Positions 1 through 64,000 of a stretch of 64,000 nt of DNA are shown here, piece by piece. Source of the DNA: an uncultured Clostridia bacterium. GTDB taxonomy: Bacteria; Bacillota; Clostridia; Christensenellales; Borkfalkiaceae. Under the pieces are notes generated by a model. The model did not search any database, was not told the origin of the DNA, and saw only the letters and a list, made by a program, of their open reading frames with translations. How positions within the stretch are numbered: position 1 is the stretch's first letter; each line of letters opens with the position of its first letter. The position numbers and the translations under genes were made by a program. The stretch spans positions 1-64,000 of the forward strand of contig CANQUN010000005.1 in the NCBI GenBank assembly GCA_947627065.1, written 5' to 3'.

Positions 1-414
1 CTTACGGCGGCGGAAACGGGGCACCTCGTGTTCGCCACGCTGCACACCAACTCGGCGGCGGAGTCCATCGACAGAATGGTAGACGTCTTTCCCGAAGGGC
101 GGCAGCGCCAGATCCGCCTCATGCTTTCCACCACGCTCATGGCGGTGCTGTCCCAGCAACTGCTGCCGCGCGTAAGCGGGGGCAGGGTGGCCGCGTGCGA
201 ACTCATGATGGTTACGCCCGCAATCCGCAACCTGATAAGAGAGGGCAAGACCCCGCAGATTCAAAGCGCGCTTGCCACTTCTGCGGCGGAAGGTTCCATC
301 ACCATGGACAACGCGCTCATCAACCTTTGCCGCCAGCGCATAATCTCGCCCGACGTTGCCGTGGACGCCGCGCATGACGAAGAGTTCGTCCGCAGAAACC
401 TCAACGTAAGATAA
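1..414 (+). CDS. pilT: PilT-type pilus retraction ATPase, C-terminal part (5' cut by window)
   Basis: This is the C-terminal 137 residues of a secretion-type AAA ATPase that powers pilus retraction at the inner face of the membrane. The visible part begins in the Walker B/His-box region: AAETGHLVFATLHTNSAAES with IDRMVDVFP directly after, and it ends with the PilT signature AIRNLIREGK. That signature and the short C-terminus separate PilT from PilB/GspE assembly ATPases. The reading frame is open from base 1, so the start lies outside the window. PilC follows after a 362-bp repeat-containing gap, and the extension ATPase PilB is presumably upstream of the window. Family assignment is firm; whether it drives twitching, uptake or secretion cannot be told. 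Confidence 0.9.
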   Translation, partial: LTAAETGHLVFATLHTNSAAESIDRMVDVFPEGRQRQIRLMLSTTLMAVLSQQLLPRVSGGRVAACELMMVTPAIRNLIREGKTPQIQSALATSAAEGSITMDNALINLCRQRIISPDVAVDAAHDEEFVRRNLNVR

Positions 415-776
415 GGCAAGGCAGCCGCGGGGCAGACGGGGCCTAAAACCTCAAAAACCCCCTAAAACACACAAAAACGGCGTTAAAGGTTTATCGCAAC
501 CCCAACGCCAAGACATACAGGCCGCACAAGGCGGCAACATAAAGAAGCGTCAAATAAAGGCGCAACCAATCGCCGCTTTAGTTATAAAAAGCGGCAAGCA
601 AGAGGCTGTTGCAAACAGCAAGCAAAAGGCCGCTAAAAAAGCAGCGACACAGCAGCGTCTTATATAGGGCGCAAAAATCGCCGCTTAGTTATAAAAAAAG
701 CGGCAAACGAAAGGCCGTTACAATCGGCAAGCAATTCGCCGCTCAGTTATAAAAAGCGGCAATGGAGGTGAACAGC
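415..776 (+). repeat. Intergenic region with three stem-loops and a 44-bp direct repeat
   Basis: Three near-identical inverted repeats of the form GCCGCTT-AGTTATAA-AAAGCGGC lie at 572-595, 680-704 and 738-760. Each could form a short hairpin. A longer direct repeat of about 44 bp (591-634 and 700-743, roughly three-quarters identical) contains the spaces between them. The third hairpin ends just before the pilC Shine-Dalgarno site, so it could affect pilC translation. A copy of the dispersed GTGNGWWWWAGG motif is at 461-482 on the minus strand. No gene is seen. Confidence 0.7.
764..770 (+). promoter_or_regulatory. Ribosome binding site of pilC
   Basis: GGAGGTG, six bases before the GTG at 777. 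It overlaps the alternative upstream ATG at 762, which decides the start in favour of the GTG. It lies directly behind the third stem-loop (738-760). Confidence 0.75.
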
Positions 777-1991
777 GTGATTTCGTACAAGTATCGTGCA
801 AAAGCCGCGGACGGGTCCGCAGTAACGGGCGTTGTCGAAGCGTACGACGAGTACGAAGCGGTAGCCAGTATAAGGCAGAAATATCCCGTAGTGGAGAGCC
901 TTAAGCCGGTCAGGTCCAACAGGCGCGTAAACATAGACATAAACGAGCCGATGTGGGTCAGCGACAAGACGCTTGCGCTCACCGCCAATCAATTTTACAT
1001 CATGCTGCGTGCGGGCATAACCATGTCGCGCGTGATAGAACTTATTGCAGAGCAGACGACCGACAAACTGATGAAGCGTATACTCACGGCTTGCGCTTCG
1101 GACGTGGCTTCGGGATATTCGCTCTCGGGCAGTTTGGAGAAAAACGGCAAAAAGATCCCCGCGGTGTTCATAGAAACGGTGCGTGCGGGCGAAGAGTCGG
1201 GCACGCTGGAAAATTCCTTCCGTTCACTCGAGGATTATTACAACCGTTCCTACAAAACCAAGAAAAAAGTCAAATCCGCCATGACTTACCCCATACTCGT
1301 GGTAATCATAGCGATAATCGTAATAGCCATAGTCATGGTCGTGCTCGTGCCCACCATGACGGAAACGCTGCAGGGCTTTGGCACCGAACTACCCGTCGTT
1401 ACCAAAATCCTCATCGGCATTTCCAACTTCTTCGCCTCGTATTGGTACATCTTGCTCATAGTGGTGGGCGTGGTCGGCATCGGGCTGTACGTTTACGGCA
1501 GAACCGAAAACGGCAAACTTGTCTACTCCAAAATCAAGATGAACATGCCCGTCATCAAAAACGTAAACCGCATGAATGCGGCGGCGCAGGTAGCCAACAC
1601 CATGGCCACGCTGCTGGCGGCGGGCCTTCCCATCTCACGGATACTCGACATCACAAGCAGAATTGTAGACTCCAAGTGCGTGGGAGAGGAACTCAACAAG
1701 GCCGTCGCCAAGGTAGAAAGCGGCCACAGCCTTTACGAAGCGCTGAGAGATTCCGTATACCTGCCCGACATGCTCAAGGAAATGATCAAAGTCGGCGAGT
1801 CCTCGGGTAGTCTCGAAGATACGCTTGCAACCATGGGTCTGTACTTCAATGAAGAAGCCAACGCCGCTTCCGCCGCAGCCCTCGCCATGATAGAACCCAT
1901 GATAACCATAATCCTCGGCCTCGTGGTCGGCTTCATCGTCATCGCCATCTACATCCCCATGTTCCAGATGTCCGCAGGCACGAGATACTAA
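777..1991 (+). CDS. pilC: Type IV pilus inner-membrane platform protein PilC
   Basis: Polytopic membrane protein of the T2SF (GspF/PilC) family; it couples the cytoplasmic ATPases to pilin insertion. The N-terminus (YKYRAKAADGSAVTGVVEA) is the usual PilC opening. Two repeated T2SF domains are visible, with membrane segments near residues 165-190 and 220-240 and a C-terminal one followed by PMFQM. I choose the GTG at 777 (404 residues) because GGAGGTG at 764-770 is a strong Shine-Dalgarno site six bases upstream. An in-frame ATG at 762 would place that site inside the coding sequence. Length is normal for the family. It lies between pilT and the major pilin. Confidence 0.92.
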   Translation: MISYKYRAKAADGSAVTGVVEAYDEYEAVASIRQKYPVVESLKPVRSNRRVNIDINEPMWVSDKTLALTANQFYIMLRAGITMSRVIELIAEQTTDKLMKRILTACASDVASGYSLSGSLEKNGKKIPAVFIETVRAGEESGTLENSFRSLEDYYNRSYKTKKKVKSAMTYPILVVIIAIIVIAIVMVVLVPTMTETLQGFGTELPVVTKILIGISNFFASYWYILLIVVGVVGIGLYVYGRTENGKLVYSKIKMNMPVIKNVNRMNAAAQVANTMATLLAAGLPISRILDITSRIVDSKCVGEELNKAVAKVESGHSLYEALRDSVYLPDMLKEMIKVGESSGSLEDTLATMGLYFNEEANAASAAALAMIEPMITIILGLVVGFIVIAIYIPMFQMSAGTRY

Positions 1992-2039
1992 AAGTAATTC
2001 CGCCACCGCGTGCCCCAACCTCGAGCAGGTACTGCTCTG

Positions 2040-2550
2040 TGCCCCCTCCCGAGGAGGGGGATTCAAGGGGGTGGGCAACGACCCTGAAACGGGCAACGTC
2101 CTTGAAAAGTAACGTGTCCACAACACGCCCAAAACAACAACGCCCCGCTCCCGAGAAGGTATCGCTTACATGCCCCCTCCCGAGGAGGGGGATTCAAGGG
2201 GGTGGGCAACGACCATGAAATAGGGCAACGCCCTTGAAACAACGACGTGCCCACAACACCCACAACGCCCACCTCAGTCGCTGCGCGACAGCTCCTCCAA
2301 GGAGGCGCCAAAAAAAGAGGAAGAGGGCACCCGCCCCGCTCCCGAGCAGGTACTACTTTGTGCCCCCTCCCGAGGAGGGGGATTCAAGGGGGTGGGCAAC
2401 GTCCTTGAAATAGGGCAACGTCTCTGAAAAGTAACGTGCCCACACAACACGCCCAAAACAACAACGCCCACCTCAGTCGCATTCGCGACAGCCCCTCCCG
2501 GGAGGGGCCAAAGAAAAGAGGGCGCCGGCTCCTCCCAAGGAGGCGCCAAG
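2040..2550. repeat. GC-rich hairpin repeat cluster between pilC and the pilin gene
   Basis: Unit A is a 41-bp element with the palindrome CCCCTCCCGAGGAGGGG followed by ATTCAAGGGGGTGGGCAACG. It occurs at 2040-2080, 2171-2211 and 2361-2401. Unit B (CCCACCTCAGTCGC, a GCGAC hairpin, then CTCC...GGAGGCGCC) occurs at 2266-2310 and 2465-2511. Spacers between units also repeat (GGGCAACG, AAGTAACGTGCCCACAA). Open frames on both strands here are products of the repeats, not genes. The same units return at 3643-4071. Function unknown; hairpins may separate pilC from pilin transcription. Confidence 0.85.
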
Positions 2551-2656
2551 AGCGGGCAACACTACAACTTAATACTTAATATCAATTCTCGGTTATTACG
2601 CCGTTCATCCCGCGGCATAATGCAAATACAAAAAATTTTTTGTAAAGGAGAAAAAC

Positions 2657-3124
2657 ATGAAAAAACTTAACAAGAAAGGTTTCACTCTTGCGGAACTTCT
2701 CATCGTGGTAGCGATCATCGCTATCCTTGCCGCTATTGCGGTTCCCCTGTTCGTAGGCGCTATGAACGACGCTGAAAAAGCCGTTGGCGAAGGCAACGTT
2801 CGCGCGGTAAAGGGACTTGCAGTATCCTACATTCTCGGAAATCCCGATGAAATGGGTCTTCACACTGACGGTAATGTATGGTATGCTTATGCTGAAGTCA
2901 GCCAGACCGGCGATGTCAGCAACCTGAAGGTTTCTGTTGGTACTCCGGGAGCTAGCGCGGCGAATCCGTTTGCTTCTTCTATTTCCGAGAGCGGTACCGG
3001 TGTTACCGCAACCGAGGATGGACACGGCTGGTGGAAGAGAGACGGTAAAAAATATACCGTTCTCGTCTTGATTGACGAAGTAACTAACATAAGTTCCACC
3101 GATGCTAGTACCAAAAGCGCCTAA
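2657..3124 (+). CDS. pilA: Major type IV pilin-like prepilin
   Basis: A 155-residue class III prepilin. The leader MKKLNKKG is short and basic, and PilD cleavage is expected after that Gly, giving mature FTLAELLIVVAIIAIL with the conserved Glu at +5 and a Pro at +22. The soluble part is small and ends with a Lys/Ser/Thr-rich tail. AAAGGAG at 2644-2650 supports the ATG. The gene stands alone between two repeat-filled spacers, and its codon use (more GTT/GCT, fewer GC-ending codons) differs from its neighbours, as expected for a highly expressed structural subunit. It is the best candidate for the main pilus subunit; expression level is inference. Confidence 0.9.
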   Translation: MKKLNKKGFTLAELLIVVAIIAILAAIAVPLFVGAMNDAEKAVGEGNVRAVKGLAVSYILGNPDEMGLHTDGNVWYAYAEVSQTGDVSNLKVSVGTPGASAANPFASSISESGTGVTATEDGHGWWKRDGKKYTVLVLIDEVTNISSTDASTKSA

Positions 3125-4157
3125 TTAAATCCTAAAAGCAAACATTAAAAACATTTTCGTTTGCCGGTAGGGATGCATGCTAAACGAAAAGACAAGCGCA
3201 AGAAGGAAATAACCTTCTTGGGAGCGCGGGGAGCAATCCCCGCCTCCCCAACGCGCTAACCATACAAGGGACTTGCCCAACGCGGCAACCCCGCCCAAAA
3301 CAATCATACGGGGACTTGCCCCAAATGCGGTAAAAGCCGCCTAAAACACACATAAACGCCGCTTCCGTCCATACAATACACCAAACCGCGCGGGCAGACG
3401 GAGAGCCAAACTTACCACCCGCACATTTCCCGCCACCCTGACGGGACAACAGATAGACAAACCAAACTTACCACCCGCACAGACTTACATTCTTTCCGTC
3501 AACCGGACGGAACAACAAACACTAACACATACAATAACCACATACAACTAAAACAGTCAACAACCGACACGGACAATAATCCGCCGCAGATAACAATACA
3601 GACAACAACCGACGCGGAAACAATAAATACAACGGGCAACAGTGCCCCCTCCCGAGGAGGGGGATTCAAGGGGGTGGGCAACGACCTTGAAAAGAGCAAC
3701 GACCCTGAAAAGTAACGTGCCCACAACGCGCCCCAAAAGAGCCCACCTCAGGCGCATATGCGCCAGCCCCTCCCAAGAGGGGCCAGGAAAGAGGAAGGCC
3801 ACCCGCCCCGTCAACCGGACGGAACAACAAACACAAACAACGCCCACCTCAGGCGCATACGCGCCGGCCCCTCCCAAGAGGGGCCAAGAGAGAGGGAAAG
3901 GCCACCCGCCCCGTCAACCGGACGGAACAACAAACACAAACAACGCCCATCTCAGGCGCATACGCGCCGGCCCCTCCCAAGAGGGGCCAAAGAAAAGAGG
4001 GTGCAGCCCCTCCCAAAACAATAACGCCCACCTCAGGCGCATACGCGCCGGCCCCTCCAAGGAGGCGCCAAGAAAGAGGAAAACCACCAAAAACCGCCTT
4101 AAACGCACAAAAACCGCACGGAACCATAAAACAAAACCGCAAACCGAAAGGGTAGAA
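3125..4157. repeat. One-kilobase non-coding spacer full of repeats, between pilin and pilD
   Basis: Holds one unit A (3643-3683) and four unit B copies (3741-3785, 3841-3887, 3943-3989, 4025-4071). Unit B here is CCCACCTCAGGCGCATACGCGCC followed at once by a CCCCTCCCAAGAGGGG hairpin. A third unit, GTCAACCGGACGGAACAACA, occurs at about 3497, 3808 and 3915. Copies of the GTGNGWWWWAGG motif lie on the minus strand at 3336-3360 and 4092-4119. An in-frame upstream extension of pilD (from 3642) runs through these repeats and is not believed. Confidence 0.8.
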
Positions 4158-4943
4158 ATGCCGACGGAAACAAACCTGTTATTGAAGATTTACATCTACA
4201 TAATCGTCTTTCTCCTCGGCTCGGTGCTTGCAAGTTTTGTTACTTGCGCGGCGGACAGATACGCGGCGGGGGAGTCGGTGGTGCGCGGCAGGTCCAAATG
4301 CCCCGTTTGCGGGCGCACGTTGGGCGTGCTTGACCTGATACCCGTATTCAGTTATATATTCCTCGGGGGCAAGTGCCGCGGGTGCGGCGCAAAGATACCC
4401 ATCCGCTGCCTGATTACCGAACTTGGGGGCGGCGCGGCGTACGTTTTGATACTGTGGAAGTTCGGCCTGAGTTTCGAAGCCCTTGAAATGGCGCTGCTGG
4501 CGCCCGCGCTGCTGGCGGTGGCGCTCATCGATTACGACACGATGGAGATACCCAACGGACTTGTCATTTACATGGCGGTGCTGTTTGTGGCATTCATCTG
4601 GGCGCACGAGCCGCTTGAGCGGCTTAAAGACGGAGCAATCGGAGCGGCCGCGATAGGCGGCGGGATACTCGTGATTGCGCTGGTAATGGACAAGATATTA
4701 AAGCGTGAATCGCTCGGCGGGGGAGACGTAAAGTTGTTCTTTGCCATCGGGCTGTTCACGGGGGTGTGGTCGGGCCTTCTGGCCGTGATACTCGCCTGTG
4801 TGGCGGGGCTGGTATTCGCCCTTGCCATGAGAAATAAGAAAGACGGACAATTTCCGTTCGGCCCGTCGATATGCCTGGCGGCGTTTGCCGCTCTGCTGTT
4901 CGGGCAGGACGTGATTACACTATACATGTCGTTGTTTATATAG
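4158..4943 (+). CDS. pilD: Prepilin peptidase / N-methyltransferase PilD
   Basis: Polytopic membrane aspartic peptidase (family A24) that removes prepilin leaders and methylates the new N-terminus. The 261-residue protein has the N-terminal cytoplasmic loop with two zinc-type Cys pairs (CPVCGR and CRGCGA). The first catalytic Asp is in LIDYDTMEIPNG and the second in GGGDVKLFFAIGLF. Seven to eight hydrophobic segments are visible. The start is the ATG at 4158 (MPTETNLLLKIYIYI); the longer frame upstream is repeat DNA. Its Shine-Dalgarno site is weak (AAAGGG). The substrates are the five prepilins in this window. pilM follows after 12 bp. Confidence 0.93.
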   Translation: MPTETNLLLKIYIYIIVFLLGSVLASFVTCAADRYAAGESVVRGRSKCPVCGRTLGVLDLIPVFSYIFLGGKCRGCGAKIPIRCLITELGGGAAYVLILWKFGLSFEALEMALLAPALLAVALIDYDTMEIPNGLVIYMAVLFVAFIWAHEPLERLKDGAIGAAAIGGGILVIALVMDKILKRESLGGGDVKLFFAIGLFTGVWSGLLAVILACVAGLVFALAMRNKKDGQFPFGPSICLAAFAALLFGQDVITLYMSLFI

Positions 4944-4955
4944 AAGGAGACAGAA

Positions 4956-5933
4956 ATGAAAAAGTGCGTGGGTTTCGACTTCGGCAATCATGCCGTACAC
5001 GTCGCCGTTAATAACGGCGGCAAGATAGTGCGCAGTATAACCGAACGCCTGCCCGAGGGCCTTGTGCTGGACGGGCGGATCACTTCGGTCGAATCGATGG
5101 TCGACGTTATCAGAGAAATTAAACGTAAGCACAAGCCGCACGCTAAAAACGCAGCCGTTGTTCTGCCCGCCGGGCAGTGTTACTGCCGCCGCTTTACCGT
5201 TGCGGCAATGACAAAAAAGGAACTGCTGTTCAACCTGCCTTACGATTTTCACGATTTTATAAGCGACGACAAGAGCAACTATTATTTCGACTACGCCGTT
5301 GTGGAAGCCAAGAAGGACGGCAACGGCAACGTAACCGAGTTTGACATCATGGCCGCCGCCACGAGAAAGGATTTGGTTGCCGACTACATTGCCATGTTCA
5401 GAAAAGCGGGCTTCAAGTTGGTAACCGTCGTCCCTCAGGAGATAGCCTACATCAACCTCATCAGACGCTCGAGTGAGGAAGAACACAAACACGGCATTCT
5501 CGACATAGGCTACAACGGAGTGCGGCTTTACCTCTTTTCGGGCGATAAGTACGACGGCGTGCGTACGGTGGAATACGGGTGCGACGCCCTCGCTTCTGCC
5601 ATAGCCGAAAACTTTGGGATAGAGGGCAACTTTGTGGCCGCCACTTATCTCGAAACCAACTTTGAACATTCGTGCGAACTGCCTGCCTGCAAGGACATTT
5701 ACAAGGCCATTGCCATAGAAGTCCTCAAGGCGGTCAACTTTTATAAATTCAACGACGGCGCCGTGCTCGAGCACATCCATTGCTGCGGCGGAGGATCCCG
5801 TAACAGGGTCTTTATGGATACGCTCAGAGAAGAGTTGGGGCTGTCGTGTCTCAATCTTTCGGAATTTTTCCCGTATGACAAAAACGTGGACTACCGTATG
5901 GTTGCCGCTGCCGCAGGCGCAACTTTCGACTAA
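4956..5933 (+). CDS. pilM: PilM-like actin-fold ATPase of the pilus platform
   Basis: A 325-residue cytoplasmic protein of the PilM/FtsA-like actin superfamily. It binds the cytoplasmic tail of PilN and links the PilN-PilO alignment complex to the motor. Visible features are the N-terminal phosphate-1 motif (VGFDFGNHAVHVAV), the central ILDIGYNGVRLYLF, corresponding to phosphate-2, and a glycine-rich CCGGGSRN near the C-terminus corresponding to the adenosine motif. GAAGGAG at 4943-4949 supports the start. It overlaps nothing and is followed within 15 bp by the PilN-like gene, so the three genes are surely co-transcribed. Confidence 0.85.
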   Translation: MKKCVGFDFGNHAVHVAVNNGGKIVRSITERLPEGLVLDGRITSVESMVDVIREIKRKHKPHAKNAAVVLPAGQCYCRRFTVAAMTKKELLFNLPYDFHDFISDDKSNYYFDYAVVEAKKDGNGNVTEFDIMAAATRKDLVADYIAMFRKAGFKLVTVVPQEIAYINLIRRSSEEEHKHGILDIGYNGVRLYLFSGDKYDGVRTVEYGCDALASAIAENFGIEGNFVAATYLETNFEHSCELPACKDIYKAIAIEVLKAVNFYKFNDGAVLEHIHCCGGGSRNRVFMDTLREELGLSCLNLSEFFPYDKNVDYRMVAAAAGATFD

Positions 5934-5947
5934 GGAGGACAGATAAC

Positions 5948-6778
5948 ATGCCGGTTTCCAGAAAAGACGGTTCGCCCAAAAAGGCGGGCAACGGCAAAAA
6001 ACAAGCCGTGATGGGGCTGAAGGAATCCAACAATCTCCCTTCCAAGCGCACATTGAACCTTTGCATGCGCGAGACTTCTAACATTTCGATAGAGGCCTTC
6101 CTCATATCGCTGGCGGTCATACTCGCCGTGGTGATATTGCTTGAATTTCTCGCGATTTACAGGCCTTATGCGCGTGTGGAAGCGCTTGAACGGCAGGTTG
6201 CCGCGGCTCAGGCGGCGGTGGACGCCAAGTACGGCGAGATGAACGGTTACGACAAGCAGGTGGGCGACAAACACAAGAAGCCCGACGGCAGCGGTTATAC
6301 CGTGGAGGAGTTTTACAGACAGTTCAATTACGAGGGGTTTGACCTCTCCGTTGCCGACAGGCTGGACATCTTCACCCTTCTCGAAACGCACATTCTCAAC
6401 GCCGAACTCGAGTCGGGCAGGCAGGCGCAGATAACCAGCCTTTCCATAGACGGCAACGTAATCACGCTCCGCCTTGCGGGACCCGAAAAGAACGACCTTG
6501 ACAAGATTTACGAAAGCCTCATCGGCGATCCCATGGTTCTCAACGAGCCTTACCACCCCGGCGTGTTCGTCTCCTCGACGAGTTACGACAGCGATGGCGT
6601 GCCCGTCTCGAGCATGGTAATCACCCTTAAGGACGCCACAACCGTGGTTAAACCCCGGCCCGACGCCCCCGCGGACGGCGGCAGCACCGACGATACCACC
6701 GGCGGCGGCAATACGGACGGCACGGGTTCCGACGCTTCGGACGCCTCGGGCAGCACCGACGGCTCCGCAAGCAACTGA
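5948..6778 (+). CDS. PilN-like pilus alignment protein
   Basis: A 276-residue bitopic membrane protein placed between pilM and a PilO-like gene. The N-terminal cytoplasmic tail holds RTLNLCMRE, matching the INLLP-type motif by which PilN binds PilM. One membrane span (about residues 52-75) is followed by a coiled-coil-prone stretch (ARVEALERQVAAAQAAVDA) and a globular domain. The C-terminal 45 residues are a low-complexity Ser/Gly/Thr/Asp linker (DDTTGGGNTDGTGSDAS), unusual for PilN and outside the membrane. Sequence similarity is weak, so position and topology carry the call. Confidence 0.75.
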   Translation: MPVSRKDGSPKKAGNGKKQAVMGLKESNNLPSKRTLNLCMRETSNISIEAFLISLAVILAVVILLEFLAIYRPYARVEALERQVAAAQAAVDAKYGEMNGYDKQVGDKHKKPDGSGYTVEEFYRQFNYEGFDLSVADRLDIFTLLETHILNAELESGRQAQITSLSIDGNVITLRLAGPEKNDLDKIYESLIGDPMVLNEPYHPGVFVSSTSYDSDGVPVSSMVITLKDATTVVKPRPDAPADGGSTDDTTGGGNTDGTGSDASDASGSTDGSASN

Positions 6779-6793
6779 CAGGAGGGTTGAAAG

Positions 6794-7396
6794 ATGAAAG
6801 CACTTAACCGTAAAATTTCTGTGCGAGAGGCAATTTTGCTCATCGTGCTCGTTCTGGCGCTGGTGGTGGGCTGTTACTTCCTCCTCGTCTACTATCCCAT
6901 AAGGGACAGAGAGAGCGCGCTGGCCGACGAGATGGAGGCCGTTGAACTGCGCGACACCGTGGCTTCCGCCCGCCTCGAAACTTACAAGATGATGATGGAG
7001 GCCATTGCCGAGATAGAAAAGATTCCCGAGGCCGAGAGGACGGAAATCCCCATCTACAACGAGACCACCGAGAGGGAACTGCTCACCCGCCTCCACATCA
7101 TATTCGACGACCTGACCGAACCTAACGTAACTTACAACGAGCCGCGCCTCAACTCCTACAACATTTACGAACGCGTCGTCAACTTCTCCTTCAAGGTAGA
7201 ACTCGACGATGAAAATCCCGAAGGCCCGCAGACCGCCTACGAGCAGACAAAGACCATTCTCACCAGACTCACCAAGGAACTCAAGCACAGGTCCATGCTC
7301 TCAAGGCTTACGGTAAGCCCCGACAGCGGCAGCATCTTCTCGAGCGAAGCGCTCACCGTTTCGGGTACGATCACATTCTACGAACGTAAGGCGTAA
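6794..7396 (+). CDS. PilO-like pilus alignment protein
   Basis: A 200-residue bitopic protein: a short basic N-terminus, one membrane span (about residues 14-33), a helical stretch, then a ferredoxin-like soluble domain, the normal PilO layout. It would pair with the PilN-like protein outside the membrane and align the platform with the pilus. GGAGGG at 6781-6786 supports the ATG. No PilP or PilQ gene follows, which fits a cell without an outer membrane. The call rests on gene order and topology rather than on a strong sequence motif. Confidence 0.72.
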   Translation: MKALNRKISVREAILLIVLVLALVVGCYFLLVYYPIRDRESALADEMEAVELRDTVASARLETYKMMMEAIAEIEKIPEAERTEIPIYNETTERELLTRLHIIFDDLTEPNVTYNEPRLNSYNIYERVVNFSFKVELDDENPEGPQTAYEQTKTILTRLTKELKHRSMLSRLTVSPDSGSIFSSEALTVSGTITFYERKA

Positions 7397-7879
7397 CTCC
7401 TTTCAAGGGGAGTTTCCGCCCCGTATAAGCAAAGACAGACGGCGTTTCCCGCACCCGCGGGACACGCTGTTCGCCCATTTACGGGGTAAACGAAAAACGG
7501 CGTTTTTGTGCGTAAAAGGGCACTAATCGCCATTTTGTCCGCCCCGCCGTGTGGCGGCCGCGGGAGAATCCCGCCGTATCCGCCCGCCAAGGCGCATTGC
7601 CGCCCGAGGGGCAGATTTTGCAACCCGCATTGTACCGTTGTACGCCTTGCGTGCGCCGAGGACAGACGGCGCCCCGCTTTTGCCGTCGCCCCGGTTTTTA
7701 ATTAACACGCGCGCGTGCGAGGGCGCACGACCACAAAATAAAGCAACCACAACAACTCGCGCTTACCAAAGCGCAGCACAAAACACCAAACCACAACACC
7801 AACCACAAATTCAACCACAACACGGCCGCAAGAACGCGGCGTGAAATTAAAAAACAAACAAAAAGGAGGGTTATCGTCC
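7397..7879. other. Non-coding spacer of about 480 bp
   Basis: No convincing gene. It starts with a small hairpin (AACTCC...GGAGTT, 7397-7415) that has no T-run. A copy of the GTGNGWWWWAGG motif (GTGCGTAAAAGGGCAC) lies at 7508-7523 on the plus strand. The last 150 bp are A/C-rich (CACAACACCAACCACAA). The spacer separates the assembly genes from the prepilin block. Confidence 0.55.
7863..7870 (+). promoter_or_regulatory. Ribosome binding site of the giant prepilin
   Basis: AAGGAGGG, nine bases before the ATG at 7880. It selects MFGRKRGNKG as the start and makes the leader the short basic type expected of a prepilin. The in-frame ATG at 7841 lies upstream of it. Confidence 0.75.
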
Positions 7880-9058
7880 ATGTTCGGTCGCAAGAGAGGC
7901 AACAAAGGTTTTACTGTTGCAGAACTTGTCATAGTGCTGGCTGTTCTCGCCATTCTCGGCGGGCTTGCCACAACGGGTGTGATCGGTAGCTCTGTCGCTC
8001 TCAAAAAGAAAGATTACGACAACTCTGCGGAAGTCATAGCCGTTGCCGCACAGGTTACCATGAGCGAAATGCTCGCGTCGGGCGACTCCGACAAACTTTT
8101 GACTTTAGGCGAGGACTACTCTTCCGTTACGGGCGAAGCAGGCGACAGGTATATATTCAGCGGCACCGCCTCTGCGGAAACGGTTCTGCCCTTCATGTCC
8201 ATAGAAGAGCAGACGCGGCAGGGCAATTACGTCATATCCTTCCGTGCAAAGACGGGCAAGGTCAACGAGGCGTTCTATTTTGCGGACGGCTTTCCCGCAG
8301 AAGGGGCGGCTCTCATAGAGGCGCTTGCCGTTTTACGCGAAACCCCAAGCAACAGGGTGGGGCATTACGGCCAGCCCAACACCGACCCCGAGGACGTAAC
8401 CATTACCGAAGCGCAACTGCCCACCCCGCAGATAAGCGTCATAAACAACGACGTCCTTACGGTCAGCGTATACCTGCCTTACGTAAGGCAACTGCCCAAA
8501 GACAAGCGCCTGTCGCTCGACCTGTTGCTTGTCAGGCAGGATACGGACGCCGCCAAGGTACTTGAAGACCCCGACCGGGCCGAAAACGTAACCGTGTATT
8601 CCACCGCCAAACATAACGTGGACGTGGTTGTGGGCACGAGTTACTCCTTCGTGCTCGACACGCCCGCCGCTCTCGGCGACGGAGAATTCCAAAACTACGA
8701 CAGCCCCGTGTTTACGGGAGACGCCGCTTCCGTAAAACTGCCCACGGCAAAGTTCGCCTCGTGGGCGCGCCTCTCCTCCGAATTCGTGGGGGACGGCGGC
8801 ACCGTTACGGGCATAGACACGACGGTAAAGAAGCAGCCCACCCTCTACGACCTTGACGGGTTCATGCTCGGCGACGACGTAAAGATGATCGCCGTGGTAA
8901 CCGCCCTGCCCGAAACGGGTTACGACCCCGATCCCTCGTTCATACCCCGCCGTGCAGAAGCGGTGTTCAACGGCTGGTTTGCGGGCCTTTGGAAAAGGAC
9001 GACATCAAACTTGCGGACGTGTCCTGCGGGCGCCACCTGCAGAATCTTGCCAAACTGA
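7880..9058 (+). CDS. Giant prepilin, N-terminal part before a frameshift
   Basis: The protein starts MFGRKRGNKG, with predicted PilD cleavage after the last Gly. The mature N-terminus FTVAELVIVLAVLAILGG has the +5 Glu. Around 350 residues of extracellular sequence follow (DVTITEAQLPTPQISV and LSLDLLLVRQDTDA regions). At about 8985 the frame changes: the last 25 codons before the stop at 9058 (LWKRTTSNLRTC...) look like out-of-frame noise, while the next frame continues smoothly as EKDDIKLADVSC from 8989. One missing base in the TTT run at 8988-8990 would explain it. The two parts together encode about 1,560 residues. Confidence 0.8.
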   Translation: MFGRKRGNKGFTVAELVIVLAVLAILGGLATTGVIGSSVALKKKDYDNSAEVIAVAAQVTMSEMLASGDSDKLLTLGEDYSSVTGEAGDRYIFSGTASAETVLPFMSIEEQTRQGNYVISFRAKTGKVNEAFYFADGFPAEGAALIEALAVLRETPSNRVGHYGQPNTDPEDVTITEAQLPTPQISVINNDVLTVSVYLPYVRQLPKDKRLSLDLLLVRQDTDAAKVLEDPDRAENVTVYSTAKHNVDVVVGTSYSFVLDTPAALGDGEFQNYDSPVFTGDAASVKLPTAKFASWARLSSEFVGDGGTVTGIDTTVKKQPTLYDLDGFMLGDDVKMIAVVTALPETGYDPDPSFIPRRAEAVFNGWFAGLWKRTTSNLRTCPAGATCRILPN

Positions 9059-12000
9059 CCCACATCCGCAAGAACCTTGAATATCTGCTGCCCGTGCGCA
9101 ACGCGGACGGAACTTACAGCTGGAGCGTGGGCAACGGCAACAGTTTTGTCAGGTCCACCACCTACAATTACGACAAATACGTGCGTTTCAACTACGTTGT
9201 CAACCTTGGCGGGGCCAACCAGCTCATGCCCATAGACTTTGGAGTCAGCACGTGGAAGGGAATCACCTTTGACCCCATCAACCCCGTGTCGGGCTTCTAC
9301 TATTACGGCAACTATTTCCCCATCCGCAACATAAACGTCGTGTCGGACGTTTACGCGGGGCTTTTCGGCTACACTTACAGGTCGCATATTTACGACGTGC
9401 GTCTTGTCAACCCCAGCGTTAAATCCTACATGCCGCTCGAAGTGTCAAAAAGTTACGAAATGGGCGTGGGCGCCCTCATCGGAACCGACCGCGAGTCGAG
9501 CGCAATAACCAACTGCCAGGTCTATCTCGAAACGGACGGCAGCACGGACGATCTCGATTGCCGCGTCACGGGCAACGGCTATGTGGGCGGCCTCATAGGC
9601 TTTTGCGAAGATGAAGATTTAAGGCAATGTTCCGCCTCGTGCTACGTGGGCGACGAGGCCACGCCTTACGTCGGCGGCCTTGTCGGCGCGGTTACGGGCG
9701 ACAGTAACATAAAACGCTGCTACGCCGCGGGCATACTCGCGGGGCAGTACGTCGGCGGAATTTTGGGCGCGTACATTCCCGATACCGATTATTCGGGAGA
9801 CTCGTTCACTCTGGAAAGTTGCTATGCGGCAGGCAACATAACTTATGCAGGCAAAGAGAGCGGCGGCCTTATCGGCTACAGCGAATCCGAGCAACCCGGT
9901 TATGAAAAGGCGGCCGTCCGCGCACATAAAAACTACTGCGTCATAATTTACGGGCGCAAGAACAGCGACGGCAACTATTATTGGCCCACCTCCGCACCCA
10001 TCTACGGCACCTTTAACGGCGACAATCTCATGTGGGTCTATGCCGACATGGATATCGTGGCGTCCGACGCCGATGATACCGACGGATTCCGCGTACTCCT
10101 CGCCGCTTCTTACGATTACAACAACTACAACTTCTACATCCCCCAAAAGGACATAGAGTACGCCCACAGCGGAATATTCCAAAATTCCGAATTCATGAAG
10201 ACCGTAACGGACTTTGTGGAAAATTACGGCAATGCCGACACGATTACCGAAGCGCAGATTCAGCCCCTGCTTGACGAAGTGGTTAAAAACAAGCGTCTGC
10301 AGGTGCTCAGCCAACTGCGCGTCGTGCTTCAGGATCTTTATGAACAAGTGGTGGAAAAGGGCAACCTCAAAGACCCGTTCGACCCGTCAAAAAATATACT
10401 GATCGATTTCGATTTCGACAATACTCCCAACAACACTAAAGCCGAGTATGACGCCGACCACTGTCAGGTAGCCTCGCACAGCCCGAAGGCGGACGACACG
10501 AGAAGGACGACCTCCCTGCCCGACGTTATAGCGTCTATTTTGGGCAGCGATACCAAGGAGAAAAGCGTTTATTGGTTCATCACCCAACTCGAAAACATGC
10601 TCAACGGCTCCACCGTCACGGTTGAAGACGTAAATTACAGCATGAACGGGGCAAAGGGGCAGGATTTTGACGCCCTGTTTGAAAAGTTTGCCTCTTACTT
10701 CTTCCAGGATAACAATCAGGTTGTCTGGAAAAAGGATTCGGAAGGCCACGATACAAACGAAGCCGACAAATATTATTGGCCCGCAAACGAAAAAGGCCAA
10801 AACCGCGGCTCGCTTGCAATGGCGTTTTACGACGTGAGGAGATATTTCGAAGCGGAATCATATTACACCAGGAGCGATGTTTACCACAGCGATGGCAGAC
10901 TGAGAACGGAAAACGGCTATGCGATTGCACCCAACGGAGATCTCACGCTCTACGGCACCGTGCTCAGGAGAAGGTTTAACACCGACGATTATAAATCGAA
11001 TTTCGACGGTAGTTCGGAACACTATCTTCTGGACGAAAGCGGAATGCCCGTCGTAAAACATGAGGGCGACAACGGCTATTACATCATGGACAATTTCCTC
11101 GACGTCATTCAGGATTATTGCCTCTCCATGCTCTACTCGGTTGCGCATTACGACCCCGACGCCGATTGGCAGAACAAGTACATTGCCGCCGACGTTGCGG
11201 ATAAACTGTGGAACAATAGCAATTACGAATACGCCAAAGACGTGCTTAAACATTCCAAGAGATACATCAGCGACATCACGGGCATGACCGAAGAAATCCA
11301 CAGCGGCACCCTCAACGAGGATATCAACGGACAGACTATACTCGACAGTATAACCAAGATATTCGGCGTAGACGTTAAAGCGGCGTCGGGCGAATCGGAG
11401 GCCACCGCCGGTTCGATAGAGGACAAGGCAATGTTCAAAGCCCTTTTCGACGAACTGAGTAAGACCGACGGCACATTCAACAGCATAAGGTTCCAAAAGA
11501 TATGCGACGACCTCATTGCCCAACTCAACAAACTCTATAAATATTTTGACAAGGCCAAGGACTATTACAGCGGCGATTATTACGATACAAACAATAACAA
11601 ATTGCCCAAAAATTCCGACGCGCGCGACCACATGGGTTCTCTGCGCGACGAGGTAAGCAGCCTTATAACTTACGTTGACAGGGTTTCCAGACTGTCCCGC
11701 TACGGCGGTATCGAGGATCCGCTCCTTTCCCTGCTCGACGCCATAGAGTACAGCAAAGAGGACAGCGCTTACGACCTTGCCGCCGCAATAAAGGAATACG
11801 TCGGCCGCATAAATTACGCCGCGCTGTACGATTCGGGCTATCCCATCTACGATCCCAACGTTCTCGGCCGACTGAGAGATCTGACCATGGACACGACCGA
11901 CTGGGGCGGCGACGGCGCGTTTGACTCCGGCGACTGGTACGGTTACACCGATTGGAGTACCTATAAGTACGGAGAAGGCGGCAATTACAACAGCAACCTC

Positions 12001-12561
12001 GTGCTCAAAGTGTTCCCGTATCACGAAAACGGCGAGTACACCAAGGTTTATCCCTTCCCCATGATAGTCGCCGCTAAAACGCAGAGCACAGATACAAGGG
12101 TAACGCCCATGCTCTACCATTACGGAGACTGGCTGACCCCCGACCTCTGGGCTTACAACACTTCCGTTACCGAAGCCCTCAGGCTCATCTCCGATGAACT
12201 TGACAGGATAGACGCATTCCTCACCCGCGAGAATAAAGACACCTCGGGGCAATATGCGGGAGATTTGAGAACATTTGAGAATGCGGTCAAACAATGCAGA
12301 AAAGATGTAGACGATGTATTAGCAGATTCTACTATGACGGATTCAAAGGCTAAAGACAAACTTACAACGATACGCAACACCATAAACGGCTGGCTTGCAA
12401 CGAACGGCCAGATTGCAAAAGTCAAAGATGGTTTGGAAAAAGCCAAAAACAGCGGCAGCAACAGCAAGAAAAAAACCGCAGCCACACTGCTCGCCGGTAT
12501 AACGGATTATGAAGAAGAACTCAAAGCAATCGTGGCCTACATCGACAGAATATTGACTTAA
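8989..12561 (+). CDS. Giant prepilin, C-terminal part with GLUG repeats (frameshifted continuation)
   Basis: About 1,190 residues in the frame one base back from 7880-9058. There is no Shine-Dalgarno site or signal sequence at its apparent TTG start, so it is the continuation of that prepilin, not a separate gene. Residues of about 180-300 carry GLUG-type repeats: YVGGLIGFCEDEDLRQC, YVGGLVGAVTGDSNIKRC, YVGGILGAYIPDTDY and SGGLIGYSES. Similar repeats occur in secreted bacterial adhesins and peptidases. The rest is Tyr/Asp/Asn-rich and ends in a Lys-rich helical region. A pilin-anchored protein of this size could sit at a pilus tip as an adhesin, which is inference. The minor prepilin genes follow within 15 bp. 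Confidence 0.75.
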   Translation: MEKDDIKLADVSCGRHLQNLAKLTHIRKNLEYLLPVRNADGTYSWSVGNGNSFVRSTTYNYDKYVRFNYVVNLGGANQLMPIDFGVSTWKGITFDPINPVSGFYYYGNYFPIRNINVVSDVYAGLFGYTYRSHIYDVRLVNPSVKSYMPLEVSKSYEMGVGALIGTDRESSAITNCQVYLETDGSTDDLDCRVTGNGYVGGLIGFCEDEDLRQCSASCYVGDEATPYVGGLVGAVTGDSNIKRCYAAGILAGQYVGGILGAYIPDTDYSGDSFTLESCYAAGNITYAGKESGGLIGYSESEQPGYEKAAVRAHKNYCVIIYGRKNSDGNYYWPTSAPIYGTFNGDNLMWVYADMDIVASDADDTDGFRVLLAASYDYNNYNFYIPQKDIEYAHSGIFQNSEFMKTVTDFVENYGNADTITEAQIQPLLDEVVKNKRLQVLSQLRVVLQDLYEQVVEKGNLKDPFDPSKNILIDFDFDNTPNNTKAEYDADHCQVASHSPKADDTRRTTSLPDVIASILGSDTKEKSVYWFITQLENMLNGSTVTVEDVNYSMNGAKGQDFDALFEKFASYFFQDNNQVVWKKDSEGHDTNEADKYYWPANEKGQNRGSLAMAFYDVRRYFEAESYYTRSDVYHSDGRLRTENGYAIAPNGDLTLYGTVLRRRFNTDDYKSNFDGSSEHYLLDESGMPVVKHEGDNGYYIMDNFLDVIQDYCLSMLYSVAHYDPDADWQNKYIAADVADKLWNNSNYEYAKDVLKHSKRYISDITGMTEEIHSGTLNEDINGQTILDSITKIFGVDVKAASGESEATAGSIEDKAMFKALFDELSKTDGTFNSIRFQKICDDLIAQLNKLYKYFDKAKDYYSGDYYDTNNNKLPKNSDARDHMGSLRDEVSSLITYVDRVSRLSRYGGIEDPLLSLLDAIEYSKEDSAYDLAAAIKEYVGRINYAALYDSGYPIYDPNVLGRLRDLTMDTTDWGGDGAFDSGDWYGYTDWSTYKYGEGGNYNSNLVLKVFPYHENGEYTKVYPFPMIVAAKTQSTDTRVTPMLYHYGDWLTPDLWAYNTSVTEALRLISDELDRIDAFLTRENKDTSGQYAGDLRTFENAVKQCRKDVDDVLADSTMTDSKAKDKLTTIRNTINGWLATNGQIAKVKDGLEKAKNSGSNSKKKTAATLLAGITDYEEELKAIVAYIDRILT

Positions 12562-12576
12562 TAAAGGGATGAGAAG

Positions 12577-13392
12577 ATGAAAATTACTCGAAAACTTAAG
12601 GATAAAAAAGGAGTTTCGATACTTCTCGCTCTCCTCATAATAATGATATGCGCCGTTGCGGGGGCGGGGGCCATTTCCATGGCTGCCGCCAACGTGGGCA
12701 GGTATTCGCACGCCGCCGAAGAACAGCAGGCGTACTACTCGGTTACTTCGGCCGCAACGCTCGTGCGCGACGTTTTTGACAAGGTGCGCTACACCTCCCG
12801 CGGGGTGGAATTTGCCACTTCTACCATAACCGTGTACGACGAGGCCGCTCACAACCACACAAAGACGACTTCTTCCGCCATGAAGTATTCCTCGGGCGCG
12901 GCGGTCATGGAAAGCACGTCTGAGGACGCAAACGCGCAGGGTATTTTACAAAGCGGCCTCGGCTCGGCCATAACCTACCAGTTCAACAAGATAGTGCCCT
13001 TCAAAAACGTGCCCGACGACTGGTACGAGAGGGCCGAGGGTACGACCGACGTAACCCGCCCGTCCTCCATCTCCGCCTATTCGCACGAGTATACCATAAC
13101 TTCCTCGGACATCAGCATAGGCACCGTCGTCGGCAGGCTGTTCATATACGACGATTACAACCTGTCCTTCTCCTTCACGCTCGGCACGGGCAGCGGAAAC
13201 GAGGTTTACTCGGTTTCGCTTTACCTGTCGGCCGAAGTCAAGGAGGACACGCAGACCGCGATAACCCACAGCGAAACTACCAATGAAGAAAGAGAAATAA
13301 ACACCACCACGAGAAAGGTGATAGTTACCTGGCCCAAGGCCTTGGCTACCATTTCCCGCGGACAGGTGGTTACGGGAGGCACCAATCCATGA
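12577..13392 (+). CDS. PilX/GspK-like minor prepilin
   Basis: A 271-residue protein with leader MKITRKLKDKKG and a hydrophobic helix VSILLALLIIMICAVAGAGA. Position +5 after the Gly is Leu, not Glu. Loss of Glu5 is characteristic of GspK/PilX-type tip pseudopilins, and the KKGVSILLAL pattern fits. The body is Ser/Thr-rich with few aromatic residues. It lies between the giant prepilin and two further prepilins, overlapping the next gene by 4 bp (ATGA), so these form a minor-pilin initiation set. Confidence 0.75.
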   Translation: MKITRKLKDKKGVSILLALLIIMICAVAGAGAISMAAANVGRYSHAAEEQQAYYSVTSAATLVRDVFDKVRYTSRGVEFATSTITVYDEAAHNHTKTTSSAMKYSSGAAVMESTSEDANAQGILQSGLGSAITYQFNKIVPFKNVPDDWYERAEGTTDVTRPSSISAYSHEYTITSSDISIGTVVGRLFIYDDYNLSFSFTLGTGSGNEVYSVSLYLSAEVKEDTQTAITHSETTNEEREINTTTRKVIVTWPKALATISRGQVVTGGTNP

Positions 13393-13751
13393 AAATCCGT
13401 GAAAGAATCCGCAATAAACTCATATCCCGCAGAGGGGAGACGTTTATAGAAGTGCTGGTTGCGGTGCTAATCATCGCCTTTGCAACGCTCATGGTGGCGG
13501 CGCTGTATTCCGCCACCCTCGACACGGACTCCGCCGTCCAAAAGCGAGACAAGCAGTATTACGAAACCTTGCAGAAGGTTGAGGAGTTGGACCCCTCGGT
13601 CAAAAACAGCAAGGAAGTTTCCGTTACGGTAACCGACCACGAGGTTGACGAACAGACGGGCGAAGAGAAAGCGGAAAAGGATTTCAAACTCACCGTCGAC
13701 GCGTACACGGGAGAGGGCGTTACCGCCTTCCGCGCCAAGGAGGGCACCTGA
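13389..13751 (+). CDS. PilV/GspI-like minor prepilin
   Basis: A 120-residue prepilin. The leader ISRRG is followed by ETFIEVLVAVLIIAFATL: Glu at +5 is kept but +1 is Glu instead of the usual Phe/Met, an unusual residue at the cleavage site. The rest is short and charged (DEQTGEEKAEKDFKLTVDA). It starts in an ATGA overlap with the PilX-like gene and ends in a one-base overlap (TGATG) with the next prepilin, so translation is coupled. The subfamily call comes from size and order. Confidence 0.75.
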   Translation: MKIRERIRNKLISRRGETFIEVLVAVLIIAFATLMVAALYSATLDTDSAVQKRDKQYYETLQKVEELDPSVKNSKEVSVTVTDHEVDEQTGEEKAEKDFKLTVDAYTGEGVTAFRAKEGT

Positions 13752-14245
13752 TGAAAAAACTCGGCAACAAAAAGGGTTTTACCTTGGTAGAAGTGCTGCT
13801 TGCCGTGGCCATTCTCGCCTTTTTGTCGGCGCTGGCTTCGGTCAGCACGTCGTCCATACTCGCCACCAGCCGCAACATGCGCATGGCCTCCAAAGCCCAG
13901 ATTCTCGGCTCCGAGGTCGTCAATTTCGTGTCCAAGGAAATGCGCTTTTCCGAAGGGCACACCTTTGACGCGGACGGCAGGCTGGAGCATTACAACAGCG
14001 TGGCTTACGGCGTCAACTGTTCTATCTATATAGATGAGGACGGCAAGTTGACCGTCAAGTCGGACGCGATAACCGCGGGCTATTCGCCCATAGGCAACAC
14101 GCTGTACGACCAGGTTGGCATAACGCTGTTTGAATGCACAAAGACGGACAAAGAAGGAATGATTGCCATAAAGGTGGAAATTTCAAGCGGGGCGGACGTG
14201 CTGTATTCGTTCAACACAACGCTCAACGTCCTCAACGCCTTGTAA
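13751..14245 (+). CDS. PilW/GspJ-like minor prepilin
   Basis: A 164-residue prepilin with leader MKKLGNKKG and mature FTLVEVLLAVAILAFLSAL with Glu at +5. The following sequence (ATSRNMRMASKAQILGSEVV, then a cluster of beta-strand-like stretches) is typical of GspJ/PilW-like minor pilins. It is the last gene of the pilus block. The kinase gene begins 26 bp later with its own Shine-Dalgarno site, so read-through into it is possible. Confidence 0.78.
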   Translation: MKKLGNKKGFTLVEVLLAVAILAFLSALASVSTSSILATSRNMRMASKAQILGSEVVNFVSKEMRFSEGHTFDADGRLEHYNSVAYGVNCSIYIDEDGKLTVKSDAITAGYSPIGNTLYDQVGITLFECTKTDKEGMIAIKVEISSGADVLYSFNTTLNVLNAL

Positions 14246-14271
14246 TACCGCCCGAAGTAAGGGGATTCAGC

Positions 14272-17200
14272 ATGAAGAGAATCTTAAACAAATTGATAAT
14301 ACCGATCACGGTAGTTATAGTGGCTGTATCGGTATTTTTGATTGGGTTTTTTTATCTGCGCTCGATAAGAGAAGGGATTTACGACGACAGTACCCGCCAG
14401 CTCAAGGAAACGTACGACGTCGTCAACCGTTCCCTCCGCGCGTACATAGAGCAAAAGTGGCGCCTCCTTCTCGATTGGGAGGGCGATTTCGCCTACGACG
14501 GGGATCTTGCCGATCTCGACCCCGCGTTCAAGGAACGTTTCGTCAAACGTTCAAGCCAGAGCGAATGGATGTTCCGCAGTTTTTATTACGTAAACGCCGG
14601 GGAGGACGCCACGCATTTCCTCTCGCTCACTTACAACAATAAAACCGACGCGGTGGACGGCAAATTTGACGACGAGAACGACGCCTTTACGGACGGTGCG
14701 TGGCGCTACATTTACGACGACGGTGCCATTGCAGCCGACGGCGCCAACAATGCCGACGGCATAATGGCGGGTGAATCGACCACCGATGGTGAAAACCTTG
14801 CGCTGTTCGCAATACCCGTTGACCAAAACACCGTAACTTACGGCGGCCAAGAATTTACCTACAACGCCATAGCCCTTGCGTTCAGAGAAGAAGCGATTGC
14901 CGCTGCCATAAACAGCAATCCTTACGGCGAGGACGTAGACGTTTATTGCTTTGTCGTTCATTCAAACGGCAAGGTGTTGTTCTCTTTGGGCGGCCTCCCC
15001 TGCAAGAATTATTTTGACGAGTTCCGCCTTAAGGATTACTATACTCCCACCCAAAAACTGAAATCCGCATTTGAAAACATGCAGGCCGACATGATCGCGC
15101 ACGCCTACGACGAGGAATACATGCCCGACGTCAACGAGTGCGCCATCATGGAATACGAAAACCCGAACGATGAAAAAGGGTACGAAGTTTCCGAATACGT
15201 GTTCTACCGCCACCTCGGCTATCAGGATTACTTCATCCTCAGCGAAGTGCCGCAAAGCGTGATAAACGGCGGCTTCCTCAAAGTGCAGCGCACGACCATA
15301 ATCGTGCTTATCGCCATATTCTTCATCGTGGCCGTGGGCGTAATCTTCCTGCTTGCGCTGCGCATTTCCAGCCAGTCCCGCATAAACAGCGCCGAGCTGA
15401 AGTACAGGGAGCAGATGTTTGACATCCTCAGCAACAGCGTTGACGACATTTTTATAATGTACGACATGCAGACGGGTTCCATGGACTATCTCAGCCCCAA
15501 CGTCGAAAAACTCCTCGGCATTCCCTTCAAAGAGGCGCACGCCGACATAAGGAGTATAGCGAGTTGTGCGGTGGACAAGAATAACATAATAATCCCGAGG
15601 GACGTCATAGAGGGCATTCCCGTAAACGGCAGCCGTTTTTGGGAGTGCGAGTACATGCACCAGTCCACGGGCGAACGCCGCTGGTACCGCGTTACCATCT
15701 ACCACGTTGAGATACGCGACGTCCAGAAACTCATAATCGTCATGTCCGACCGCACGGTCGAGCAGCAGATGAACCGCAACCTGCAGGAAGCGTTCGACGC
15801 GGCAAAGAGCGCAAACGAGGCCAAGAGCAACTTCCTCTCCAACATGTCCCACGACATCCGCACCCCCATGAACGCCATCGTCGGATTCTCCGTCCTTTTG
15901 GAAAAAGACGCCGAAAACGCGGAAAAAGTGCGCGAATACACGAGGAAGATAACCGCTTCGGGCCACCACCTGCTCAGCATAATAAACGACGTTCTGGACA
16001 TGAGCAAGATAGAGAGCGGCAAGACCTCTCTCAACGTAGAGCCGTTCTCTCTGCCGCAGTTTCTCGAGGAGATTTCCATAATAATCGCCCCGCAGGCAAA
16101 GGCCAAGATGCAGACGTTTACCATCTCGGTAAAGAACAACCCGCCCGAGCGCATAGTGGGCGACAGGCTGCGTCTCAACCGCATAATCATGAACATTCTG
16201 TCCAACGCCGTCAAGTACACGCCCGAGGGCGGAACGATAGACTTTACCGTGTACAACCTGCCCGCCCCGTCCCAGCAACTTGCCAAACTGCGCTTTAAGA
16301 TAAGCGACAACGGAATCGGCATGACGGAGGAATTCCGCAACCAGATATTCCAGCCCTTCAGCAGAGAGATCAACTCCGTCACCAACAAGATACAGGGCAC
16401 GGGTCTCGGCATGGCAATCACCAAGAGCCTCGTCGACCTCATGGGCGGCATAATCACGGTGGAAAGTCAGCCCGGCGAGGGCAGTACGTTCACGGTGGAA
16501 CTGTCATTCCCGCTCGCCGACAAAGAGGAGACCGAAACGTGGTTCAAACAAAAGATACAGCGCATGCTCGTAGCCGATGATGAAGAGGACATCTGCCAGA
16601 GCATAAAGGAAATGATGAGCGACTCGGGCGTGGAGACCGACTGCGCGTATTCGGGCGAACAGGCCATAGAGGCCGCCTTCAAGGCGCACGACGAGGGCAG
16701 GGATTACAACGTGATTCTCCTCGACTGGAAGATGCCCGGTATGGACGGGGTGGAAACCGCCCGCCGCATTCGCGAACAGAAGAAGGACGTGCCCATCCTC
16801 GTTCTGACCTCTTACGATTGGGAGGACATTGAGGATGAAGCCAGAAAAGCGGGCATTGACGCCTTCCTGTCCAAGCCCTTCTTCCCATCCACATTCATGC
16901 AGACCATAAAGCGCCTGTTCGACAAGCAATCGCCCGCGGACAAGGCGGTAATCGCAGACAACGCGGTGGAGGGCAGGCGGTTCCTCGTGGTTGAGGACAA
17001 CGAACTCAACGCCGAGATTCTCACCGAAATGCTCTCCATGCAGGGCGCGGAGAGCGAACTTGCCGTAAACGGTAAGGAAGCGGTGGAAAAATTCCTCTCC
17101 GAAGACCCCGACCGTTACGACATGATACTCATGGACGTGCAGATGCCCGTTATGAACGGTTACGACGCAACGAGAAAGATAAGGGCTTCCGACCACCCGC

Positions 17201-17364
17201 GCGCCAAGACCATACCCATCGTGGCCATGACGGCAAATGCCTTTGCCGAGGACGTCAAGGACGCGCTTGACGCAGGCATGGACGGCCACTTTGCAAAACC
17301 CATCGACATGAAGAAAGTAAACGAGATTATAACCGGTTTGCTCAAGTCAAAGGAGAATCGGTAA
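14272..17364 (+). CDS. Membrane hybrid sensor histidine kinase with two receiver domains
   Basis: A 1,030-residue sensor. Membrane spans are at about residues 8-30 and 341-366, enclosing a 300-residue extracytoplasmic sensor. A PAS-like domain follows (380-500). The HisKA domain has the phospho-acceptor His527 in NMSHDIRTPMN. The ATPase domain has NAVKYTPEGG, DNGIGM (Asp679) and GTGLGMAITKSL. Two receivers follow, with acceptor aspartates at about 818 (ILLDWKMPG) and 955 (ILMDVQMPV), and KP motifs in both. There is no output domain, so a separate partner must receive the signal. Start ATG 14272 is chosen for AAGGGG at 14259-14264; the longer frame runs into the prepilin gene. The next gene, 20 bp on, is a binding protein that may feed it ligand. 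Confidence 0.92.
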   Translation: MKRILNKLIIPITVVIVAVSVFLIGFFYLRSIREGIYDDSTRQLKETYDVVNRSLRAYIEQKWRLLLDWEGDFAYDGDLADLDPAFKERFVKRSSQSEWMFRSFYYVNAGEDATHFLSLTYNNKTDAVDGKFDDENDAFTDGAWRYIYDDGAIAADGANNADGIMAGESTTDGENLALFAIPVDQNTVTYGGQEFTYNAIALAFREEAIAAAINSNPYGEDVDVYCFVVHSNGKVLFSLGGLPCKNYFDEFRLKDYYTPTQKLKSAFENMQADMIAHAYDEEYMPDVNECAIMEYENPNDEKGYEVSEYVFYRHLGYQDYFILSEVPQSVINGGFLKVQRTTIIVLIAIFFIVAVGVIFLLALRISSQSRINSAELKYREQMFDILSNSVDDIFIMYDMQTGSMDYLSPNVEKLLGIPFKEAHADIRSIASCAVDKNNIIIPRDVIEGIPVNGSRFWECEYMHQSTGERRWYRVTIYHVEIRDVQKLIIVMSDRTVEQQMNRNLQEAFDAAKSANEAKSNFLSNMSHDIRTPMNAIVGFSVLLEKDAENAEKVREYTRKITASGHHLLSIINDVLDMSKIESGKTSLNVEPFSLPQFLEEISIIIAPQAKAKMQTFTISVKNNPPERIVGDRLRLNRIIMNILSNAVKYTPEGGTIDFTVYNLPAPSQQLAKLRFKISDNGIGMTEEFRNQIFQPFSREINSVTNKIQGTGLGMAITKSLVDLMGGIITVESQPGEGSTFTVELSFPLADKEETETWFKQKIQRMLVADDEEDICQSIKEMMSDSGVETDCAYSGEQAIEAAFKAHDEGRDYNVILLDWKMPGMDGVETARRIREQKKDVPILVLTSYDWEDIEDEARKAGIDAFLSKPFFPSTFMQTIKRLFDKQSPADKAVIADNAVEGRRFLVVEDNELNAEILTEMLSMQGAESELAVNGKEAVEKFLSEDPDRYDMILMDVQMPVMNGYDATRKIRASDHPRAKTIPIVAMTANAFAEDVKDALDAGMDGHFAKPIDMKKVNEIITGLLKSKENR

Positions 17365-17384
17365 ATCCACAAACGGAGGATAGC

Positions 17385-18668
17385 ATGATCAAAAAACTTG
17401 CATTCATACTTCTTTGCGTATTCACCCTGTCCGCCTTTTTCGGCTGTACGGAAGACGCCCCGCCCGACGTTGAGGACCCCAACGCGCTCGTCATAATGGG
17501 CAAGAAGACGGACATGGAAAAAACGTACATGAAAAAGATTTTCGACCTTTACAAAAAGGAGACAGGCAAGGGCCTGAAGATAGTGGAAATCGAGGATTCC
17601 GTCTACGAATCCGCCGCTGCCGACAAGTTTGACAAAGGCGAAAAGCCGGACATCTTCTTTCACTTCAACAACTCCGACCTCAACCGCTTTAACGTTTCGG
17701 AAAACTTTTATTATCTCGACGACCAGCCGTGGACGGACGACCTTGCCAAGGGTGCGGACAATTACTGCCGCGACGGAGAGGGGCACCTTCTCGGCCTGCC
17801 TTTCTGGGAAAGTTCGGTCTCGGGCTGCTATTACAACAAAACGCTGTTTAACACAATCGGTGCCAATCCCGCTAACACGCAGGCTCAATTCGATTCGATC
17901 TGCCGCTTTATTGCTGGCCGTAATATAACCCCCATATGCTGGCCGGGCGACGGTTGCAGTTGGATGTACCAGTTCGCCCTCGATCCCGTGTTTGCGGACG
18001 AACCTCACGGCCCCGCCCTGCTCGCCGCCCTCAATGCGGGAGAGACCTCTTATGCCGACATTCCCGCCGTTACCGCCATGGCGGAATGGATAGTCGGCGC
18101 AAAGGACAAGGGATGGTTCGGCAGCGATTATGCCACCGTCGGCTGGGACGGAATAAGCGAAAAACTCAATTCCGGCAACGCCGCCATGGTCTTTATCTGG
18201 GACACGTGGTTCTACACCGACTTTGTCGAAGGCAAGTATAAAAAGGAAGACTTCGCGCTCATGCCCGTGTTCATGGGCACCGAGGACGAGGGAACTTACG
18301 AAGGCGGCAACATCAACATGATGATGGCCAACAAAAACAGCGACAAACTTGCCGAAGCCCTCGACTTCATCGCCTTTTGCGCCACGCCCGAACATTACAA
18401 TTACGCCTTTGAAAATATATCCACCGTCAGTTGTTTCAAGGGGCAGACGACCAACATCCAGTCCCACATGATAACCGACAAGTACACCGCCGAATCCATC
18501 GCCGCCAAGGAACGCGTTTCCACGGCAAGCACCCGCATAATCGGTTACAGTGCAGACAACGTTGCCGCAATCTTCAACCGCCTGCTCGCGGGTGAGATAA
18601 ACGTTAAACAGGCGATAGAACAACTCGACGCCGACCGCCTCGCCGTCAAACGCGCCGAGGGCCGCTGA
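17385..18668 (+). CDS. Lipoprotein sugar-binding protein (ABC family 1 type), orphan
   Basis: A 427-residue extracellular solute-binding protein. The signal peptide ends in a lipobox (SAFFGC), so it is lipid-anchored. Family-1 features include the N-terminal ALVIMGKKTDMEK strand, the GHLLGLPFWESSVSGCYYNK segment, and the hinge region NSGNAAMVFIWDTWFY. GGAGG lies before the ATG. No permease genes are adjacent; it is 20 bp behind the hybrid kinase and ends at a strong terminator. It may present a ligand to the kinase sensor rather than serve transport; that is inference from the arrangement. Confidence 0.85.
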   Translation: MIKKLAFILLCVFTLSAFFGCTEDAPPDVEDPNALVIMGKKTDMEKTYMKKIFDLYKKETGKGLKIVEIEDSVYESAAADKFDKGEKPDIFFHFNNSDLNRFNVSENFYYLDDQPWTDDLAKGADNYCRDGEGHLLGLPFWESSVSGCYYNKTLFNTIGANPANTQAQFDSICRFIAGRNITPICWPGDGCSWMYQFALDPVFADEPHGPALLAALNAGETSYADIPAVTAMAEWIVGAKDKGWFGSDYATVGWDGISEKLNSGNAAMVFIWDTWFYTDFVEGKYKKEDFALMPVFMGTEDEGTYEGGNINMMMANKNSDKLAEALDFIAFCATPEHYNYAFENISTVSCFKGQTTNIQSHMITDKYTAESIAAKERVSTASTRIIGYSADNVAAIFNRLLAGEINVKQAIEQLDADRLAVKRAEGR

Positions 18669-18669
18669 C

Positions 18670-18951
18670 CGCCGGTAAAAAATCGACTCACCGACAGTCA
18701 TTATCTCAAAGGAAAATCAGTTTACTAAAAGCAAAAAACCCCCGTAAATCTCACGATTTACGGGGTTTTCGTCTCTTTTACCCGTATATACATACCTCAT
18801 CTGCCCAAAAACGCCCAAAAACTCGCGATAATGTGCGAAATAGGGCACTTTTCACGATTGCAGACATCGGTTTTAAGGTTCGGCTGCCATTACATCAAGC
18901 ACCCGCAGATACCCGCCGTCATTACCTCACCCGCCGGCGCACTCCCGCCGC
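18670..18951. other. Convergent intergenic region
   Basis: Lies between the binding-protein gene (plus) and the AraC gene (minus). It contains the terminator at 18736-18769 and a long copy of the dispersed motif, CGATAATGTGCGAAATAGGG, at 18826-18845. No gene is seen. Confidence 0.6.
18736..18769 (+). terminator. Rho-independent terminator after the binding-protein gene
   Basis: Perfect 10-bp stem CCCGTAAATC / GATTTACGGG with loop TCAC, A-run before and TTTT after, so it could stop both strands. The same stem, loop and downstream GTCTCT recur at 38684-38716. Confidence 0.92.
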
Positions 18952-19776
18952 TCAGCCGTGTTTGAGTTTGGTGGGAGAAAATCCGTACTTTTCCTTGAAC
19001 TTCTTGTTGAAGTAACTTACCGAATAGATGCCCACGGCGTTGCACACGTCGATGACCTTGCGGTCGGTGGACACGAGAAGCGAAAACGCCTTTTCGAGTT
19101 TGAGATCCAACAGGTAGCCGATAACGGTCTGCCCCGTGTGCTGCTTGAACTGGCGCAGCAGGGTTATGTGCGTGCAGCCGAGGTTGGCGCAAATATCGCC
19201 CACGGAAATGCTTTCCTGATAATGCGTCTGCATGAAGTTAATCGCCTCTCCCACAACGGCGGGAAAGCCCGTGTTTTCGGGGAAAAGGGCGGTATAGAGT
19301 TTTTCGAGAATGCTTAGGAACATGAACTTCAACTCTATGGAAATGCTGTGGTTCTTGGCCTCGGGCATCAGGGTGTACTCTTTGAGTTTGGCAAGCACGG
19401 CCTCGCGCTCGCCGTCCGAAAACTCGGCCGCAACCGCGCCGGGATATTCTATTATCTTGCGGTAAAGTTCGGCGTCCACGGCGTCGAGCATGCTCTTTAC
19501 AATGTTCTTGTCAAAACTTATGCTGAGGTGGCGGCAGGGCACGCCGAGCGAACGGAAGGAATGCACGTCCTTGGGGCGCATGAGCTGGACGTAGTTCACG
19601 CCCACCTCGAAAGGCGTGTCCGAATAGTTGTGCAGGGCCTTGCCGTCGATTATCATAAACAACTCCCAATACCCTTCGTGGTCGTGCTTTTTAGAGTAAA
19701 TACCGTCGTAAACGTGAAATTCCACGCCGTATTTTTCAAACAGTTTGTTGTGCAGAAACATATAACTTTCAAACAT
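18952..19776 (-). CDS. AraC-family transcriptional regulator
   Basis: A 274-residue regulator. An N-terminal cupin-type sensing domain (HVYDGIYSKKHDHEGYWELF, with the HDH...E pattern of an AraC-type pocket) precedes a C-terminal pair of helix-turn-helix motifs (ESISVGDICANLGCTHITLL and VIDVCNAVGIYSVSYFNKKF, then KYGFSPTKLK). I place the start at the ATG at 19776 because CCTCCT at 19787-19792 gives AGGAGG ten bases upstream; the longer frame to 19815 lacks this. It is divergent from the glycan operon at 19999 and is the likely activator of it. Its own promoter is a perfect consensus. Confidence 0.9.
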   Translation of the reverse strand: MFESYMFLHNKLFEKYGVEFHVYDGIYSKKHDHEGYWELFMIIDGKALHNYSDTPFEVGVNYVQLMRPKDVHSFRSLGVPCRHLSISFDKNIVKSMLDAVDAELYRKIIEYPGAVAAEFSDGEREAVLAKLKEYTLMPEAKNHSISIELKFMFLSILEKLYTALFPENTGFPAVVGEAINFMQTHYQESISVGDICANLGCTHITLLRQFKQHTGQTVIGYLLDLKLEKAFSLLVSTDRKVIDVCNAVGIYSVSYFNKKFKEKYGFSPTKLKHG

Positions 19777-19845
19777 GGGCAAAATACCTCCTGCGGGTCG
19801 GCACATAAAAAACAAAACGTCGCTTTTTTCGTCGGCTCATAAAAA

Positions 19846-19874
19846 ATTATAATGCCGCGGCGGCCGTATGTCAA
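19846..19874 (-). promoter_or_regulatory. Consensus promoter of the AraC gene
   Basis: Read on the minus strand: TTGACA (19874-19869), 17-bp spacer, TATAAT (19851-19846). Both hexamers are perfect, so the regulator is probably made constitutively from this housekeeping-type promoter. Confidence 0.85.
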
Positions 19875-19886
19875 CCGCTTTGGCAC

Positions 19887-19922
19887 GCCAATGATAAAAA
19901 TAAGCAAGCCGATGTTAAAAAT
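19887..19922 (+). promoter_or_regulatory. Tandem direct-repeat operator, likely AraC-type activator site
   Basis: GCCAATGATAAAAAT (19887-19901) and GCCGATGTTAAAAAT (19908-19922) are 15-bp direct repeats with two mismatches, starting exactly 21 bp apart. Two sites in tandem, two helical turns apart, next to the -35 position, is the classical AraC-activator layout. The target promoter would be the TATAAT at 19951-19956, which has no recognisable -35 hexamer. Confidence 0.7.
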
Positions 19923-19950
19923 GGTGGTAGATTTAGCCGTTTTATTATAG

Positions 19951-19956
19951 TATAAT
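19951..19956 (+). promoter_or_regulatory. Probable -10 element of the glycan operon
   Basis: TATAAT, 43 bp before the ATG at 19999. The expected -35 position (19928-19933) reads TAGATT, a poor match, as is usual for activator-dependent promoters. Confidence 0.6.
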
Positions 19957-19998
19957 TGAAAAAAAGAGAATGAATTTTCCCAAGCGGAGGACTTTTTC

Positions 19999-21939
19999 AT
20001 GAAGAGGTTTTTGTGCATTTTCACGCTTGTTGTCTTGTGTTTTTCGGCCGCGGCGTGCGGCGGGGACAGGGGAGGCGACAGCGGTTCCTCACCCGACGGC
20101 GGCTACAACGAACCGCCCCACGACGAATATACCGTTTCCCAGACTTCCACGTTGCTCGGTCTTTCTTCGACCGACGCCCTCGGCCGTTATTTCGGACCCG
20201 AGGACGGCTTTGACGCGGACAAGAAGGTGGGGCTGTTCTACTTTTTGTGGATAGGCCAGCACGACCAGGCCAACGCGGGCGTGCGCGGCGTCGCGTGGGA
20301 TATTTCCAAGATGACGGGCGACCAGATACGCGGGGACGACAGAGAGGTGGGCGTTTTCCACTATTGGAACGAACCGCTCTACGGCTACTACAATTCCGAG
20401 GATCCGTGGGTGTTTCGAAAGCACCTCGAACTGTTTGTCATGGCGGGTATAGATTACCTCGTGTTTGACGTTTCCAACAGTTATTACTACAAGACCGTGT
20501 GCGAAAACATCTTTCCCGTAGCGGCCGAATACGCGGCGCAGGGCTGGAATATCCCCAAGTTCATATTCTACTGCTACGACAAGACCAAGGACACGGTAAC
20601 TTCTGTTTACAACGACTTTTACGACCCCCAAAACCCCGACCTCAGAAAGTACGACGCCCTGTGGTACCGCGAGGCGGACAACGGCAAGCGCAACCTTGAA
20701 GGCAAGCCGTGGATATTCGTCAAAAACAGCGGCACGGGCGACGGAACGGGCGGAGCAAGCCAGAACTATTCGGAGTGCAGCGGTGAGATAAAGGACTTCT
20801 TCTACACCCGAGAACTGCGCTGGGGCAGCGAGAAGGAGGACGGCGAATGGCTGTTCCCCTCGGACATAGACAATCCTTCCGTTCACGAAGGCATGCTCTC
20901 GGTATCGGTGGCGCAGCACCCGTCGGGCGCGTTCAGCGACTCCGTGCTCGAAGCCGACCGCCGCGACAGCAACCGCGGCCGCGGCTGGGTGTGGGAATAC
21001 GACCAAAACGGCAACAGAACCACGGGCACCAACATATCCTCCAACGTTTACGCGGGCACCAACTACACGGGCGAGTGGGAGCACGCTTACGCTCTCGGCG
21101 ACGAGGTGAACAACGTTTTCCTCTCTACGTGGAACGAATGGGTGGCGCAGAAACAGCCCAAGGGCAAGTACGGCAGAACCACCAACTACTTCGTCGACCA
21201 GTTCACCCCCGAATTTTCCCGCGATATAGAGATGACAAACGGCCTGTGGGGAGACAACTTCTATCTGCAGACGGTATCGGCCGTCAGGAGATTCAAGGCC
21301 CTTTCCTCGCCTTACGGCAGAATCGTGCCACGTCAGGCCGCGATAGACATAAACGGTGATGTTTCGCAGTGGAACGGCACCGTGGGCTTTCTCGATTTCA
21401 CGGGAGAGACCGCCCCGCGCGAATACAAGAGTTCCAACCTCGTGCAGCACGGCAACGTGCCCGTTACCACTTACACCAACGACACGGGCAGGAACGACAT
21501 AAAGCAGATAAACGTTACTTCCGATGACAAAAACATCTACTTCCTCATCGAATGCGTCGACGACATCACCCCTTGGGGGCAGGACGACAGGACGTGGATG
21601 AACCTGTTCATGGAAGTGGAGGGCGCAGGCTCGGGCTGGAACAACTACCAGTTTGTGGTAAACCGCACCGTAAACACGGTGAACGGCAGGCCCGTAACCT
21701 ATCTCGAAAGACTCTCCTCCAACGGTTCTTCCTCCAAAGAGGAAATCGTAAACATGGCCGTCTCGGGCAGATACCTCGCCTTGGAGATTCCGAGAAAGAG
21801 CATATCGGCTGACAAGCAGCACTTTACCGTCAACTTCAAGGTGGCCGACCACGTTACGGATTATACCGACATAATGAACTATTACGTCAACGGAGACAGC
21901 GCTCCCATTGGCAGACTCAACTACACTTATTCCGTTTAA
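19999..21939 (+). CDS. GH99-like/WbsX-like lipoprotein with C-terminal carbohydrate-binding-like domain
   Basis: A 646-residue secreted protein. The signal peptide ends in a lipobox (FSAAAC), then a Gly/Ser/Asp linker. The central domain (about 70-440) resembles the GH99-like/WbsX TIM-barrel proteins: KVGLFYFLWIGQHD, HYWNEPLYGYY, YLVFDVSNSYYYK and FLSTWNEWVAQKQP, where the acidic residues of the WNEW strand are candidate catalytic or ligand residues. The C-terminal part (IDINGDVSQWNG, then beta-strands with DDKNIYFLIECVDD) resembles a CBM9/DOMON-like domain. It is the first gene of the operon. Substrate is unknown; GH99 members act on alpha-mannosides, but the match is too distant to transfer that. 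Confidence 0.75.
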   Translation: MKRFLCIFTLVVLCFSAAACGGDRGGDSGSSPDGGYNEPPHDEYTVSQTSTLLGLSSTDALGRYFGPEDGFDADKKVGLFYFLWIGQHDQANAGVRGVAWDISKMTGDQIRGDDREVGVFHYWNEPLYGYYNSEDPWVFRKHLELFVMAGIDYLVFDVSNSYYYKTVCENIFPVAAEYAAQGWNIPKFIFYCYDKTKDTVTSVYNDFYDPQNPDLRKYDALWYREADNGKRNLEGKPWIFVKNSGTGDGTGGASQNYSECSGEIKDFFYTRELRWGSEKEDGEWLFPSDIDNPSVHEGMLSVSVAQHPSGAFSDSVLEADRRDSNRGRGWVWEYDQNGNRTTGTNISSNVYAGTNYTGEWEHAYALGDEVNNVFLSTWNEWVAQKQPKGKYGRTTNYFVDQFTPEFSRDIEMTNGLWGDNFYLQTVSAVRRFKALSSPYGRIVPRQAAIDINGDVSQWNGTVGFLDFTGETAPREYKSSNLVQHGNVPVTTYTNDTGRNDIKQINVTSDDKNIYFLIECVDDITPWGQDDRTWMNLFMEVEGAGSGWNNYQFVVNRTVNTVNGRPVTYLERLSSNGSSSKEEIVNMAVSGRYLALEIPRKSISADKQHFTVNFKVADHVTDYTDIMNYYVNGDSAPIGRLNYTYSV

Positions 21940-21949
21940 TGTGCGTTTT

Positions 21950-23659
21950 ATGAGACTTGTTGATACGGACGAAAAGAACAACAGCGTGTTTTTATTAAGG
22001 GGAGAGGACGCTCTCGGCAGAAAGATTCTCCCCGTTGCGGGCTTCAACGGCAAGCAGGTGGGGCTGTTCTACTTTCTGTGGATAGGCCAGCACGGCAGCG
22101 CAAGTTACGACAATTCCGTCCTCGACATCGAGGCGCAGAAGAACGAGCGCAAGGACGAAAACGTCCACCACTACTGGTCCCGCCCCGTCTACGGTTATTA
22201 CGATTCGGGCGACCCGTGGGTGTTCAGAAAGCACCTCGAACTGTTCGTTGCGGCGGGCGTCGATTACCTCGTGTTTGACGCCACAAACACTTATTATTAC
22301 GAGGAAGTGTGCTGCAACATCTTTCCCGTGGCCCTTGAAATGATAGAGGAAGGGTGGAATATACCCCGCTTTGTGTTTGACACCAACTGCCGTTCGAGCG
22401 AGACGGTAGAGGGCATATTCAACGCCTACTATGACCCTTCCACCGAAAACGGCCGCCGCTTTGCCCCGCTGTGGTACAGGCACGGCGACGAGGGCAACCG
22501 CAATTCCGCCCGCAAACCGTGGATAATTGCCAAGAACAACGGCAAGGGAGAGGAGGCGAAGTACAATTTCGACGTGCTGCCCGAAAGGATAAAAAACTTC
22601 TTTTACCTTCGCGAGTCCGCGTGGTTTGACGAGGACAGCGTGCCTTACGCCTTCGCCACCGACGTGGACAACCCCACCCTTCATCAGGGCATGCTCTCGG
22701 TTTCCGTCGCCCAGCATCCGTCGGGCGCGTTCAGCGACTCGGTGTTTGAAGCGGGCGCGCGGGACAGCAACCGCGGGCGCGGCTGGTCGGAAAAGGACAA
22801 GAGGAACGACGAGGCCCGCGTTGTCTGCGGCAGCCGCTTTGAGGAGGAGTGGCAGCGGGCGTTTGACATGAAAGGCGTCAACAACGTGTTCCTCTCCACG
22901 TGGAATGAATGGGTGGCGCAAAAGCAGCCTTACGGCCACTGCGGAAGGTCCTGCTGCTATTTCGTAGACCAGTACAACATGGAGTTCTCCCGAGACATAG
23001 AACCTTCGGCCGACGCTCTCGGCGACAATTACTACATGCAGATGGTGTCGAACATCCGCCGTTTCAAGGCCGTCGGCGGCGAAATAGAACCCGCCCGCCC
23101 CGTTCGCTTTACATCGCTTGCGGACGACGAAGGGTGGCGAAAAGCCGCGTTTTACCGCACTTTTACGGGCGACGGCATAGCGCGGGACTACAAGAGCGCA
23201 AACTTCAGCCTGCCCGCTTACCGCCAGACGGGTGCAGAAAACGACTTTACGGGCGTGCGCGTGGCCTGCGACGGACAGCGCCTGTACTTTTGCATAGAAT
23301 GCGAAAACATCAGGGAAGAAAAGGCGCACGGCTTGCACTTCAACGTGTGGCTCAAAACCGCAGGCGGCGGTTATTCCCACCGTATCTACACGGACGAAAA
23401 CGGCCGCGCCGCGGTGATGACGGCGGACGGCAAAACGGACGCGAACGGGGCAGAAGCCGCCTATTTCGCACATTCTGTGCGTTATTCGGTGCCTCTTGCC
23501 GCCTGCGGACTCAGCGGAAAGGGCTTTACCTTGGGCTTTAAGGCGACGGACGGAATCGACCTGTTTTCGGACGATGTTATGGAAACTTATTCGCTTGGAA
23601 AATGCGCGCCCGTCGGCAGGTTCGACTGGCACTTCAGTTTTGACGGAGGGAGCAGATGA
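21950..23659 (+). CDS. GH99-like/WbsX-like paralogue without signal peptide
   Basis: About 569 residues, clearly paralogous to the preceding protein over its whole length: QVGLFYFLWIGQHG, DPWVFRKHLELFV, the block GMLSVSVAQHPSGAFSDSV, then NNVFLSTWNEWVAQKQP and a C-terminal beta-rich domain (CDGQRLYFCIECEN). It lacks a signal peptide and lipobox, so it should be cytoplasmic. The start is uncertain: ATG 21950 or GTG 21941, ten or one bases after the previous stop, without a clear Shine-Dalgarno site; translational coupling is likely. A secreted and an intracellular copy in tandem suggests successive steps on one glycan. Confidence 0.75.
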   Translation: MRLVDTDEKNNSVFLLRGEDALGRKILPVAGFNGKQVGLFYFLWIGQHGSASYDNSVLDIEAQKNERKDENVHHYWSRPVYGYYDSGDPWVFRKHLELFVAAGVDYLVFDATNTYYYEEVCCNIFPVALEMIEEGWNIPRFVFDTNCRSSETVEGIFNAYYDPSTENGRRFAPLWYRHGDEGNRNSARKPWIIAKNNGKGEEAKYNFDVLPERIKNFFYLRESAWFDEDSVPYAFATDVDNPTLHQGMLSVSVAQHPSGAFSDSVFEAGARDSNRGRGWSEKDKRNDEARVVCGSRFEEEWQRAFDMKGVNNVFLSTWNEWVAQKQPYGHCGRSCCYFVDQYNMEFSRDIEPSADALGDNYYMQMVSNIRRFKAVGGEIEPARPVRFTSLADDEGWRKAAFYRTFTGDGIARDYKSANFSLPAYRQTGAENDFTGVRVACDGQRLYFCIECENIREEKAHGLHFNVWLKTAGGGYSHRIYTDENGRAAVMTADGKTDANGAEAAYFAHSVRYSVPLAACGLSGKGFTLGFKATDGIDLFSDDVMETYSLGKCAPVGRFDWHFSFDGGSR

Positions 23660-25656
23660 AACCGAAAAAACTCGCATTTCTATGGCCTGCGGCAGCAGCG
23701 GCCGCGTTTGTCCTCGCCGCGGCGTTCGTCGGGTTCGGCGTGTACGCCTCGGTAATGAAGGACAGGACGTCGGGCTTTGCCGCAGACGCAACGGGTGCGG
23801 TTGCCGTTTGCGAATCGGACGGCTACATGGCCGTTGCCGACAAGGACGGCAGGGTTTCCCTCTATGCCGAAAGCGACCCGAAAACCCCCGTTTTCTCATA
23901 CGAATCGGGCACAGAGATAACCGCGCTCTCCTTTTCGGACGGGATGCTGTACGCGGCGGACGGAACCTCTGCGGGGCAGATTTTCGCCTTCACGCCCGAG
24001 GCTTCCGCCGACAAACAGCCCGCCGCCGTCTACCGCACGGGCATGCTCATAAGCCGCGTGTTCTTCGGCCAAGGGTCGCGTTACCTCGCGGCAACAGCGG
24101 GGCAGGGCAACAACTCTTACCTCTATTTCTTTGATAAAAACACGTTGGGACAATCTGTTTATCCCTGCAATTACATAAGGGAATACGGCGTTACCGGCGT
24201 TGCCGTCAACGGGGACAAGGCCTACTATTCGCTCGGCCAGACAGTCTGCCTCGCAACTCTCGGCGGAACGGGGGAGATATTCGCCGACCCCGACTTCGTG
24301 CACGAGTTTGACGTCAGCGTCCTCGGCCTTGCCGCAACCGAAAACGGGTTTGCCGCAGTCAACGCCGCAGGCACGGTGGAACTGTTTGACCAAAACTTTG
24401 TATCCCTGAAAAAATACGACGCCGCCGCGGGCGACATAACCACGGTTTTCTCCTGCAAGGACAACTTTGTCTGCAAACTCCAAAACGGGGGAATTGCGGG
24501 AATAAACTGCGAAAAAGGCCTTGTTTTTACAATTCCCACGTCGAGCGCGGCCATCATTCAGTACGTTTCGGAAAGCAGTTTTGCCTTCCTTACCGAGGAC
24601 GGCGGGCGCTCGGTTTACTACACCTTTGACTCGGCCGCAAGGACGCAGGTTTACCGCAACGTGTGGCTGGCGTTCATACTCACGGGCGTCGTCCTGCTGC
24701 TCGTCGGCGGTTACGCGGCCGCGTGCGCCTTTGAAGGGCCGAGGAGAAAGGTGAACGGCTTTTTTGCCAAGGTTGCGCGCACGGCGTACAAGCACAGGTT
24801 CGCCTACCTCGGGCTGCTGCCCACCTTCCTGCTGCTCGCCATATTCTATTGGTACCCGATAGTTCAGTCGCTGTTCGTGTCCTTCTTCGATTACCTGCCC
24901 GGGGAAAAGATGGATTTCATAGGGCTGGAAAACTTCCGTCAGGTCGTCATCAACACAGAGTTCTGGCGGTCGTTCAAAAACACACTGATATTCCTCGTAA
25001 CCGACCTTGCCAAGGCCCTGTTGCCGCCCATAGCGTTTGCCGAACTTCTGCTCGCATTACGTTCGAAAAAGGCCTCTTATCTCATAAGAGTGCTGCTGTT
25101 TATACCGGGAATCCTGCCCGGCGTTGCGAGCATGCTCGTGTGGGCGGACGGAATATTCGGCTCGTCCTCGTCGGGCCTTCTCAACGGCTTCATGCAGGCG
25201 CTGACGCCGTCGTGGGTGTCCCGCGGCTGGCTTACCAACGACAGGACGGCCCTTACCGCCCTCATCTTCATGAACTTTCCGTGGGTCGGCTCGTACCTCA
25301 TATTCTTCGGGGCGATATCGGGCGTGAACAAGGAGATTTACGAGGCGGCAAAGATCGACGGCTGCGGCTGGGCAAGGAGGGTGTTTACCATGGACATTCC
25401 GCTCATAGTGCCGCAGATGAAGTACGTGTTCATCCAGACCTTCATAAGTTCGGTGCAGAACTACACCCTCATTCTCGTAACCACGGGCGGCGATTACGGC
25501 ACCAACACGCCCGCGCTGATGATGTACCTTGCCATGACCCTGCAGCGCAATTACGGCCTTGCAAGCGCAATGGGCGTGATACTGCTGCTTTTCCTGATGG
25601 TGGCAACGATTATAAACTTCAGAATGCAGATAGGAGGGGCAAAGGAAAACGCATGA
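23656..25656 (+). CDS. MalF-type ABC permease fused to an N-terminal extracytoplasmic propeller-like domain
   Basis: A 666-residue permease of the binding-protein-dependent sugar transporters, about twice the usual length. Residues 1-30 hold a membrane span; about 35-335 is an extracytoplasmic domain of short repeated blades (AVAVCESDGYMAVADKDGRV, EITALSFSDGMLYAADGTSA, LGLAATENGFAAVNAAGTVE), like a PQQ/WD-type beta-propeller. A second span (about 340-360) leads to a complete MalF core with the EAA loop EIYEAAKIDGCGWARRVF. It starts in an ATGA overlap and ends in another with the next permease. The propeller may scaffold or sense glycan at the transporter. The ATPase is not encoded here and is presumably shared. 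Confidence 0.85.
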   Translation: MKPKKLAFLWPAAAAAAFVLAAAFVGFGVYASVMKDRTSGFAADATGAVAVCESDGYMAVADKDGRVSLYAESDPKTPVFSYESGTEITALSFSDGMLYAADGTSAGQIFAFTPEASADKQPAAVYRTGMLISRVFFGQGSRYLAATAGQGNNSYLYFFDKNTLGQSVYPCNYIREYGVTGVAVNGDKAYYSLGQTVCLATLGGTGEIFADPDFVHEFDVSVLGLAATENGFAAVNAAGTVELFDQNFVSLKKYDAAAGDITTVFSCKDNFVCKLQNGGIAGINCEKGLVFTIPTSSAAIIQYVSESSFAFLTEDGGRSVYYTFDSAARTQVYRNVWLAFILTGVVLLLVGGYAAACAFEGPRRKVNGFFAKVARTAYKHRFAYLGLLPTFLLLAIFYWYPIVQSLFVSFFDYLPGEKMDFIGLENFRQVVINTEFWRSFKNTLIFLVTDLAKALLPPIAFAELLLALRSKKASYLIRVLLFIPGILPGVASMLVWADGIFGSSSSGLLNGFMQALTPSWVSRGWLTNDRTALTALIFMNFPWVGSYLIFFGAISGVNKEIYEAAKIDGCGWARRVFTMDIPLIVPQMKYVFIQTFISSVQNYTLILVTTGGDYGTNTPALMMYLAMTLQRNYGLASAMGVILLLFLMVATIINFRMQIGGAKENA

Positions 25657-26507
25657 CCAAACGTAAACGCCGTTACGGCATAGACTCCGACTGGGCGCAG
25701 AGCATCCTGTTCGTGCTGCTTGGAATTTCCACCTTCCTCGTGCTGCTGCCCGTGCTCATCACGGTGATGCTGTCGCTCAAACCCAACGGCGACTTTGTTA
25801 CCAAAAACATCTGGGCGCTGCCGTCCTCGCTGGAATTCAGCAACTACTCCTACGCATTTTACGAGATACTCGGCAACATGTTCAACACGCTGTGGATAGA
25901 CGTCGTGTCCACCGTGTCGGTTACCCTGCTCAGCGCGTTCTCGGCGTACATCTTTGTGAGAAAGAAGTTTCCCGGCAGGAACTTCCTGTTCTACATGGTG
26001 ATAATCCCCACCATGTGCCCGGGCATCGTCTATCTCACGGCGCAGTACCTCAACATTGTCAATCTGGGGCTTTTCGGCACCTATTGGGCGCTGTACCTGC
26101 CTTATCTTGCGGGCAACCAGATAGGCTCCATATTCCTTTACAGAACGTTCATGTCCCAGCAGCCCGAGGATATCTACGAGGCGGCGAGGATAGACGGCGC
26201 GGGGGACTTCCGCATCTTCTTCACGATATGCCTGCCCCTGTCCGTGGGAATACTCATGGTTCAGTCCATCGGTATATTCTCGGCCATATACAACGACTAT
26301 CTGTGGCCCATGATGATGTTTGTGGGAAGGCCCGAAAAATCCACCCTCATGCCCGTCCTGCGGGAACTTGCCAATTCCGCGGGGGCGGAAGCCAAGGGCG
26401 CGTCCTACGCCCTGTACCTGCTCAGCGGCATTCCGCTGCTCATCGCCACGGCAATAAGCCTCAAATTCTCCATCTCGGGCGAATTTGCCGCCGGGCTTAA
26501 ATATTGA
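25653..26507 (+). CDS. MalG-type ABC sugar permease
   Basis: A 284-residue inner-membrane permease with six predicted spans and the EAA motif EDIYEAARIDGAGDFRIFF for contact with the ATPase. The start is the ATG in an ATGA overlap with the MalF-type gene; a longer frame from 24849 is antisense-like noise inside the upstream gene. It pairs with the propeller-bearing permease and with the binding protein 52 bp downstream to form a family 1 carbohydrate importer. Confidence 0.92.
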   Translation: MTKRKRRYGIDSDWAQSILFVLLGISTFLVLLPVLITVMLSLKPNGDFVTKNIWALPSSLEFSNYSYAFYEILGNMFNTLWIDVVSTVSVTLLSAFSAYIFVRKKFPGRNFLFYMVIIPTMCPGIVYLTAQYLNIVNLGLFGTYWALYLPYLAGNQIGSIFLYRTFMSQQPEDIYEAARIDGAGDFRIFFTICLPLSVGILMVQSIGIFSAIYNDYLWPMMMFVGRPEKSTLMPVLRELANSAGAEAKGASYALYLLSGIPLLIATAISLKFSISGEFAAGLKY

Positions 26508-26559
26508 CAACCCAACAAAGAGAATATCGTCAACCCAAAATAAAAGAGGAGAAATATAT

Positions 26560-28296
26560 ATGAAAGTTTTGAAAAAGGCGCTTTGTGCAATCGTTTCGGC
26601 CGCGCTGCTCATCTCTTGGGCGGCCTGTTCGGACAACACGCCCTCGGGCGGTTCGTCGGGCGGCGGCTCGTCGTCGGGCATCGACTACAACGGTTCCATC
26701 AACATTTTCGTCCCCTTCGACGCGGACGCCCGCCACGCTCTCGAACGCGTGAGAGACGGCTACCGCAGGCTTCACCCCGAGACCAAGATTGAGATAACCT
26801 CCGCCACCGACCAGTACGCGAGCGCTGTGGAGGGGATAATCCTCGCGCCCGAGTCCGCGGACATAGACATCGTTCAGATAAACGTCGTCAACCAATATTA
26901 CGGAACGGACAAGATCGTGGATTTCACACCCTACCTCCGCCAGCGCAATCCTTACGGCAACAAGAATGCGGACGGCAGTTATCCCGTGTGGATGAACATG
27001 CTTGAAGAAGAAGCCTACGAGACCGAGGAGAACGCCTACACCATTCCCGGCCTGTCGTTTGAAAGCAACTACGTGGCCATGTTCTACAACAAACAGTTGT
27101 TTGAGGCAAACGGTTGGCAAGCGCCCGCCGATTGGGCAGAACTCATCGCCCTGCTCGCCGACGCAAAGAGCAAGGGTTACACCTACCCGCTCGGGCTTAA
27201 TTACGACAAATCGGGTGTGGAAGGCATAATGACCGGCCAACTCATCGCCATGTACATGGACCAGTATTTCCGTGATATACTCGATGAAATACACTCCCGT
27301 GAAGGGGATTACAGTTACGTTGCCGCCATCGACCCGCAGTGGAGTTACGACCCCTCCGACAAGACGGCCGACGCCCGCACGCGTTACGGCTACAACCTGT
27401 CCCGCCTCATAAACGCCTACTTCAACACCGACGCCTACAACCCCACGTCCGTGCGGTTTGCGGACATGATGGCCAACTTCAAAGAGTTGGTGTCCTACGC
27501 CTCGCCCGAATACACGGCGGGCATAGTGCAGAATTACTTCCACAACGGCGTGCTCACGCAGGTTACCGACGACAACAAGTATTCCCCGGGGGAAACGGCC
27601 GTCGTGTACATTTCGAGAAAGGACTACATCACGCAGTTCCAGTCGGCAATCGGCGCGGCGATAGGGGCGGACAGAGACCTAATACCCGTTGACGGGATAA
27701 GCGACTACCTCGGCTGGGTAAATCTCCCCGCCATGCCCGATAACGCCACCGTTCAGGGCGGCGCGCCCGCTTCAGGACTGCTACGCACCTACGGCGGCCC
27801 CAACCACCACCCGATGGGCGTGGTAAACCGCAACAACAAGGCGCGCACAGACCTTTCCATGGACTTTATGAAATATTGGTATTCCCCGCAGGGAATGGAA
27901 GAATATTACGGATATTATGCCGAACGCGGCAGCGTGTGCCCGCTCAAGATCCTCGTCAAGGACTTCACCCTGCCCGAGGGGCTTGCCCTGCCCGCCGCGG
28001 CAGAAGCGCCCGACAACGGCGTTTGCGTTTACAACCCGCTCGTAACCGACATAGGCATGGGCTACAACAACACCATTCAATCCAGCCTCGGCGGAACCGT
28101 GCGCGACCGCTACGTGTCCATTATCCGCGATTATCTCAGAGGCTCTTCCTCCGACTGGACGCCGAGCGGCGGCGAACTGCTCAAGGCGGTGCGTTCGGGC
28201 TTTGCAAGTTGGGCAAATTACAGAAACCTTCGCGTCTCCTCGCCCGATGAGATAACCGCCTACTACACCGTCTCACCCTTCAAAAAACAACAGTAA
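26560..28296 (+). CDS. Lipoprotein substrate-binding protein of the glycan ABC importer
   Basis: A 578-residue lipoprotein: signal peptide with lipobox SWAAC, then a Ser/Gly linker (GGSSGGGSSSG). The body is a long family-1-type binding protein (SINIFVPFDADARHALERV; FYNKQLFEANGWQAPADWAE). It is longer than typical sugar-binding proteins (about 420-450), which fits a large oligosaccharide ligand. Aromatic residues are plentiful in the C-terminal half (MKYWYSPQGMEEYYGYY). AGAGGAG at 26545-26551 supports ATG 26560; the longer frame to 26485 overlaps the permease. The GH94 gene starts two bases after its stop. Confidence 0.88.
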   Translation: MKVLKKALCAIVSAALLISWAACSDNTPSGGSSGGGSSSGIDYNGSINIFVPFDADARHALERVRDGYRRLHPETKIEITSATDQYASAVEGIILAPESADIDIVQINVVNQYYGTDKIVDFTPYLRQRNPYGNKNADGSYPVWMNMLEEEAYETEENAYTIPGLSFESNYVAMFYNKQLFEANGWQAPADWAELIALLADAKSKGYTYPLGLNYDKSGVEGIMTGQLIAMYMDQYFRDILDEIHSREGDYSYVAAIDPQWSYDPSDKTADARTRYGYNLSRLINAYFNTDAYNPTSVRFADMMANFKELVSYASPEYTAGIVQNYFHNGVLTQVTDDNKYSPGETAVVYISRKDYITQFQSAIGAAIGADRDLIPVDGISDYLGWVNLPAMPDNATVQGGAPASGLLRTYGGPNHHPMGVVNRNNKARTDLSMDFMKYWYSPQGMEEYYGYYAERGSVCPLKILVKDFTLPEGLALPAAAEAPDNGVCVYNPLVTDIGMGYNNTIQSSLGGTVRDRYVSIIRDYLRGSSSDWTPSGGELLKAVRSGFASWANYRNLRVSSPDEITAYYTVSPFKKQQ

Positions 28297-28298
28297 CC

Positions 28299-30578
28299 AT
28301 GGATAACGCTTACGACCCCCGCGCCGACGTCCGAAAGGGAACCTTCACCTTCACCGACGCGCACACGGGCAAGGAATGGCTCAACATACTCTGGAACGGC
28401 TTGGGCTACCAGACCGCCGTTACCCACACGGGAACGTACACCGCCTCCTACACCGCCGAGGACAACGAGAAGATAAACCTCAACGGAGAGCGCACGGGCG
28501 TGGTGTACATTCTCGACAGAGAAAGCGGCGGCTACTTCAGCCCGGGCGGCTACCCGTGCGGGCGCATTCCCGAAAATTACCGCTGCACCCACGCGGGGCA
28601 ATACACGTCGATAATGTGCGAAAAAGGGGGGATATGCGTTGAAATCACCTACGCCGTCCACCCGAAAGAACTGTGCGAACTGCACGCCGTAACGCTCACC
28701 AACCGCAGCGGCCGCACGCGTTCGTTCACGGCTATCGAGGGCACGGTTTTCGACCTCGGCGGCTATCCCATGCCCTTCTACTACAACGCGCCCACGACTT
28801 CTGCCACCGAATACGTTGAGGAAGCCAACGCCGTGCTCTGCCTGTCCGCCAACCCGTACGGAAACTTTACCCACAAGAGCGGGTTTGTATTGAGCGCCGA
28901 ACGCCCGTCCCACACGGCGGGGAATTTGGGCGACTTTCTGGGCGTTGCGGGTTCGCTCGCCGTGCCCGAAGCGCTCGAGCGGGGCGCTAACCTGCCCGAC
29001 ACATTCGCCACCGTCCGCGAAAGGTGCGGCTTGCTCCAGCACGACATCACGCTTGCGGACGGCGAGGAGCGCACGCTGTGTTACGCGCACGGGTTCGTTG
29101 AGGACAGGACCGACCTCCTGCGGCTGGCCGCCCGCCTCCGCGGCGAATTTCCCGGGATTATCGGGAGAATCAAAGGGGAAGAGAACCCCTTCATGGGGCT
29201 TTCCACCCGCTCGCCCGAGCGGCAGATAAACACCGTTATGAACGGCTGGGCGCAAAAGCAGACGATATTCTGCGGAATAGGCAAAAAGGCCGTGCGCGAC
29301 AACGCCCAACTTGCCATGGCGTACCTCAACTTCGACCCCGCTGCCTGCAAGCGCACGCTCGGCGAATGCTTCGCCCACCAGTACGCGGACGGGCACGCCA
29401 CGCTGCTGTGGTACCCCGTGTCCGACCCCGACCTGTACAGCGACCCCGCCTTCTGGCTTTACATCGCCGCGGCGGAATATCTCAAGGAGACGGGCGACGA
29501 GGCGTTTTTAGATGAAATATACCCCTACGAGGACGGGGGCGAAGGCACTGTCAAAGAGCACCTTGCCGCAGCCGTAAATTGGTACACAAACCCCCTAAAT
29601 CACGGAAAAAACGGGCTTTTCAAGATTTTCAAAGCCGATTGGAACGACGCTTTGAACATCCCCGACAAGGACGCGGAATCGGTGTTTGCTTCCGAATGCG
29701 TGTGTTACCTTCTGAAAGAGGCCGCCCTTCTTGCCGCACACCTCGGCGACGAGGCGCGCGCACGCGAATTGATAGAGGAAAAGAACGCCCTCGCCGCAAG
29801 GATAAACAAGGCGGCCTTCAACGGAGAATACTACGTCAGAGCCTTGTCGGCCTTCGGCAAGGTGGGGGACAGAGGGGCGCAGGGCGGCTCCTTCTACTTC
29901 AATCCCCAGAGTTGGGCCATACTTTCTGGCATAGTGCCCAAGGATAAACTGCCCGCCCTGTTTGCCGCCATGGACGCGCGGGAGACGGACGACGGCGTTG
30001 CAATCTGCGTTCCGCCCTACCCAAAATACGACAAAACCGTTGGCAGAATGAGCGGAATGCTGCCCGGCGTGTACGAGAACGGCGGCATTTACAACCACGC
30101 GGGCTGTTTCAAGGTGATGGCCGACTGCGCCGCCGGCAGAGCCGAAAACGCCGTTGCCACCCTTCTTAAAATCCTGCCCGACGGCAAACACAACCCCTCG
30201 TCGCACACGGGGCTGGAACCTTACGTTTTTTCAAACTGTTACTTAAAGCACCCCACGGTGGACATGCGGGTGGCGTCGTCGTGGCAGACGGGAACTTCGG
30301 CGTGGGGGCTGAGGTGTTATTACGAGGGCATCCTCGGCATAACCCGCCGCTACGGCGGGCTGGAAATAAAGCCGTGCATACCCCAGAGTTGGCAGCGGCT
30401 GACCGCCGTGAGACCCTACCGCGGGGCAACGCTGGAGTTTGAATACAAGCGCGTGGGCAAGGGCGATAAAGCGGAAGTTTACCTTGACGGCAAAAAGACC
30501 GAAAACGGCTTTATATCCGCCGATAATGTGAGAAATAGGGCACATTCCGTTACCGTGTGCGTTGGAGAAAAGAGATGA
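28299..30578 (+). CDS. GH94-family glycoside phosphorylase
   Basis: A 759-residue cytoplasmic enzyme without signal peptide. The architecture is that of GH94: an N-terminal beta-sandwich with GGYFSPGG and GQYTSIMCEKG, then an (alpha/alpha)6 barrel with KADWNDALN near residue 447 (the DWND motif carries the general-acid Asp) and ASSWQTGTSAWG, the phosphate-side WxTGT-type motif. Such enzymes cleave a beta-glucoside with phosphate to give sugar 1-phosphate, saving ATP. The acceptor cannot be read from the sequence. It sits in the importer operon and overlaps the GH1 gene by ATGA. Two copies of the dispersed DNA motif (28609, 30521) lie inside it. Confidence 0.85.
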   Translation: MDNAYDPRADVRKGTFTFTDAHTGKEWLNILWNGLGYQTAVTHTGTYTASYTAEDNEKINLNGERTGVVYILDRESGGYFSPGGYPCGRIPENYRCTHAGQYTSIMCEKGGICVEITYAVHPKELCELHAVTLTNRSGRTRSFTAIEGTVFDLGGYPMPFYYNAPTTSATEYVEEANAVLCLSANPYGNFTHKSGFVLSAERPSHTAGNLGDFLGVAGSLAVPEALERGANLPDTFATVRERCGLLQHDITLADGEERTLCYAHGFVEDRTDLLRLAARLRGEFPGIIGRIKGEENPFMGLSTRSPERQINTVMNGWAQKQTIFCGIGKKAVRDNAQLAMAYLNFDPAACKRTLGECFAHQYADGHATLLWYPVSDPDLYSDPAFWLYIAAAEYLKETGDEAFLDEIYPYEDGGEGTVKEHLAAAVNWYTNPLNHGKNGLFKIFKADWNDALNIPDKDAESVFASECVCYLLKEAALLAAHLGDEARARELIEEKNALAARINKAAFNGEYYVRALSAFGKVGDRGAQGGSFYFNPQSWAILSGIVPKDKLPALFAAMDARETDDGVAICVPPYPKYDKTVGRMSGMLPGVYENGGIYNHAGCFKVMADCAAGRAENAVATLLKILPDGKHNPSSHTGLEPYVFSNCYLKHPTVDMRVASSWQTGTSAWGLRCYYEGILGITRRYGGLEIKPCIPQSWQRLTAVRPYRGATLEFEYKRVGKGDKAEVYLDGKKTENGFISADNVRNRAHSVTVCVGEKR

Positions 30579-31915
30579 ACGAACCGAAATTCGGCAAAAA
30601 CTTCATATTCGGGGCGGCCACCTCGGCGTACCAGATAGAAGGCTCGCCCGCGGCCGACGGCAAGGGTCTTTCGGTGTGGGACGTGTTCTGCCACACTCAG
30701 GACACCGTGTACAACCACGACGACGGCGACCGCGCCTGCGACTCTTACCTCCGCTGGCGGGAGGACGTTGAACTGCTTGCCTCCCTCGGCGCGGACGCTT
30801 ACCGCTTTTCTGTTTCTTGGCCGCGCGTCCTGCCCGAAGGCGCGGGCAAACCCAACCCCAAGGGGCTGGATTATTACAAAAAACTGTGCGACGCACTGCT
30901 TGAAAAAGGCGTGCGCCCGTGCGTAACCTTGTACCATTGGGACATGCCGTACGCGCTCAGTCTGAAAGGCGGGCTGATGAACCGCGATTTTGCGGGCCGG
31001 TTTGCCGATTACGCCGCCGTTGTGGCCCGTGAACTCGGGGACAGGGTGTCGCTTTACTTTACGTTCAACGAACCCGAATCCATCGTCGGTGCGGGCTATT
31101 GCTACGGCGCGTTCGCCCCGGGCTGCAAGTTCGGGGACAGGGGGAGTTTCCCCGCCGTGCACAACCTGCTGCTCGCCCACGGAGACGCGGCGCGCATTCT
31201 GAAAGACATGGGCAAAGAGGTCGGTGCGGTGTGCAGCGGCCCCGCGCCCTACCCCGCGGACGAAAAGGACGGCGAACTCGTGCGGCTTGTGGAAAAACAA
31301 CTCGCCTCTCCCGAATTCGTGTGGAGCACGCCCAACATATTCGACCCCATCTTCTTGGGAGATTACAGCGCGGAATTTTACGCAAAATACCGAAAGGAGG
31401 CCGAACGGACGATAAAACAGGGCGACCTTGCGCGCATTGCGGGAAACACCGATTACTGCTGTATCAACCACTACAGCGGCTACCCCGTTATCCGCAAGGG
31501 CGAAGGGCTTGAAAAACTCCGCCGCCCGTCGGGTTCTCCGCTCATGGCAAACGGCTGGGACGTGGACGAAAAGGGTATTTACTGGACGCTCAAATTCCTT
31601 TACGGCAGGTACAAAAAGCCGCTCATGCTCACCGAAAACGGCATGGACTGCCACGACATTCCGTCCTCGGACGGGGTGCACGACGCCGCGAGAATCGACT
31701 ATTTCAGGCGTTTTCTCACCCAATTGAACCGTGCGGCGGCGGACGGGGCGGACATACGCGCCTACTTTGCGTGGAGCCTTTTGGACAACTTTGAATGGCT
31801 TGCGGGCTATTCAAGCCGTTTCGGGCTTGTGTACGTGGACGCCCAAACCTGCAACCGGATCCCCAAGGATTCCTTCTACTATCTGCAACGGATATTTTCC
31901 GACAGGAATAAATAG
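30575..31915 (+). CDS. GH1 family beta-glucosidase
   Basis: A 446-residue cytoplasmic retaining beta-glycosidase, full length. The GH1 N-terminal signature reads NFIFGAATSAYQIEGS. The acid/base Glu166 is in TFNEP and the nucleophile Glu354 is in LTENG. The C-terminal WSLLDNFEWLAGYSSRFGLV segment is the substrate-binding signature (E-W pair). The start is the ATG in an ATGA overlap with the GH94 gene. As the last gene of the operon it would finish degradation of imported beta-linked oligosaccharides. Confidence 0.95.
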   Translation: MNEPKFGKNFIFGAATSAYQIEGSPAADGKGLSVWDVFCHTQDTVYNHDDGDRACDSYLRWREDVELLASLGADAYRFSVSWPRVLPEGAGKPNPKGLDYYKKLCDALLEKGVRPCVTLYHWDMPYALSLKGGLMNRDFAGRFADYAAVVARELGDRVSLYFTFNEPESIVGAGYCYGAFAPGCKFGDRGSFPAVHNLLLAHGDAARILKDMGKEVGAVCSGPAPYPADEKDGELVRLVEKQLASPEFVWSTPNIFDPIFLGDYSAEFYAKYRKEAERTIKQGDLARIAGNTDYCCINHYSGYPVIRKGEGLEKLRRPSGSPLMANGWDVDEKGIYWTLKFLYGRYKKPLMLTENGMDCHDIPSSDGVHDAARIDYFRRFLTQLNRAAADGADIRAYFAWSLLDNFEWLAGYSSRFGLVYVDAQTCNRIPKDSFYYLQRIFSDRNK

Positions 31916-32046
31916 CATTTCCCACAGAAATGAATTGCAACTTTACGGAGGTGAAGAGAGGGCAAATTTAATCTGTAACAACCAAGGCTCCGCATTCCGC
32001 CCCAAGCGGATTGCCAATAACAAAAAAATTAAAAAAGGAGAAAATC
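31916..32046 (+). other. Short spacer before the first Cys-Ser-Gly protein
   Basis: A strong Shine-Dalgarno-like GGAGGTGAA at about 31947 has no start codon at working distance, so no small gene is called. AAAAAGGAG at 32033-32041 serves the ATG at 32047. Confidence 0.5.
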
Positions 32047-34299
32047 ATGAAAAACAGAACCAAAACATTCTTACTGAGCGCGTTGTTCGCGCTCCTCACG
32101 GGTGCGCTGTGCCTCGGCGTGGCCGTTCCTTCCATAACGGCCGCCGCGTGGAGTTCGTGGACAGATGCACAAGAACATCTCGTTGACGTAACGGAACTTA
32201 GTTACGACGCAAACGGCTGGGAAACCAACCTTGCAACGGGCGCTTGGCAGCACGGCGGCAAAGCCACCGAAATCTCCGGCGGTATGACCAAAATAACCAC
32301 CCAGACCCAAGGCGCTTTAATCAACAACGTGAAACTCGACATAACGGGCGGCAAGGCTGCCAGCGTCAAGTTCACCCTCAACAGCGAGGGCGCAGCCAAG
32401 GACGACGGCGGCGGAATCTGGTTCATGCTCGTTACCGAAGAGATGTACCTTTCGGGCCAGAGGCTCAACCCCTCCGCCAACCAGAGGAACGGTCTGCCCG
32501 TGGCGGTCAATTTCGCCGCCGAGGACGACAACGTAAAGTGGAACCTCATCCACTACGAACACAACGGTTTCAGCGAAGCCACGACCAAACTTTCGGGCAA
32601 CGACGCCACCGCCGAACACACCATGGTGTTCTACCCCGGTGCCGGCGGTACGGACAAGTCCTTCGTCATGGTTGACGACCAGCTGCTCTACGCACCCAAC
32701 TTCAACGTTTCCGCGTTTGAAAAGGAAGGAACCTACTCCGCGTACATCTACGTGTTCCAGAAGATGACCGACGCCACCCTGACCATAGGCAAGCCCGAGG
32801 TTATCGAAAAACCCAACGCTTGCGCCGTGGAACTGCCCGCTACCAAACGCATTGACGTGGGCGGCGAAGGCGTTACCTTAACCCCCGTACCCAACCCCGC
32901 GCTCGAAGGGGCGGACGCAACTTACGAATGGGAGACCTCGGCCCAGGGCGTCGCCACCGTTGAGGGCGGCACCGTAGTGGGCGTTACGGCGGGCACCGCC
33001 AACATAACCGTAAAGGCCATGGTGGGCGGCGAACAGGTCGCAAGCGCAACCTGCGTCGTTACCGTGTGCGACTACGACGAGAGCGGCTGGCTCAAAAACG
33101 CTTCTGCGGGCGCCTGGGGCATAGGCGTCAAGGACGGCGTTGTAACCACCCAAAACGGCAACAGCACCTTTACGGTGGGCAACTCCAACGAAGTGTGGAA
33201 CAAGAACGCCATCGACCTCTCCTCGGGCATAGTAACCTTCGATTACACCCTTGCAAGAGCGTCGGGCGCCACCGATTGGCTGCTCTTTGACCTCATGACC
33301 GAGGCCGAACTCGAAAGGGGAGAACGCGTTTCCAACGCCAACTCTTCTAAAATTGCATTCTACACTCACAACGACAGCGCCGCCCCCGCCAACGAACGTC
33401 TCGTTTCGGGCGAAGCGGGCAAGACGTGGAACGCGGGCTGCGAAAAGACCAACCGCGTTGTCATATACCTCGGCGCCGAGGCGGGCACCTCGTATATAGC
33501 CATAAACGGAACCAAGATAATGTACAGCGCCACGCTTGACGATTATAACACCGATAACGGTTACAAGGCATATCTGCAGATGTTCCCGTCCTTCGACGCG
33601 ACCGAGATAACCGTTTCCGAAATCAGGACGGGCGCCGCCGTACTCGTAACCGAGGACAGCATTTCCATGCAGGTCGGCGAAACCAAGACCTTCGACTACG
33701 AACTCGTGGGCGCAGACAGCGCCGAAGTTACCCTTGCCGACGAAGGTATCGTCTCCCTCGACGCTGACGCCAAGTCGGTTACGGGCCTCATGAAAGGCAC
33801 CACCAAAGTCAACGTTACGGCGGGCGGATACACGGCTTCCATAACGGTTGAAGTGGGCGACATAGTAGTTGACGACATAACCCTTTCGCTCAGCGGACAG
33901 GTTGAGATGAAGGTGGGCGACACGCTTGAGATTTCCTTTACCGTAACGCCCGACAACTACACCGAAGCGCTCGACGTTTTCTGGACTTCGGGCAAGACCA
34001 GCCGCGCCACCGTCACGCAGGATCCCGACGACCCCACCAAGGCCACCATCAAGGCCGTTGGCGAAGGTATCGTTGACATTTCCGTAGAGGTTAACGGCAT
34101 AACCAAATCGGTAACCATCAACGTTTCCGCGGCCTCCGCTCCCGACAGCGGCTCGGCTTCCGACACGGGCAGCAGCACCACTCCTTCGGCAAGCGAAGAT
34201 AACGGCGCCGCATGCTCGGGCGGAATAGGCGCGGGCAGCCTCATCGGCCTGTTCACTCTCGCCGCCGGCGCGATGCTCAAAAAGAAGAAAAACGCCTAA
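32047..34299 (+). CDS. Secreted Ig-like (Big2-type) repeat protein with C-terminal Cys-Ser-Gly anchor
   Basis: A 750-residue secreted protein. A signal peptide (cleavage near ITAAA) precedes two copies of a concanavalin-like beta-sandwich (about 35-250 and 345-535; compare SYDANGWETNLATGAWQHGG with DYDESGWLKNASAGAWGIGV). Bacterial Ig-like group 2 domains intervene and follow: GVTAGTANITVKAM, then SMQVGETKTFDYE and EMKVGDTLEISFTV. The tail is a Ser/Thr linker, AACSGG, a hydrophobic stretch GSLIGLFTLAAGAML and KKKKNA. The enzyme function, if any, is not recognised; surface glycan binding is likely. The next two genes carry the same type of tail. Confidence 0.8.
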   Translation: MKNRTKTFLLSALFALLTGALCLGVAVPSITAAAWSSWTDAQEHLVDVTELSYDANGWETNLATGAWQHGGKATEISGGMTKITTQTQGALINNVKLDITGGKAASVKFTLNSEGAAKDDGGGIWFMLVTEEMYLSGQRLNPSANQRNGLPVAVNFAAEDDNVKWNLIHYEHNGFSEATTKLSGNDATAEHTMVFYPGAGGTDKSFVMVDDQLLYAPNFNVSAFEKEGTYSAYIYVFQKMTDATLTIGKPEVIEKPNACAVELPATKRIDVGGEGVTLTPVPNPALEGADATYEWETSAQGVATVEGGTVVGVTAGTANITVKAMVGGEQVASATCVVTVCDYDESGWLKNASAGAWGIGVKDGVVTTQNGNSTFTVGNSNEVWNKNAIDLSSGIVTFDYTLARASGATDWLLFDLMTEAELERGERVSNANSSKIAFYTHNDSAAPANERLVSGEAGKTWNAGCEKTNRVVIYLGAEAGTSYIAINGTKIMYSATLDDYNTDNGYKAYLQMFPSFDATEITVSEIRTGAAVLVTEDSISMQVGETKTFDYELVGADSAEVTLADEGIVSLDADAKSVTGLMKGTTKVNVTAGGYTASITVEVGDIVVDDITLSLSGQVEMKVGDTLEISFTVTPDNYTEALDVFWTSGKTSRATVTQDPDDPTKATIKAVGEGIVDISVEVNGITKSVTINVSAASAPDSGSASDTGSSTTPSASEDNGAACSGGIGAGSLIGLFTLAAGAMLKKKKNA

Positions 34300-34559
34300 A
34301 TCTCACAAAAACGGCACTAAAACCGCGGCGGGGAGCATTCCCCGCGGCGGCTTGCCGCCCTGTCAAAACACCCTTGCGGGCGGCGGACAACCCCGCTGCT
34401 TTACAAACACTCTTGCGGGCGCAAGCCCGCGGCTTTACAAGCGCGGACAATCCCGTTGCTTTACAAACACTCTTGCGGGCGACATACCCGCCCGCGGCAC
34501 CACGATTGACGGGAAAGGCCCGTCTCACACCGTTTCGCATCTTTGCGGAGGAAAATAAC
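34300..34559. repeat. Non-coding spacer with a 38-bp direct repeat in 60-bp phase
   Basis: CGGACAACCCCGCTGCTTTA plus the following 18 bases (34384-34421) recur at 34444-34481 with two mismatches. A weaker partial copy is at about 34361-34380. The start of the region overlaps a GTGNGWWWWAGG copy (34294-34317, minus) that spans the preceding stop codon. GGAGG at about 34546 serves the next ATG. Confidence 0.65.
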
Positions 34560-36797
34560 ATGAAAAGATTTTTTAGACGTATAGGCCTGGCTTTGGCCCT
34601 CGCCGTGTTTGCGGCGTGCTTTACCTTTGCGGGTGTTTCGGCTTACGCCGCCGAACCCGCGCTGTCGTTTGCGGGAGACGCACCCCAGTTCAAACTCACT
34701 TACGGTGCGATAACCGAGGACGTTACCGTTCCCTTTGTTTACGGCGGAAGCGGCACGCTCACCCTCACCCGCAGTTACGCCCCCGAAAAGGGCAACTATT
34801 CCTCGCACGACGCCGACTATCCGCTCTCCCAAGGCACCGACTACACGGTGTCGGGCGGCACGCTTACCATAAAGAAGGAGTACCTTTCGGGGCTTGAACA
34901 GGGCACTTTCTGGTACAAACTCACGGACGGCGCCTCGTTTGTGGAATTTCCCGTGTTCATCGGCTACAGCGGAGGCTGGGCGGTGCGTTCTGCCCGCGGG
35001 GAAATAACCCCTTCCGCCTACGGCGACAATTACGCGGACATCTCCTTGAACGGCTACCACAACGACAGGGAGGGCGGCAGCATGAACGGCGAGTACGAAC
35101 GTACGGGACGCGCCGTTTACACCGACCCATTAGACGTTACCAAGCCCATCTTCATCGAATACACGGGCTATGACGCGGGCGGATGGATACTGTTCAACTT
35201 CAACAGCGATCCCTTTGCCTCCGAATACGCCAACGAAATAGTCATGACCGAAGATCCCGCCACTTCGGGCACGCCGGGCGTGATAAAGATACTCGACATG
35301 GTTGACAACGGCGGCGAGCCTCAGCGTTTCGGCGGAAGCGCGGGCTTTATCACCAACAACGTCGTCAACGTGGGTTCTTACAAAAACAGAAACAACTCCA
35401 ACGTGGTGGAAATTTACGTTGGAGAGACTGCCGAACAGAGTTACATCAGATATAACGGCAACGACCTGACCGCGGGTTTTGCAAGCACGGGCGCCGTAGA
35501 ACTCGTGCGCAGCAGTTTCCCCGAAGGGCAGGCATGGCTGAGCATTCTCTGCGGCACTCCCACGGACTTTACCGTAAACAAGACCCTTAACGCTCCCGCC
35601 GTGTACTATCCCGAGGGTGAACCCGAATACACCCTCAAAACCGATGACGACGTGCGATTCCGCGTGCACAACGTGGACGGCGGCTTTGACATCTACAACG
35701 GAGACGAACGTCTCGAGAAGGATGTCGACTATTCCGTTCAGGGCGACAGGGTAACCGTATTCGGTTCTTACATGAAAACCGTCTCCTTCACCTCCACCGT
35801 CAAGTTCACGGTCGTGGGCGGCGGCAAGTCCACCGTGGTGAGAATACCCGCTTCCGTTCCCGACGGAACGAGCGGCGCAACCCTCGCGCAGGGCGAAAAC
35901 GGCGTGCGCGTGTTTGAAGGCGGAGACATGACCTTCAACGTCGATTTCAAGGGCGAAACTTTCGTCAACGTAATAGACGCGGAAACCTACGCCCCGCTCG
36001 ACGCAGCCCTCGCTTCCGTTCAGGGCTCCGCACTCACTCTCTCGGCGGCCGCCGTTTCGGGCAGAGCGCACGGAACGTACAGATTCCTCATCCAGACCGA
36101 GGGTAGCCTCGTACCCGTTTACGTAATACATTACGGCTTTGCAAACGGCTATGCCGCAAGCGGCGTTGAAGTAACCCGCTCGGGCGGTAAATACACCGTT
36201 TCGGGCACGGGCTCGTTGGTGTTTGCGGACTTTGTCGACCTCGGCGCGGGCGTGAACTTCGGACTTAAGATAACAAGTACGCCCGGTTATTACAACAGCG
36301 GCTTCGGCGACCGCGACGCTTACGTCGAACTTGCCTTTGCCGACATAACGGGCCGCAAGACCGTAACGGTCAGGATTCGCCCCAACGCCGAGGACAGCGA
36401 CCCCCGCGTGCGCAACAAACTGTACGCCGAGGTTGAACTTTCGGACGGCGACGGCAACGTTGTAAGGCAGAATTCCGCGCCGCTGCGTCTCAATCTTGCG
36501 GACGAACAGACGCTGGCAATTTCGGTCTCGGGCGGAACGCTGTCCGTAACCGTTGGCAGCGAACCTTCGGTGCAGATAAACGTCGGCGACTTCAACGCGG
36601 AAAAACTCCTGCTGTCGGTCAACACGGCCGAGGACATGGGTTACACGCTTGCCACTTCGCCCGCTCCCGACGCGCCCTCGACGGGCGATACGTCCACCGA
36701 AGAAAAGGGCGGCTGCAGCGGCGGCATGGCGGCACAAACTGCCGTTTTAGCCGCGATTTGCGGGGTTTCTGCCATTTTGCTCAAGAGGAAGAAATAG
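34560..36797 (+). CDS. Secreted beta-sandwich/X2-like protein with C-terminal Cys-Ser-Gly anchor
   Basis: A 745-residue secreted protein with a signal peptide (cleavage near VSAYAA). Domain one (about 30-145) resembles the X2/Ig-like modules of cellulosomal proteins: DYTVSGGTLTIKKEYLSGL. A related segment occurs around residue 380 (DVDYSVQGDRVTVFGSYM). Between and after them are lectin-like beta-rich regions (FVDLGAGVNFGLKITSTPGY). The tail reads linker, KGGCSGGMA, hydrophobic TAVLAAICGVSAILL and KRKK. No catalytic motif is recognised. It begins after the repeat-containing spacer and is followed after 6 bp by the glycerophosphodiesterase gene. Confidence 0.75.
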   Translation: MKRFFRRIGLALALAVFAACFTFAGVSAYAAEPALSFAGDAPQFKLTYGAITEDVTVPFVYGGSGTLTLTRSYAPEKGNYSSHDADYPLSQGTDYTVSGGTLTIKKEYLSGLEQGTFWYKLTDGASFVEFPVFIGYSGGWAVRSARGEITPSAYGDNYADISLNGYHNDREGGSMNGEYERTGRAVYTDPLDVTKPIFIEYTGYDAGGWILFNFNSDPFASEYANEIVMTEDPATSGTPGVIKILDMVDNGGEPQRFGGSAGFITNNVVNVGSYKNRNNSNVVEIYVGETAEQSYIRYNGNDLTAGFASTGAVELVRSSFPEGQAWLSILCGTPTDFTVNKTLNAPAVYYPEGEPEYTLKTDDDVRFRVHNVDGGFDIYNGDERLEKDVDYSVQGDRVTVFGSYMKTVSFTSTVKFTVVGGGKSTVVRIPASVPDGTSGATLAQGENGVRVFEGGDMTFNVDFKGETFVNVIDAETYAPLDAALASVQGSALTLSAAAVSGRAHGTYRFLIQTEGSLVPVYVIHYGFANGYAASGVEVTRSGGKYTVSGTGSLVFADFVDLGAGVNFGLKITSTPGYYNSGFGDRDAYVELAFADITGRKTVTVRIRPNAEDSDPRVRNKLYAEVELSDGDGNVVRQNSAPLRLNLADEQTLAISVSGGTLSVTVGSEPSVQINVGDFNAEKLLLSVNTAEDMGYTLATSPAPDAPSTGDTSTEEKGGCSGGMAAQTAVLAAICGVSAILLKRKK

Positions 36798-36803
36798 ATT
36801 GCC

Positions 36804-38606
36804 GTGCGTAAGATAACCATTAAAACGTGCGGCTTGGCAGCCCTGCTGGCGGCGCTCGTTCTCGCCCTTCCGCGGGGCGCAGAGGCCCATGCCGAACCCG
36901 CACGCGGCTTTGCCTACGACATACCCGTAATGCAGGAGGCGGGCGGCGAAATTTCCCCGTCCGCTTCCAACCTGCTCGTCCGCGTCAACCGCGACCTTGC
37001 GGCCACCGCCGCCGACGGCAGCGTTATTTCCGACCTTCCGTCCTTCGACTTGCAGGGGCGGGTGCCCGTGTACTACGTTTCCAACATGTACGCGGCAGAC
37101 GCCCTCGCGGGGTACATAAACGAAACTTCGGCCGTGCGTGCGATGGTCTGCTCGTCCAATCCCCAACTCGTGGCAAGGGTGCGTGAAAAGGCGCCTTCCG
37201 TCCGCGGTATGCTCGACTGCCGCCGTTCGGCCTGCTCCTCGCGGGCAGAATGGGAGGACATTCACACCGCCGTCATGCAAAACAGCGCTTCCGCCGTACT
37301 GCTTGCGGGCGACGTGTCCGCCGACGCCATATTCTTTTTAAGGAGGCTTTCGGTTGCCGTGTGGGTGGAAACCGACACTCCCGCCCGGACCGTTTCCGCC
37401 GCCGTGGCGGGCGCTTCGGGGCTGTTTTCATCCGACCCCGCGGCCGTGAAATCGGCGCTTTCCGCCCTGCCCGCGGGCACCGTGGCGCGACCCATGCTCG
37501 TGGCGCACCGCGGCCTTTCGGGCGCGAGGAGGGAGGACGGCACGGCCTATCTCGAAAACACGCTCGAAGCGGCGCGTTCTGCCGTGGAGTACGGCGCCGA
37601 CATAATAGAACTTGACGTCTACCTTTCAGCGGACGGCCGCCTCGTGGTAATGCACGACCCGTCGCTCACGCGCACCACCAACGGCAGCGGCAACATAGAA
37701 ACCATGACCCTTGCCGAAATACGCCGTTACAAGGTGGGCGGAAGGGATGAAATTCCCGTCCTCGACGATTACTTTGCCGAATTCAAAGATAAGGACGTAA
37801 ACATCTTTGTGGAACTCAAGGGCAACAAGCCCGAAATCGTCCATGCGGTTGCCCAAAAGATAGAGGAATACGGCTTTGCGTCTCAGTGCACGGTCATCGC
37901 TTTCGACATCAATTACCTCGCCGCCGCGCGGGGCGAAATGGCGGGCGTTTCCCTCGGCCTGCTCGACGATTACAAGAGCGGTTCGGACGACATAAGTGCC
38001 CTAAAACGCGTAAATTCGGTCAATTCCACCTTCAATCCCGACTACCACAACATGACCGAGGAAAAGATTTTTGAGTTTGCGCGCTGCGGCGTTTCGGTGT
38101 GGCCGTGGACGCTGACGGACGCGGATTCTTTCAACCGTTTTTACACCATTGGCGCGGGCGGGCTGACCTTTGAAGATTGCAGCCGCCTTGCCGATTGGCC
38201 CAAATCGCTCCTGCCCGAAACGCAGACGCCGGACGTCTTGCCTTACGAAGATTTCACGCTCGGCGTGCTGCTCGACACCTTCGGCCACACGCCCGTGGAA
38301 ACGGCGTACGACATCGCCGCAGTTGAGGGCGACGTTGAAATTGTAATGACTCCCTCGGGCTATCTGAGGGCAGAAGGGGAGGGAACCGCCCTCGTTGTGT
38401 TCACCGTGTCCCACGCCTCGCCCGATTACGCCGTAGTCAGCGGTGTGGTGGAAATAACGTCCGCCGCCCCCGCGCCCGATTCGCCCGTCCCGCCCGTCGA
38501 AAGCGAAAAGGAAGGCTCGGGCTGCAGCGGCGCGTTCACCGCGTCCTCTCTGGCTGCCTTCGTCCTGCTTGCCGCGGGGCTTTCCGCCCGCAAACGCAGG
38601 CCGTAA
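36804..38606 (+). CDS. Secreted glycerophosphodiester phosphodiesterase with C-terminal Cys-Ser-Gly anchor
   Basis: A 600-residue secreted enzyme. It starts at a GTG 6 bp after the previous stop. After a signal peptide, residues of about 35-225 form an uncharacterised N-terminal domain. The GDPD TIM barrel follows: LVAHRGLSG with His235, [40 protein letters not shown] and the FVELKG strand, so both catalytic histidines and the metal-binding acidic residues are present. A small beta-domain ([13 protein letters not shown]...) precedes the tail [15 protein letters not shown]...ARKRRP. GDPD enzymes hydrolyse glycerophosphodiesters to glycerol 3-phosphate and an alcohol. On the cell surface, teichoic-acid or host lipid headgroups are plausible substrates. 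Confidence 0.85.
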
Positions 38607-38647
38607 CCTTGCTGTATAAGAGCGCGATATAACCAAATATAAAAGAC

Positions 38648-38668
38648 CCGTCGTGAATTTCCCGACGG
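38648..38668 (+). terminator. Hairpin after the phosphodiesterase gene
   Basis: CCGTCG...CGACGG stem with an AT-rich loop, about 40 bp after the stop and without a clear T-run. It precedes a stronger terminator at 38684-38716. Confidence 0.5.
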
Positions 38669-38683
38669 CCGTTAAAAACAAAA

Positions 38684-38716
38684 AACCCCGTAAATCTCAC
38701 GATTTACGGGGTTTTC
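38684..38716. terminator. Strong bidirectional terminator, copy of the one at 18736
   Basis: CCCCGTAAATC / GATTTACGGGG stem, TCAC loop, A-run before and TTTT after, followed by CGTCTCT. About 37 bases match the 18736 terminator exactly. It lies between convergent genes and can serve both. Confidence 0.92.
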
Positions 38717-38905
38717 GTCTCTCTTAACCGCCCATACATATCACATTTACTCAAAAACCCGCAAAATGCCCGATGTCCGCCTGCAAAAACACCCAAAACG
38801 CTTCGACGGACGGCTGCCAAAATCGCCCCAAAATACCCAAAAAAGCCTCGGCGCGCCTCTACCTCAATCACCCCAAAACCCCCGATAATGTGCGAAATAG
38901 GGGAC

Positions 38906-39733
38906 TTATTGCTTCTTTCGGTACTGCAATGGGGTGAGGCCCATGCGGCGTTTGAAGGCGCGTATGAAGTAGTTGTAGTCGGCAAAGCCCGACTCTTCGG
39001 CCACCCGCGTTATGGGCAGGGTGGTTTCGGTAAGCAGGCCGATGGAAATGCCGATGCGCTTGTTTAAGATAAATTCGCCCACGGAGGTGCCGAACTCGCT
39101 GCCGAACAGGCGGTAGAGGGCGTTTTTGGAGAGAAAGAACCTTTCGCACAGCATGCCCGTGCTCAGTTTTTCCTTGATGTGTTCGGATATGAATTGGTCG
39201 ATTCTTACCGAAAGCATGCTTCGGTTGTGGCGGATAAGCCCGTCCTCCCAAAAGTTTTCTATGAGGATTATGAGTATCTCCTCGAGGGCCTTGAGCCGCT
39301 CGCCGGAGACAATCTGAAGTTTGTCGTAAAGCGGCAGCGTCTCTTTGGGGTCAATGCCGTAGCGGCGGGCGGCGCCTTCTGCAAATTCCCGCGTGGAAAA
39401 TCTGCCCGCCTCGTCCCGAAACTGCCCTATCTGCATGTACGCGATGAGCGTTTCCTCATAGTACACGGGCATGATGGTCTCCATGAGCCCCGCGTGGCAG
39501 GTGTAAGAAACCGCGCCCTTGCCCTTGAGGTCGGCCATGTGCGTCAGGTTGGAAAGGTTGCACCGTTTAACGCATTCCTTTTCCTCTCTTATGCGGTTGC
39601 AGTAATCCGAGCGGATGGGCGAGGTGGCCACCACGTTGGTCTCCGAGTCGTAAAAAGTTACGGCAATCCCCGTGGAAACGTAAAAGTCGTAAAGTATCCG
39701 CTTTATCCTTTCGGCGTTGAAGATGTAGTTCAT
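38906..39733 (-). CDS. PocR-domain AraC-family regulator
   Basis: A 275-residue regulator. The N-terminal domain matches the PocR sensory family: EKECVKRCNLSNLTHM, then GAVSYTCHAGLMETIMPVYY with its conserved Cys residues. The C-terminal domain is a double helix-turn-helix of AraC type (LCERFFLSKNALYRLFGSEF; ITRVAEESGFADYNYFIRAF; KRRMGLTPLQYRK). I start it at the ATG at 39733; a longer frame to 39778 enters the promoter. A copy of the dispersed motif (38883-38905) abuts its stop codon. It is divergent from the sugar-acid operon at 39892 and is probably its regulator. Confidence 0.88.
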   Translation of the reverse strand: MNYIFNAERIKRILYDFYVSTGIAVTFYDSETNVVATSPIRSDYCNRIREEKECVKRCNLSNLTHMADLKGKGAVSYTCHAGLMETIMPVYYEETLIAYMQIGQFRDEAGRFSTREFAEGAARRYGIDPKETLPLYDKLQIVSGERLKALEEILIILIENFWEDGLIRHNRSMLSVRIDQFISEHIKEKLSTGMLCERFFLSKNALYRLFGSEFGTSVGEFILNKRIGISIGLLTETTLPITRVAEESGFADYNYFIRAFKRRMGLTPLQYRKKQ

Positions 39734-39766
39734 AAAAACCTTGAAAAGTTGGATTTTTATAAAAAC

Positions 39767-39795
39767 ATTATAAAACATCTCAAAAAAAATGTCAA
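39767..39795 (-). promoter_or_regulatory. Consensus promoter of the PocR-AraC gene
   Basis: On the minus strand: TTGACA (39795-39790), 17 bp, TATAAT (39772-39767). Both hexamers are perfect, the same arrangement as for the other AraC gene at 19846-19874. Confidence 0.85.
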
Positions 39796-39871
39796 TAGTT
39801 TCGGACGGTGGGAAGATTGTGCTGTTTTTCGGAACAAATCGTACTATATTTAATAAGGTATGTCTGTTAGT

Positions 39872-39877
39872 ATAATA
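39872..39877 (+). promoter_or_regulatory. Possible -10 element of the sugar-acid operon
   Basis: TATAAT 14 bp before the ATG at 39892; the -35 position (39849-39854) reads ATTTAA and does not match consensus, as expected if an activator is needed. The predicted start of transcription would overlap the Shine-Dalgarno site GAGAGGGG (39879-39886), so the true -10 may lie further upstream. Confidence 0.4.
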
Positions 39878-39891
39878 GAGAGGGGAAAATT

Positions 39892-40554
39892 ATGGATATC
39901 AGAATTTTGCTTGAAGCGGCGGCCGCCGCGTACAAAAAGTTTGCCGAGGTCTTCGATTACGGAATCCCTTGCGGGGAGATGTTCAAACCCTTTCTCGCAA
40001 GTGTGGAAAATACGCTTGGCACCCACGAGATTCTCTACGATTTTCTGTGCGGAAAGGACGCCGCCAATATTGACGGAGTCAGCCGCGGCTACATTCCGCG
40101 CAGGGGCGACGCCGTGCTCATAGACGTCAGCATAGGCAAGGACGGCGTGTGGTGCGACGTGTGCCGAACCTTCTTTGTGGGTGAAATTCCCGCCGACATG
40201 CGTGCCGATTACGCGCTGGCCCTGTCGTCTCTCCGCGCGGGCGCAAGCGCTCTGCGGGACGGGGCTGCCGCCCGCGACATTTACGCCGCCGCCAACCGTC
40301 CTTACGCCGAGGCGGGCAGAAGGCTCGTTCACCACGCGGGGCACGCCGTGGGTGCGTCTCCCGTCATGGAACCGCGCTTTACCGAGGACGCGGACGGGCA
40401 TGTCCGTGCGGGGCAGACGGTTACCGTGGAAACGGGGCTGTACGGCAGGTCGGGCATAAGGCTGGAAAACGATTTTTTAATTGAAAAAAACGGAGCGGCA
40501 GACCTCTTTGAGGACCTTCTTCCGCTCGATATCGAGGAGTATATTCTTAAATGA
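39892..40554 (+). CDS. M24-family metallopeptidase-like protein (catalytic domain only)
   Basis: A 220-residue cytoplasmic protein with the pita-bread fold of Xaa-Pro peptidases and creatinase. Metal ligands are visible: two Asp in LIDVSIGKDGVWCDVCRTF, His in VHHAGHAVGASP, and Glu in VETGLYGRSGIRLEND. The N-terminal domain of Xaa-Pro peptidases is absent, so it is only about 60 percent of their length. It is the first gene of an operon for sugar-acid metabolism, where a peptidase is unexpected. It may act on an amide or aminoacyl-modified substrate; that is a guess. Confidence 0.75.
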   Translation: MDIRILLEAAAAAYKKFAEVFDYGIPCGEMFKPFLASVENTLGTHEILYDFLCGKDAANIDGVSRGYIPRRGDAVLIDVSIGKDGVWCDVCRTFFVGEIPADMRADYALALSSLRAGASALRDGAAARDIYAAANRPYAEAGRRLVHHAGHAVGASPVMEPRFTEDADGHVRAGQTVTVETGLYGRSGIRLENDFLIEKNGAADLFEDLLPLDIEEYILK

Positions 40555-41369
40555 ACAAGTACCTTTCGGGTTCCTTCGCCGTGCTGATGACCCCCTTTGC
40601 CGGGGACGCTGCGGACGAGGCGACCTTTGCGAAACAGGTCAACAGACTGAAAGATTCCCGCGTTTCGGGCGTGGTTACTTCGGGCAGCACGGGAGAGTTT
40701 GTGCAACTCTCGCTTGCCGAGCAGATGAACCTCACCGAAATCGCCGCCAAAGAGAAGGGAGACAAGAAACTCGTGGTCGGCGCGTGCACGGGCAACGCCG
40801 CGGACACGCTTAAAATCTGCCGCCACGCCGCCACGGTAAACGCGGCCGCCGCCCTCGTCTGCCCGCCTTATTATTTCAGATACACGGCGGCGGAAATCGA
40901 AAAGTTTTACCTCACCGTCGCCGAATCCTCGCCCGTCCCCGTCATGCTCTACAACATTCCGTTCTTCACGCAAGAACTCGAACTTTGTGTGATTTACCGC
41001 TTGTTTGAGCATGACAACGTGGTTGGGATAAAGGACAGCAGCGCCAACATGAAGCGTCTCCAGCACCTCGTGGCGGCGGCAGATAGCACCCCCGTTTCCG
41101 TACTCACGGGCACGGACGACATACTCCTGCCCGCTCTTGCAGGCGGCGTCAGCGGCAGCATGACCGCGCTTGCCTGCATAATGCCGGACGCCGTGGCGGA
41201 CATTTACGCCGCCGTTGAATCGGGCGACATCGCCGCCGCCCGCAAACTCCAACTCGCCATACTCCCGACGCTTGCAAAAGCGGATGCGGAAACCTTTCCC
41301 AAGGGCTACAAACGGCTCATGGAAGAGGTCAGCGGAATGAAGTTCGGAGACAAGGAGGACAAGATATGA
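40551..41369 (+). CDS. DapA-family aldolase (2-keto-3-deoxy sugar acid aldolase-like)
   Basis: A 272-residue TIM-barrel class I aldolase of the dihydrodipicolinate synthase/N-acetylneuraminate lyase family. The family motifs are GSTGEF, the YNIP catalytic Tyr region, and the Schiff-base Lys in VGIKDSS. It overlaps the previous gene by ATGA and the dehydrogenase by ATGA. Family members differ in substrate. Next to a dehydratase and a dehydrogenase, cleavage of a 2-keto-3-deoxy sugar acid to pyruvate and an aldehyde is the most likely role. Lysine biosynthesis is unlikely in this setting. Confidence 0.85.
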   Translation: MNKYLSGSFAVLMTPFAGDAADEATFAKQVNRLKDSRVSGVVTSGSTGEFVQLSLAEQMNLTEIAAKEKGDKKLVVGACTGNAADTLKICRHAATVNAAAALVCPPYYFRYTAAEIEKFYLTVAESSPVPVMLYNIPFFTQELELCVIYRLFEHDNVVGIKDSSANMKRLQHLVAAADSTPVSVLTGTDDILLPALAGGVSGSMTALACIMPDAVADIYAAVESGDIAAARKLQLAILPTLAKADAETFPKGYKRLMEEVSGMKFGDKEDKI

Positions 41370-42391
41370 AAGCAGCCATGTGGAAGGGTCGGGACAACGT
41401 TGAAATAGTGGACATTCCCATCCCTTCGATAGGAGAGGAAGAAGCCTTGCTCAAGGTTCGTGCGGCGGGCGTTTGCGCCACCGATTACCACATAATCTCC
41501 GGCAAACTCAAGATAGGCCGCGCACCCAACGTTCAGGGGCACGAGATTTGCGGAGAAGTGGTTGAAATAAAGACCAAGCGCACGGACATCGCCGTCGGGC
41601 AGCGGTGCGTGGTGGCAACGTCGGTCGGCTGCGGCCACTGCGAATATTGCAGGGAGGGCAAGCAGTACATCTGCAACGAGAGCGGCGAGATAGGCTATTA
41701 CCCATATTACGGGGGATATGCCGAATACGTCAAGGTTCCCGTTTCGGCCATCGTGCCCATTTCGGACAAAGTAAGCGACAGGGCCGCCGCCATACTCGAA
41801 AGCACGGTCTGCCCCACCGAATCGCTCATGCGCATAGGCATTCCGCTCGCGGGCACGGTAGTCATCGCGGGCACGGGTCCCGCGGGGCTGGCGTTCATTC
41901 TCCTTTCCAGGATAATGGGCGCGGGCAAGATCATAGTGCTCGTGAGGGACGAAAAGTCGGAGATCCGCGGCAAGAAGTTCGGAGCGACGCACATCGTCAA
42001 CATAAAAACCTGCGACCCGAAGGCCGAAGTTTCAGCCATAACGGGGGGGCTTATGGCGGACGTGGTGATCGAAGCCACGGGCGCCAAGCCCATGATAGAA
42101 TCCATGCCGGATTACGTGAAAAAGGGGGGTAATATCATTTTGTACGGCATTCCGTCGGATGAGGATGAGATAACCTTCCCCGTTAAAAAACTCATCGTGG
42201 AGGAGATTTCCGTTCACGGTGCGGTGGGCAACACCAAGGCGTGGTACCCGCTCGTCAAACTCATAGAAAACGGCACGCTCGACCTCGAACCGCTCATAAC
42301 TCACGAGTTCGCCCTCGAGGACATAAACAAGGCCTTTGACCTTTACAGAAACCACGACAAGACGCTAATCAAAGCGATAATAAAATTTTAA
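41366..42391 (+). CDS. Zinc-dependent medium-chain alcohol/sugar dehydrogenase
   Basis: A 341-residue MDR-family oxidoreductase. Catalytic zinc ligands are Cys in AAGVCATDYH and His-Glu in QGHEICGE. The structural-zinc Cys cluster is CGHCEYCREGKQYIC. The nucleotide-binding motif is GTGPAGLA. Related enzymes include sorbitol, galactitol and threonine dehydrogenases. In this operon it would oxidise a sugar or sugar alcohol before dehydration. It overlaps the aldolase gene by ATGA and ends 9 bp before the dehydratase. Confidence 0.9.
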   Translation: MKAAMWKGRDNVEIVDIPIPSIGEEEALLKVRAAGVCATDYHIISGKLKIGRAPNVQGHEICGEVVEIKTKRTDIAVGQRCVVATSVGCGHCEYCREGKQYICNESGEIGYYPYYGGYAEYVKVPVSAIVPISDKVSDRAAAILESTVCPTESLMRIGIPLAGTVVIAGTGPAGLAFILLSRIMGAGKIIVLVRDEKSEIRGKKFGATHIVNIKTCDPKAEVSAITGGLMADVVIEATGAKPMIESMPDYVKKGGNIILYGIPSDEDEITFPVKKLIVEEISVHGAVGNTKAWYPLVKLIENGTLDLEPLITHEFALEDINKAFDLYRNHDKTLIKAIIKF

Positions 42392-42400
42392 GAGGCAGAT

Positions 42401-43522
42401 ATGAAGATAACCGATATCGAAGTAGTCATCGTCCGTCAGGACAACGTAAAGATGATTGGAGACGGCAGTCAGGACACGGCGGTCGTCCTCGTCCACACCG
42501 ACGAGGGAATCACGGGCATTGGAGAAGTGGACAGTTCGCCCGAAGTGGTAAAAGCCATAGTTGAGGCGCCCGCTTCCCACGACCAGTGCAGGGGTTTGAA
42601 GGAGATTCTCATCGGCGAGGACCCCACCAACATCGAATACCTCTGGTACAAGATGTACTATTACAGTTACTACTACACCCGCCGCAGCGTTGGCATTCAC
42701 GCCATGAGCGGCATAGACATCGCCCTTTGGGACATAACGGGCAAAAAGTACGGCCTGCCCGTTTCCAAACTTCTGGGCGGAAACTTCCGCACCAAGATTC
42801 CCGCCTACTGTTCCGTGCTCATGCCGGGCACCAAAGAGGAGATTGACGAACTCGTGGCGCACCACCGCGCCGACTGCAACTACCACGGTTACAAGTTCGG
42901 ATGGGGCGCGCTCGGCGAAAGTGAGGAAAAGGACGTTAAACTCGTGGAGTATTGCCGCGAGGCCGTGGGCGACAGCCGCCTCATGATAGACATAGGAATG
43001 CGTTGGACGGACTACAAGTACGCCTTGCGCGTTTCGAGAGAATACGAAAAGCAAAAGATCTATTGGCTTGAAGAACCGTTTGCACCCGACAGGACGGAAG
43101 ATTTCGGCCGCCTTGCGGACAACATCGAAATATCCCTTGCCTCGGGCGAAGAATTCGGCACCATGTACGAATTCCGCGACATGCTCGATAACGGAAAGGT
43201 GGACATAGTTCAGCCCGACATGAGCCGTTGCGGCGGCATAACCATGGCAAAGAAGATTGCGGACATGGCGCAACTGCGTGGCAAAAAACTCATTCCGCAC
43301 GCCTTCAAAACGGGCATTCTCATGGGTGCCACGCTCCAGCTCATAGCCGCCATTCCCAACGCGGACATGCTCGAATACTGCGCGCAGGAGACCGTGCTCA
43401 GCAAAAACCTCGTCCGCCATCACTTCCGTTTGGATAAGGACGGCAACGTTACCATTCCCGACATTCCGGGCATTGGCGTAGAACTCAACGAGGAAATTCT
43501 CGAAAGATACAGGAGGAAATAA
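42401..43522 (+). CDS. Enolase-superfamily (mandelate racemase group) acid-sugar dehydratase
   Basis: A 373-residue enzyme with the N-terminal capping domain (VVLVHTDEGITGIGEV) and a TIM barrel. The catalytic Lys region is GYKFGWG. Metal ligands are Asp in LMIDIGMRW, Glu in WLEEPF and Glu in ASGEEFG. The catalytic His is in LIPHAFKTGI. This set is typical of acid-sugar dehydratases, which make 2-keto-3-deoxy acids from aldonates. It is flanked by the dehydrogenase and a PIG-L deacetylase. The precise sugar cannot be assigned. Confidence 0.9.
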   Translation: MKITDIEVVIVRQDNVKMIGDGSQDTAVVLVHTDEGITGIGEVDSSPEVVKAIVEAPASHDQCRGLKEILIGEDPTNIEYLWYKMYYYSYYYTRRSVGIHAMSGIDIALWDITGKKYGLPVSKLLGGNFRTKIPAYCSVLMPGTKEEIDELVAHHRADCNYHGYKFGWGALGESEEKDVKLVEYCREAVGDSRLMIDIGMRWTDYKYALRVSREYEKQKIYWLEEPFAPDRTEDFGRLADNIEISLASGEEFGTMYEFRDMLDNGKVDIVQPDMSRCGGITMAKKIADMAQLRGKKLIPHAFKTGILMGATLQLIAAIPNADMLEYCAQETVLSKNLVRHHFRLDKDGNVTIPDIPGIGVELNEEILERYRRK

Positions 43523-43523
43523 C

Positions 43524-44228
43524 ATGAACGTACTTGCAGTGGGTTGTCATCCCGACGATCTTGAAATCAACTGCGGCGGAACGCTTGCCAAATGCGCCCG
43601 CCGAGGCGACAAAGTTACCATGGTTGCCCTTGCCAACGGCAGCGCGGGGCACAAGGTGTATTCCAAGGAAGAAATAGCCAGAATACGCCTTAAAGAGGCG
43701 ACGGAGTCCGCCGCCGTCATCGGTGCCGAATACATCTGTTTGGGTCTTGACGACATGTTCGTCCGCCGTGATTACGACGAGGGCGTGCGCAAGGTTTCCG
43801 ACGTGATAAGGCGTGTAAAACCCGACTTTATCATCACGCACGGCGAACATGAGTACATGGTTGACCACAGCATAACCAGCACCATCGTGTTCGACGCGAC
43901 TATGGCCGCCACCGTCAGCCACTATCCGTCCGACTATCCCGAATACGACAGATTCACCCCAATCTACTACATGGAAAACACCTTTATGGTAAATTCTTTC
44001 CCCGAAGAATTCGTGGACATAACCGACGACATAGACACCAAGATAGAGATGTATTCCCACCACAAGAGTCAGGCCGAATGGCTGAAAGTGCACGACAACT
44101 TCGACATGGTTGAAACCATCCGCTGCTTCGCCCGCACGCGCGGCCTGCAGTGCGACACCGGCTATGTCGAAGGGTTTACGCTCTGCAAGCAGATTCACCA
44201 CCTGCCCACCAAGAGATACCTGCCATGA
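43524..44228 (+). CDS. PIG-L/LmbE-family deacetylase
   Basis: A 234-residue zinc-dependent N-deacetylase. The signature is CHPDD (AVGCHPDDLEINCGGTLA), with the third zinc ligand probably His in VDHSIT. Family members act on N-acetyl sugars, such as GlcNAc-inositol, or on diacetylchitobiose. It starts 1 bp after the dehydratase stop codon region and overlaps the epimerase-like gene by ATGA. Its presence suggests that the pathway's substrate carries an N-acetyl group. Confidence 0.88.
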   Translation: MNVLAVGCHPDDLEINCGGTLAKCARRGDKVTMVALANGSAGHKVYSKEEIARIRLKEATESAAVIGAEYICLGLDDMFVRRDYDEGVRKVSDVIRRVKPDFIITHGEHEYMVDHSITSTIVFDATMAATVSHYPSDYPEYDRFTPIYYMENTFMVNSFPEEFVDITDDIDTKIEMYSHHKSQAEWLKVHDNFDMVETIRCFARTRGLQCDTGYVEGFTLCKQIHHLPTKRYLP

Positions 44229-45121
44229 CCGTCGGCAAGTGCTTTTTCAAAAACCTGCCCGCCCTGTTTGCAGAGGACGGCTGCCGCGCCGTGATTCTGC
44301 CGGGTGAAGGGGGCAAGATTGCCTCTTTTACCGATGAAAAAGGCCGCGAATACCTCCTTTGCAACCCCTCGCCCGTCTACCTTCACACGGGCGGCGGCGC
44401 TTACGAAAAGTGCGATTGCAGCGGCTTTGACGACATGTTTCCCACCATCGACGAGGCGCGCGTTTTGCGGGCGGACGGCAAGGAACTTGTCTATCCCGAC
44501 CACGGAGAAGTGTGCCGCAACCCCTTCGATTACGAGGTGAAGGACGGGGCAATCTCCATGAGTTTCCGCTCCTACGCCTTCGGTTACGACTATTTCAAGA
44601 CCGTCCGCGCCGAAAACGGCACCGTTGTCATAGACTACCGCATAGTCAACACGGGGAAGTACCCGCTGAACGCCCTGTGGGCGGCGCATTGCCTCGTTCC
44701 CATCGAAAACGGCGGCTCGGTCGTCAGTTCTTATCCCGACGATGCTATGGCGGAAATGGTCTCGGGCACCGTCGCCTCGTTTACCCAAAATGCCGTTTTT
44801 TGTGCGAAAAAGGCGGCTTTTACCCAAATGGGAGGGGAGAAGAGGAGCGGGAAATATTACTTTCTCCCACCCTCGGGCGGCGGCTTTGTCGGCTATCGCT
44901 ACGCCGACGGCAGGACGTTTTACATCGAGTACGACAAGGAGATTCTTCCCGAACTCGGCGTCTGGCAGAACGAGGGCGCGCTTAACGGCGCCTGCTGCGT
45001 CGGGCTGGAACCTTGCACCCTCGCTTACGACTCCGTGGTAAACGCCAAGGCCCGCGGAACCGAACGGCCGATACCCGCGGGCAAGTCCCTCGAATTCACG
45101 CTGAGGCTCGGCGTAAAATAA
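44225..45121 (+). CDS. Aldose-1-epimerase-like beta-sandwich protein
   Basis: A 298-residue protein of the galactose-mutarotase-like fold: GGKIASFTDEKGREYLL at the N-terminus, GGGAYEKCDCSGFDDMFPTI with an acidic cluster, and WAAHCLVPIENGG, where the His is at the place of the mutarotase base. It starts at the ATG in an ATGA overlap with the deacetylase; a longer frame is not supported. It probably interconverts anomers of the pathway sugar. A terminator follows at 45129. The dispersed motif GTGCGAAAAAGG lies inside the gene at 44801. Confidence 0.75.
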   Translation: MTVGKCFFKNLPALFAEDGCRAVILPGEGGKIASFTDEKGREYLLCNPSPVYLHTGGGAYEKCDCSGFDDMFPTIDEARVLRADGKELVYPDHGEVCRNPFDYEVKDGAISMSFRSYAFGYDYFKTVRAENGTVVIDYRIVNTGKYPLNALWAAHCLVPIENGGSVVSSYPDDAMAEMVSGTVASFTQNAVFCAKKAAFTQMGGEKRSGKYYFLPPSGGGFVGYRYADGRTFYIEYDKEILPELGVWQNEGALNGACCVGLEPCTLAYDSVVNAKARGTERPIPAGKSLEFTLRLGVK

Positions 45122-45128
45122 CAAAAAG

Positions 45129-45158
45129 CGGCGTATTTCTCACAAAAACGCCGTTTTT
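45129..45158 (+). terminator. Terminator of the sugar-acid operon
   Basis: CGGCGT...ACGCCG stem followed by TTTTTT. The loop contains TTTCTCACAAAA, again the dispersed motif in terminator form. Confidence 0.85.
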
Positions 45159-45218
45159 TCATGCCCTGCCGCTCTGCCCTTTGCCTGATTTTTGCGCTCC
45201 GCGCGGCATGTCAAACGC

Positions 45219-45247
45219 TTGTCAACGCCCCGCCGATGTGTTATACT
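45219..45247 (+). promoter_or_regulatory. Promoter of the Nudix gene
   Basis: TTGTCA (45219-45224), 17 bp, TATACT (45242-45247): one mismatch from consensus in each hexamer. The ATG at 45267 has AAGGAG at 45254-45259. Confidence 0.8.
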
Positions 45248-45266
45248 TATTACCAAGGAGAGCAAC

Positions 45267-45674
45267 ATGAAAGAGACGCAGGTCGTCGCCGCGCTCATAC
45301 GGCGTGGCGATAAATTTCTCATCTGCCGCCGTCCGCCCGACAAAAAGCGCGGGCTGCTTTGGGAATTTGTGGGCGGCAAAGTGGAGGCGGGCGAAACCGC
45401 CGAGGCCGCACTCGTCCGCGAATGCGAGGAGGAGATGGGCATTAAAGTAAGGGTGGAAAAGCCCTTCTGCACGGTCGTGCACGAATATCCCGACCTGACC
45501 GTCCGCCTCACCCTCTTCACCTGCTCGATAGAAGAGGGAGAGCCGAAGATGCTCGAACACGTAGATATGCGCTGGATTCGCCCGGACGAGGCCGACGCCT
45601 TTGAATTCTGCCCCGCCGACCTGCCTATAATCCGAAAATTAAAGTCCTCCGCGCTTGCAGGTAATAACGCTTAA
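45267..45674 (+). CDS. MutT-like Nudix hydrolase
   Basis: A 135-residue cytoplasmic pyrophosphohydrolase. The complete Nudix box spans GGKVEAGETAEAALVREC and then EEEMGI, with all conserved Gly/Glu/Arg/Glu-Glu positions. The Trp-Glu-Phe before the box (LLWEFVGGK) and the size match 8-oxo-dGTP diphosphatase (MutT/CTP pyrophosphohydrolase type). It is a single-gene unit with its own promoter and ribosome binding site. Substrate is inferred from family only. Confidence 0.9.
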   Translation: MKETQVVAALIRRGDKFLICRRPPDKKRGLLWEFVGGKVEAGETAEAALVRECEEEMGIKVRVEKPFCTVVHEYPDLTVRLTLFTCSIEEGEPKMLEHVDMRWIRPDEADAFEFCPADLPIIRKLKSSALAGNNA

Positions 45675-46150
45675 CTTGCCCTGGTTGCATGCGGAGAAAG
45701 GACGGTTGAACTCATTCCGCAGTACTCCCGTCCACGGGCAAAAGTGGCCTAAATCTCACAAAAACCGCACATAACGCCGGCAACCAATTCTCTGATCTTC
45801 CACTCCAATCCGCATTATTCGGCCATTTCTCCCATCGTAATCCCGCAAAGCACGCAAAAACTGTCCGCACATCGTCATCTCTCCGCGGATAAAGCCCCGT
45901 GAGGCCTCATTTGCAGCACCAAAACCCCGTCTCGTAAATCCCATCAAAAAACAATTACCCCGCTTTTTCTCACAAAAAGCGGGGTTTTCCGTATGTTGTC
46001 ATGTTTTCTGCGGGCTGGAGATTTTGCCCCGTCCGCCAGACATTTTCCGTGTCCTGCCATGTTTCCTGCGGGCGGGGATTTTGCCCCGCCCGCCCGAGGT
46101 TTTCGCATATTATCATGTTAATAACCGACAGGCAAATTCAACCCGAGCGG
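45675..46150. other. Convergent spacer with terminator and duplicated GC-rich hairpin
   Basis: It separates the Nudix gene from the ABC exporter (minus strand). It holds a motif copy (45747-45770), a bidirectional terminator (45958-45990), and a direct duplication of about 48 bp (46000-46048 and 46058-46104: CATGTTTYCTGCGGGC, then GATTTTGCCCCG). The second copy has a perfect hairpin CGGGCGGGG/CCCCGCCCG at 46069-46092. No gene is seen. Confidence 0.65.
45958..45990. terminator. Bidirectional terminator
   Basis: CCCCGCTTTTT/AAAAAGCGGGG stem around CTCAC, followed by TTTTCC. Read on the minus strand it is the likely terminator of the ABC exporter; on the plus strand, of the Nudix gene. Confidence 0.85.
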
Positions 46151-48007
46151 TCAGTTGTTGAGGGCGGCTTCTGCCTGTTTGAAGTTGATGTCGTTGAGTT
46201 GCTTAAGTTCGTAGAACTTGCCCTTCTTTGCCATCAGTTCGTCAAAGGTTCCTATCTCCACGGCAACGCCGTTTTCAAGCACGACAATCCTGTCCGCGTC
46301 GCGTATGGTGGACAGTCTGTGGGCGACTATAAAGGTCGTTCTGCCCTTGATGAGGCCCGCGATTGCCTTTTGCACGTGGTATTCGGAAATGTTGTCGAGA
46401 GCCGAGGTCGCCTCGTCGAGTATGAGAATCTTTGGGTCGCGTATGAGGGCGCGGGCGATGGTTATGCGCTGCTTCTGCCCGCCCGAAAGCCTGCCCCCGT
46501 GTTCGCCTATGTTGGTGTCAAGCCCCTCGGGGAAATCCTTGGCAAATTCTTCGATATCGGCGGTTTTCACGGCTTCTTGCAGTTGCTGCTCGCTGTAACG
46601 CTCCAGCCCGTAGGTTATGTTTTCGCGTATGGTGCCCGAAAAGAGTATGCTGTTTTGCGGGACGACGGATATGAAGTGGCGGTACTTGCTGAGGTCAAGT
46701 TCGGTTATCGGCCTGCCGTCTATGTACAGGTTGCCCGACGAAGGTTTCAAAAAACCTATTATCATGTTCATCAGCGTGCTCTTGCCCGAACCGCTGCTGC
46801 CCACCACGGCGATACATTCGCCCGGCCTTACGTGCAGGGTAAAGTTTTGTATAACGTGCTTGTCGGTGTCGGGATAACGGTAGGAAACGTTTTCAAAATC
46901 CACCTGCCCTTTCACGTCGGGCAAGTCGCCCGCGCGGGTCTCTTCTATGTCGGTGGTGTTCATCAGTTCGGATATGGAATTGACCGATTCCAGCCCCGAG
47001 ACCATCTGCGGCATTATGTTGATGAGGGTAAGCACGTTGTTGGAAATGTTTGAAAAAAGCGACTGATAAAGCACGATATCGCCCACTTCTATGTCTCCGC
47101 GGTAGGCGAGGAAGGCGCAGAACAGCAGGCACACGCCGCTCAAGAGGTTTGCCATAACCCACGCCGCCGCACCGAAGTAAGCGTTTGTCCTGTCGAGCGC
47201 CATGCCCGACTTTGTCAGTTTGTCAATGTCGTCGCGTATGCTCTTGTACTCGTGTTCTTCAAGCCCGTGCGCCTTGGTTACGGTCAGCATCTCAATAAGG
47301 GTGGAAAGCCTGCCCGCAACCCGTTCGCTGTCCTTGCGCAGAATGTGCGAATTTTTGCTCATCTTCTTTCTGAACGCAATGGCAAGCAGCACGTTTACGG
47401 GTATCACCACGAGGAAGAACAGTGTAACCGATGGGTTTTTGACAAGCGAGATAGCCACGGAGATAACAACCGAAACGATAGCGGGCAGCAGGTTGTTTGT
47501 CGTGTTGGCAACGAGCGAGTCCATTCCCTCAACGTCCCGTAGGAACTTGGACTGCACGGCCCCCGTTTCCATCTCCTTGTGGTAGGTTATGGAAAGGCGC
47601 TGCAGTTTTCTGACAACCGCGCTCCTCGTGTTCGCACTGTTCACGCGGTAGAGTTTGGAGCAGATCTTTGCCCACACCATGTGCATGGGTATGTTCTGCA
47701 GCATCATCACGGTGAACACCGCCGCGTTTATCAAAATGAGCTGAATGGTCCTGTCCGAAGCCAGTTCCCCTTTCAGAAAATCCGCCAGCGCGTTTATGAT
47801 GTTTGCCGTTACGATGGAAGTTATCCAGATGGGGGACGACTTTATTATGTAAACGATGGTGCTGGCAATCAGCGGCCACGTGTTCTTTTTGAGCATCCGC
47901 CCGAAAAAGTGGCTCTTTTTTCCCTTTTGCGCGGGCGATTCCTGAAAGAGATGTTCGTATGCGGTTACGTCGTCCACCGTGTTTTCGGCGTGTCTTTTCT
48001 TTGCCAT
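46151..48007 (-). CDS. ABC exporter half-transporter (membrane and ATPase domains fused)
   Basis: A 618-residue type IV ABC exporter of the MsbA/multidrug group. The transmembrane domain (about 35-360) has six spans. The ATPase domain has Walker A GSSGSGKST, Q-loop VVPQNS, signature LSGGQKQR, Walker B ILILDEATSALD and H-loop VAHRLS. The longer frame to 48211 adds a basic, low-complexity stretch that is non-coding upstream DNA; the ATG at 48007 (MAKKRHAENTVDD) gives the normal family length, with GAGGA upstream. No partner half-transporter is adjacent, so it probably forms a homodimer. Substrate unknown. Confidence 0.92.
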   Translation of the reverse strand: MAKKRHAENTVDDVTAYEHLFQESPAQKGKKSHFFGRMLKKNTWPLIASTIVYIIKSSPIWITSIVTANIINALADFLKGELASDRTIQLILINAAVFTVMMLQNIPMHMVWAKICSKLYRVNSANTRSAVVRKLQRLSITYHKEMETGAVQSKFLRDVEGMDSLVANTTNNLLPAIVSVVISVAISLVKNPSVTLFFLVVIPVNVLLAIAFRKKMSKNSHILRKDSERVAGRLSTLIEMLTVTKAHGLEEHEYKSIRDDIDKLTKSGMALDRTNAYFGAAAWVMANLLSGVCLLFCAFLAYRGDIEVGDIVLYQSLFSNISNNVLTLINIMPQMVSGLESVNSISELMNTTDIEETRAGDLPDVKGQVDFENVSYRYPDTDKHVIQNFTLHVRPGECIAVVGSSGSGKSTLMNMIIGFLKPSSGNLYIDGRPITELDLSKYRHFISVVPQNSILFSGTIRENITYGLERYSEQQLQEAVKTADIEEFAKDFPEGLDTNIGEHGGRLSGGQKQRITIARALIRDPKILILDEATSALDNISEYHVQKAIAGLIKGRTTFIVAHRLSTIRDADRIVVLENGVAVEIGTFDELMAKKGKFYELKQLNDINFKQAEAALNN

Positions 48008-48167
48008 GAAAGTTAAAAAATCCTCGTTCCGTTTTCTTTTGCCGCTCCTGCGGCCGCTTGGAGGAATGTTTTGTTGTGTTTGGGGCTTTGGTTTGTCGCC
48101 GCGTGCCTTTGCCGTTTTACCGTCCGTCGGCCGTTTGCCCCGAGGGGAATGTTTTCGTATCGTAGAA

Positions 48168-48196
48168 ATTATATCACAGCGCGGCCCGTTAGGCAA
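48168..48196 (-). promoter_or_regulatory. Probable promoter of the ABC exporter
   Basis: On the minus strand: TTGCCT (48196-48191), 17 bp, TATAAT (48173-48168). It would give a leader of about 150 bases. Confidence 0.6.
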
Positions 48197-48211
48197 CCGC
48201 ACGGTTGGCAT

Positions 48212-48818
48212 AAAAGGACTGTTTTTTTGTTTTTCGCGGGGACTTTCCGCGCCGCCGTTTTTTGAGGGAGTATGCCGCTTGGGTTGGGGCGTGGTGGATT
48301 GTTGTGCGCGTTTGGGTTGGGGAATGAGGGTAACCGCTTTTTCGGGCAGGGTTCTCGGCCTCTTTGCCGTATCTTTTCCGCCGCGATGTGCGTTGCCGAC
48401 GGGCTGCGGCTGAATGTAAAAATCGGTGAAAATTGTCCCTTGTCAAGTGCGGATAAAAATTCAATTAGCCGCCTTTTTCGCACATTATCGGCACTTTTTT
48501 GGTTTTGCAGGGGAGAGGTTTTCGAAAACAGACTCGCTCGTTTTCACGCTTTTTATCCGATGTGAGAGGAGTGGTTTTTATGCCGAAAGGCGTTAAATTC
48601 CGCCCGCGGGCGGGCAGAAAACCCGAACGGCCGTGATTTTTCCGTAAAATCCCGAAAATCGGCAGTCCGCCGTCGGGTTAAGGCCCGAAAAAAGACCGCG
48701 CAAGTCAATCTCAAAGCCCTAAAAAAGGACCGCGGGAGCGCATCTGAACGGCAGAACCAAAGCGGCCGCCGACCGCGCAAAAACCAAAAAAACCCCGTAA
48801 AACGCAGGTTTCAGGGGT
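48212..48818. other. Spacer between two minus-strand genes
   Basis: No gene is convincing; frames here are short and of odd composition. A long copy of the dispersed motif lies on the minus strand at 48472-48490 (CGATAATGTGCGAAAAAGG). A hairpin with AACCCC/GGGGTT and a T-run at about 48790-48822 is the likely terminator of the lipid kinase gene. Confidence 0.55.
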
Positions 48819-49679
48819 TTATTTTGAAAGGAACATCTTCAATCCGCTCATCAGGCGGACGTCGAAGGGAACGTTGTCGTATATCTCGCCGTCTATCTCG
48901 ACGGGTGCGTCGTTGACGGCCGAAAAGCGCACCGCCTTCACCGTTTCGGTGTAGCGCAGTTTTTCTATCCTGCCCGCAACGAGTTTCAGGAGCGCGCCGG
49001 CGTACTTGCGCCTCGGCAGGTCGCCGACGATTATCATGTTCATCAGCCCGTCGCCCATTTCCGCGTTCGGGCAGATTCTTATGCCGCCGCCGAACCGTTT
49101 GCCGTTGCACGCGCAGAGTATAAAGGCTTTCTTGGCGTATTTGTTGCCTTTTTCATCGGTTATTTCAAGTTCCCGCGGGGTGTAAGTTCTCAGGCAGTGC
49201 AGCAGGGACATGAAATACTGCAACTTGCCGCCGTACTTTTTTGTGGCGTAGTGGACGAGAATGTCCACGTCTATGCCCGTGCCCGCTATGTTCGCGCCGC
49301 GCACGCCGCCCACGTCGAGATAGTCGGTCTCGCGGACGTTGCCTTGCAGAATTATGTCCAGCGCACGGCCGAAGTTTTCGGGTATGCCCGCCGTGGCGGC
49401 AAAGTCGTTGCCCGTGCCCGCGGGAATTATGCCGAATACCGTGTTCTGCACGTCAATGCCGTTGAGAACCTCGTGAACGGTGCCGTCCCCGCCCACGGCT
49501 ATCACCGCGCGGGCGCCCTGTTCGCACAGCCTGCGGGCAATCTCCTTGCCGTCGCCGCGCTTTCCGGTGCGGTGAATCTCGTATTCTACGCCCTTTTCGG
49601 CAAGACGCTTTTCAATCAGCCTCTCGGCTTTCAGCCCGCGTCCCTTGCCGGCGTTTTCGTGAATTATGAAATGCAGCAT
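48819..49679 (-). CDS. Diacylglycerol/lipid kinase (DagK/YegS family)
   Basis: A 286-residue cytoplasmic or membrane-associated kinase. The N-terminal NENAGKGRG-like segment (IHENAGKGRG) and AVIAVGGDGTVHEVLNG carry the GGDGT nucleotide-binding motif. IIPAGTGNDFA and the C-terminal beta-sandwich with EIDGEI complete the family pattern. Members phosphorylate diacylglycerol or related lipids, recycling lipid released by lipoteichoic-acid synthesis. It is a single gene with GGGAAG upstream and a TTGCGC-17-TATAAT promoter (49740-49712, minus). Confidence 0.9.
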   Translation of the reverse strand: MLHFIIHENAGKGRGLKAERLIEKRLAEKGVEYEIHRTGKRGDGKEIARRLCEQGARAVIAVGGDGTVHEVLNGIDVQNTVFGIIPAGTGNDFAATAGIPENFGRALDIILQGNVRETDYLDVGGVRGANIAGTGIDVDILVHYATKKYGGKLQYFMSLLHCLRTYTPRELEITDEKGNKYAKKAFILCACNGKRFGGGIRICPNAEMGDGLMNMIIVGDLPRRKYAGALLKLVAGRIEKLRYTETVKAVRFSAVNDAPVEIDGEIYDNVPFDVRLMSGLKMFLSK

Positions 49680-49711
49680 GGTTGCTTCCCTTCGTCTTAT
49701 GTATCCGAAAA

Positions 49712-49740
49712 ATTATATCACAATATTTTGCCAAGCGCAA
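49712..49740 (-). promoter_or_regulatory. Promoter of the lipid kinase gene
   Basis: On the minus strand: TTGCGC (49740-49735), 17 bp, TATAAT (49717-49712). It shares the GATATAATT block with the exporter promoter. Confidence 0.65.
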
Positions 49741-50705
49741 ACATTTTGCACCACATTTGTCGTTTTGCTCCTTTTTTTGGTAAAACCGCGCCTTTCCCCG
49801 CCGCTCGGACGTCTGCTCTTTCGTGCTGTCCTCGTTTGTCCGTCTTGTTCGCCTTGCCTCATCGTAAACGTAATAAATCCCATACACGATCTTTGGGACT
49901 TTGCACGCCGTCAAAAAGGTTTTCACGTTACGGGCGGAACGTCCGTACCTTGCCCTCCAAAACGCTCGCAAATAGGAAAAAGCCGCCTTTATCCCACAAA
50001 AACGGATATTTTTGCCCGTCCGCAGCCGTTTTTTTGCGAAGAGATGGGGCGATTTAGCCCAAAAGCCGCCTTTTTCTCACAAAATCGCCGCTTTTGCGGC
50101 GTGGAAGCAAGGGGAGACGGGTCGGGCAGGAGGAAGGCGGAAACGAAAAGAGAACGCAAAGCGCAAGGCAGAGCAAGACGGGCGTAACCGAAAAGAGGAG
50201 AACGGAGACAAGACCTAACCAACCCGCACAAAGAGCCGCAATCACCTTGCAAAAAAATCTCAACAGACCCACAGAAAGCACTCCAATCAATCCACCGCAA
50301 ACACCCAAACGTAACCCGCAAAGACCCCAACGCAACCCGCAAAGAAGCCCAAAACGCACAAAAACAAGCCAAGCCAACACGCAGCCACCGCCCGATACCT
50401 AAAAACAGTACAACTAACCTCGCAACAACCCTTTATCCGTTCCGCAAAACGGCACGACAAGCCTGCGTAAAACCACTCCAAACGCAAAGCGGAAAGCAAC
50501 ACGACAAGAAACACGGAAACCGCCGCGAAAACCGACACAAAAACCGACACAGAAACCGGCACGGAAACCGACGCGGCAAGCGACACGGACGGGGCGGAGA
50601 GCGGGGGCGAGGGCGGCCGAAAGGGGCAAAATTTCCAAAATCTGCCGTTGCGACAAAGGTTTTTGTGAAAAGTAGGTAAAATTTTTTGTCTGCACGCAAA
50701 TAGTG
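49741..50705. other. Long non-coding spacer before the giant gene
   Basis: About 1 kb without a believable gene; frames on both strands encode low-complexity Arg/Pro or Phe/Cys-rich strings. It contains two dispersed-motif copies (49982-50005 and 50065-50090, minus), an A/C-rich stretch from about 50230, and a 12-bp tandem repeat at 50504-50587. Confidence 0.6.
50504..50587 (+). repeat. Seven tandem copies of a 12-bp unit
   Basis: Unit consensus GAAACCGACACG. Two adjacent copies (50528-50539, 50540-50551) are identical (AAAACCGACACA); the others carry one to four changes. The unit is a multiple of three and keeps frames open on both strands, which explains the shadow frames here. It is about 120 bp upstream of the giant-gene promoter. 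Confidence 0.8.
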
Positions 50706-50734
50706 TTGACAGAATTATAGTTAAATTATATAAT
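50706..50734 (+). promoter_or_regulatory. Perfect consensus promoter of the giant gene
   Basis: TTGACA (50706-50711), 17 bp, TATAAT (50729-50734), within an AT-rich stretch. It gives a leader of about 80 bases with AAGGAG at 50807-50812, eight bases before the ATG at 50821. Confidence 0.9.
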
Positions 50735-50820
50735 AAATTCACCGAAATAATCGTTTTTTCGGGGCGGCGCAAGCCGCTTTGGAAACAACGGACCAGAAAC
50801 TCTCTCAAGGAGAAACAGTA

Positions 50821-53800
50821 ATGGGTGCATTTTTCAGAAGAATTTTAGCGTTTGTGTTAGGATTCGTCATGTCCTTTGCGACAGTCATCGGCGTAGCCGC
50901 CGCGGCTTCGTACTGGGCTTACAAGAACGTTAAAGTCGGCGACGTAACGTCGAACGACGAACTCCCCGATACCCTTGCGGATATGACGGTGGAGGACTTC
51001 GTTGCCGATTTGAGAAGGTATATGGAAGACCCCAACAGTTATTCCATAGGCGAGTTGGAGGAACGCTACGGCGTCGATCTTTCTGACCTTCTGCCCGGTC
51101 TTGACGACGATTACAAGAACATCAACATCTTCTCGCTTCTCACCGGCGATTTCGACTCGCTGATGCGCAGCGTAAAACTCAGCGTGGCTCTCGGCTTCCT
51201 GCCCGAAGGTACGTTCTCGGATAACGCGCTTGAAATTCTCGGCGATCATACGTTGTACGACCTCGTCAACGGAGACCAGAGTCTTGCCCAAAAGCTCGTG
51301 GGGCTGTTCGGCAAACTCAAAGTGGGCGACATACTCGCCTTCCTGTTTGAAAACAGAACGGGCTCCGGTTCGTCCGTCCCCGCAAACGGCGACTTCTGGC
51401 TCAAGGACGAATATACGGACGGCGGAAACAACGGCGCGCTCGTCAGCCTCGGCCATCTGCTCGGCAACCTCGAGATAGCCGCGCTCATCCGCGCCTTCTC
51501 GCCCGAGTATGAAGAAGATATTCTCGACGAATTCATGGACGGCGGACTTACCGACATTGCGGACAGCCGCACCATCGGCCAGTTCCTCGCCAGCCTCGTG
51601 CCCGAAGATTTCCCCGTGGACTTCGAGGCCATGTTCGGCGACAAGACGATACGCGACATAATAACCGGTAAACCCTACGATTATTCCATAAACTTCGGCA
51701 AACTGTTCGGCGGCATAACCGTTGCGGACATCTTCGGCGCGTACACCGAGGACGGCGTGGTTTACGACCGTAACGGCAACCCCGCCACCGGCCTTCTGCG
51801 CGACCTTGCCGACCTCAACGTGGGCAACATACTCTCCGCTCTCACCGGTATGATAACGGACGGAAGCAAACCTTCCGAAACGCTTGACGCCATCGTCGAT
51901 TACCTGCTCAATTACGGCGTCATCGACGATCTGACGGTGGGCAGCCTGTTCGAGACCCTGTTCGGCCTCACCAAGGACGAAAACGGCAACTGGCTGGACA
52001 AGAACGGCAACCCGCTCGAAGGGCCGCTCGGCGCGCTCTCCGGCGTGTTCGACCTCAACATTGCCGACCTGCTCGACATGATAGAAGAAGGCGACTTCAG
52101 CCTTGACAAACTTGCCGAACTGCTCGACGGCATGACCCTTGGCGACTTCCTCAATCCGCTGCTCGGATTTGAAAAGGACGAAAGCGGCAACGTTGTGGAC
52201 CATGACGGAAACGCACCCTCCGGGCTTGACGCTCTCCTTGCGGGCGTGGCCGGACTTTCCGTACCCGATATACTCGAAGCCGTTGACAGCCTTATAAAAG
52301 ACGGTAACATAGTTCCCCTGCTCGACGCGTTGCTGGGCGGCCAGCTCGGCGACGTTACGGTGGGCGACATCCTCGGTTACACCAAGGGTGATGACGGCGT
52401 GTGGAGAGACGCGGACGGCAACCCCGTGACGGGCGCCGTCGGCAAACTGCTCGACTTCAACCTCGGCGACCTGTACGACACCATGACCAAGGAAGAGGAC
52501 GGCGAAAAGGTGCTTGCCTTCGACTGGGCGGAAATGGTTGACTACATGCTCAGCGGCGTTACCCTCAAAGACCTTATAGAAAGTCTGCTGCCCGAACTTT
52601 ACGACCAACTCGCTCCCGAACTCGAAGCGAGACCTTCCGTAGAAAAACTGTTTGACACCCCGCTCGGCGACATTCTCAAGAGTTTCCTGCCCGACAGCAT
52701 AACCGATGTTACGGACACCCTGCTCGACACCAATGTGGCCGACCTGCTCGAAGTTCTCGGCGTTGTTGCCGAATACTTCGGCGCTCCCGCAGACGTAATC
52801 GACACGGTCGTTTCCGAAATAAAGGATATAGTGGGAGAAAACTCCACCTTCCGCAACGTATTCAGAAACGACATAACCGTCGGCATGATAATCGGCGCGA
52901 TAGACGCGGTGCTCACCGCCGTTGCTCCTTCGGTTGCCGAAAACAACTATTACCTCGGCGCAATCCACCCGTTCGAACTTCTCAGCGACACCGTGGTGTT
53001 CACCGCAGACCCGTTTGCGTTCACTACCGATTATCTGCTCAACGACCTCAAGAAACTGCTCATCGCAGACATAGCCAACAATCTTGACGAAACGGTTACT
53101 TACTTCCTCGGAGAAGGCGAACTTACCGACAAGATAGGTGTCGTGTTTGACAGCATAGCCGACCTTTACGAAGACGCCGACGTCGAACATTTCATCGACA
53201 AGACGCTCGACCTCAATATTCATAAGATAATAGATTCCGTTGCCAACATAACGGACGCCTTTGTCGACCTGCCCGAAGAGATGATGACGAGGGTTGCCGA
53301 CATACTCAAGAGACCTTTTGAAACGTGGGCGACGCTCGGCAACGTGGACCTCAACGGCAGGCTTACCGTTACCGACGCTACCGATACCATAGAAGAAGCC
53401 CTCGACGTTGTTGAAGAATACGTTGACCTCTCCTCGGTACGCGAATACATAACCAACTTCCTCGAAAGGGTAAAGGCCATCCGCCTGCTCGGCAGCGACA
53501 CCCCGTTCGGAGACGTGATGCTCAAGGAAGTAGATCCTTCCGTCATCATGTTCATCGATACGTTTGAGGCCATAGCCGGTATCCTCACCGACTTTGTGCC
53601 CATCACCAAAGAATATGTTGACATCACTACCGAAACGGTGATGACCATCCTCGATACCGAGACCACCACGCTCACCGTTTACCACCTTGCGGAAATGGTT
53701 TCCGTAGGTAACTTCATATCCATATTCAAGGAAGTGTTCGACCTCTTCCTCGAAGAAGATAACGTAATATACGACTTCCTCAATCCCGCAAAGACCGTTT

Positions 53801-56800
53801 ACGGAGACGTGTGGGTGCTCAAAGATGCCAAGTTCAATGAGAACCTCCTGGTTGACCTCATCGACGCGACGCTTGCCATGAACATTCACAAGTTCATCGA
53901 CCACGTTGTAGATATAGTTGACAAGATTGCCACCCTGCCCGAAGGTATGGCGGCGGACATCAAGGAAGTTGTCAAATCCATATTCGATCCCGAAGCGACG
54001 TTCGGCAACGTGATATTCAACGGCGAGATAACCGTCGGCGACATCACGGACGACGTACGCTCCATCTTCGATATGCTCGGCTCCACCGCCGGTCTGGAAA
54101 TGCCCGAATTTGTGGCTTACTTCCTCGACCATGTTGACGGAATCAAACTCGTCAGCGGCGAAGAACTGAGGGGAATCAAGATTGTCGAAATAGATCCCTC
54201 GCTCATCCACCTGTTCGATGTCATCGACGTTGTTGCGGGCACCGTCAAACTTGCCGCTCCTTCGGTTTCCGATTACATCGACGTTGTGGTTTCCCTTGCA
54301 GAAGCCATAATCAACAGGCAGCAGTCCACCCTCACCGAAATCTGGCTCAACGACGCTACCACTATACATAATATAGTAGAGGTCGTGCGCGACCTGCTGG
54401 CTCTCTTCCTCGAGGAGGACAGCGTAGTTTACGACATACTCAACCCGTTTGACACCGTTTACGGCGACATCGTTATATTCAGCGACACCTTTGTGGACGA
54501 CTTTGTGGACGCCACGCTCGGCATGAACATCCACAAGTTCGTCGACCACGTCGTTGCCATAGCCGACAAGATGGGCATCCTGCCCGAAGGCGTTGCCGAC
54601 AGGCTTGCCTCGCTGCTCAAGAGGCCGTTTACCTCCCGCGCCACCTTCGGCGCCGTGGATATCGACGGCAGCCTGTACGTGCGCGACGTAACGGGCATGG
54701 TTGACGACCTGCTGTTCATAATAACGCAGTTTGCCGACTTCGCACCCACTTCCGATTACATTTCGCAACTGCTTGCCGACGTCAATAACTTCGGCATGGT
54801 GGGCGGCGGCGTGTTCGGAGACGTTTCCATAACTTCCGTCGATCCTTCGGTAATCCTGTTCATCGACGTTGTCAAGGCAATAACCAGGTTTACCGACTCC
54901 GTGGCTCCCGCCGCAAGCGATTACACCGCCTTCATCGTCGAAGCGGTGGAAACCGTGCTCAACACCGAGAGAACCACGCTCACCAGATACTTCTTCAAGA
55001 AAGCCACGACCGTTGCCGATCTCACGGCTATCGTGAGAAAACTGCTCGGCTTCTTCCTCGAAGAGGACAGCATCGTGTTCGGCGTGCTTGACATAACGGA
55101 CGACCTGTTCGGCTCCGTCCATTACCTCGTTCCTTCCGAATTTACCGACGCCGCCATGGGCATCGAGATATTCCCGACCGTGCGCGACGTGCTTGCCCTG
55201 TTCGGAGAGGACGCCCTGCCCGCCGAGTTCTACACCGTGCTCGACGCGCTTGAAAATCTCTACGATCCCGACGGCGTTGCCACCACGGTGGGCAGTTTCG
55301 TCGACGACACGCTCGGTCTCCTCATCTATGACATAATAGATATGGTTACGGGTCTCGTTGATGAATTTGTTGACCTGCCCGAAGGCATCGTCTCCGACAT
55401 AGGCGAAGTTATCAAGAGCATATTCGATCCCGAGGCGACGGTCGGCAACGTAATCTTCAACGAAGGCATAACCGTCGGACAGATCACCGACGACATCCGC
55501 ACCGTGCTCGCCACGGCCGAAGCCGCAGGCGCAGTCCTGCCCGAGGACGTCAAGGCAGCCTTCAACACCTTCCTCGACATGACCGACGACATGACCCTCG
55601 TTGACGGAACCAAGTTCGCCGACCAGGTCATCGCCGAAATCGACCCCGCAAACATCTATATCTACGGCGTAATAGACATTCTCTCCGCAACGGCCAAACA
55701 CCTTGCAGAAGATAAGTATGTAGACGTTCTCGTAGAGAGCATAGAGGACGTAATCCTGCCCAACTCCACGTTTGCCGACCTCCAGATTGACGGCAGCAAG
55801 ACGGTGGGAGACGTTATAGGTTACATCAACAGAATAGTCCTCGTTTACACCCAGCGCAACCTCGGCGGCGTCGTGGGCAACCTGCTCGGCTTTATAGACG
55901 ACAAGTTCGGCGACGTAAGGCTCGCTTACTTTGCGGACGACGCGTACGAAGCGGCCAAGAAACTTGAAATACCCACCACGCTCAAGGACTTCCTCGACGT
56001 GTTCGGCGTAAGGAGCGAGTTCGAATTCTATGAACTGTTCGAAAAAGAGGACGGCACTTACCTCACGGTAGGCGACTTCATAGACGATACGGACAACGCG
56101 CTCAACACCCTCATGGGACACATAGAGGGCATAGACCAGATAAACGATTACCTCGCAGACCTGTACTTCGACAAAGACTTTGCCGAACTTACGGACGGTG
56201 AGAAGGCCGCCATTTACGGAACCTACGCCGCCGTTGCAGTGGGAGCAATCGTCTGCTACTTCGTGTTCAACGACCAGATCTACGATTACTTCGTTACCAA
56301 CGACACCCGCATTTCCGACTACGTTGCGCCCGACTCCATATCCGACGATCCCGACCTCGTCAAACTGCTCACCGAGTTGTTTGACCTGAGAATCGCCTCG
56401 ATAATGGCGTTTGTACACGGCCGCGACGGTATGGACGCGCCCACCTTCTTCAGAGAAGCGCTCGACAACATCCGCATCGGCGACGTCGTTGCCGCCTTCA
56501 CCGCGGTTACCGAAGCCGGTCCTTACTGGACGGACAACGGCAGGAGATTCAACGTTGCGTTCGAGATGCTGTTTGACGTGTACTTTGCCGATCCCGACGC
56601 CCGTGCCGACCTCTACGGCCTCATCGAAGGCAGTGCGGAAATCACCGACGTTTACGATTACGAAGCGCTTGCCGTTATCGACGGCGTTGGCATAGTTGCC
56701 GACATCTTCACCATTGTAGAAGGCGAAATCGGCGAACTGCCCAACGAACTTTCCTCCAAGATAGTCAGCGTTACGGACGCGGTTGTCCGCCTCATCTTCG

Positions 56801-59800
56801 TGCCCGAAAGCCAGCTCATCAACCCCGAGTTCAACGTTGTATCCGTCAGAGACCTGCTCGTCCTTACCGACAGCATACTCGCGATATTCGACCTTGACGA
56901 CAACGCCGTATATCTTGCGATAAGGCACCCGATAGACACCATAATCGGCGACGCCGAACTGCTTGCCATCAACCCGTTCGCCTTCACGCCCGAAACCATC
57001 GTCGACGAATTCATGGGCACGCAGATCGACCTGTTCATATCCGAAATGTGCGATATGTTCGGCAACCTCGGTCTCGGCCCCGTACAACTGTACGACGAAA
57101 TCAAACTTGCCCTGCAAAAGATATTCGACGGCACGATGGGCGAACCCGAATATAACGAAGATTACTCCGTGCACGACATAACCTCCTCGCTCACCTCGGT
57201 GTTCAGAGTGGCCGAGGAGCAGGATCTGCTCGGCGTGCTCGGCGGCTATATCAATATTATATATACCGTTCTCGACGAGATAGACAATCTCGCCATGGCG
57301 GGCGACCTCAATACCTTCGGTCAGGTCAAACTCATCGAGATTGACAGAGCGGCCGACATTAAGGTCAGGGGAATCTTCTCCGCAGTGGGCGAAATCGTCA
57401 AATCCATAGAACTGCCCGTCGAAAACGAAACGATTGACTCCGTTGTCGGCATCGTCTCCGCCATATTCGACGAAGAAGCCACGGTATCCGACTGGAAGAT
57501 AACCGAACTCAAAGTAAGTTTCTTCACGGACGAAATCGAATCCATACTCTCTCTCGTAGAAAGCCTTGCCGAAGGGTTCACCACTCCCGAAGCGGTAACC
57601 GTATTCCTCACGGAAATCGACGAGATAGACCTTACCGACGGCGGCAAGTTCGGCGACGTTATCGTTACCGAATTTGACCCGAGCGTCATTCCTTACTATT
57701 ACCTCGAAGGCGAAGGCACGGGCGTTATAGACGTCGTTGTAGACACCGTCGTTACGGCCGTACCCGAAGCCGAAGATTACCTCAACCTCGCCGCAGACCT
57801 GTTCAAGGCCGTGTTCAGAGAGACCAGCACCCTCACCAAGTATTACATCAAGGGCGGCCTCACCGTTTCCGACATCCTCGCGGTGGTAAACGACGGCCTC
57901 GCGCTCTTCCTCGAAGAGGGCAACGTTGCCTTTGGCATAGTCGATATACTCGACGGTATTTACGGACCTATCGAGATACTCTCGGGCACCGTCGGTCAGG
58001 ACTTTATCGACGCCACCATGGCGATTGAGATATTCCCGACCGTGCGCGACGTTCTCGACCTGTTTGAAGAAGGCTTCCTGCCCGAATCGATCTACACGGT
58101 TGTCGACGCTCTCGAAGCGCTCTACGATCCCGAAGGCGACACGGTAACCACCGTCGGCACCTTTGTTGACGACACGCTTAACCTTAAGATACACGCCGCT
58201 ATATACAGCGTAACGGGTCTCGTTGACGATCTTGCCGAACTGCCCGAGGGTCTCATGACCGACATAGCGGACGTTCTCAAGTCCATATTCGATAAAGAAG
58301 CGCAGTTCAACAACGTTATCTTCAACGAAGATATGACCGTCGGCGAAATCACCGATGACATCCGCTCCATACTCGACACCGCGTACGTAACTGCCAACTT
58401 CGAGACTCCCGAGTTCGTAACCGCCCTGCTCGACGGTATCGACAACATCAAGACGAGGGGAGAAGCGGGCACGCTGCTCAAAGACGTTGCCATTTCCGCT
58501 CTCGATCCGTCCGTCATTCCTTACTACTACGCTTACGGCGCAGACCTCGGCGTTCTCGACGTCCTTGCCGACGTTGTAACCACGGCTGCTCCCGAAGCCG
58601 AGAAATACGTCAACATAGTCGTAGACGTGTTCTCCATCATATTCAACGACGTAACCACGCTCACTTACTACGAGTTCAACGGCGACCTCACCGTCTCCGA
58701 TATACTCGCGGTGGTGGACGACGGCCTCGCGCTCTTCCTTGCCGAGGATAACGTTGCCTTTGATATCGTTGAAATAGTCGACGGTATCTACGGCGAGATC
58801 AGGGTGTTCTCCGACACGCTCGGACAGGACTTCCTCGAAGCCACCAAGGCGATTGAGATATTCCCGACCGTCCGCGACGTACTCGCCCTGTTCAACGAAG
58901 GCACGATTCCCGAAGCGGTCTACACCGTAGTCGACGCCCTCGAGGCTCTCTATGATCCCGAAGGCGACACGGTAACCACCGTCGGCAGTTTCGTTGACGA
59001 CACGCTCAACCTCAGGATCCACGCCGCCATCGACAGCGTTGCGGGTATAATCGACGACCTCGCCGAGATTCCCGAAGGCCTCATGGCAGACATCGCCGAC
59101 GTCATCAAGAGCATATTCGATGAAGAGGCTCAGTTCAACAACGTACTCTTCAACAGCGACATCACGGTCGGCGAACTTACGGACGACATCCGCTCCATAC
59201 TCGACGCCGCATACGTAACCGCCAACTTCGAGACTCCCGAGTTCGTAACGGCTCTGCTCGACGGTGTTGACAACGTCAAGACGAGAGACGATGCGGGCAC
59301 GCTGCTCAAGGACGTTCAGGTTTCCAAACTCGATCCGTCGGTAATCCCGTATTACCATGAAGGCGAGGACCTCGGCGTGCTCGACGTTGTGGCCGACACG
59401 ATCATTACGGCCGCACCCGCTGCAGAGAAGTACGTCAACCTCGTAACCCGTCTGTTCGAACTCATCTTCAGAGACACCACCACGCTGACCAAGTACTACG
59501 TCAAGAGCGACCTCACCATCAACGACGCTGTATACTTCATCCACGACGCCGTTGAGACGATAGCGGGCAAAGACTTCACCGACGCCATAGACAACATCAT
59601 CGCGGTGTTCGCTGGCGACGAAAGCGGTGAAAACGGCGGTATCTACGGCGACATAAGAATCGTCAACTCCAACATACTCTCCGACCTGCTTAAAGCGACG
59701 CTCGACATCGAGATATTCCCGACCTTCGACGCGGTCATAGCCAACATAGACGTGCCCGAACAGGTTACCGACATCTCCGCCATACTCGGCGTGGGCGGTC

Positions 59801-62800
59801 TGTACGGCGCCACCAAGGTGAGAGACTTTATAGAAGTTTCCCGCAATCTTACCATAACCAACGTAGTCAGGGCCGCGGCCAGAACGGCCAACGTGCTCGG
59901 CCTGCTCGAAAACGAAAAGGTTCACAACGTAGCGGCTGGTATTGCCGACCGCGTTGACGAACTGTACGGCTCGAGCACCGTTGTGGAATTCGCGTCGGCC
60001 ACCGCAAACATCTACATCAAGGCGTTTGTTCAGGCCACCTTCGACATCCTCTCCATAGACTTCAGAGAGATAATGCCGCTTGCCCTTGCGGGTGAAGGCG
60101 TTACCATCCTCGACAGAGAGGTTGCCGTTGCCGCAAGCGAACTCATCGGTTACCTGTTTGCGGACAGCGCAAGGTTCAACCACGTAAGGCTGTCGGCAAC
60201 CGCCCTCGTTACCGAGACCGTAAAGCAGACCGTAACCCTCATCGAAAAGATAATCGACAAGAAACTGTTCGGTTCGGACAGCATCGGCCAGCTCGTTCTC
60301 GACTTCATCTACGACAACTTCGGAGAGGTCAGGTACAGCCACATCGCCGCCGACGCGCGCGACGCCGCTGCCGCTCTCGAAGTTTACGAGATAATCGACT
60401 TTATCGGCGGCATAGCCGACAGGATACCCGCGGTACCCGAAGGCATAACCGCAAGTTCGGTCAAACTGCTCAAAGACCTCTTAAAGGACAGCGTAGTTAC
60501 CGAAATCGGCATAAATGAAGAAGCCATCGTCGGCACCCTCACGGACGACGTTTACGGCCTTGTAAAAGCCGCCGCTTCCTTCGAAAACGAAAAGGCAGAC
60601 GGCGTTGTGGGCAGCCTTTCCAACCTGTTCGCAAACGTCCGCGTGCTCCACTTCACCGAGGACTTCGTCAACATCGAAATAGCCGACATCGGCTCCGCCG
60701 TCAACGCGATTGTGGAAGTGTTCGTTACCGAAGGTCCCGTCCACAGAATAATCACCACGCTGGTTGACGAATTCGTCCTGCTCGTCAAAGAGGGCGCAAC
60801 GATAGGCAACTTCGGATTTGTGGACAACATAACGCTCGGCCTCATCAACGACGCGCTTGCGAGAGTCCTGTTTGAAAAAGACATGGCCACCCTGCTCGCG
60901 GGCGAAATTCAGGACAAGGTCAAGGCTTACATCATCTACTACATCGACTTTAACGTCGGAGCCATACTGTACATGACGGCGAGAGACCTCGTAACCGACA
61001 TCCTCGGCGACATGACGGTCAACACCGAAATCTCGATTGCAGGCAAGACGCCCGAAATCTCTTACATGATAAGAGACGTCAAACTCAACGACATCCTGCG
61101 TGCCACGATCGACAAGTTCACCGGCAGTGTGGACAGAAACGGCACCATGCCGTTCACCCAGTTCCTCAACACTTATTTCGAAGGCGCAACCGTCGGCGAC
61201 GTAATCGGCGTGTTCCTGCCCGAAAAGATAGCCAACAAGAGGGGAGTACAGCACGTGCTCGACACGCTCCTTCTCGACGTTTACCGTGTAATCCGCCACC
61301 AGATAGGCAAGGGCGAATTCCTGCACATCGTGCTGGACGGCGTTGTCGCGGGCGACTTTACAAACGACAAGGTGCTCAGCTTCAACGGCAACCAGATCGG
61401 CATCTTCAACTACCTCAACAAGATAGAACTCAACGACCTCGTTGCGGTTACTATCCCGAGGATAAGACCCGTCAGCGGCTACCCGCTCATGTCCGGCACC
61501 GCATTCCTCAAAAAGTACTTTACCGAAGAGGGCGGCTACATAACCGAATTCGGCCTTAAGGACGCTACTGTCAAAGACCTCATCGGCCCGTTCGTACCCG
61601 CCGTCATCAGTGAAAACGTGCTTGCCTCGGGCAATACCGTGGGCGAAGAAGTCAAGGGCGGCCTGCTCAACCTGTCGCTCTACGACATATTCCTCACCGT
61701 AATGGGCCGCATGGGCAAACGCGCGCTCCTGTACAAAGCGCTTGACGGCATCCGCCTCGGCAACGTCATCGGCCTCACCTACACGGATGGAGAAACCACG
61801 GCTTACTGGGCGCAGTCGGACGGCAGCCCGCGCATAATCTACAGCCCCAATGAGGAAGAACTCCGTTATATGGACTCCGTGGATTACGTCCTCAAGGCTC
61901 TCATCAACGACGTTCTGTACACCGACCTCGGCAAACTCGTCAATCCCACGCCCAACCTCATCAACCAGCTCAAATCGGGCGAGGCAAGCCTTGGCGACGT
62001 GCTCGACCTCGAACATGAGGACGGAGAGAACGGCGGCAGGTGGTACCGTCCCGCTTCGGCCGGCAACGTTTACGCCATTCCGCTGTGGAACGCCGTTTAC
62101 AACCTCAAGTACACCGACCTTGAAGGCGGTGTGAGAAAACTTATACTCGACAGGTTCGGTTACCTCCGCGTCGGCGAGATATTCTTTGATATCAGCTTTG
62201 ACGAAACCATCGGCAAGTGGATCTACAACCCGAGCGACGAAGTTATATTCGAAGACGGCAAGCTCATCTCCCGCATACAGAAGAACTTGTTCAAACTCCG
62301 TCTCGAGGACATAACCGTTGACGGTCAACTTTCGGCCGACAGGATTATGGATCACCTGTTTGAAGACATCTACATCGGAGACGCGATGGGTTACCACATC
62401 ACGTCCGTCCGCGGCCTGCCGCAATCCGCAGACACGGCTACGGAAATCACCTTTGCCGAGGTTGTTGCCGCTTACGGCGCAGTCAGCGAGGTGGGAGAAG
62501 GCTTCTACAAGATTACCGACGCCGCAACCGACCTCTACTACGTAGAAGAGCGCAACGCCGCAGGCGAAACCGAATGCTACTTCCTCGAATTTGAGGACGG
62601 ACGTTACGTCAAGAAAGTCATGGCGGTTACCGACATCCGCAAGATCGAATACGACGAACTTGCCCCCGCAGACTACACCGTGGCTATGCTCGGTTACGTC
62701 TGGACCGCCGACGGCGAACCCGTAGACTCCGTTTACAGCATACTTGCCAACACCAGAATAGATCAGGTGTTCGGTATCGGCGGAGACGCAGGCTCCATCC

Positions 62801-64000
62801 CGCTGCTTGACGATATCGGCTGGCTTGCCATTGCCGACTTCGACATCGACTTTGGTGCGGAAAGCAGCATTCTCGACAAGGTTGCCGACATTCCGCTCTG
62901 CCGCATCGGCGACGCGATGAACGACCTTTACATCGGCGAACTCATCGGTTACGACATGGGTGAAGGCATAACCATCACCGAGGACGCAATCGGCACCGAG
63001 TACACCGCCGTCGTTACCGTAACGGACGACGAAACGGGCACCGAAGAAATCGTTGTTGTGTCCAAGGAAATAGACGGCTCCACCGTTTACTACAAGAAGC
63101 ACGGAGACCTCTGGTACAAGGCAATATTGACCGAATCCGCAAGGAGAAAGACCACTTACGTTGCCGCATATCAGCGCAGAGAATCCACTGAGGAAGCGTA
63201 CACGCTCAACCACCTTGCCGACTACGACTTTGATTGGAAGGACGGCGGCGAAACGCTCAACGGCCTCAGCGCGCTCATGGCGGGTCTCAGCATCTTCACC
63301 ATACTCAACGAGGACTTCAACACCCACATCGAGTGGATGGGCATCAAGGACGTATTCACCAATCCGGACTTCGACAACAACATCCTCTCCGCTATATCCG
63401 ACTACCCGCTCTGCGACATAGACAACGCAATCAACTCCCTCAGCATAGCGGACGTCATGGGTTACAAGTACGCAAGCGAAGCGCTGACCGAAAAGCCCGA
63501 CGGAGCAGAAACGGTTGTTTCCGCAAGCGGCAGCCTGCCCGAAGTTATCAAGGTAGCAGACAAATATTACAAGTACGTCGTCAGGTATGAAGACGGTGCG
63601 CACGTCTGGTACGAGGTAGACTCCTCTATTGCAGACGCCAAGAACGCCGCCGCCGCCAAAGACCCCGACGCCTCTGGCAAGACCGAATACGACGTTACCG
63701 CCGCCGACTACACCTTCAAGTACAAGGACGGCGAAGGCGCCACCGCCAAAGACGTTCAGGTCCTCAACGCACTCATCGCCGACCTCACCGTTGCCAACAT
63801 CGGTTCGGGTCTCAGCGGAGTGATAGACAGAATCCAGTGGCTCACCCTCAAAAACGTTCTTGGTGAAGGCAACAGCCTGTTCAAGGACAACACGTTATTC
63901 GACATAATCGGCGACAAGCCCATCCGCAGCATCGGCACCGAGATAGACAATATCTCCATCGGCCAGCTCATGGATTACCACCGTGAAGGCGGCGTCGAAA
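50821..64000 (+). CDS. Giant membrane-anchored repeat protein, at least 4,393 residues (3' cut by window)
   Basis: One uninterrupted frame to the end of the window. The N-terminus (MGAFFRRILAFVLGFVMSFA) has an Arg pair and one hydrophobic segment, an uncleaved anchor or signal peptide. The remainder is acidic, hydrophobic-patterned and very poor in Cys and Lys. Zone 1 (about 51700-52500) has four units of about 70 residues with GxxKDxxGNxxDxxGNPxxG. Zone 2 (about 53200-59500) has larger modules of 215-276 residues with SIFDPEA, TVGDITDDIRSI and LDPSVIPYY; the last ones repeat exactly 276 residues apart. Zone 3 (after 62300) has YIGDAMGY-type units. TVGD[IL]-like motifs run throughout. No known domain is recognised. 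Large antisense frames (50857-60342, 60481-63603) are shadows. Confidence 0.88.
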   Translation, partial: MGAFFRRILAFVLGFVMSFATVIGVAAAASYWAYKNVKVGDVTSNDELPDTLADMTVEDFVADLRRYMEDPNSYSIGELEERYGVDLSDLLPGLDDDYKNINIFSLLTGDFDSLMRSVKLSVALGFLPEGTFSDNALEILGDHTLYDLVNGDQSLAQKLVGLFGKLKVGDILAFLFENRTGSGSSVPANGDFWLKDEYTDGGNNGALVSLGHLLGNLEIAALIRAFSPEYEEDILDEFMDGGLTDIADSRTIGQFLASLVPEDFPVDFEAMFGDKTIRDIITGKPYDYSINFGKLFGGITVADIFGAYTEDGVVYDRNGNPATGLLRDLADLNVGNILSALTGMITDGSKPSETLDAIVDYLLNYGVIDDLTVGSLFETLFGLTKDENGNWLDKNGNPLEGPLGALSGVFDLNIADLLDMIEEGDFSLDKLAELLDGMTLGDFLNPLLGFEKDESGNVVDHDGNAPSGLDALLAGVAGLSVPDILEAVDSLIKDGNIVPLLDALLGGQLGDVTVGDILGYTKGDDGVWRDADGNPVTGAVGKLLDFNLGDLYDTMTKEEDGEKVLAFDWAEMVDYMLSGVTLKDLIESLLPELYDQLAPELEARPSVEKLFDTPLGDILKSFLPDSITDVTDTLLDTNVADLLEVLGVVAEYFGAPADVIDTVVSEIKDIVGENSTFRNVFRNDITVGMIIGAIDAVLTAVAPSVAENNYYLGAIHPFELLSDTVVFTADPFAFTTDYLLNDLKKLLIADIANNLDETVTYFLGEGELTDKIGVVFDSIADLYEDADVEHFIDKTLDLNIHKIIDSVANITDAFVDLPEEMMTRVADILKRPFETWATLGNVDLNGRLTVTDATDTIEEALDVVEEYVDLSSVREYITNFLERVKAIRLLGSDTPFGDVMLKEVDPSVIMFIDTFEAIAGILTDFVPITKEYVDITTETVMTILDTETTTLTVYHLAEMVSVGNFISIFKEVFDLFLEEDNVIYDFLNPAKTVYGDVWVLKDAKFNENLLVDLIDATLAMNIHKFIDHVVDIVDKIATLPEGMAADIKEVVKSIFDPEATFGNVIFNGEITVGDITDDVRSIFDMLGSTAGLEMPEFVAYFLDHVDGIKLVSGEELRGIKIVEIDPSLIHLFDVIDVVAGTVKLAAPSVSDYIDVVVSLAEAIINRQQSTLTEIWLNDATTIHNIVEVVRDLLALFLEEDSVVYDILNPFDTVYGDIVIFSDTFVDDFVDATLGMNIHKFVDHVVAIADKMGILPEGVADRLASLLKRPFTSRATFGAVDIDGSLYVRDVTGMVDDLLFIITQFADFAPTSDYISQLLADVNNFGMVGGGVFGDVSITSVDPSVILFIDVVKAITRFTDSVAPAASDYTAFIVEAVETVLNTERTTLTRYFFKKATTVADLTAIVRKLLGFFLEEDSIVFGVLDITDDLFGSVHYLVPSEFTDAAMGIEIFPTVRDVLALFGEDALPAEFYTVLDALENLYDPDGVATTVGSFVDDTLGLLIYDIIDMVTGLVDEFVDLPEGIVSDIGEVIKSIFDPEATVGNVIFNEGITVGQITDDIRTVLATAEAAGAVLPEDVKAAFNTFLDMTDDMTLVDGTKFADQVIAEIDPANIYIYGVIDILSATAKHLAEDKYVDVLVESIEDVILPNSTFADLQIDGSKTVGDVIGYINRIVLVYTQRNLGGVVGNLLGFIDDKFGDVRLAYFADDAYEAAKKLEIPTTLKDFLDVFGVRSEFEFYELFEKEDGTYLTVGDFIDDTDNALNTLMGHIEGIDQINDYLADLYFDKDFAELTDGEKAAIYGTYAAVAVGAIVCYFVFNDQIYDYFVTNDTRISDYVAPDSISDDPDLVKLLTELFDLRIASIMAFVHGRDGMDAPTFFREALDNIRIGDVVAAFTAVTEAGPYWTDNGRRFNVAFEMLFDVYFADPDARADLYGLIEGSAEITDVYDYEALAVIDGVGIVADIFTIVEGEIGELPNELSSKIVSVTDAVVRLIFVPESQLINPEFNVVSVRDLLVLTDSILAIFDLDDNAVYLAIRHPIDTIIGDAELLAINPFAFTPETIVDEFMGTQIDLFISEMCDMFGNLGLGPVQLYDEIKLALQKIFDGTMGEPEYNEDYSVHDITSSLTSVFRVAEEQDLLGVLGGYINIIYTVLDEIDNLAMAGDLNTFGQVKLIEIDRAADIKVRGIFSAVGEIVKSIELPVENETIDSVVGIVSAIFDEEATVSDWKITELKVSFFTDEIESILSLVESLAEGFTTPEAVTVFLTEIDEIDLTDGGKFGDVIVTEFDPSVIPYYYLEGEGTGVIDVVVDTVVTAVPEAEDYLNLAADLFKAVFRETSTLTKYYIKGGLTVSDILAVVNDGLALFLEEGNVAFGIVDILDGIYGPIEILSGTVGQDFIDATMAIEIFPTVRDVLDLFEEGFLPESIYTVVDALEALYDPEGDTVTTVGTFVDDTLNLKIHAAIYSVTGLVDDLAELPEGLMTDIADVLKSIFDKEAQFNNVIFNEDMTVGEITDDIRSILDTAYVTANFETPEFVTALLDGIDNIKTRGEAGTLLKDVAISALDPSVIPYYYAYGADLGVLDVLADVVTTAAPEAEKYVNIVVDVFSIIFNDVTTLTYYEFNGDLTVSDILAVVDDGLALFLAEDNVAFDIVEIVDGIYGEIRVFSDTLGQDFLEATKAIEIFPTVRDVLALFNEGTIPEAVYTVVDALEALYDPEGDTVTTVGSFVDDTLNLRIHAAIDSVAGIIDDLAEIPEGLMADIADVIKSIFDEEAQFNNVLFNSDITVGELTDDIRSILDAAYVTANFETPEFVTALLDGVDNVKTRDDAGTLLKDVQVSKLDPSVIPYYHEGEDLGVLDVVADTIITAAPAAEKYVNLVTRLFELIFRDTTTLTKYYVKSDLTINDAVYFIHDAVETIAGKDFTDAIDNIIAVFAGDESGENGGIYGDIRIVNSNILSDLLKATLDIEIFPTFDAVIANIDVPEQVTDISAILGVGGLYGATKVRDFIEVSRNLTITNVVRAAARTANVLGLLENEKVHNVAAGIADRVDELYGSSTVVEFASATANIYIKAFVQATFDILSIDFREIMPLALAGEGVTILDREVAVAASELIGYLFADSARFNHVRLSATALVTETVKQTVTLIEKIIDKKLFGSDSIGQLVLDFIYDNFGEVRYSHIAADARDAAAALEVYEIIDFIGGIADRIPAVPEGITASSVKLLKDLLKDSVVTEIGINEEAIVGTLTDDVYGLVKAAASFENEKADGVVGSLSNLFANVRVLHFTEDFVNIEIADIGSAVNAIVEVFVTEGPVHRIITTLVDEFVLLVKEGATIGNFGFVDNITLGLINDALARVLFEKDMATLLAGEIQDKVKAYIIYYIDFNVGAILYMTARDLVTDILGDMTVNTEISIAGKTPEISYMIRDVKLNDILRATIDKFTGSVDRNGTMPFTQFLNTYFEGATVGDVIGVFLPEKIANKRGVQHVLDTLLLDVYRVIRHQIGKGEFLHIVLDGVVAGDFTNDKVLSFNGNQIGIFNYLNKIELNDLVAVTIPRIRPVSGYPLMSGTAFLKKYFTEEGGYITEFGLKDATVKDLIGPFVPAVISENVLASGNTVGEEVKGGLLNLSLYDIFLTVMGRMGKRALLYKALDGIRLGNVIGLTYTDGETTAYWAQSDGSPRIIYSPNEEELRYMDSVDYVLKALINDVLYTDLGKLVNPTPNLINQLKSGEASLGDVLDLEHEDGENGGRWYRPASAGNVYAIPLWNAVYNLKYTDLEGGVRKLILDRFGYLRVGEIFFDISFDETIGKWIYNPSDEVIFEDGKLISRIQKNLFKLRLEDITVDGQLSADRIMDHLFEDIYIGDAMGYHITSVRGLPQSADTATEITFAEVVAAYGAVSEVGEGFYKITDAATDLYYVEERNAAGETECYFLEFEDGRYVKKVMAVTDIRKIEYDELAPADYTVAMLGYVWTADGEPVDSVYSILANTRIDQVFGIGGDAGSIPLLDDIGWLAIADFDIDFGAESSILDKVADIPLCRIGDAMNDLYIGELIGYDMGEGITITEDAIGTEYTAVVTVTDDETGTEEIVVVSKEIDGSTVYYKKHGDLWYKAILTESARRKTTYVAAYQRRESTEEAYTLNHLADYDFDWKDGGETLNGLSALMAGLSIFTILNEDFNTHIEWMGIKDVFTNPDFDNNILSAISDYPLCDIDNAINSLSIADVMGYKYASEALTEKPDGAETVVSASGSLPEVIKVADKYYKYVVRYEDGAHVWYEVDSSIADAKNAAAAKDPDASGKTEYDVTAADYTFKYKDGEGATAKDVQVLNALIADLTVANIGSGLSGVIDRIQWLTLKNVLGEGNSLFKDNTLFDIIGDKPIRSIGTEIDNISIGQLMDYHREGGVE

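Follow-up and report, generated by a model that had tools for sequence, protein, structure and literature searches.

What reaction sequence, on what kind of substrate, is encoded by a six-gene operon that looks sugar-specific and has no gene for phosphorylating or importing a sugar? Such an operon lies on the forward strand at 39892-45121 of the window, the 64,000-nucleotide stretch of an uncultured Clostridia bacterium analysed here. Non-phosphorylative sugar routes are best known in archaea and Proteobacteria, and a literature search found no description of this gene combination. We put a probability of roughly 0.6 on its being a non-phosphorylative, oxidative sugar pathway of the 'Route I' type, built from the enzyme families used in Sulfolobus: a medium-chain (MDR) dehydrogenase, an enolase-superfamily dehydratase and an aldolase of the DHDPS/NAL family. 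Such a module probably oxidises a sugar, dehydrates the product and cleaves this to yield pyruvate together with a small aldehyde, with no ATP spent. If true, this would provide a fermentative, ATP-independent entry of sugar into pyruvate in gut Clostridia, in ruminant and bird guts. From gene content, conservation, co-occurrence, folds and active-site residues, all of which are observed, we infer the reactions, their order, the substrate and, most of all, the role of the M24-fold protein.

Organization of the operon

All six open reading frames proposed by the first-pass annotation are present in the window, and the operon is real. The frames were said to be joined by ATGA overlaps, and this holds at three junctions (M24/DapA, DapA/MDR and PIG-L/epimerase, 4 nt each); the MDR and enolase genes are separated by 9 nt and the enolase and PIG-L genes by 1 nt, close together without overlapping. 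An intrinsic (Rho-independent) terminator at 45125..45160 (+) follows the final stop codon, the segment 45119-45166 folding at -14.8 kcal/mol (z -4.45) with a U-run. Upstream, a divergent gene at 38906..39778 (-) encodes a regulator with a PocR sensory domain (PF10114, 108 bits) and an AraC-type helix-turn-helix (PF12833, 74 bits), read from a consensus promoter, TTGACA-17-TATAAT, at 39795-39767. A homologue of this regulator adjoins the module in nine other near loci, and it would control the operon.

The reported lack of a kinase or transporter is borne out by the ORFs of the operon, and neither ORFs nor Pfam reveal a sugar kinase anywhere in 38906-45121. Rfam and tRNA scans of the 64-kb window gave no matches. 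Synonymous sites are saturated relative to the homologous loci while the proteins retain 40-92% identity (pN/pS 0.08-0.6), and 16 further near loci share the order of the core genes; the arrangement is therefore not due to chance.

A conserved core of four genes

The conserved unit is smaller than the operon. It consists of the genes for the M24-fold protein, the zinc-dependent MDR dehydrogenase, the enolase-superfamily dehydratase and the DHDPS/NAL aldolase; the conservation of gene neighbourhood that the first-pass annotation proposed to check extends to this quartet, and the PIG-L and epimerase-like genes are only accessory. The quartet is complete in 16 of the 17 close loci, and five distant Clostridia from four families keep it in three different gene orders. 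Among 391 genomes of the class, six carry the short M24 gene, and these six are also the ones with the quartet enolase, the two genes being adjacent every time. Searches of the phylum and the order with a widened M24 profile were swamped by full-length prolidases and yielded no further quartets. At one locus (L017, genome G452) there is no M24 gene of this type, and a SBD_N/NBD_C kinase gene stands in its place, upstream of DapA. At another (L065), a glycerate kinase gene lies two genes away from the module, which is what a pathway yielding glyceraldehyde would lead one to expect.

Proposed oxidation, dehydration and cleavage

The three reactions that the first-pass annotation had joined into a non-phosphorylative route, oxidation, dehydration and retro-aldol cleavage, fit the enzyme families, their active-site residues and the recurrent mutarotase gene described below. 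The dehydrogenase (41366..42391, +; PF08240/PF00107) matches Glu_dehyd_C at 38 bits, above the cut-off, and its catalytic zinc ligands (C37/H59/E60) and structural zinc ligands (C89/C92/C95/C103) are invariant in the alignment. From its sequence it is presumed to be an aldose (or aldonate) dehydrogenase, which in the second step of the proposed pathway would oxidise an aldose to the aldonolactone. Counting against an aldose route, the models it matches best are those of threonine dehydrogenase and inosose dehydrogenase, not characterised aldose dehydrogenases, and oxidation could take place at another carbon.

In a different scheme, the cell would import an aldonate or uronate, which the Zn-MDR would interconvert by oxidation or reduction at C2, C3 or C5, in the manner of RspAB- or idonate-dehydrogenase-type pairs, before dehydration and cleavage, with no oxidation of an aldose. 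The dehydrogenase does match models and structures of L-idonate 5-dehydrogenase and RspB type, below cut-off, and a GntP-type permease gene adjoins the module at L020. Enolase relatives with 41-51% identity point the same way: some adjoin TRAP or BCCT transporters, which fit imported acids rather than aldoses, and the 51% relative (L085) lies beside both a TRAP transporter and a GntR regulator. Against this, several near loci adjoin glycosidase genes (GH78 at L021, a GH67-like protein at L009) and not acid transporters, and a mutarotase-type gene, found in 13 of the 19 near loci, suits a reducing aldose rather than an aldonate. We consider the acid-sugar scheme unlikely.

The putative acid-sugar dehydratase of the enolase (MR/MLE) superfamily (42401..43522, +; PF13378, 175 bits) is the most conserved protein of the set, with 80-93% identity across the near loci. 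The residues D197/E224/E250, K165 and the D273-H300 dyad are invariant in the alignment, and in the fourth step the enzyme would dehydrate the aldonate to a 2-keto-3-deoxy acid. Its best solved relative is 3sjn (319 bits), the record of which gives no assigned function; a literature search found none for it. The NCBIfam models for galactonate, mannonate and arabinonate dehydratase give 187, 158 and 196 bits, compared with cut-offs of 311, 550 and 650. The 41% relatives found on plasmids, where BCCT transporters and another enolase are their neighbours, give no clue to the substrate. Acidobacterial relatives (L024, L025) have unrelated surroundings.

The aldolase (40551..41369, +; PF00701, 156 bits) is a class I enzyme of the DHDPS/NAL family with an invariant Schiff-base lysine, K161, and an invariant Y134. 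That it is a plain DapA was considered and rejected: the Arg138 of DHDPS is replaced by Phe, in the motif YNIPFFT, the score against TIGR00674 (DapA) is 150.6 bits with a cut-off of 206, and a true DHDPS with the motif YNVPART is encoded elsewhere in the same genome (G000:C19). The enzyme probably acts on a 2-keto-3-deoxy acid, to judge from these residues, and in the fifth step would cleave it to pyruvate and an aldehyde through a Schiff base on K161. For dehydratase and aldolase alike, every NCBIfam equivalog match lies far under its cut-off and no named substrate fits. A close homologue of either enzyme with an ordinary known substrate, which the first-pass annotation had regarded as the observation that would speak against an unassigned pathway, was sought and none was found.

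The M24-fold protein

The first gene of the operon (39892..40554, +; PF00557, 93 bits) encodes a protein of 220 amino acids that had been described as a trimmed M24 peptidase. The trimming is correct: the N-terminal creatinase-type domain is missing, and the Pfam and phmmer matches are confined to the C-terminal, catalytic portion of prolidases of 340-400 amino acids. The fold is right as well, the predicted model (pLDDT 96) showing the prolidase pita-bread fold, and the five metal ligands (D78, D89, H151, E180 and E192) are invariant in alignments of 15 sequences. What does not hold is the peptidase. Both catalytic histidines of prolidase, in the PHH and VHEEP motifs, are lost in all 15 sequences; at the aligned positions these have D, E or G (position 61) and never His (position 159). 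Peptidase activity is unlikely because these histidines are absent, and the protein is probably not a peptidase. It may be a former peptidase that now serves as a sugar enzyme.

The same residues bear on a scheme of amide or hydroxy-amino-acid catabolism, in which the M24 and PIG-L proteins would be amidohydrolases and the enolase homologue an epimerase or a hydroxyproline-type dehydratase. The best-known members of both folds are indeed C-N hydrolases, and the enolase homologue weakly matches the NCBIfam cis-3-hydroxyproline dehydratase (79 bits, cut-off 500). The loss of the histidines argues against this scheme, sugar-acid dehydratase models score far higher, and the mutarotase partners are left unexplained; we regard it as highly improbable.

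If the operon encodes the oxidative sugar route, what could a metal-binding M24-fold protein contribute? Perhaps it opens the lactone to the aldonate, which would be the third step. The operon has no lactonase of a known family, its own genome lacks the SMP-30 (PF08450) and 7-bladed (PF10282) types, and full-length members of either occur in only five of the 19 quartet genomes. On the other side, no lactonase relative of the M24 protein is known, aldonolactones can open by spontaneous hydrolysis, and locus L017 does without an M24 gene of this type. The M24 protein is a tentative candidate for the missing lactonase. A further reading, less likely than not, is that the short M24-fold proteins form a new class of non-peptidase sugar enzymes, most likely metal-dependent aldonolactonases, and a near-invariant part of an undescribed Clostridial non-phosphorylative pathway. 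The tight association of sugar genes with an M24 fold stripped of its peptidase histidines makes it possible to test, on a concrete example, whether a peptidase fold has been recruited for sugar metabolism, and the protein could be the lactonase for which pathways of this kind often appear to have no gene.

Accessory proteins

The last gene (44225..45121, +) was called epimerase-like, and its product scores under the cut-off for Pfam DUF4432 (25.7, compared with 32.5). The AlphaFold2 model (pLDDT 90) nevertheless bears the description out, since as modelled the protein has a galactose-mutarotase fold: the best Foldseek matches are 3k25, 3mwx (a putative galactose mutarotase) and 3nre (prob 1.0, E 3e-14, TM 0.71-0.76). 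H94, H156 and E263, in the protein's own numbering, are invariant in the alignment and are candidates for the catalytic His/Glu pair. At other loci true aldose 1-epimerases (PF01263) replace this protein, so that mutarotase-type genes of two separate families adjoin the module, in one of the five distant loci as well as in the near loci counted above. This recurrence suggests an aldose as the substrate; as the first step, the mutarotase-fold protein would present the right anomer.

The PIG-L (LmbE) family hydrolase (43524..44228, +; PF02585, 95 bits) misses the cut-offs of BshB1 (105 bits, cut-off 182), BshB2, MshB and Mca. Its HPDD motif (H9 P10 D11 D12) and second zinc histidine, H115, are invariant, and it is a probable de-N-acetylase or other zinc hydrolase on these grounds. 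Deacetylation had been placed as the first step of the pathway, but that it is obligatory finds no support: the gene is at the module in ten of the 19 near loci and absent there in the other nine and in all five distant ones, and three near genomes (G447, G452 and G458) have no match of the family anywhere. Full-length paralogues elsewhere (40-48% identity) in these genomes were rejected as substitutes; their genes cluster elsewhere, beside those for GFO/IDH, a PfkB-like kinase and a class II aldolase.

This distribution also weighs against an amino-sugar route, in which PIG-L would deacetylate an N-acetylated sugar or sugar acid ahead of oxidation, dehydration with loss of ammonia, and cleavage, as does the lack of a deaminase. 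The zinc and base residues of PIG-L are kept and the protein is strongly conserved where present, an unrelated enolase/MDR/aldolase operon has PIG-L too, and a deacetylase-first GlcNAc1A route exists, with unrelated enzymes (PMC9537276). On balance the amino-sugar route is improbable. In the oxidative sugar pathway, PIG-L would be a lineage-specific addition that unmasks, probably by N-deacetylation, a modified form of the substrate.

Comparison with known systems

A parallel operon, with genes for PIG-L, Amidohydro_2, MDR, enolase-superfamily and RraA proteins, is present in two other genomes (L087 in G387 and L088 in G274) and partly in a third (L089 in G113). It resembles the window operon in combining a distantly related enolase homologue (35-36%) with MDR and PIG-L genes. 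It differs in that an amidohydrolase replaces the M24 protein and an RraA-type aldolase the DapA type, non-homologous candidates for lactonase and aldolase.

The DMSP lyase DddP keeps the M24 fold and metal ligands and catalyses a non-peptidase reaction (PMC4108388), as predicted here from the sequence of the window protein. The latter differs in having no N-domain and in being found only with sugar-type enzymes, and no sequence evidence identifies it as a DddP. The L-fucose cluster of Campylobacter jejuni, Cj0480c-Cj0489, likewise brings together a DapA-type aldolase, a mutarotase, a dehydrogenase and a dehydratase (PMC6946681); its dehydrogenase is FabG-like, it includes the hydrolase Cj0487 and transporters, and M24 or PIG-L proteins are not listed.

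A parallel in logic comes from Sulfolobus solfataricus, whose non-phosphorylative routes (D-arabinose/L-fucose and Entner-Doudoroff) use MDR, enolase-superfamily and DHDPS/NAL enzymes and whose pentose cluster is without a lactonase gene (PMC9795676). The three families, the logical order and the absence of a kinase are common to both. The window proteins are not close relatives of the archaeal enzymes (196 bits against AraD_Arch, cut-off 650; 86 bits against the archaeal KDG aldolase model, cut-off 390), and the window operon adds M24, mutarotase and PIG-L proteins, in hosts that are gut Clostridia.

Operon structure and selection

Six ORFs called at 39892-45121 on the forward strand form a tightly packed operon, with overlaps of 4 nt at the M24/DapA, DapA/MDR and PIG-L/epimerase junctions, gaps of 9 and 1 nt at the remaining two, and a terminator hairpin directly after the final stop codon. 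A PocR-AraC regulator gene, whose promoter is a perfect sigma-70 consensus, diverges from the operon. The Pfam families represented are Peptidase_M24, DHDPS, Zn-MDR, the MR/MLE enolase superfamily and PIG-L; the sixth, epimerase-like protein matches DUF4432 marginally. Contig C5, which carries the window, belongs to a 1.95 Mb assembly of 104 contigs, and the genomes closely related to it are metagenome-assembled Clostridia from the gut of sheep, goat, buffalo and deer, together with Candidatus Borkfalkia. Purifying selection acts on all six genes: synonymous sites are saturated, and pN/pS is 0.08 in the enolase, 0.09-0.27 in PIG-L and up to about 0.6 in the epimerase. The operon noticed in the first-pass annotation holds, and the gene module is real, selected and conserved.

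Upstream, the region 19999-36797 is a glycan-use locus; it encodes two paralogous proteins of ~600 aa (starts 19999 and 21908, the first without a Pfam match) and, in addition, likely ABC sugar transporter components, a GH94 phosphorylase and a GH1 protein.

Conservation of the module in near and distant genomes

Scanning the enolase against 84,980 species genomes returned, in addition to the window itself, 17 close loci at 80-93% identity, a fragment (L026) and two acidobacterial relatives. Of the close loci, 16 share the order M24-DapA-MDR-enolase; L008 is cut by a contig end inside M24. The exception to this order, L017 from Mageeibacillus sp. UBA1257, lacks M24, and a search of that genome found no short M24. 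At L017:6066-8143, the place of M24 is taken by an Asp/Glu/hydantoin-racemase-family gene together with an SBD_N/NBD_C gene of the four-carbon acid-sugar kinase type, which overlaps DapA. The window-type epimerase occurs in 10 near loci, and three further ones (L019, L022, L023) have a true aldose 1-epimerase (PF01263) beside the module, as assigned by Pfam for L019 and L023 and by BLAST clustering for L022. Nine other loci carry a homolog of the divergent regulator. Large proteins of 817-919 aa with no Pfam match, possibly glycosidases or lyases, adjoin the module at L016:4810-7263, L019:7499-10135 and L016:12953-15712, the first two being mutually homologous (cluster c24).

M24 proteins of the short type, defined by E below 1e-35 and an open frame of 215-240 aa, are present in 6 of 391 genomes of the class, and enolases at the level of the quartet (E below 1e-140) are found in exactly those six. 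In every one, M24 and enolase share a single compact cluster with an MDR and a DHDPS-type protein. Were the two genes independent, the chance of identical sets would be 2e-13, a figure weakened by genome relatedness. The five genomes other than the window's are spread over four families and show three gene orders that differ from that of the window: ENO-M24-MDR-DapA (L063), M24-MDR-ENO-DapA (L064 and L066) and ENO-M24-DapA-MDR (L065 and L067). This shuffling argues for a functional link between M24 and the enolase. The L063 cluster ends with an aldose 1-epimerase, and a glycerate kinase lies two genes from the cluster in L065.

Active sites of the enolase, DHDPS-type and MDR proteins

Enolase residues D197, E224 and E250, which we take from the mandelate racemase subgroup to be metal ligands, are invariant in 16 sequences (down to 41% identity), as are K165 and the D273-H300 dyad, whose roles we assume on the same grounds. 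Its closest solved relative is 3sjn (319 bits), whose record assigns no function, and by curated cut-offs the enolase is not a galactonate, mannonate, arabinonate or rhamnonate dehydratase. In the aldolase K161 and Y134 are invariant and the DHDPS arginine is replaced (YNIPFFT); a separate canonical DapA with YNVPART is encoded elsewhere in the genome. The catalytic and structural zinc ligands of the MDR are invariant.

More distant enolase relatives (41-44%) adjoin BCCT betaine/carnitine-type transporters (L061:5765-9745, L062:5379-9260 and L086:7702-10396), and at two plasmid loci among them a second enolase-superfamily gene is adjacent; these neighbors suggest a betaine-type substrate for that branch.

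PIG-L as an add-on

The first-pass annotation placed deacetylation at the start of the pathway. This is not supported, as PIG-L lies behind the enolase in just 10 of the 19 near loci (including the window and L026) and is found in none of the five distant loci. PIG-L is an add-on that about half of the near loci possess, and where it occurs it is strongly conserved, with an invariant HPDD motif and second histidine. It plausibly deacetylates a modified substrate rather than performing a core step, although its reaction may be of another type, since the family includes a hydratase that acts on 4-oxalomesaconate (5cgz, which scores 47 bits with the window's PIG-L).

Other Clostridia carry a second conserved operon that parallels this one (L087:5445-10048, L088:983-4937 and, in part, L089:6019-7966). 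In L087 and L088 it combines PIG-L with an amidohydrolase (Amidohydro_2), an MDR and a related enolase, so PIG-L has probably joined such pathways more than once; L087 also carries an RraA-type aldolase. Many of these genomes have full-length PIG-L paralogs elsewhere, in a different cluster. At L072:6888-13321 and in L073-L079 such a paralog (40-48% identity) accompanies a GFO/IDH dehydrogenase, a PfkB-like kinase, a class II FBA-type aldolase and a ~315 aa protein (starting MDFNSTVKGS) with no Pfam match, in what looks like a separate sugar pathway.

The M24 protein

The predicted model of the 220 aa M24 protein (pLDDT 96) matches the catalytic half of prolidases (TM 0.87), and its five metal ligands are invariant in the near and distant sets. 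The PHH and VHEEP histidines, which prolidases use in catalysis as is general for the M24 family, were located by alignment to the Pyrococcus enzyme; in all 15 sequences the first of these positions is D, E or G and the second is never His. That an M24-fold metalloenzyme can carry out a different reaction has a precedent in DddP (PMC4108388). The M24 protein regularly accompanies a sugar-type dehydrogenase and dehydratase, which suggests a sugar intermediate as its substrate. A candidate role is lactone opening, because no other gene is present for that step: neither SMP-30 nor 7-bladed lactonase families were found in the window's own genome, and 14 of 19 quartet genomes lack a full-length member of either. 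Against this role, lactones may hydrolyse spontaneously, and L017 manages without M24.

Relation to known pathways

Mutarotases recur and have been recruited from two distinct families, which argues that the pathway would begin with an aldose. Glycosidases near the loci vary: L021 has GH78, L009 has a GH67-like protein, and the window has GH94 and GH1 upstream of the operon. We therefore name no sugar. With deacetylation removed from its start, the remainder of the proposed sequence, oxidation, dehydration and cleavage, is plausible and better supported than rival readings. The module most likely encodes a variant of the non-phosphorylative sugar routes already known, in which the M24 protein is an unusual partner. 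Route I runs from an aldose dehydrogenase through a lactonase and then an acid-sugar dehydratase to an aldolase (PMC6336799). In Sulfolobus these steps fall to enzymes of the MDR, enolase-superfamily and DHDPS/NAL families, and the pentose cluster has no lactonase gene (PMC9795676); the likeness of this version to the window lies in family composition, not orthology.
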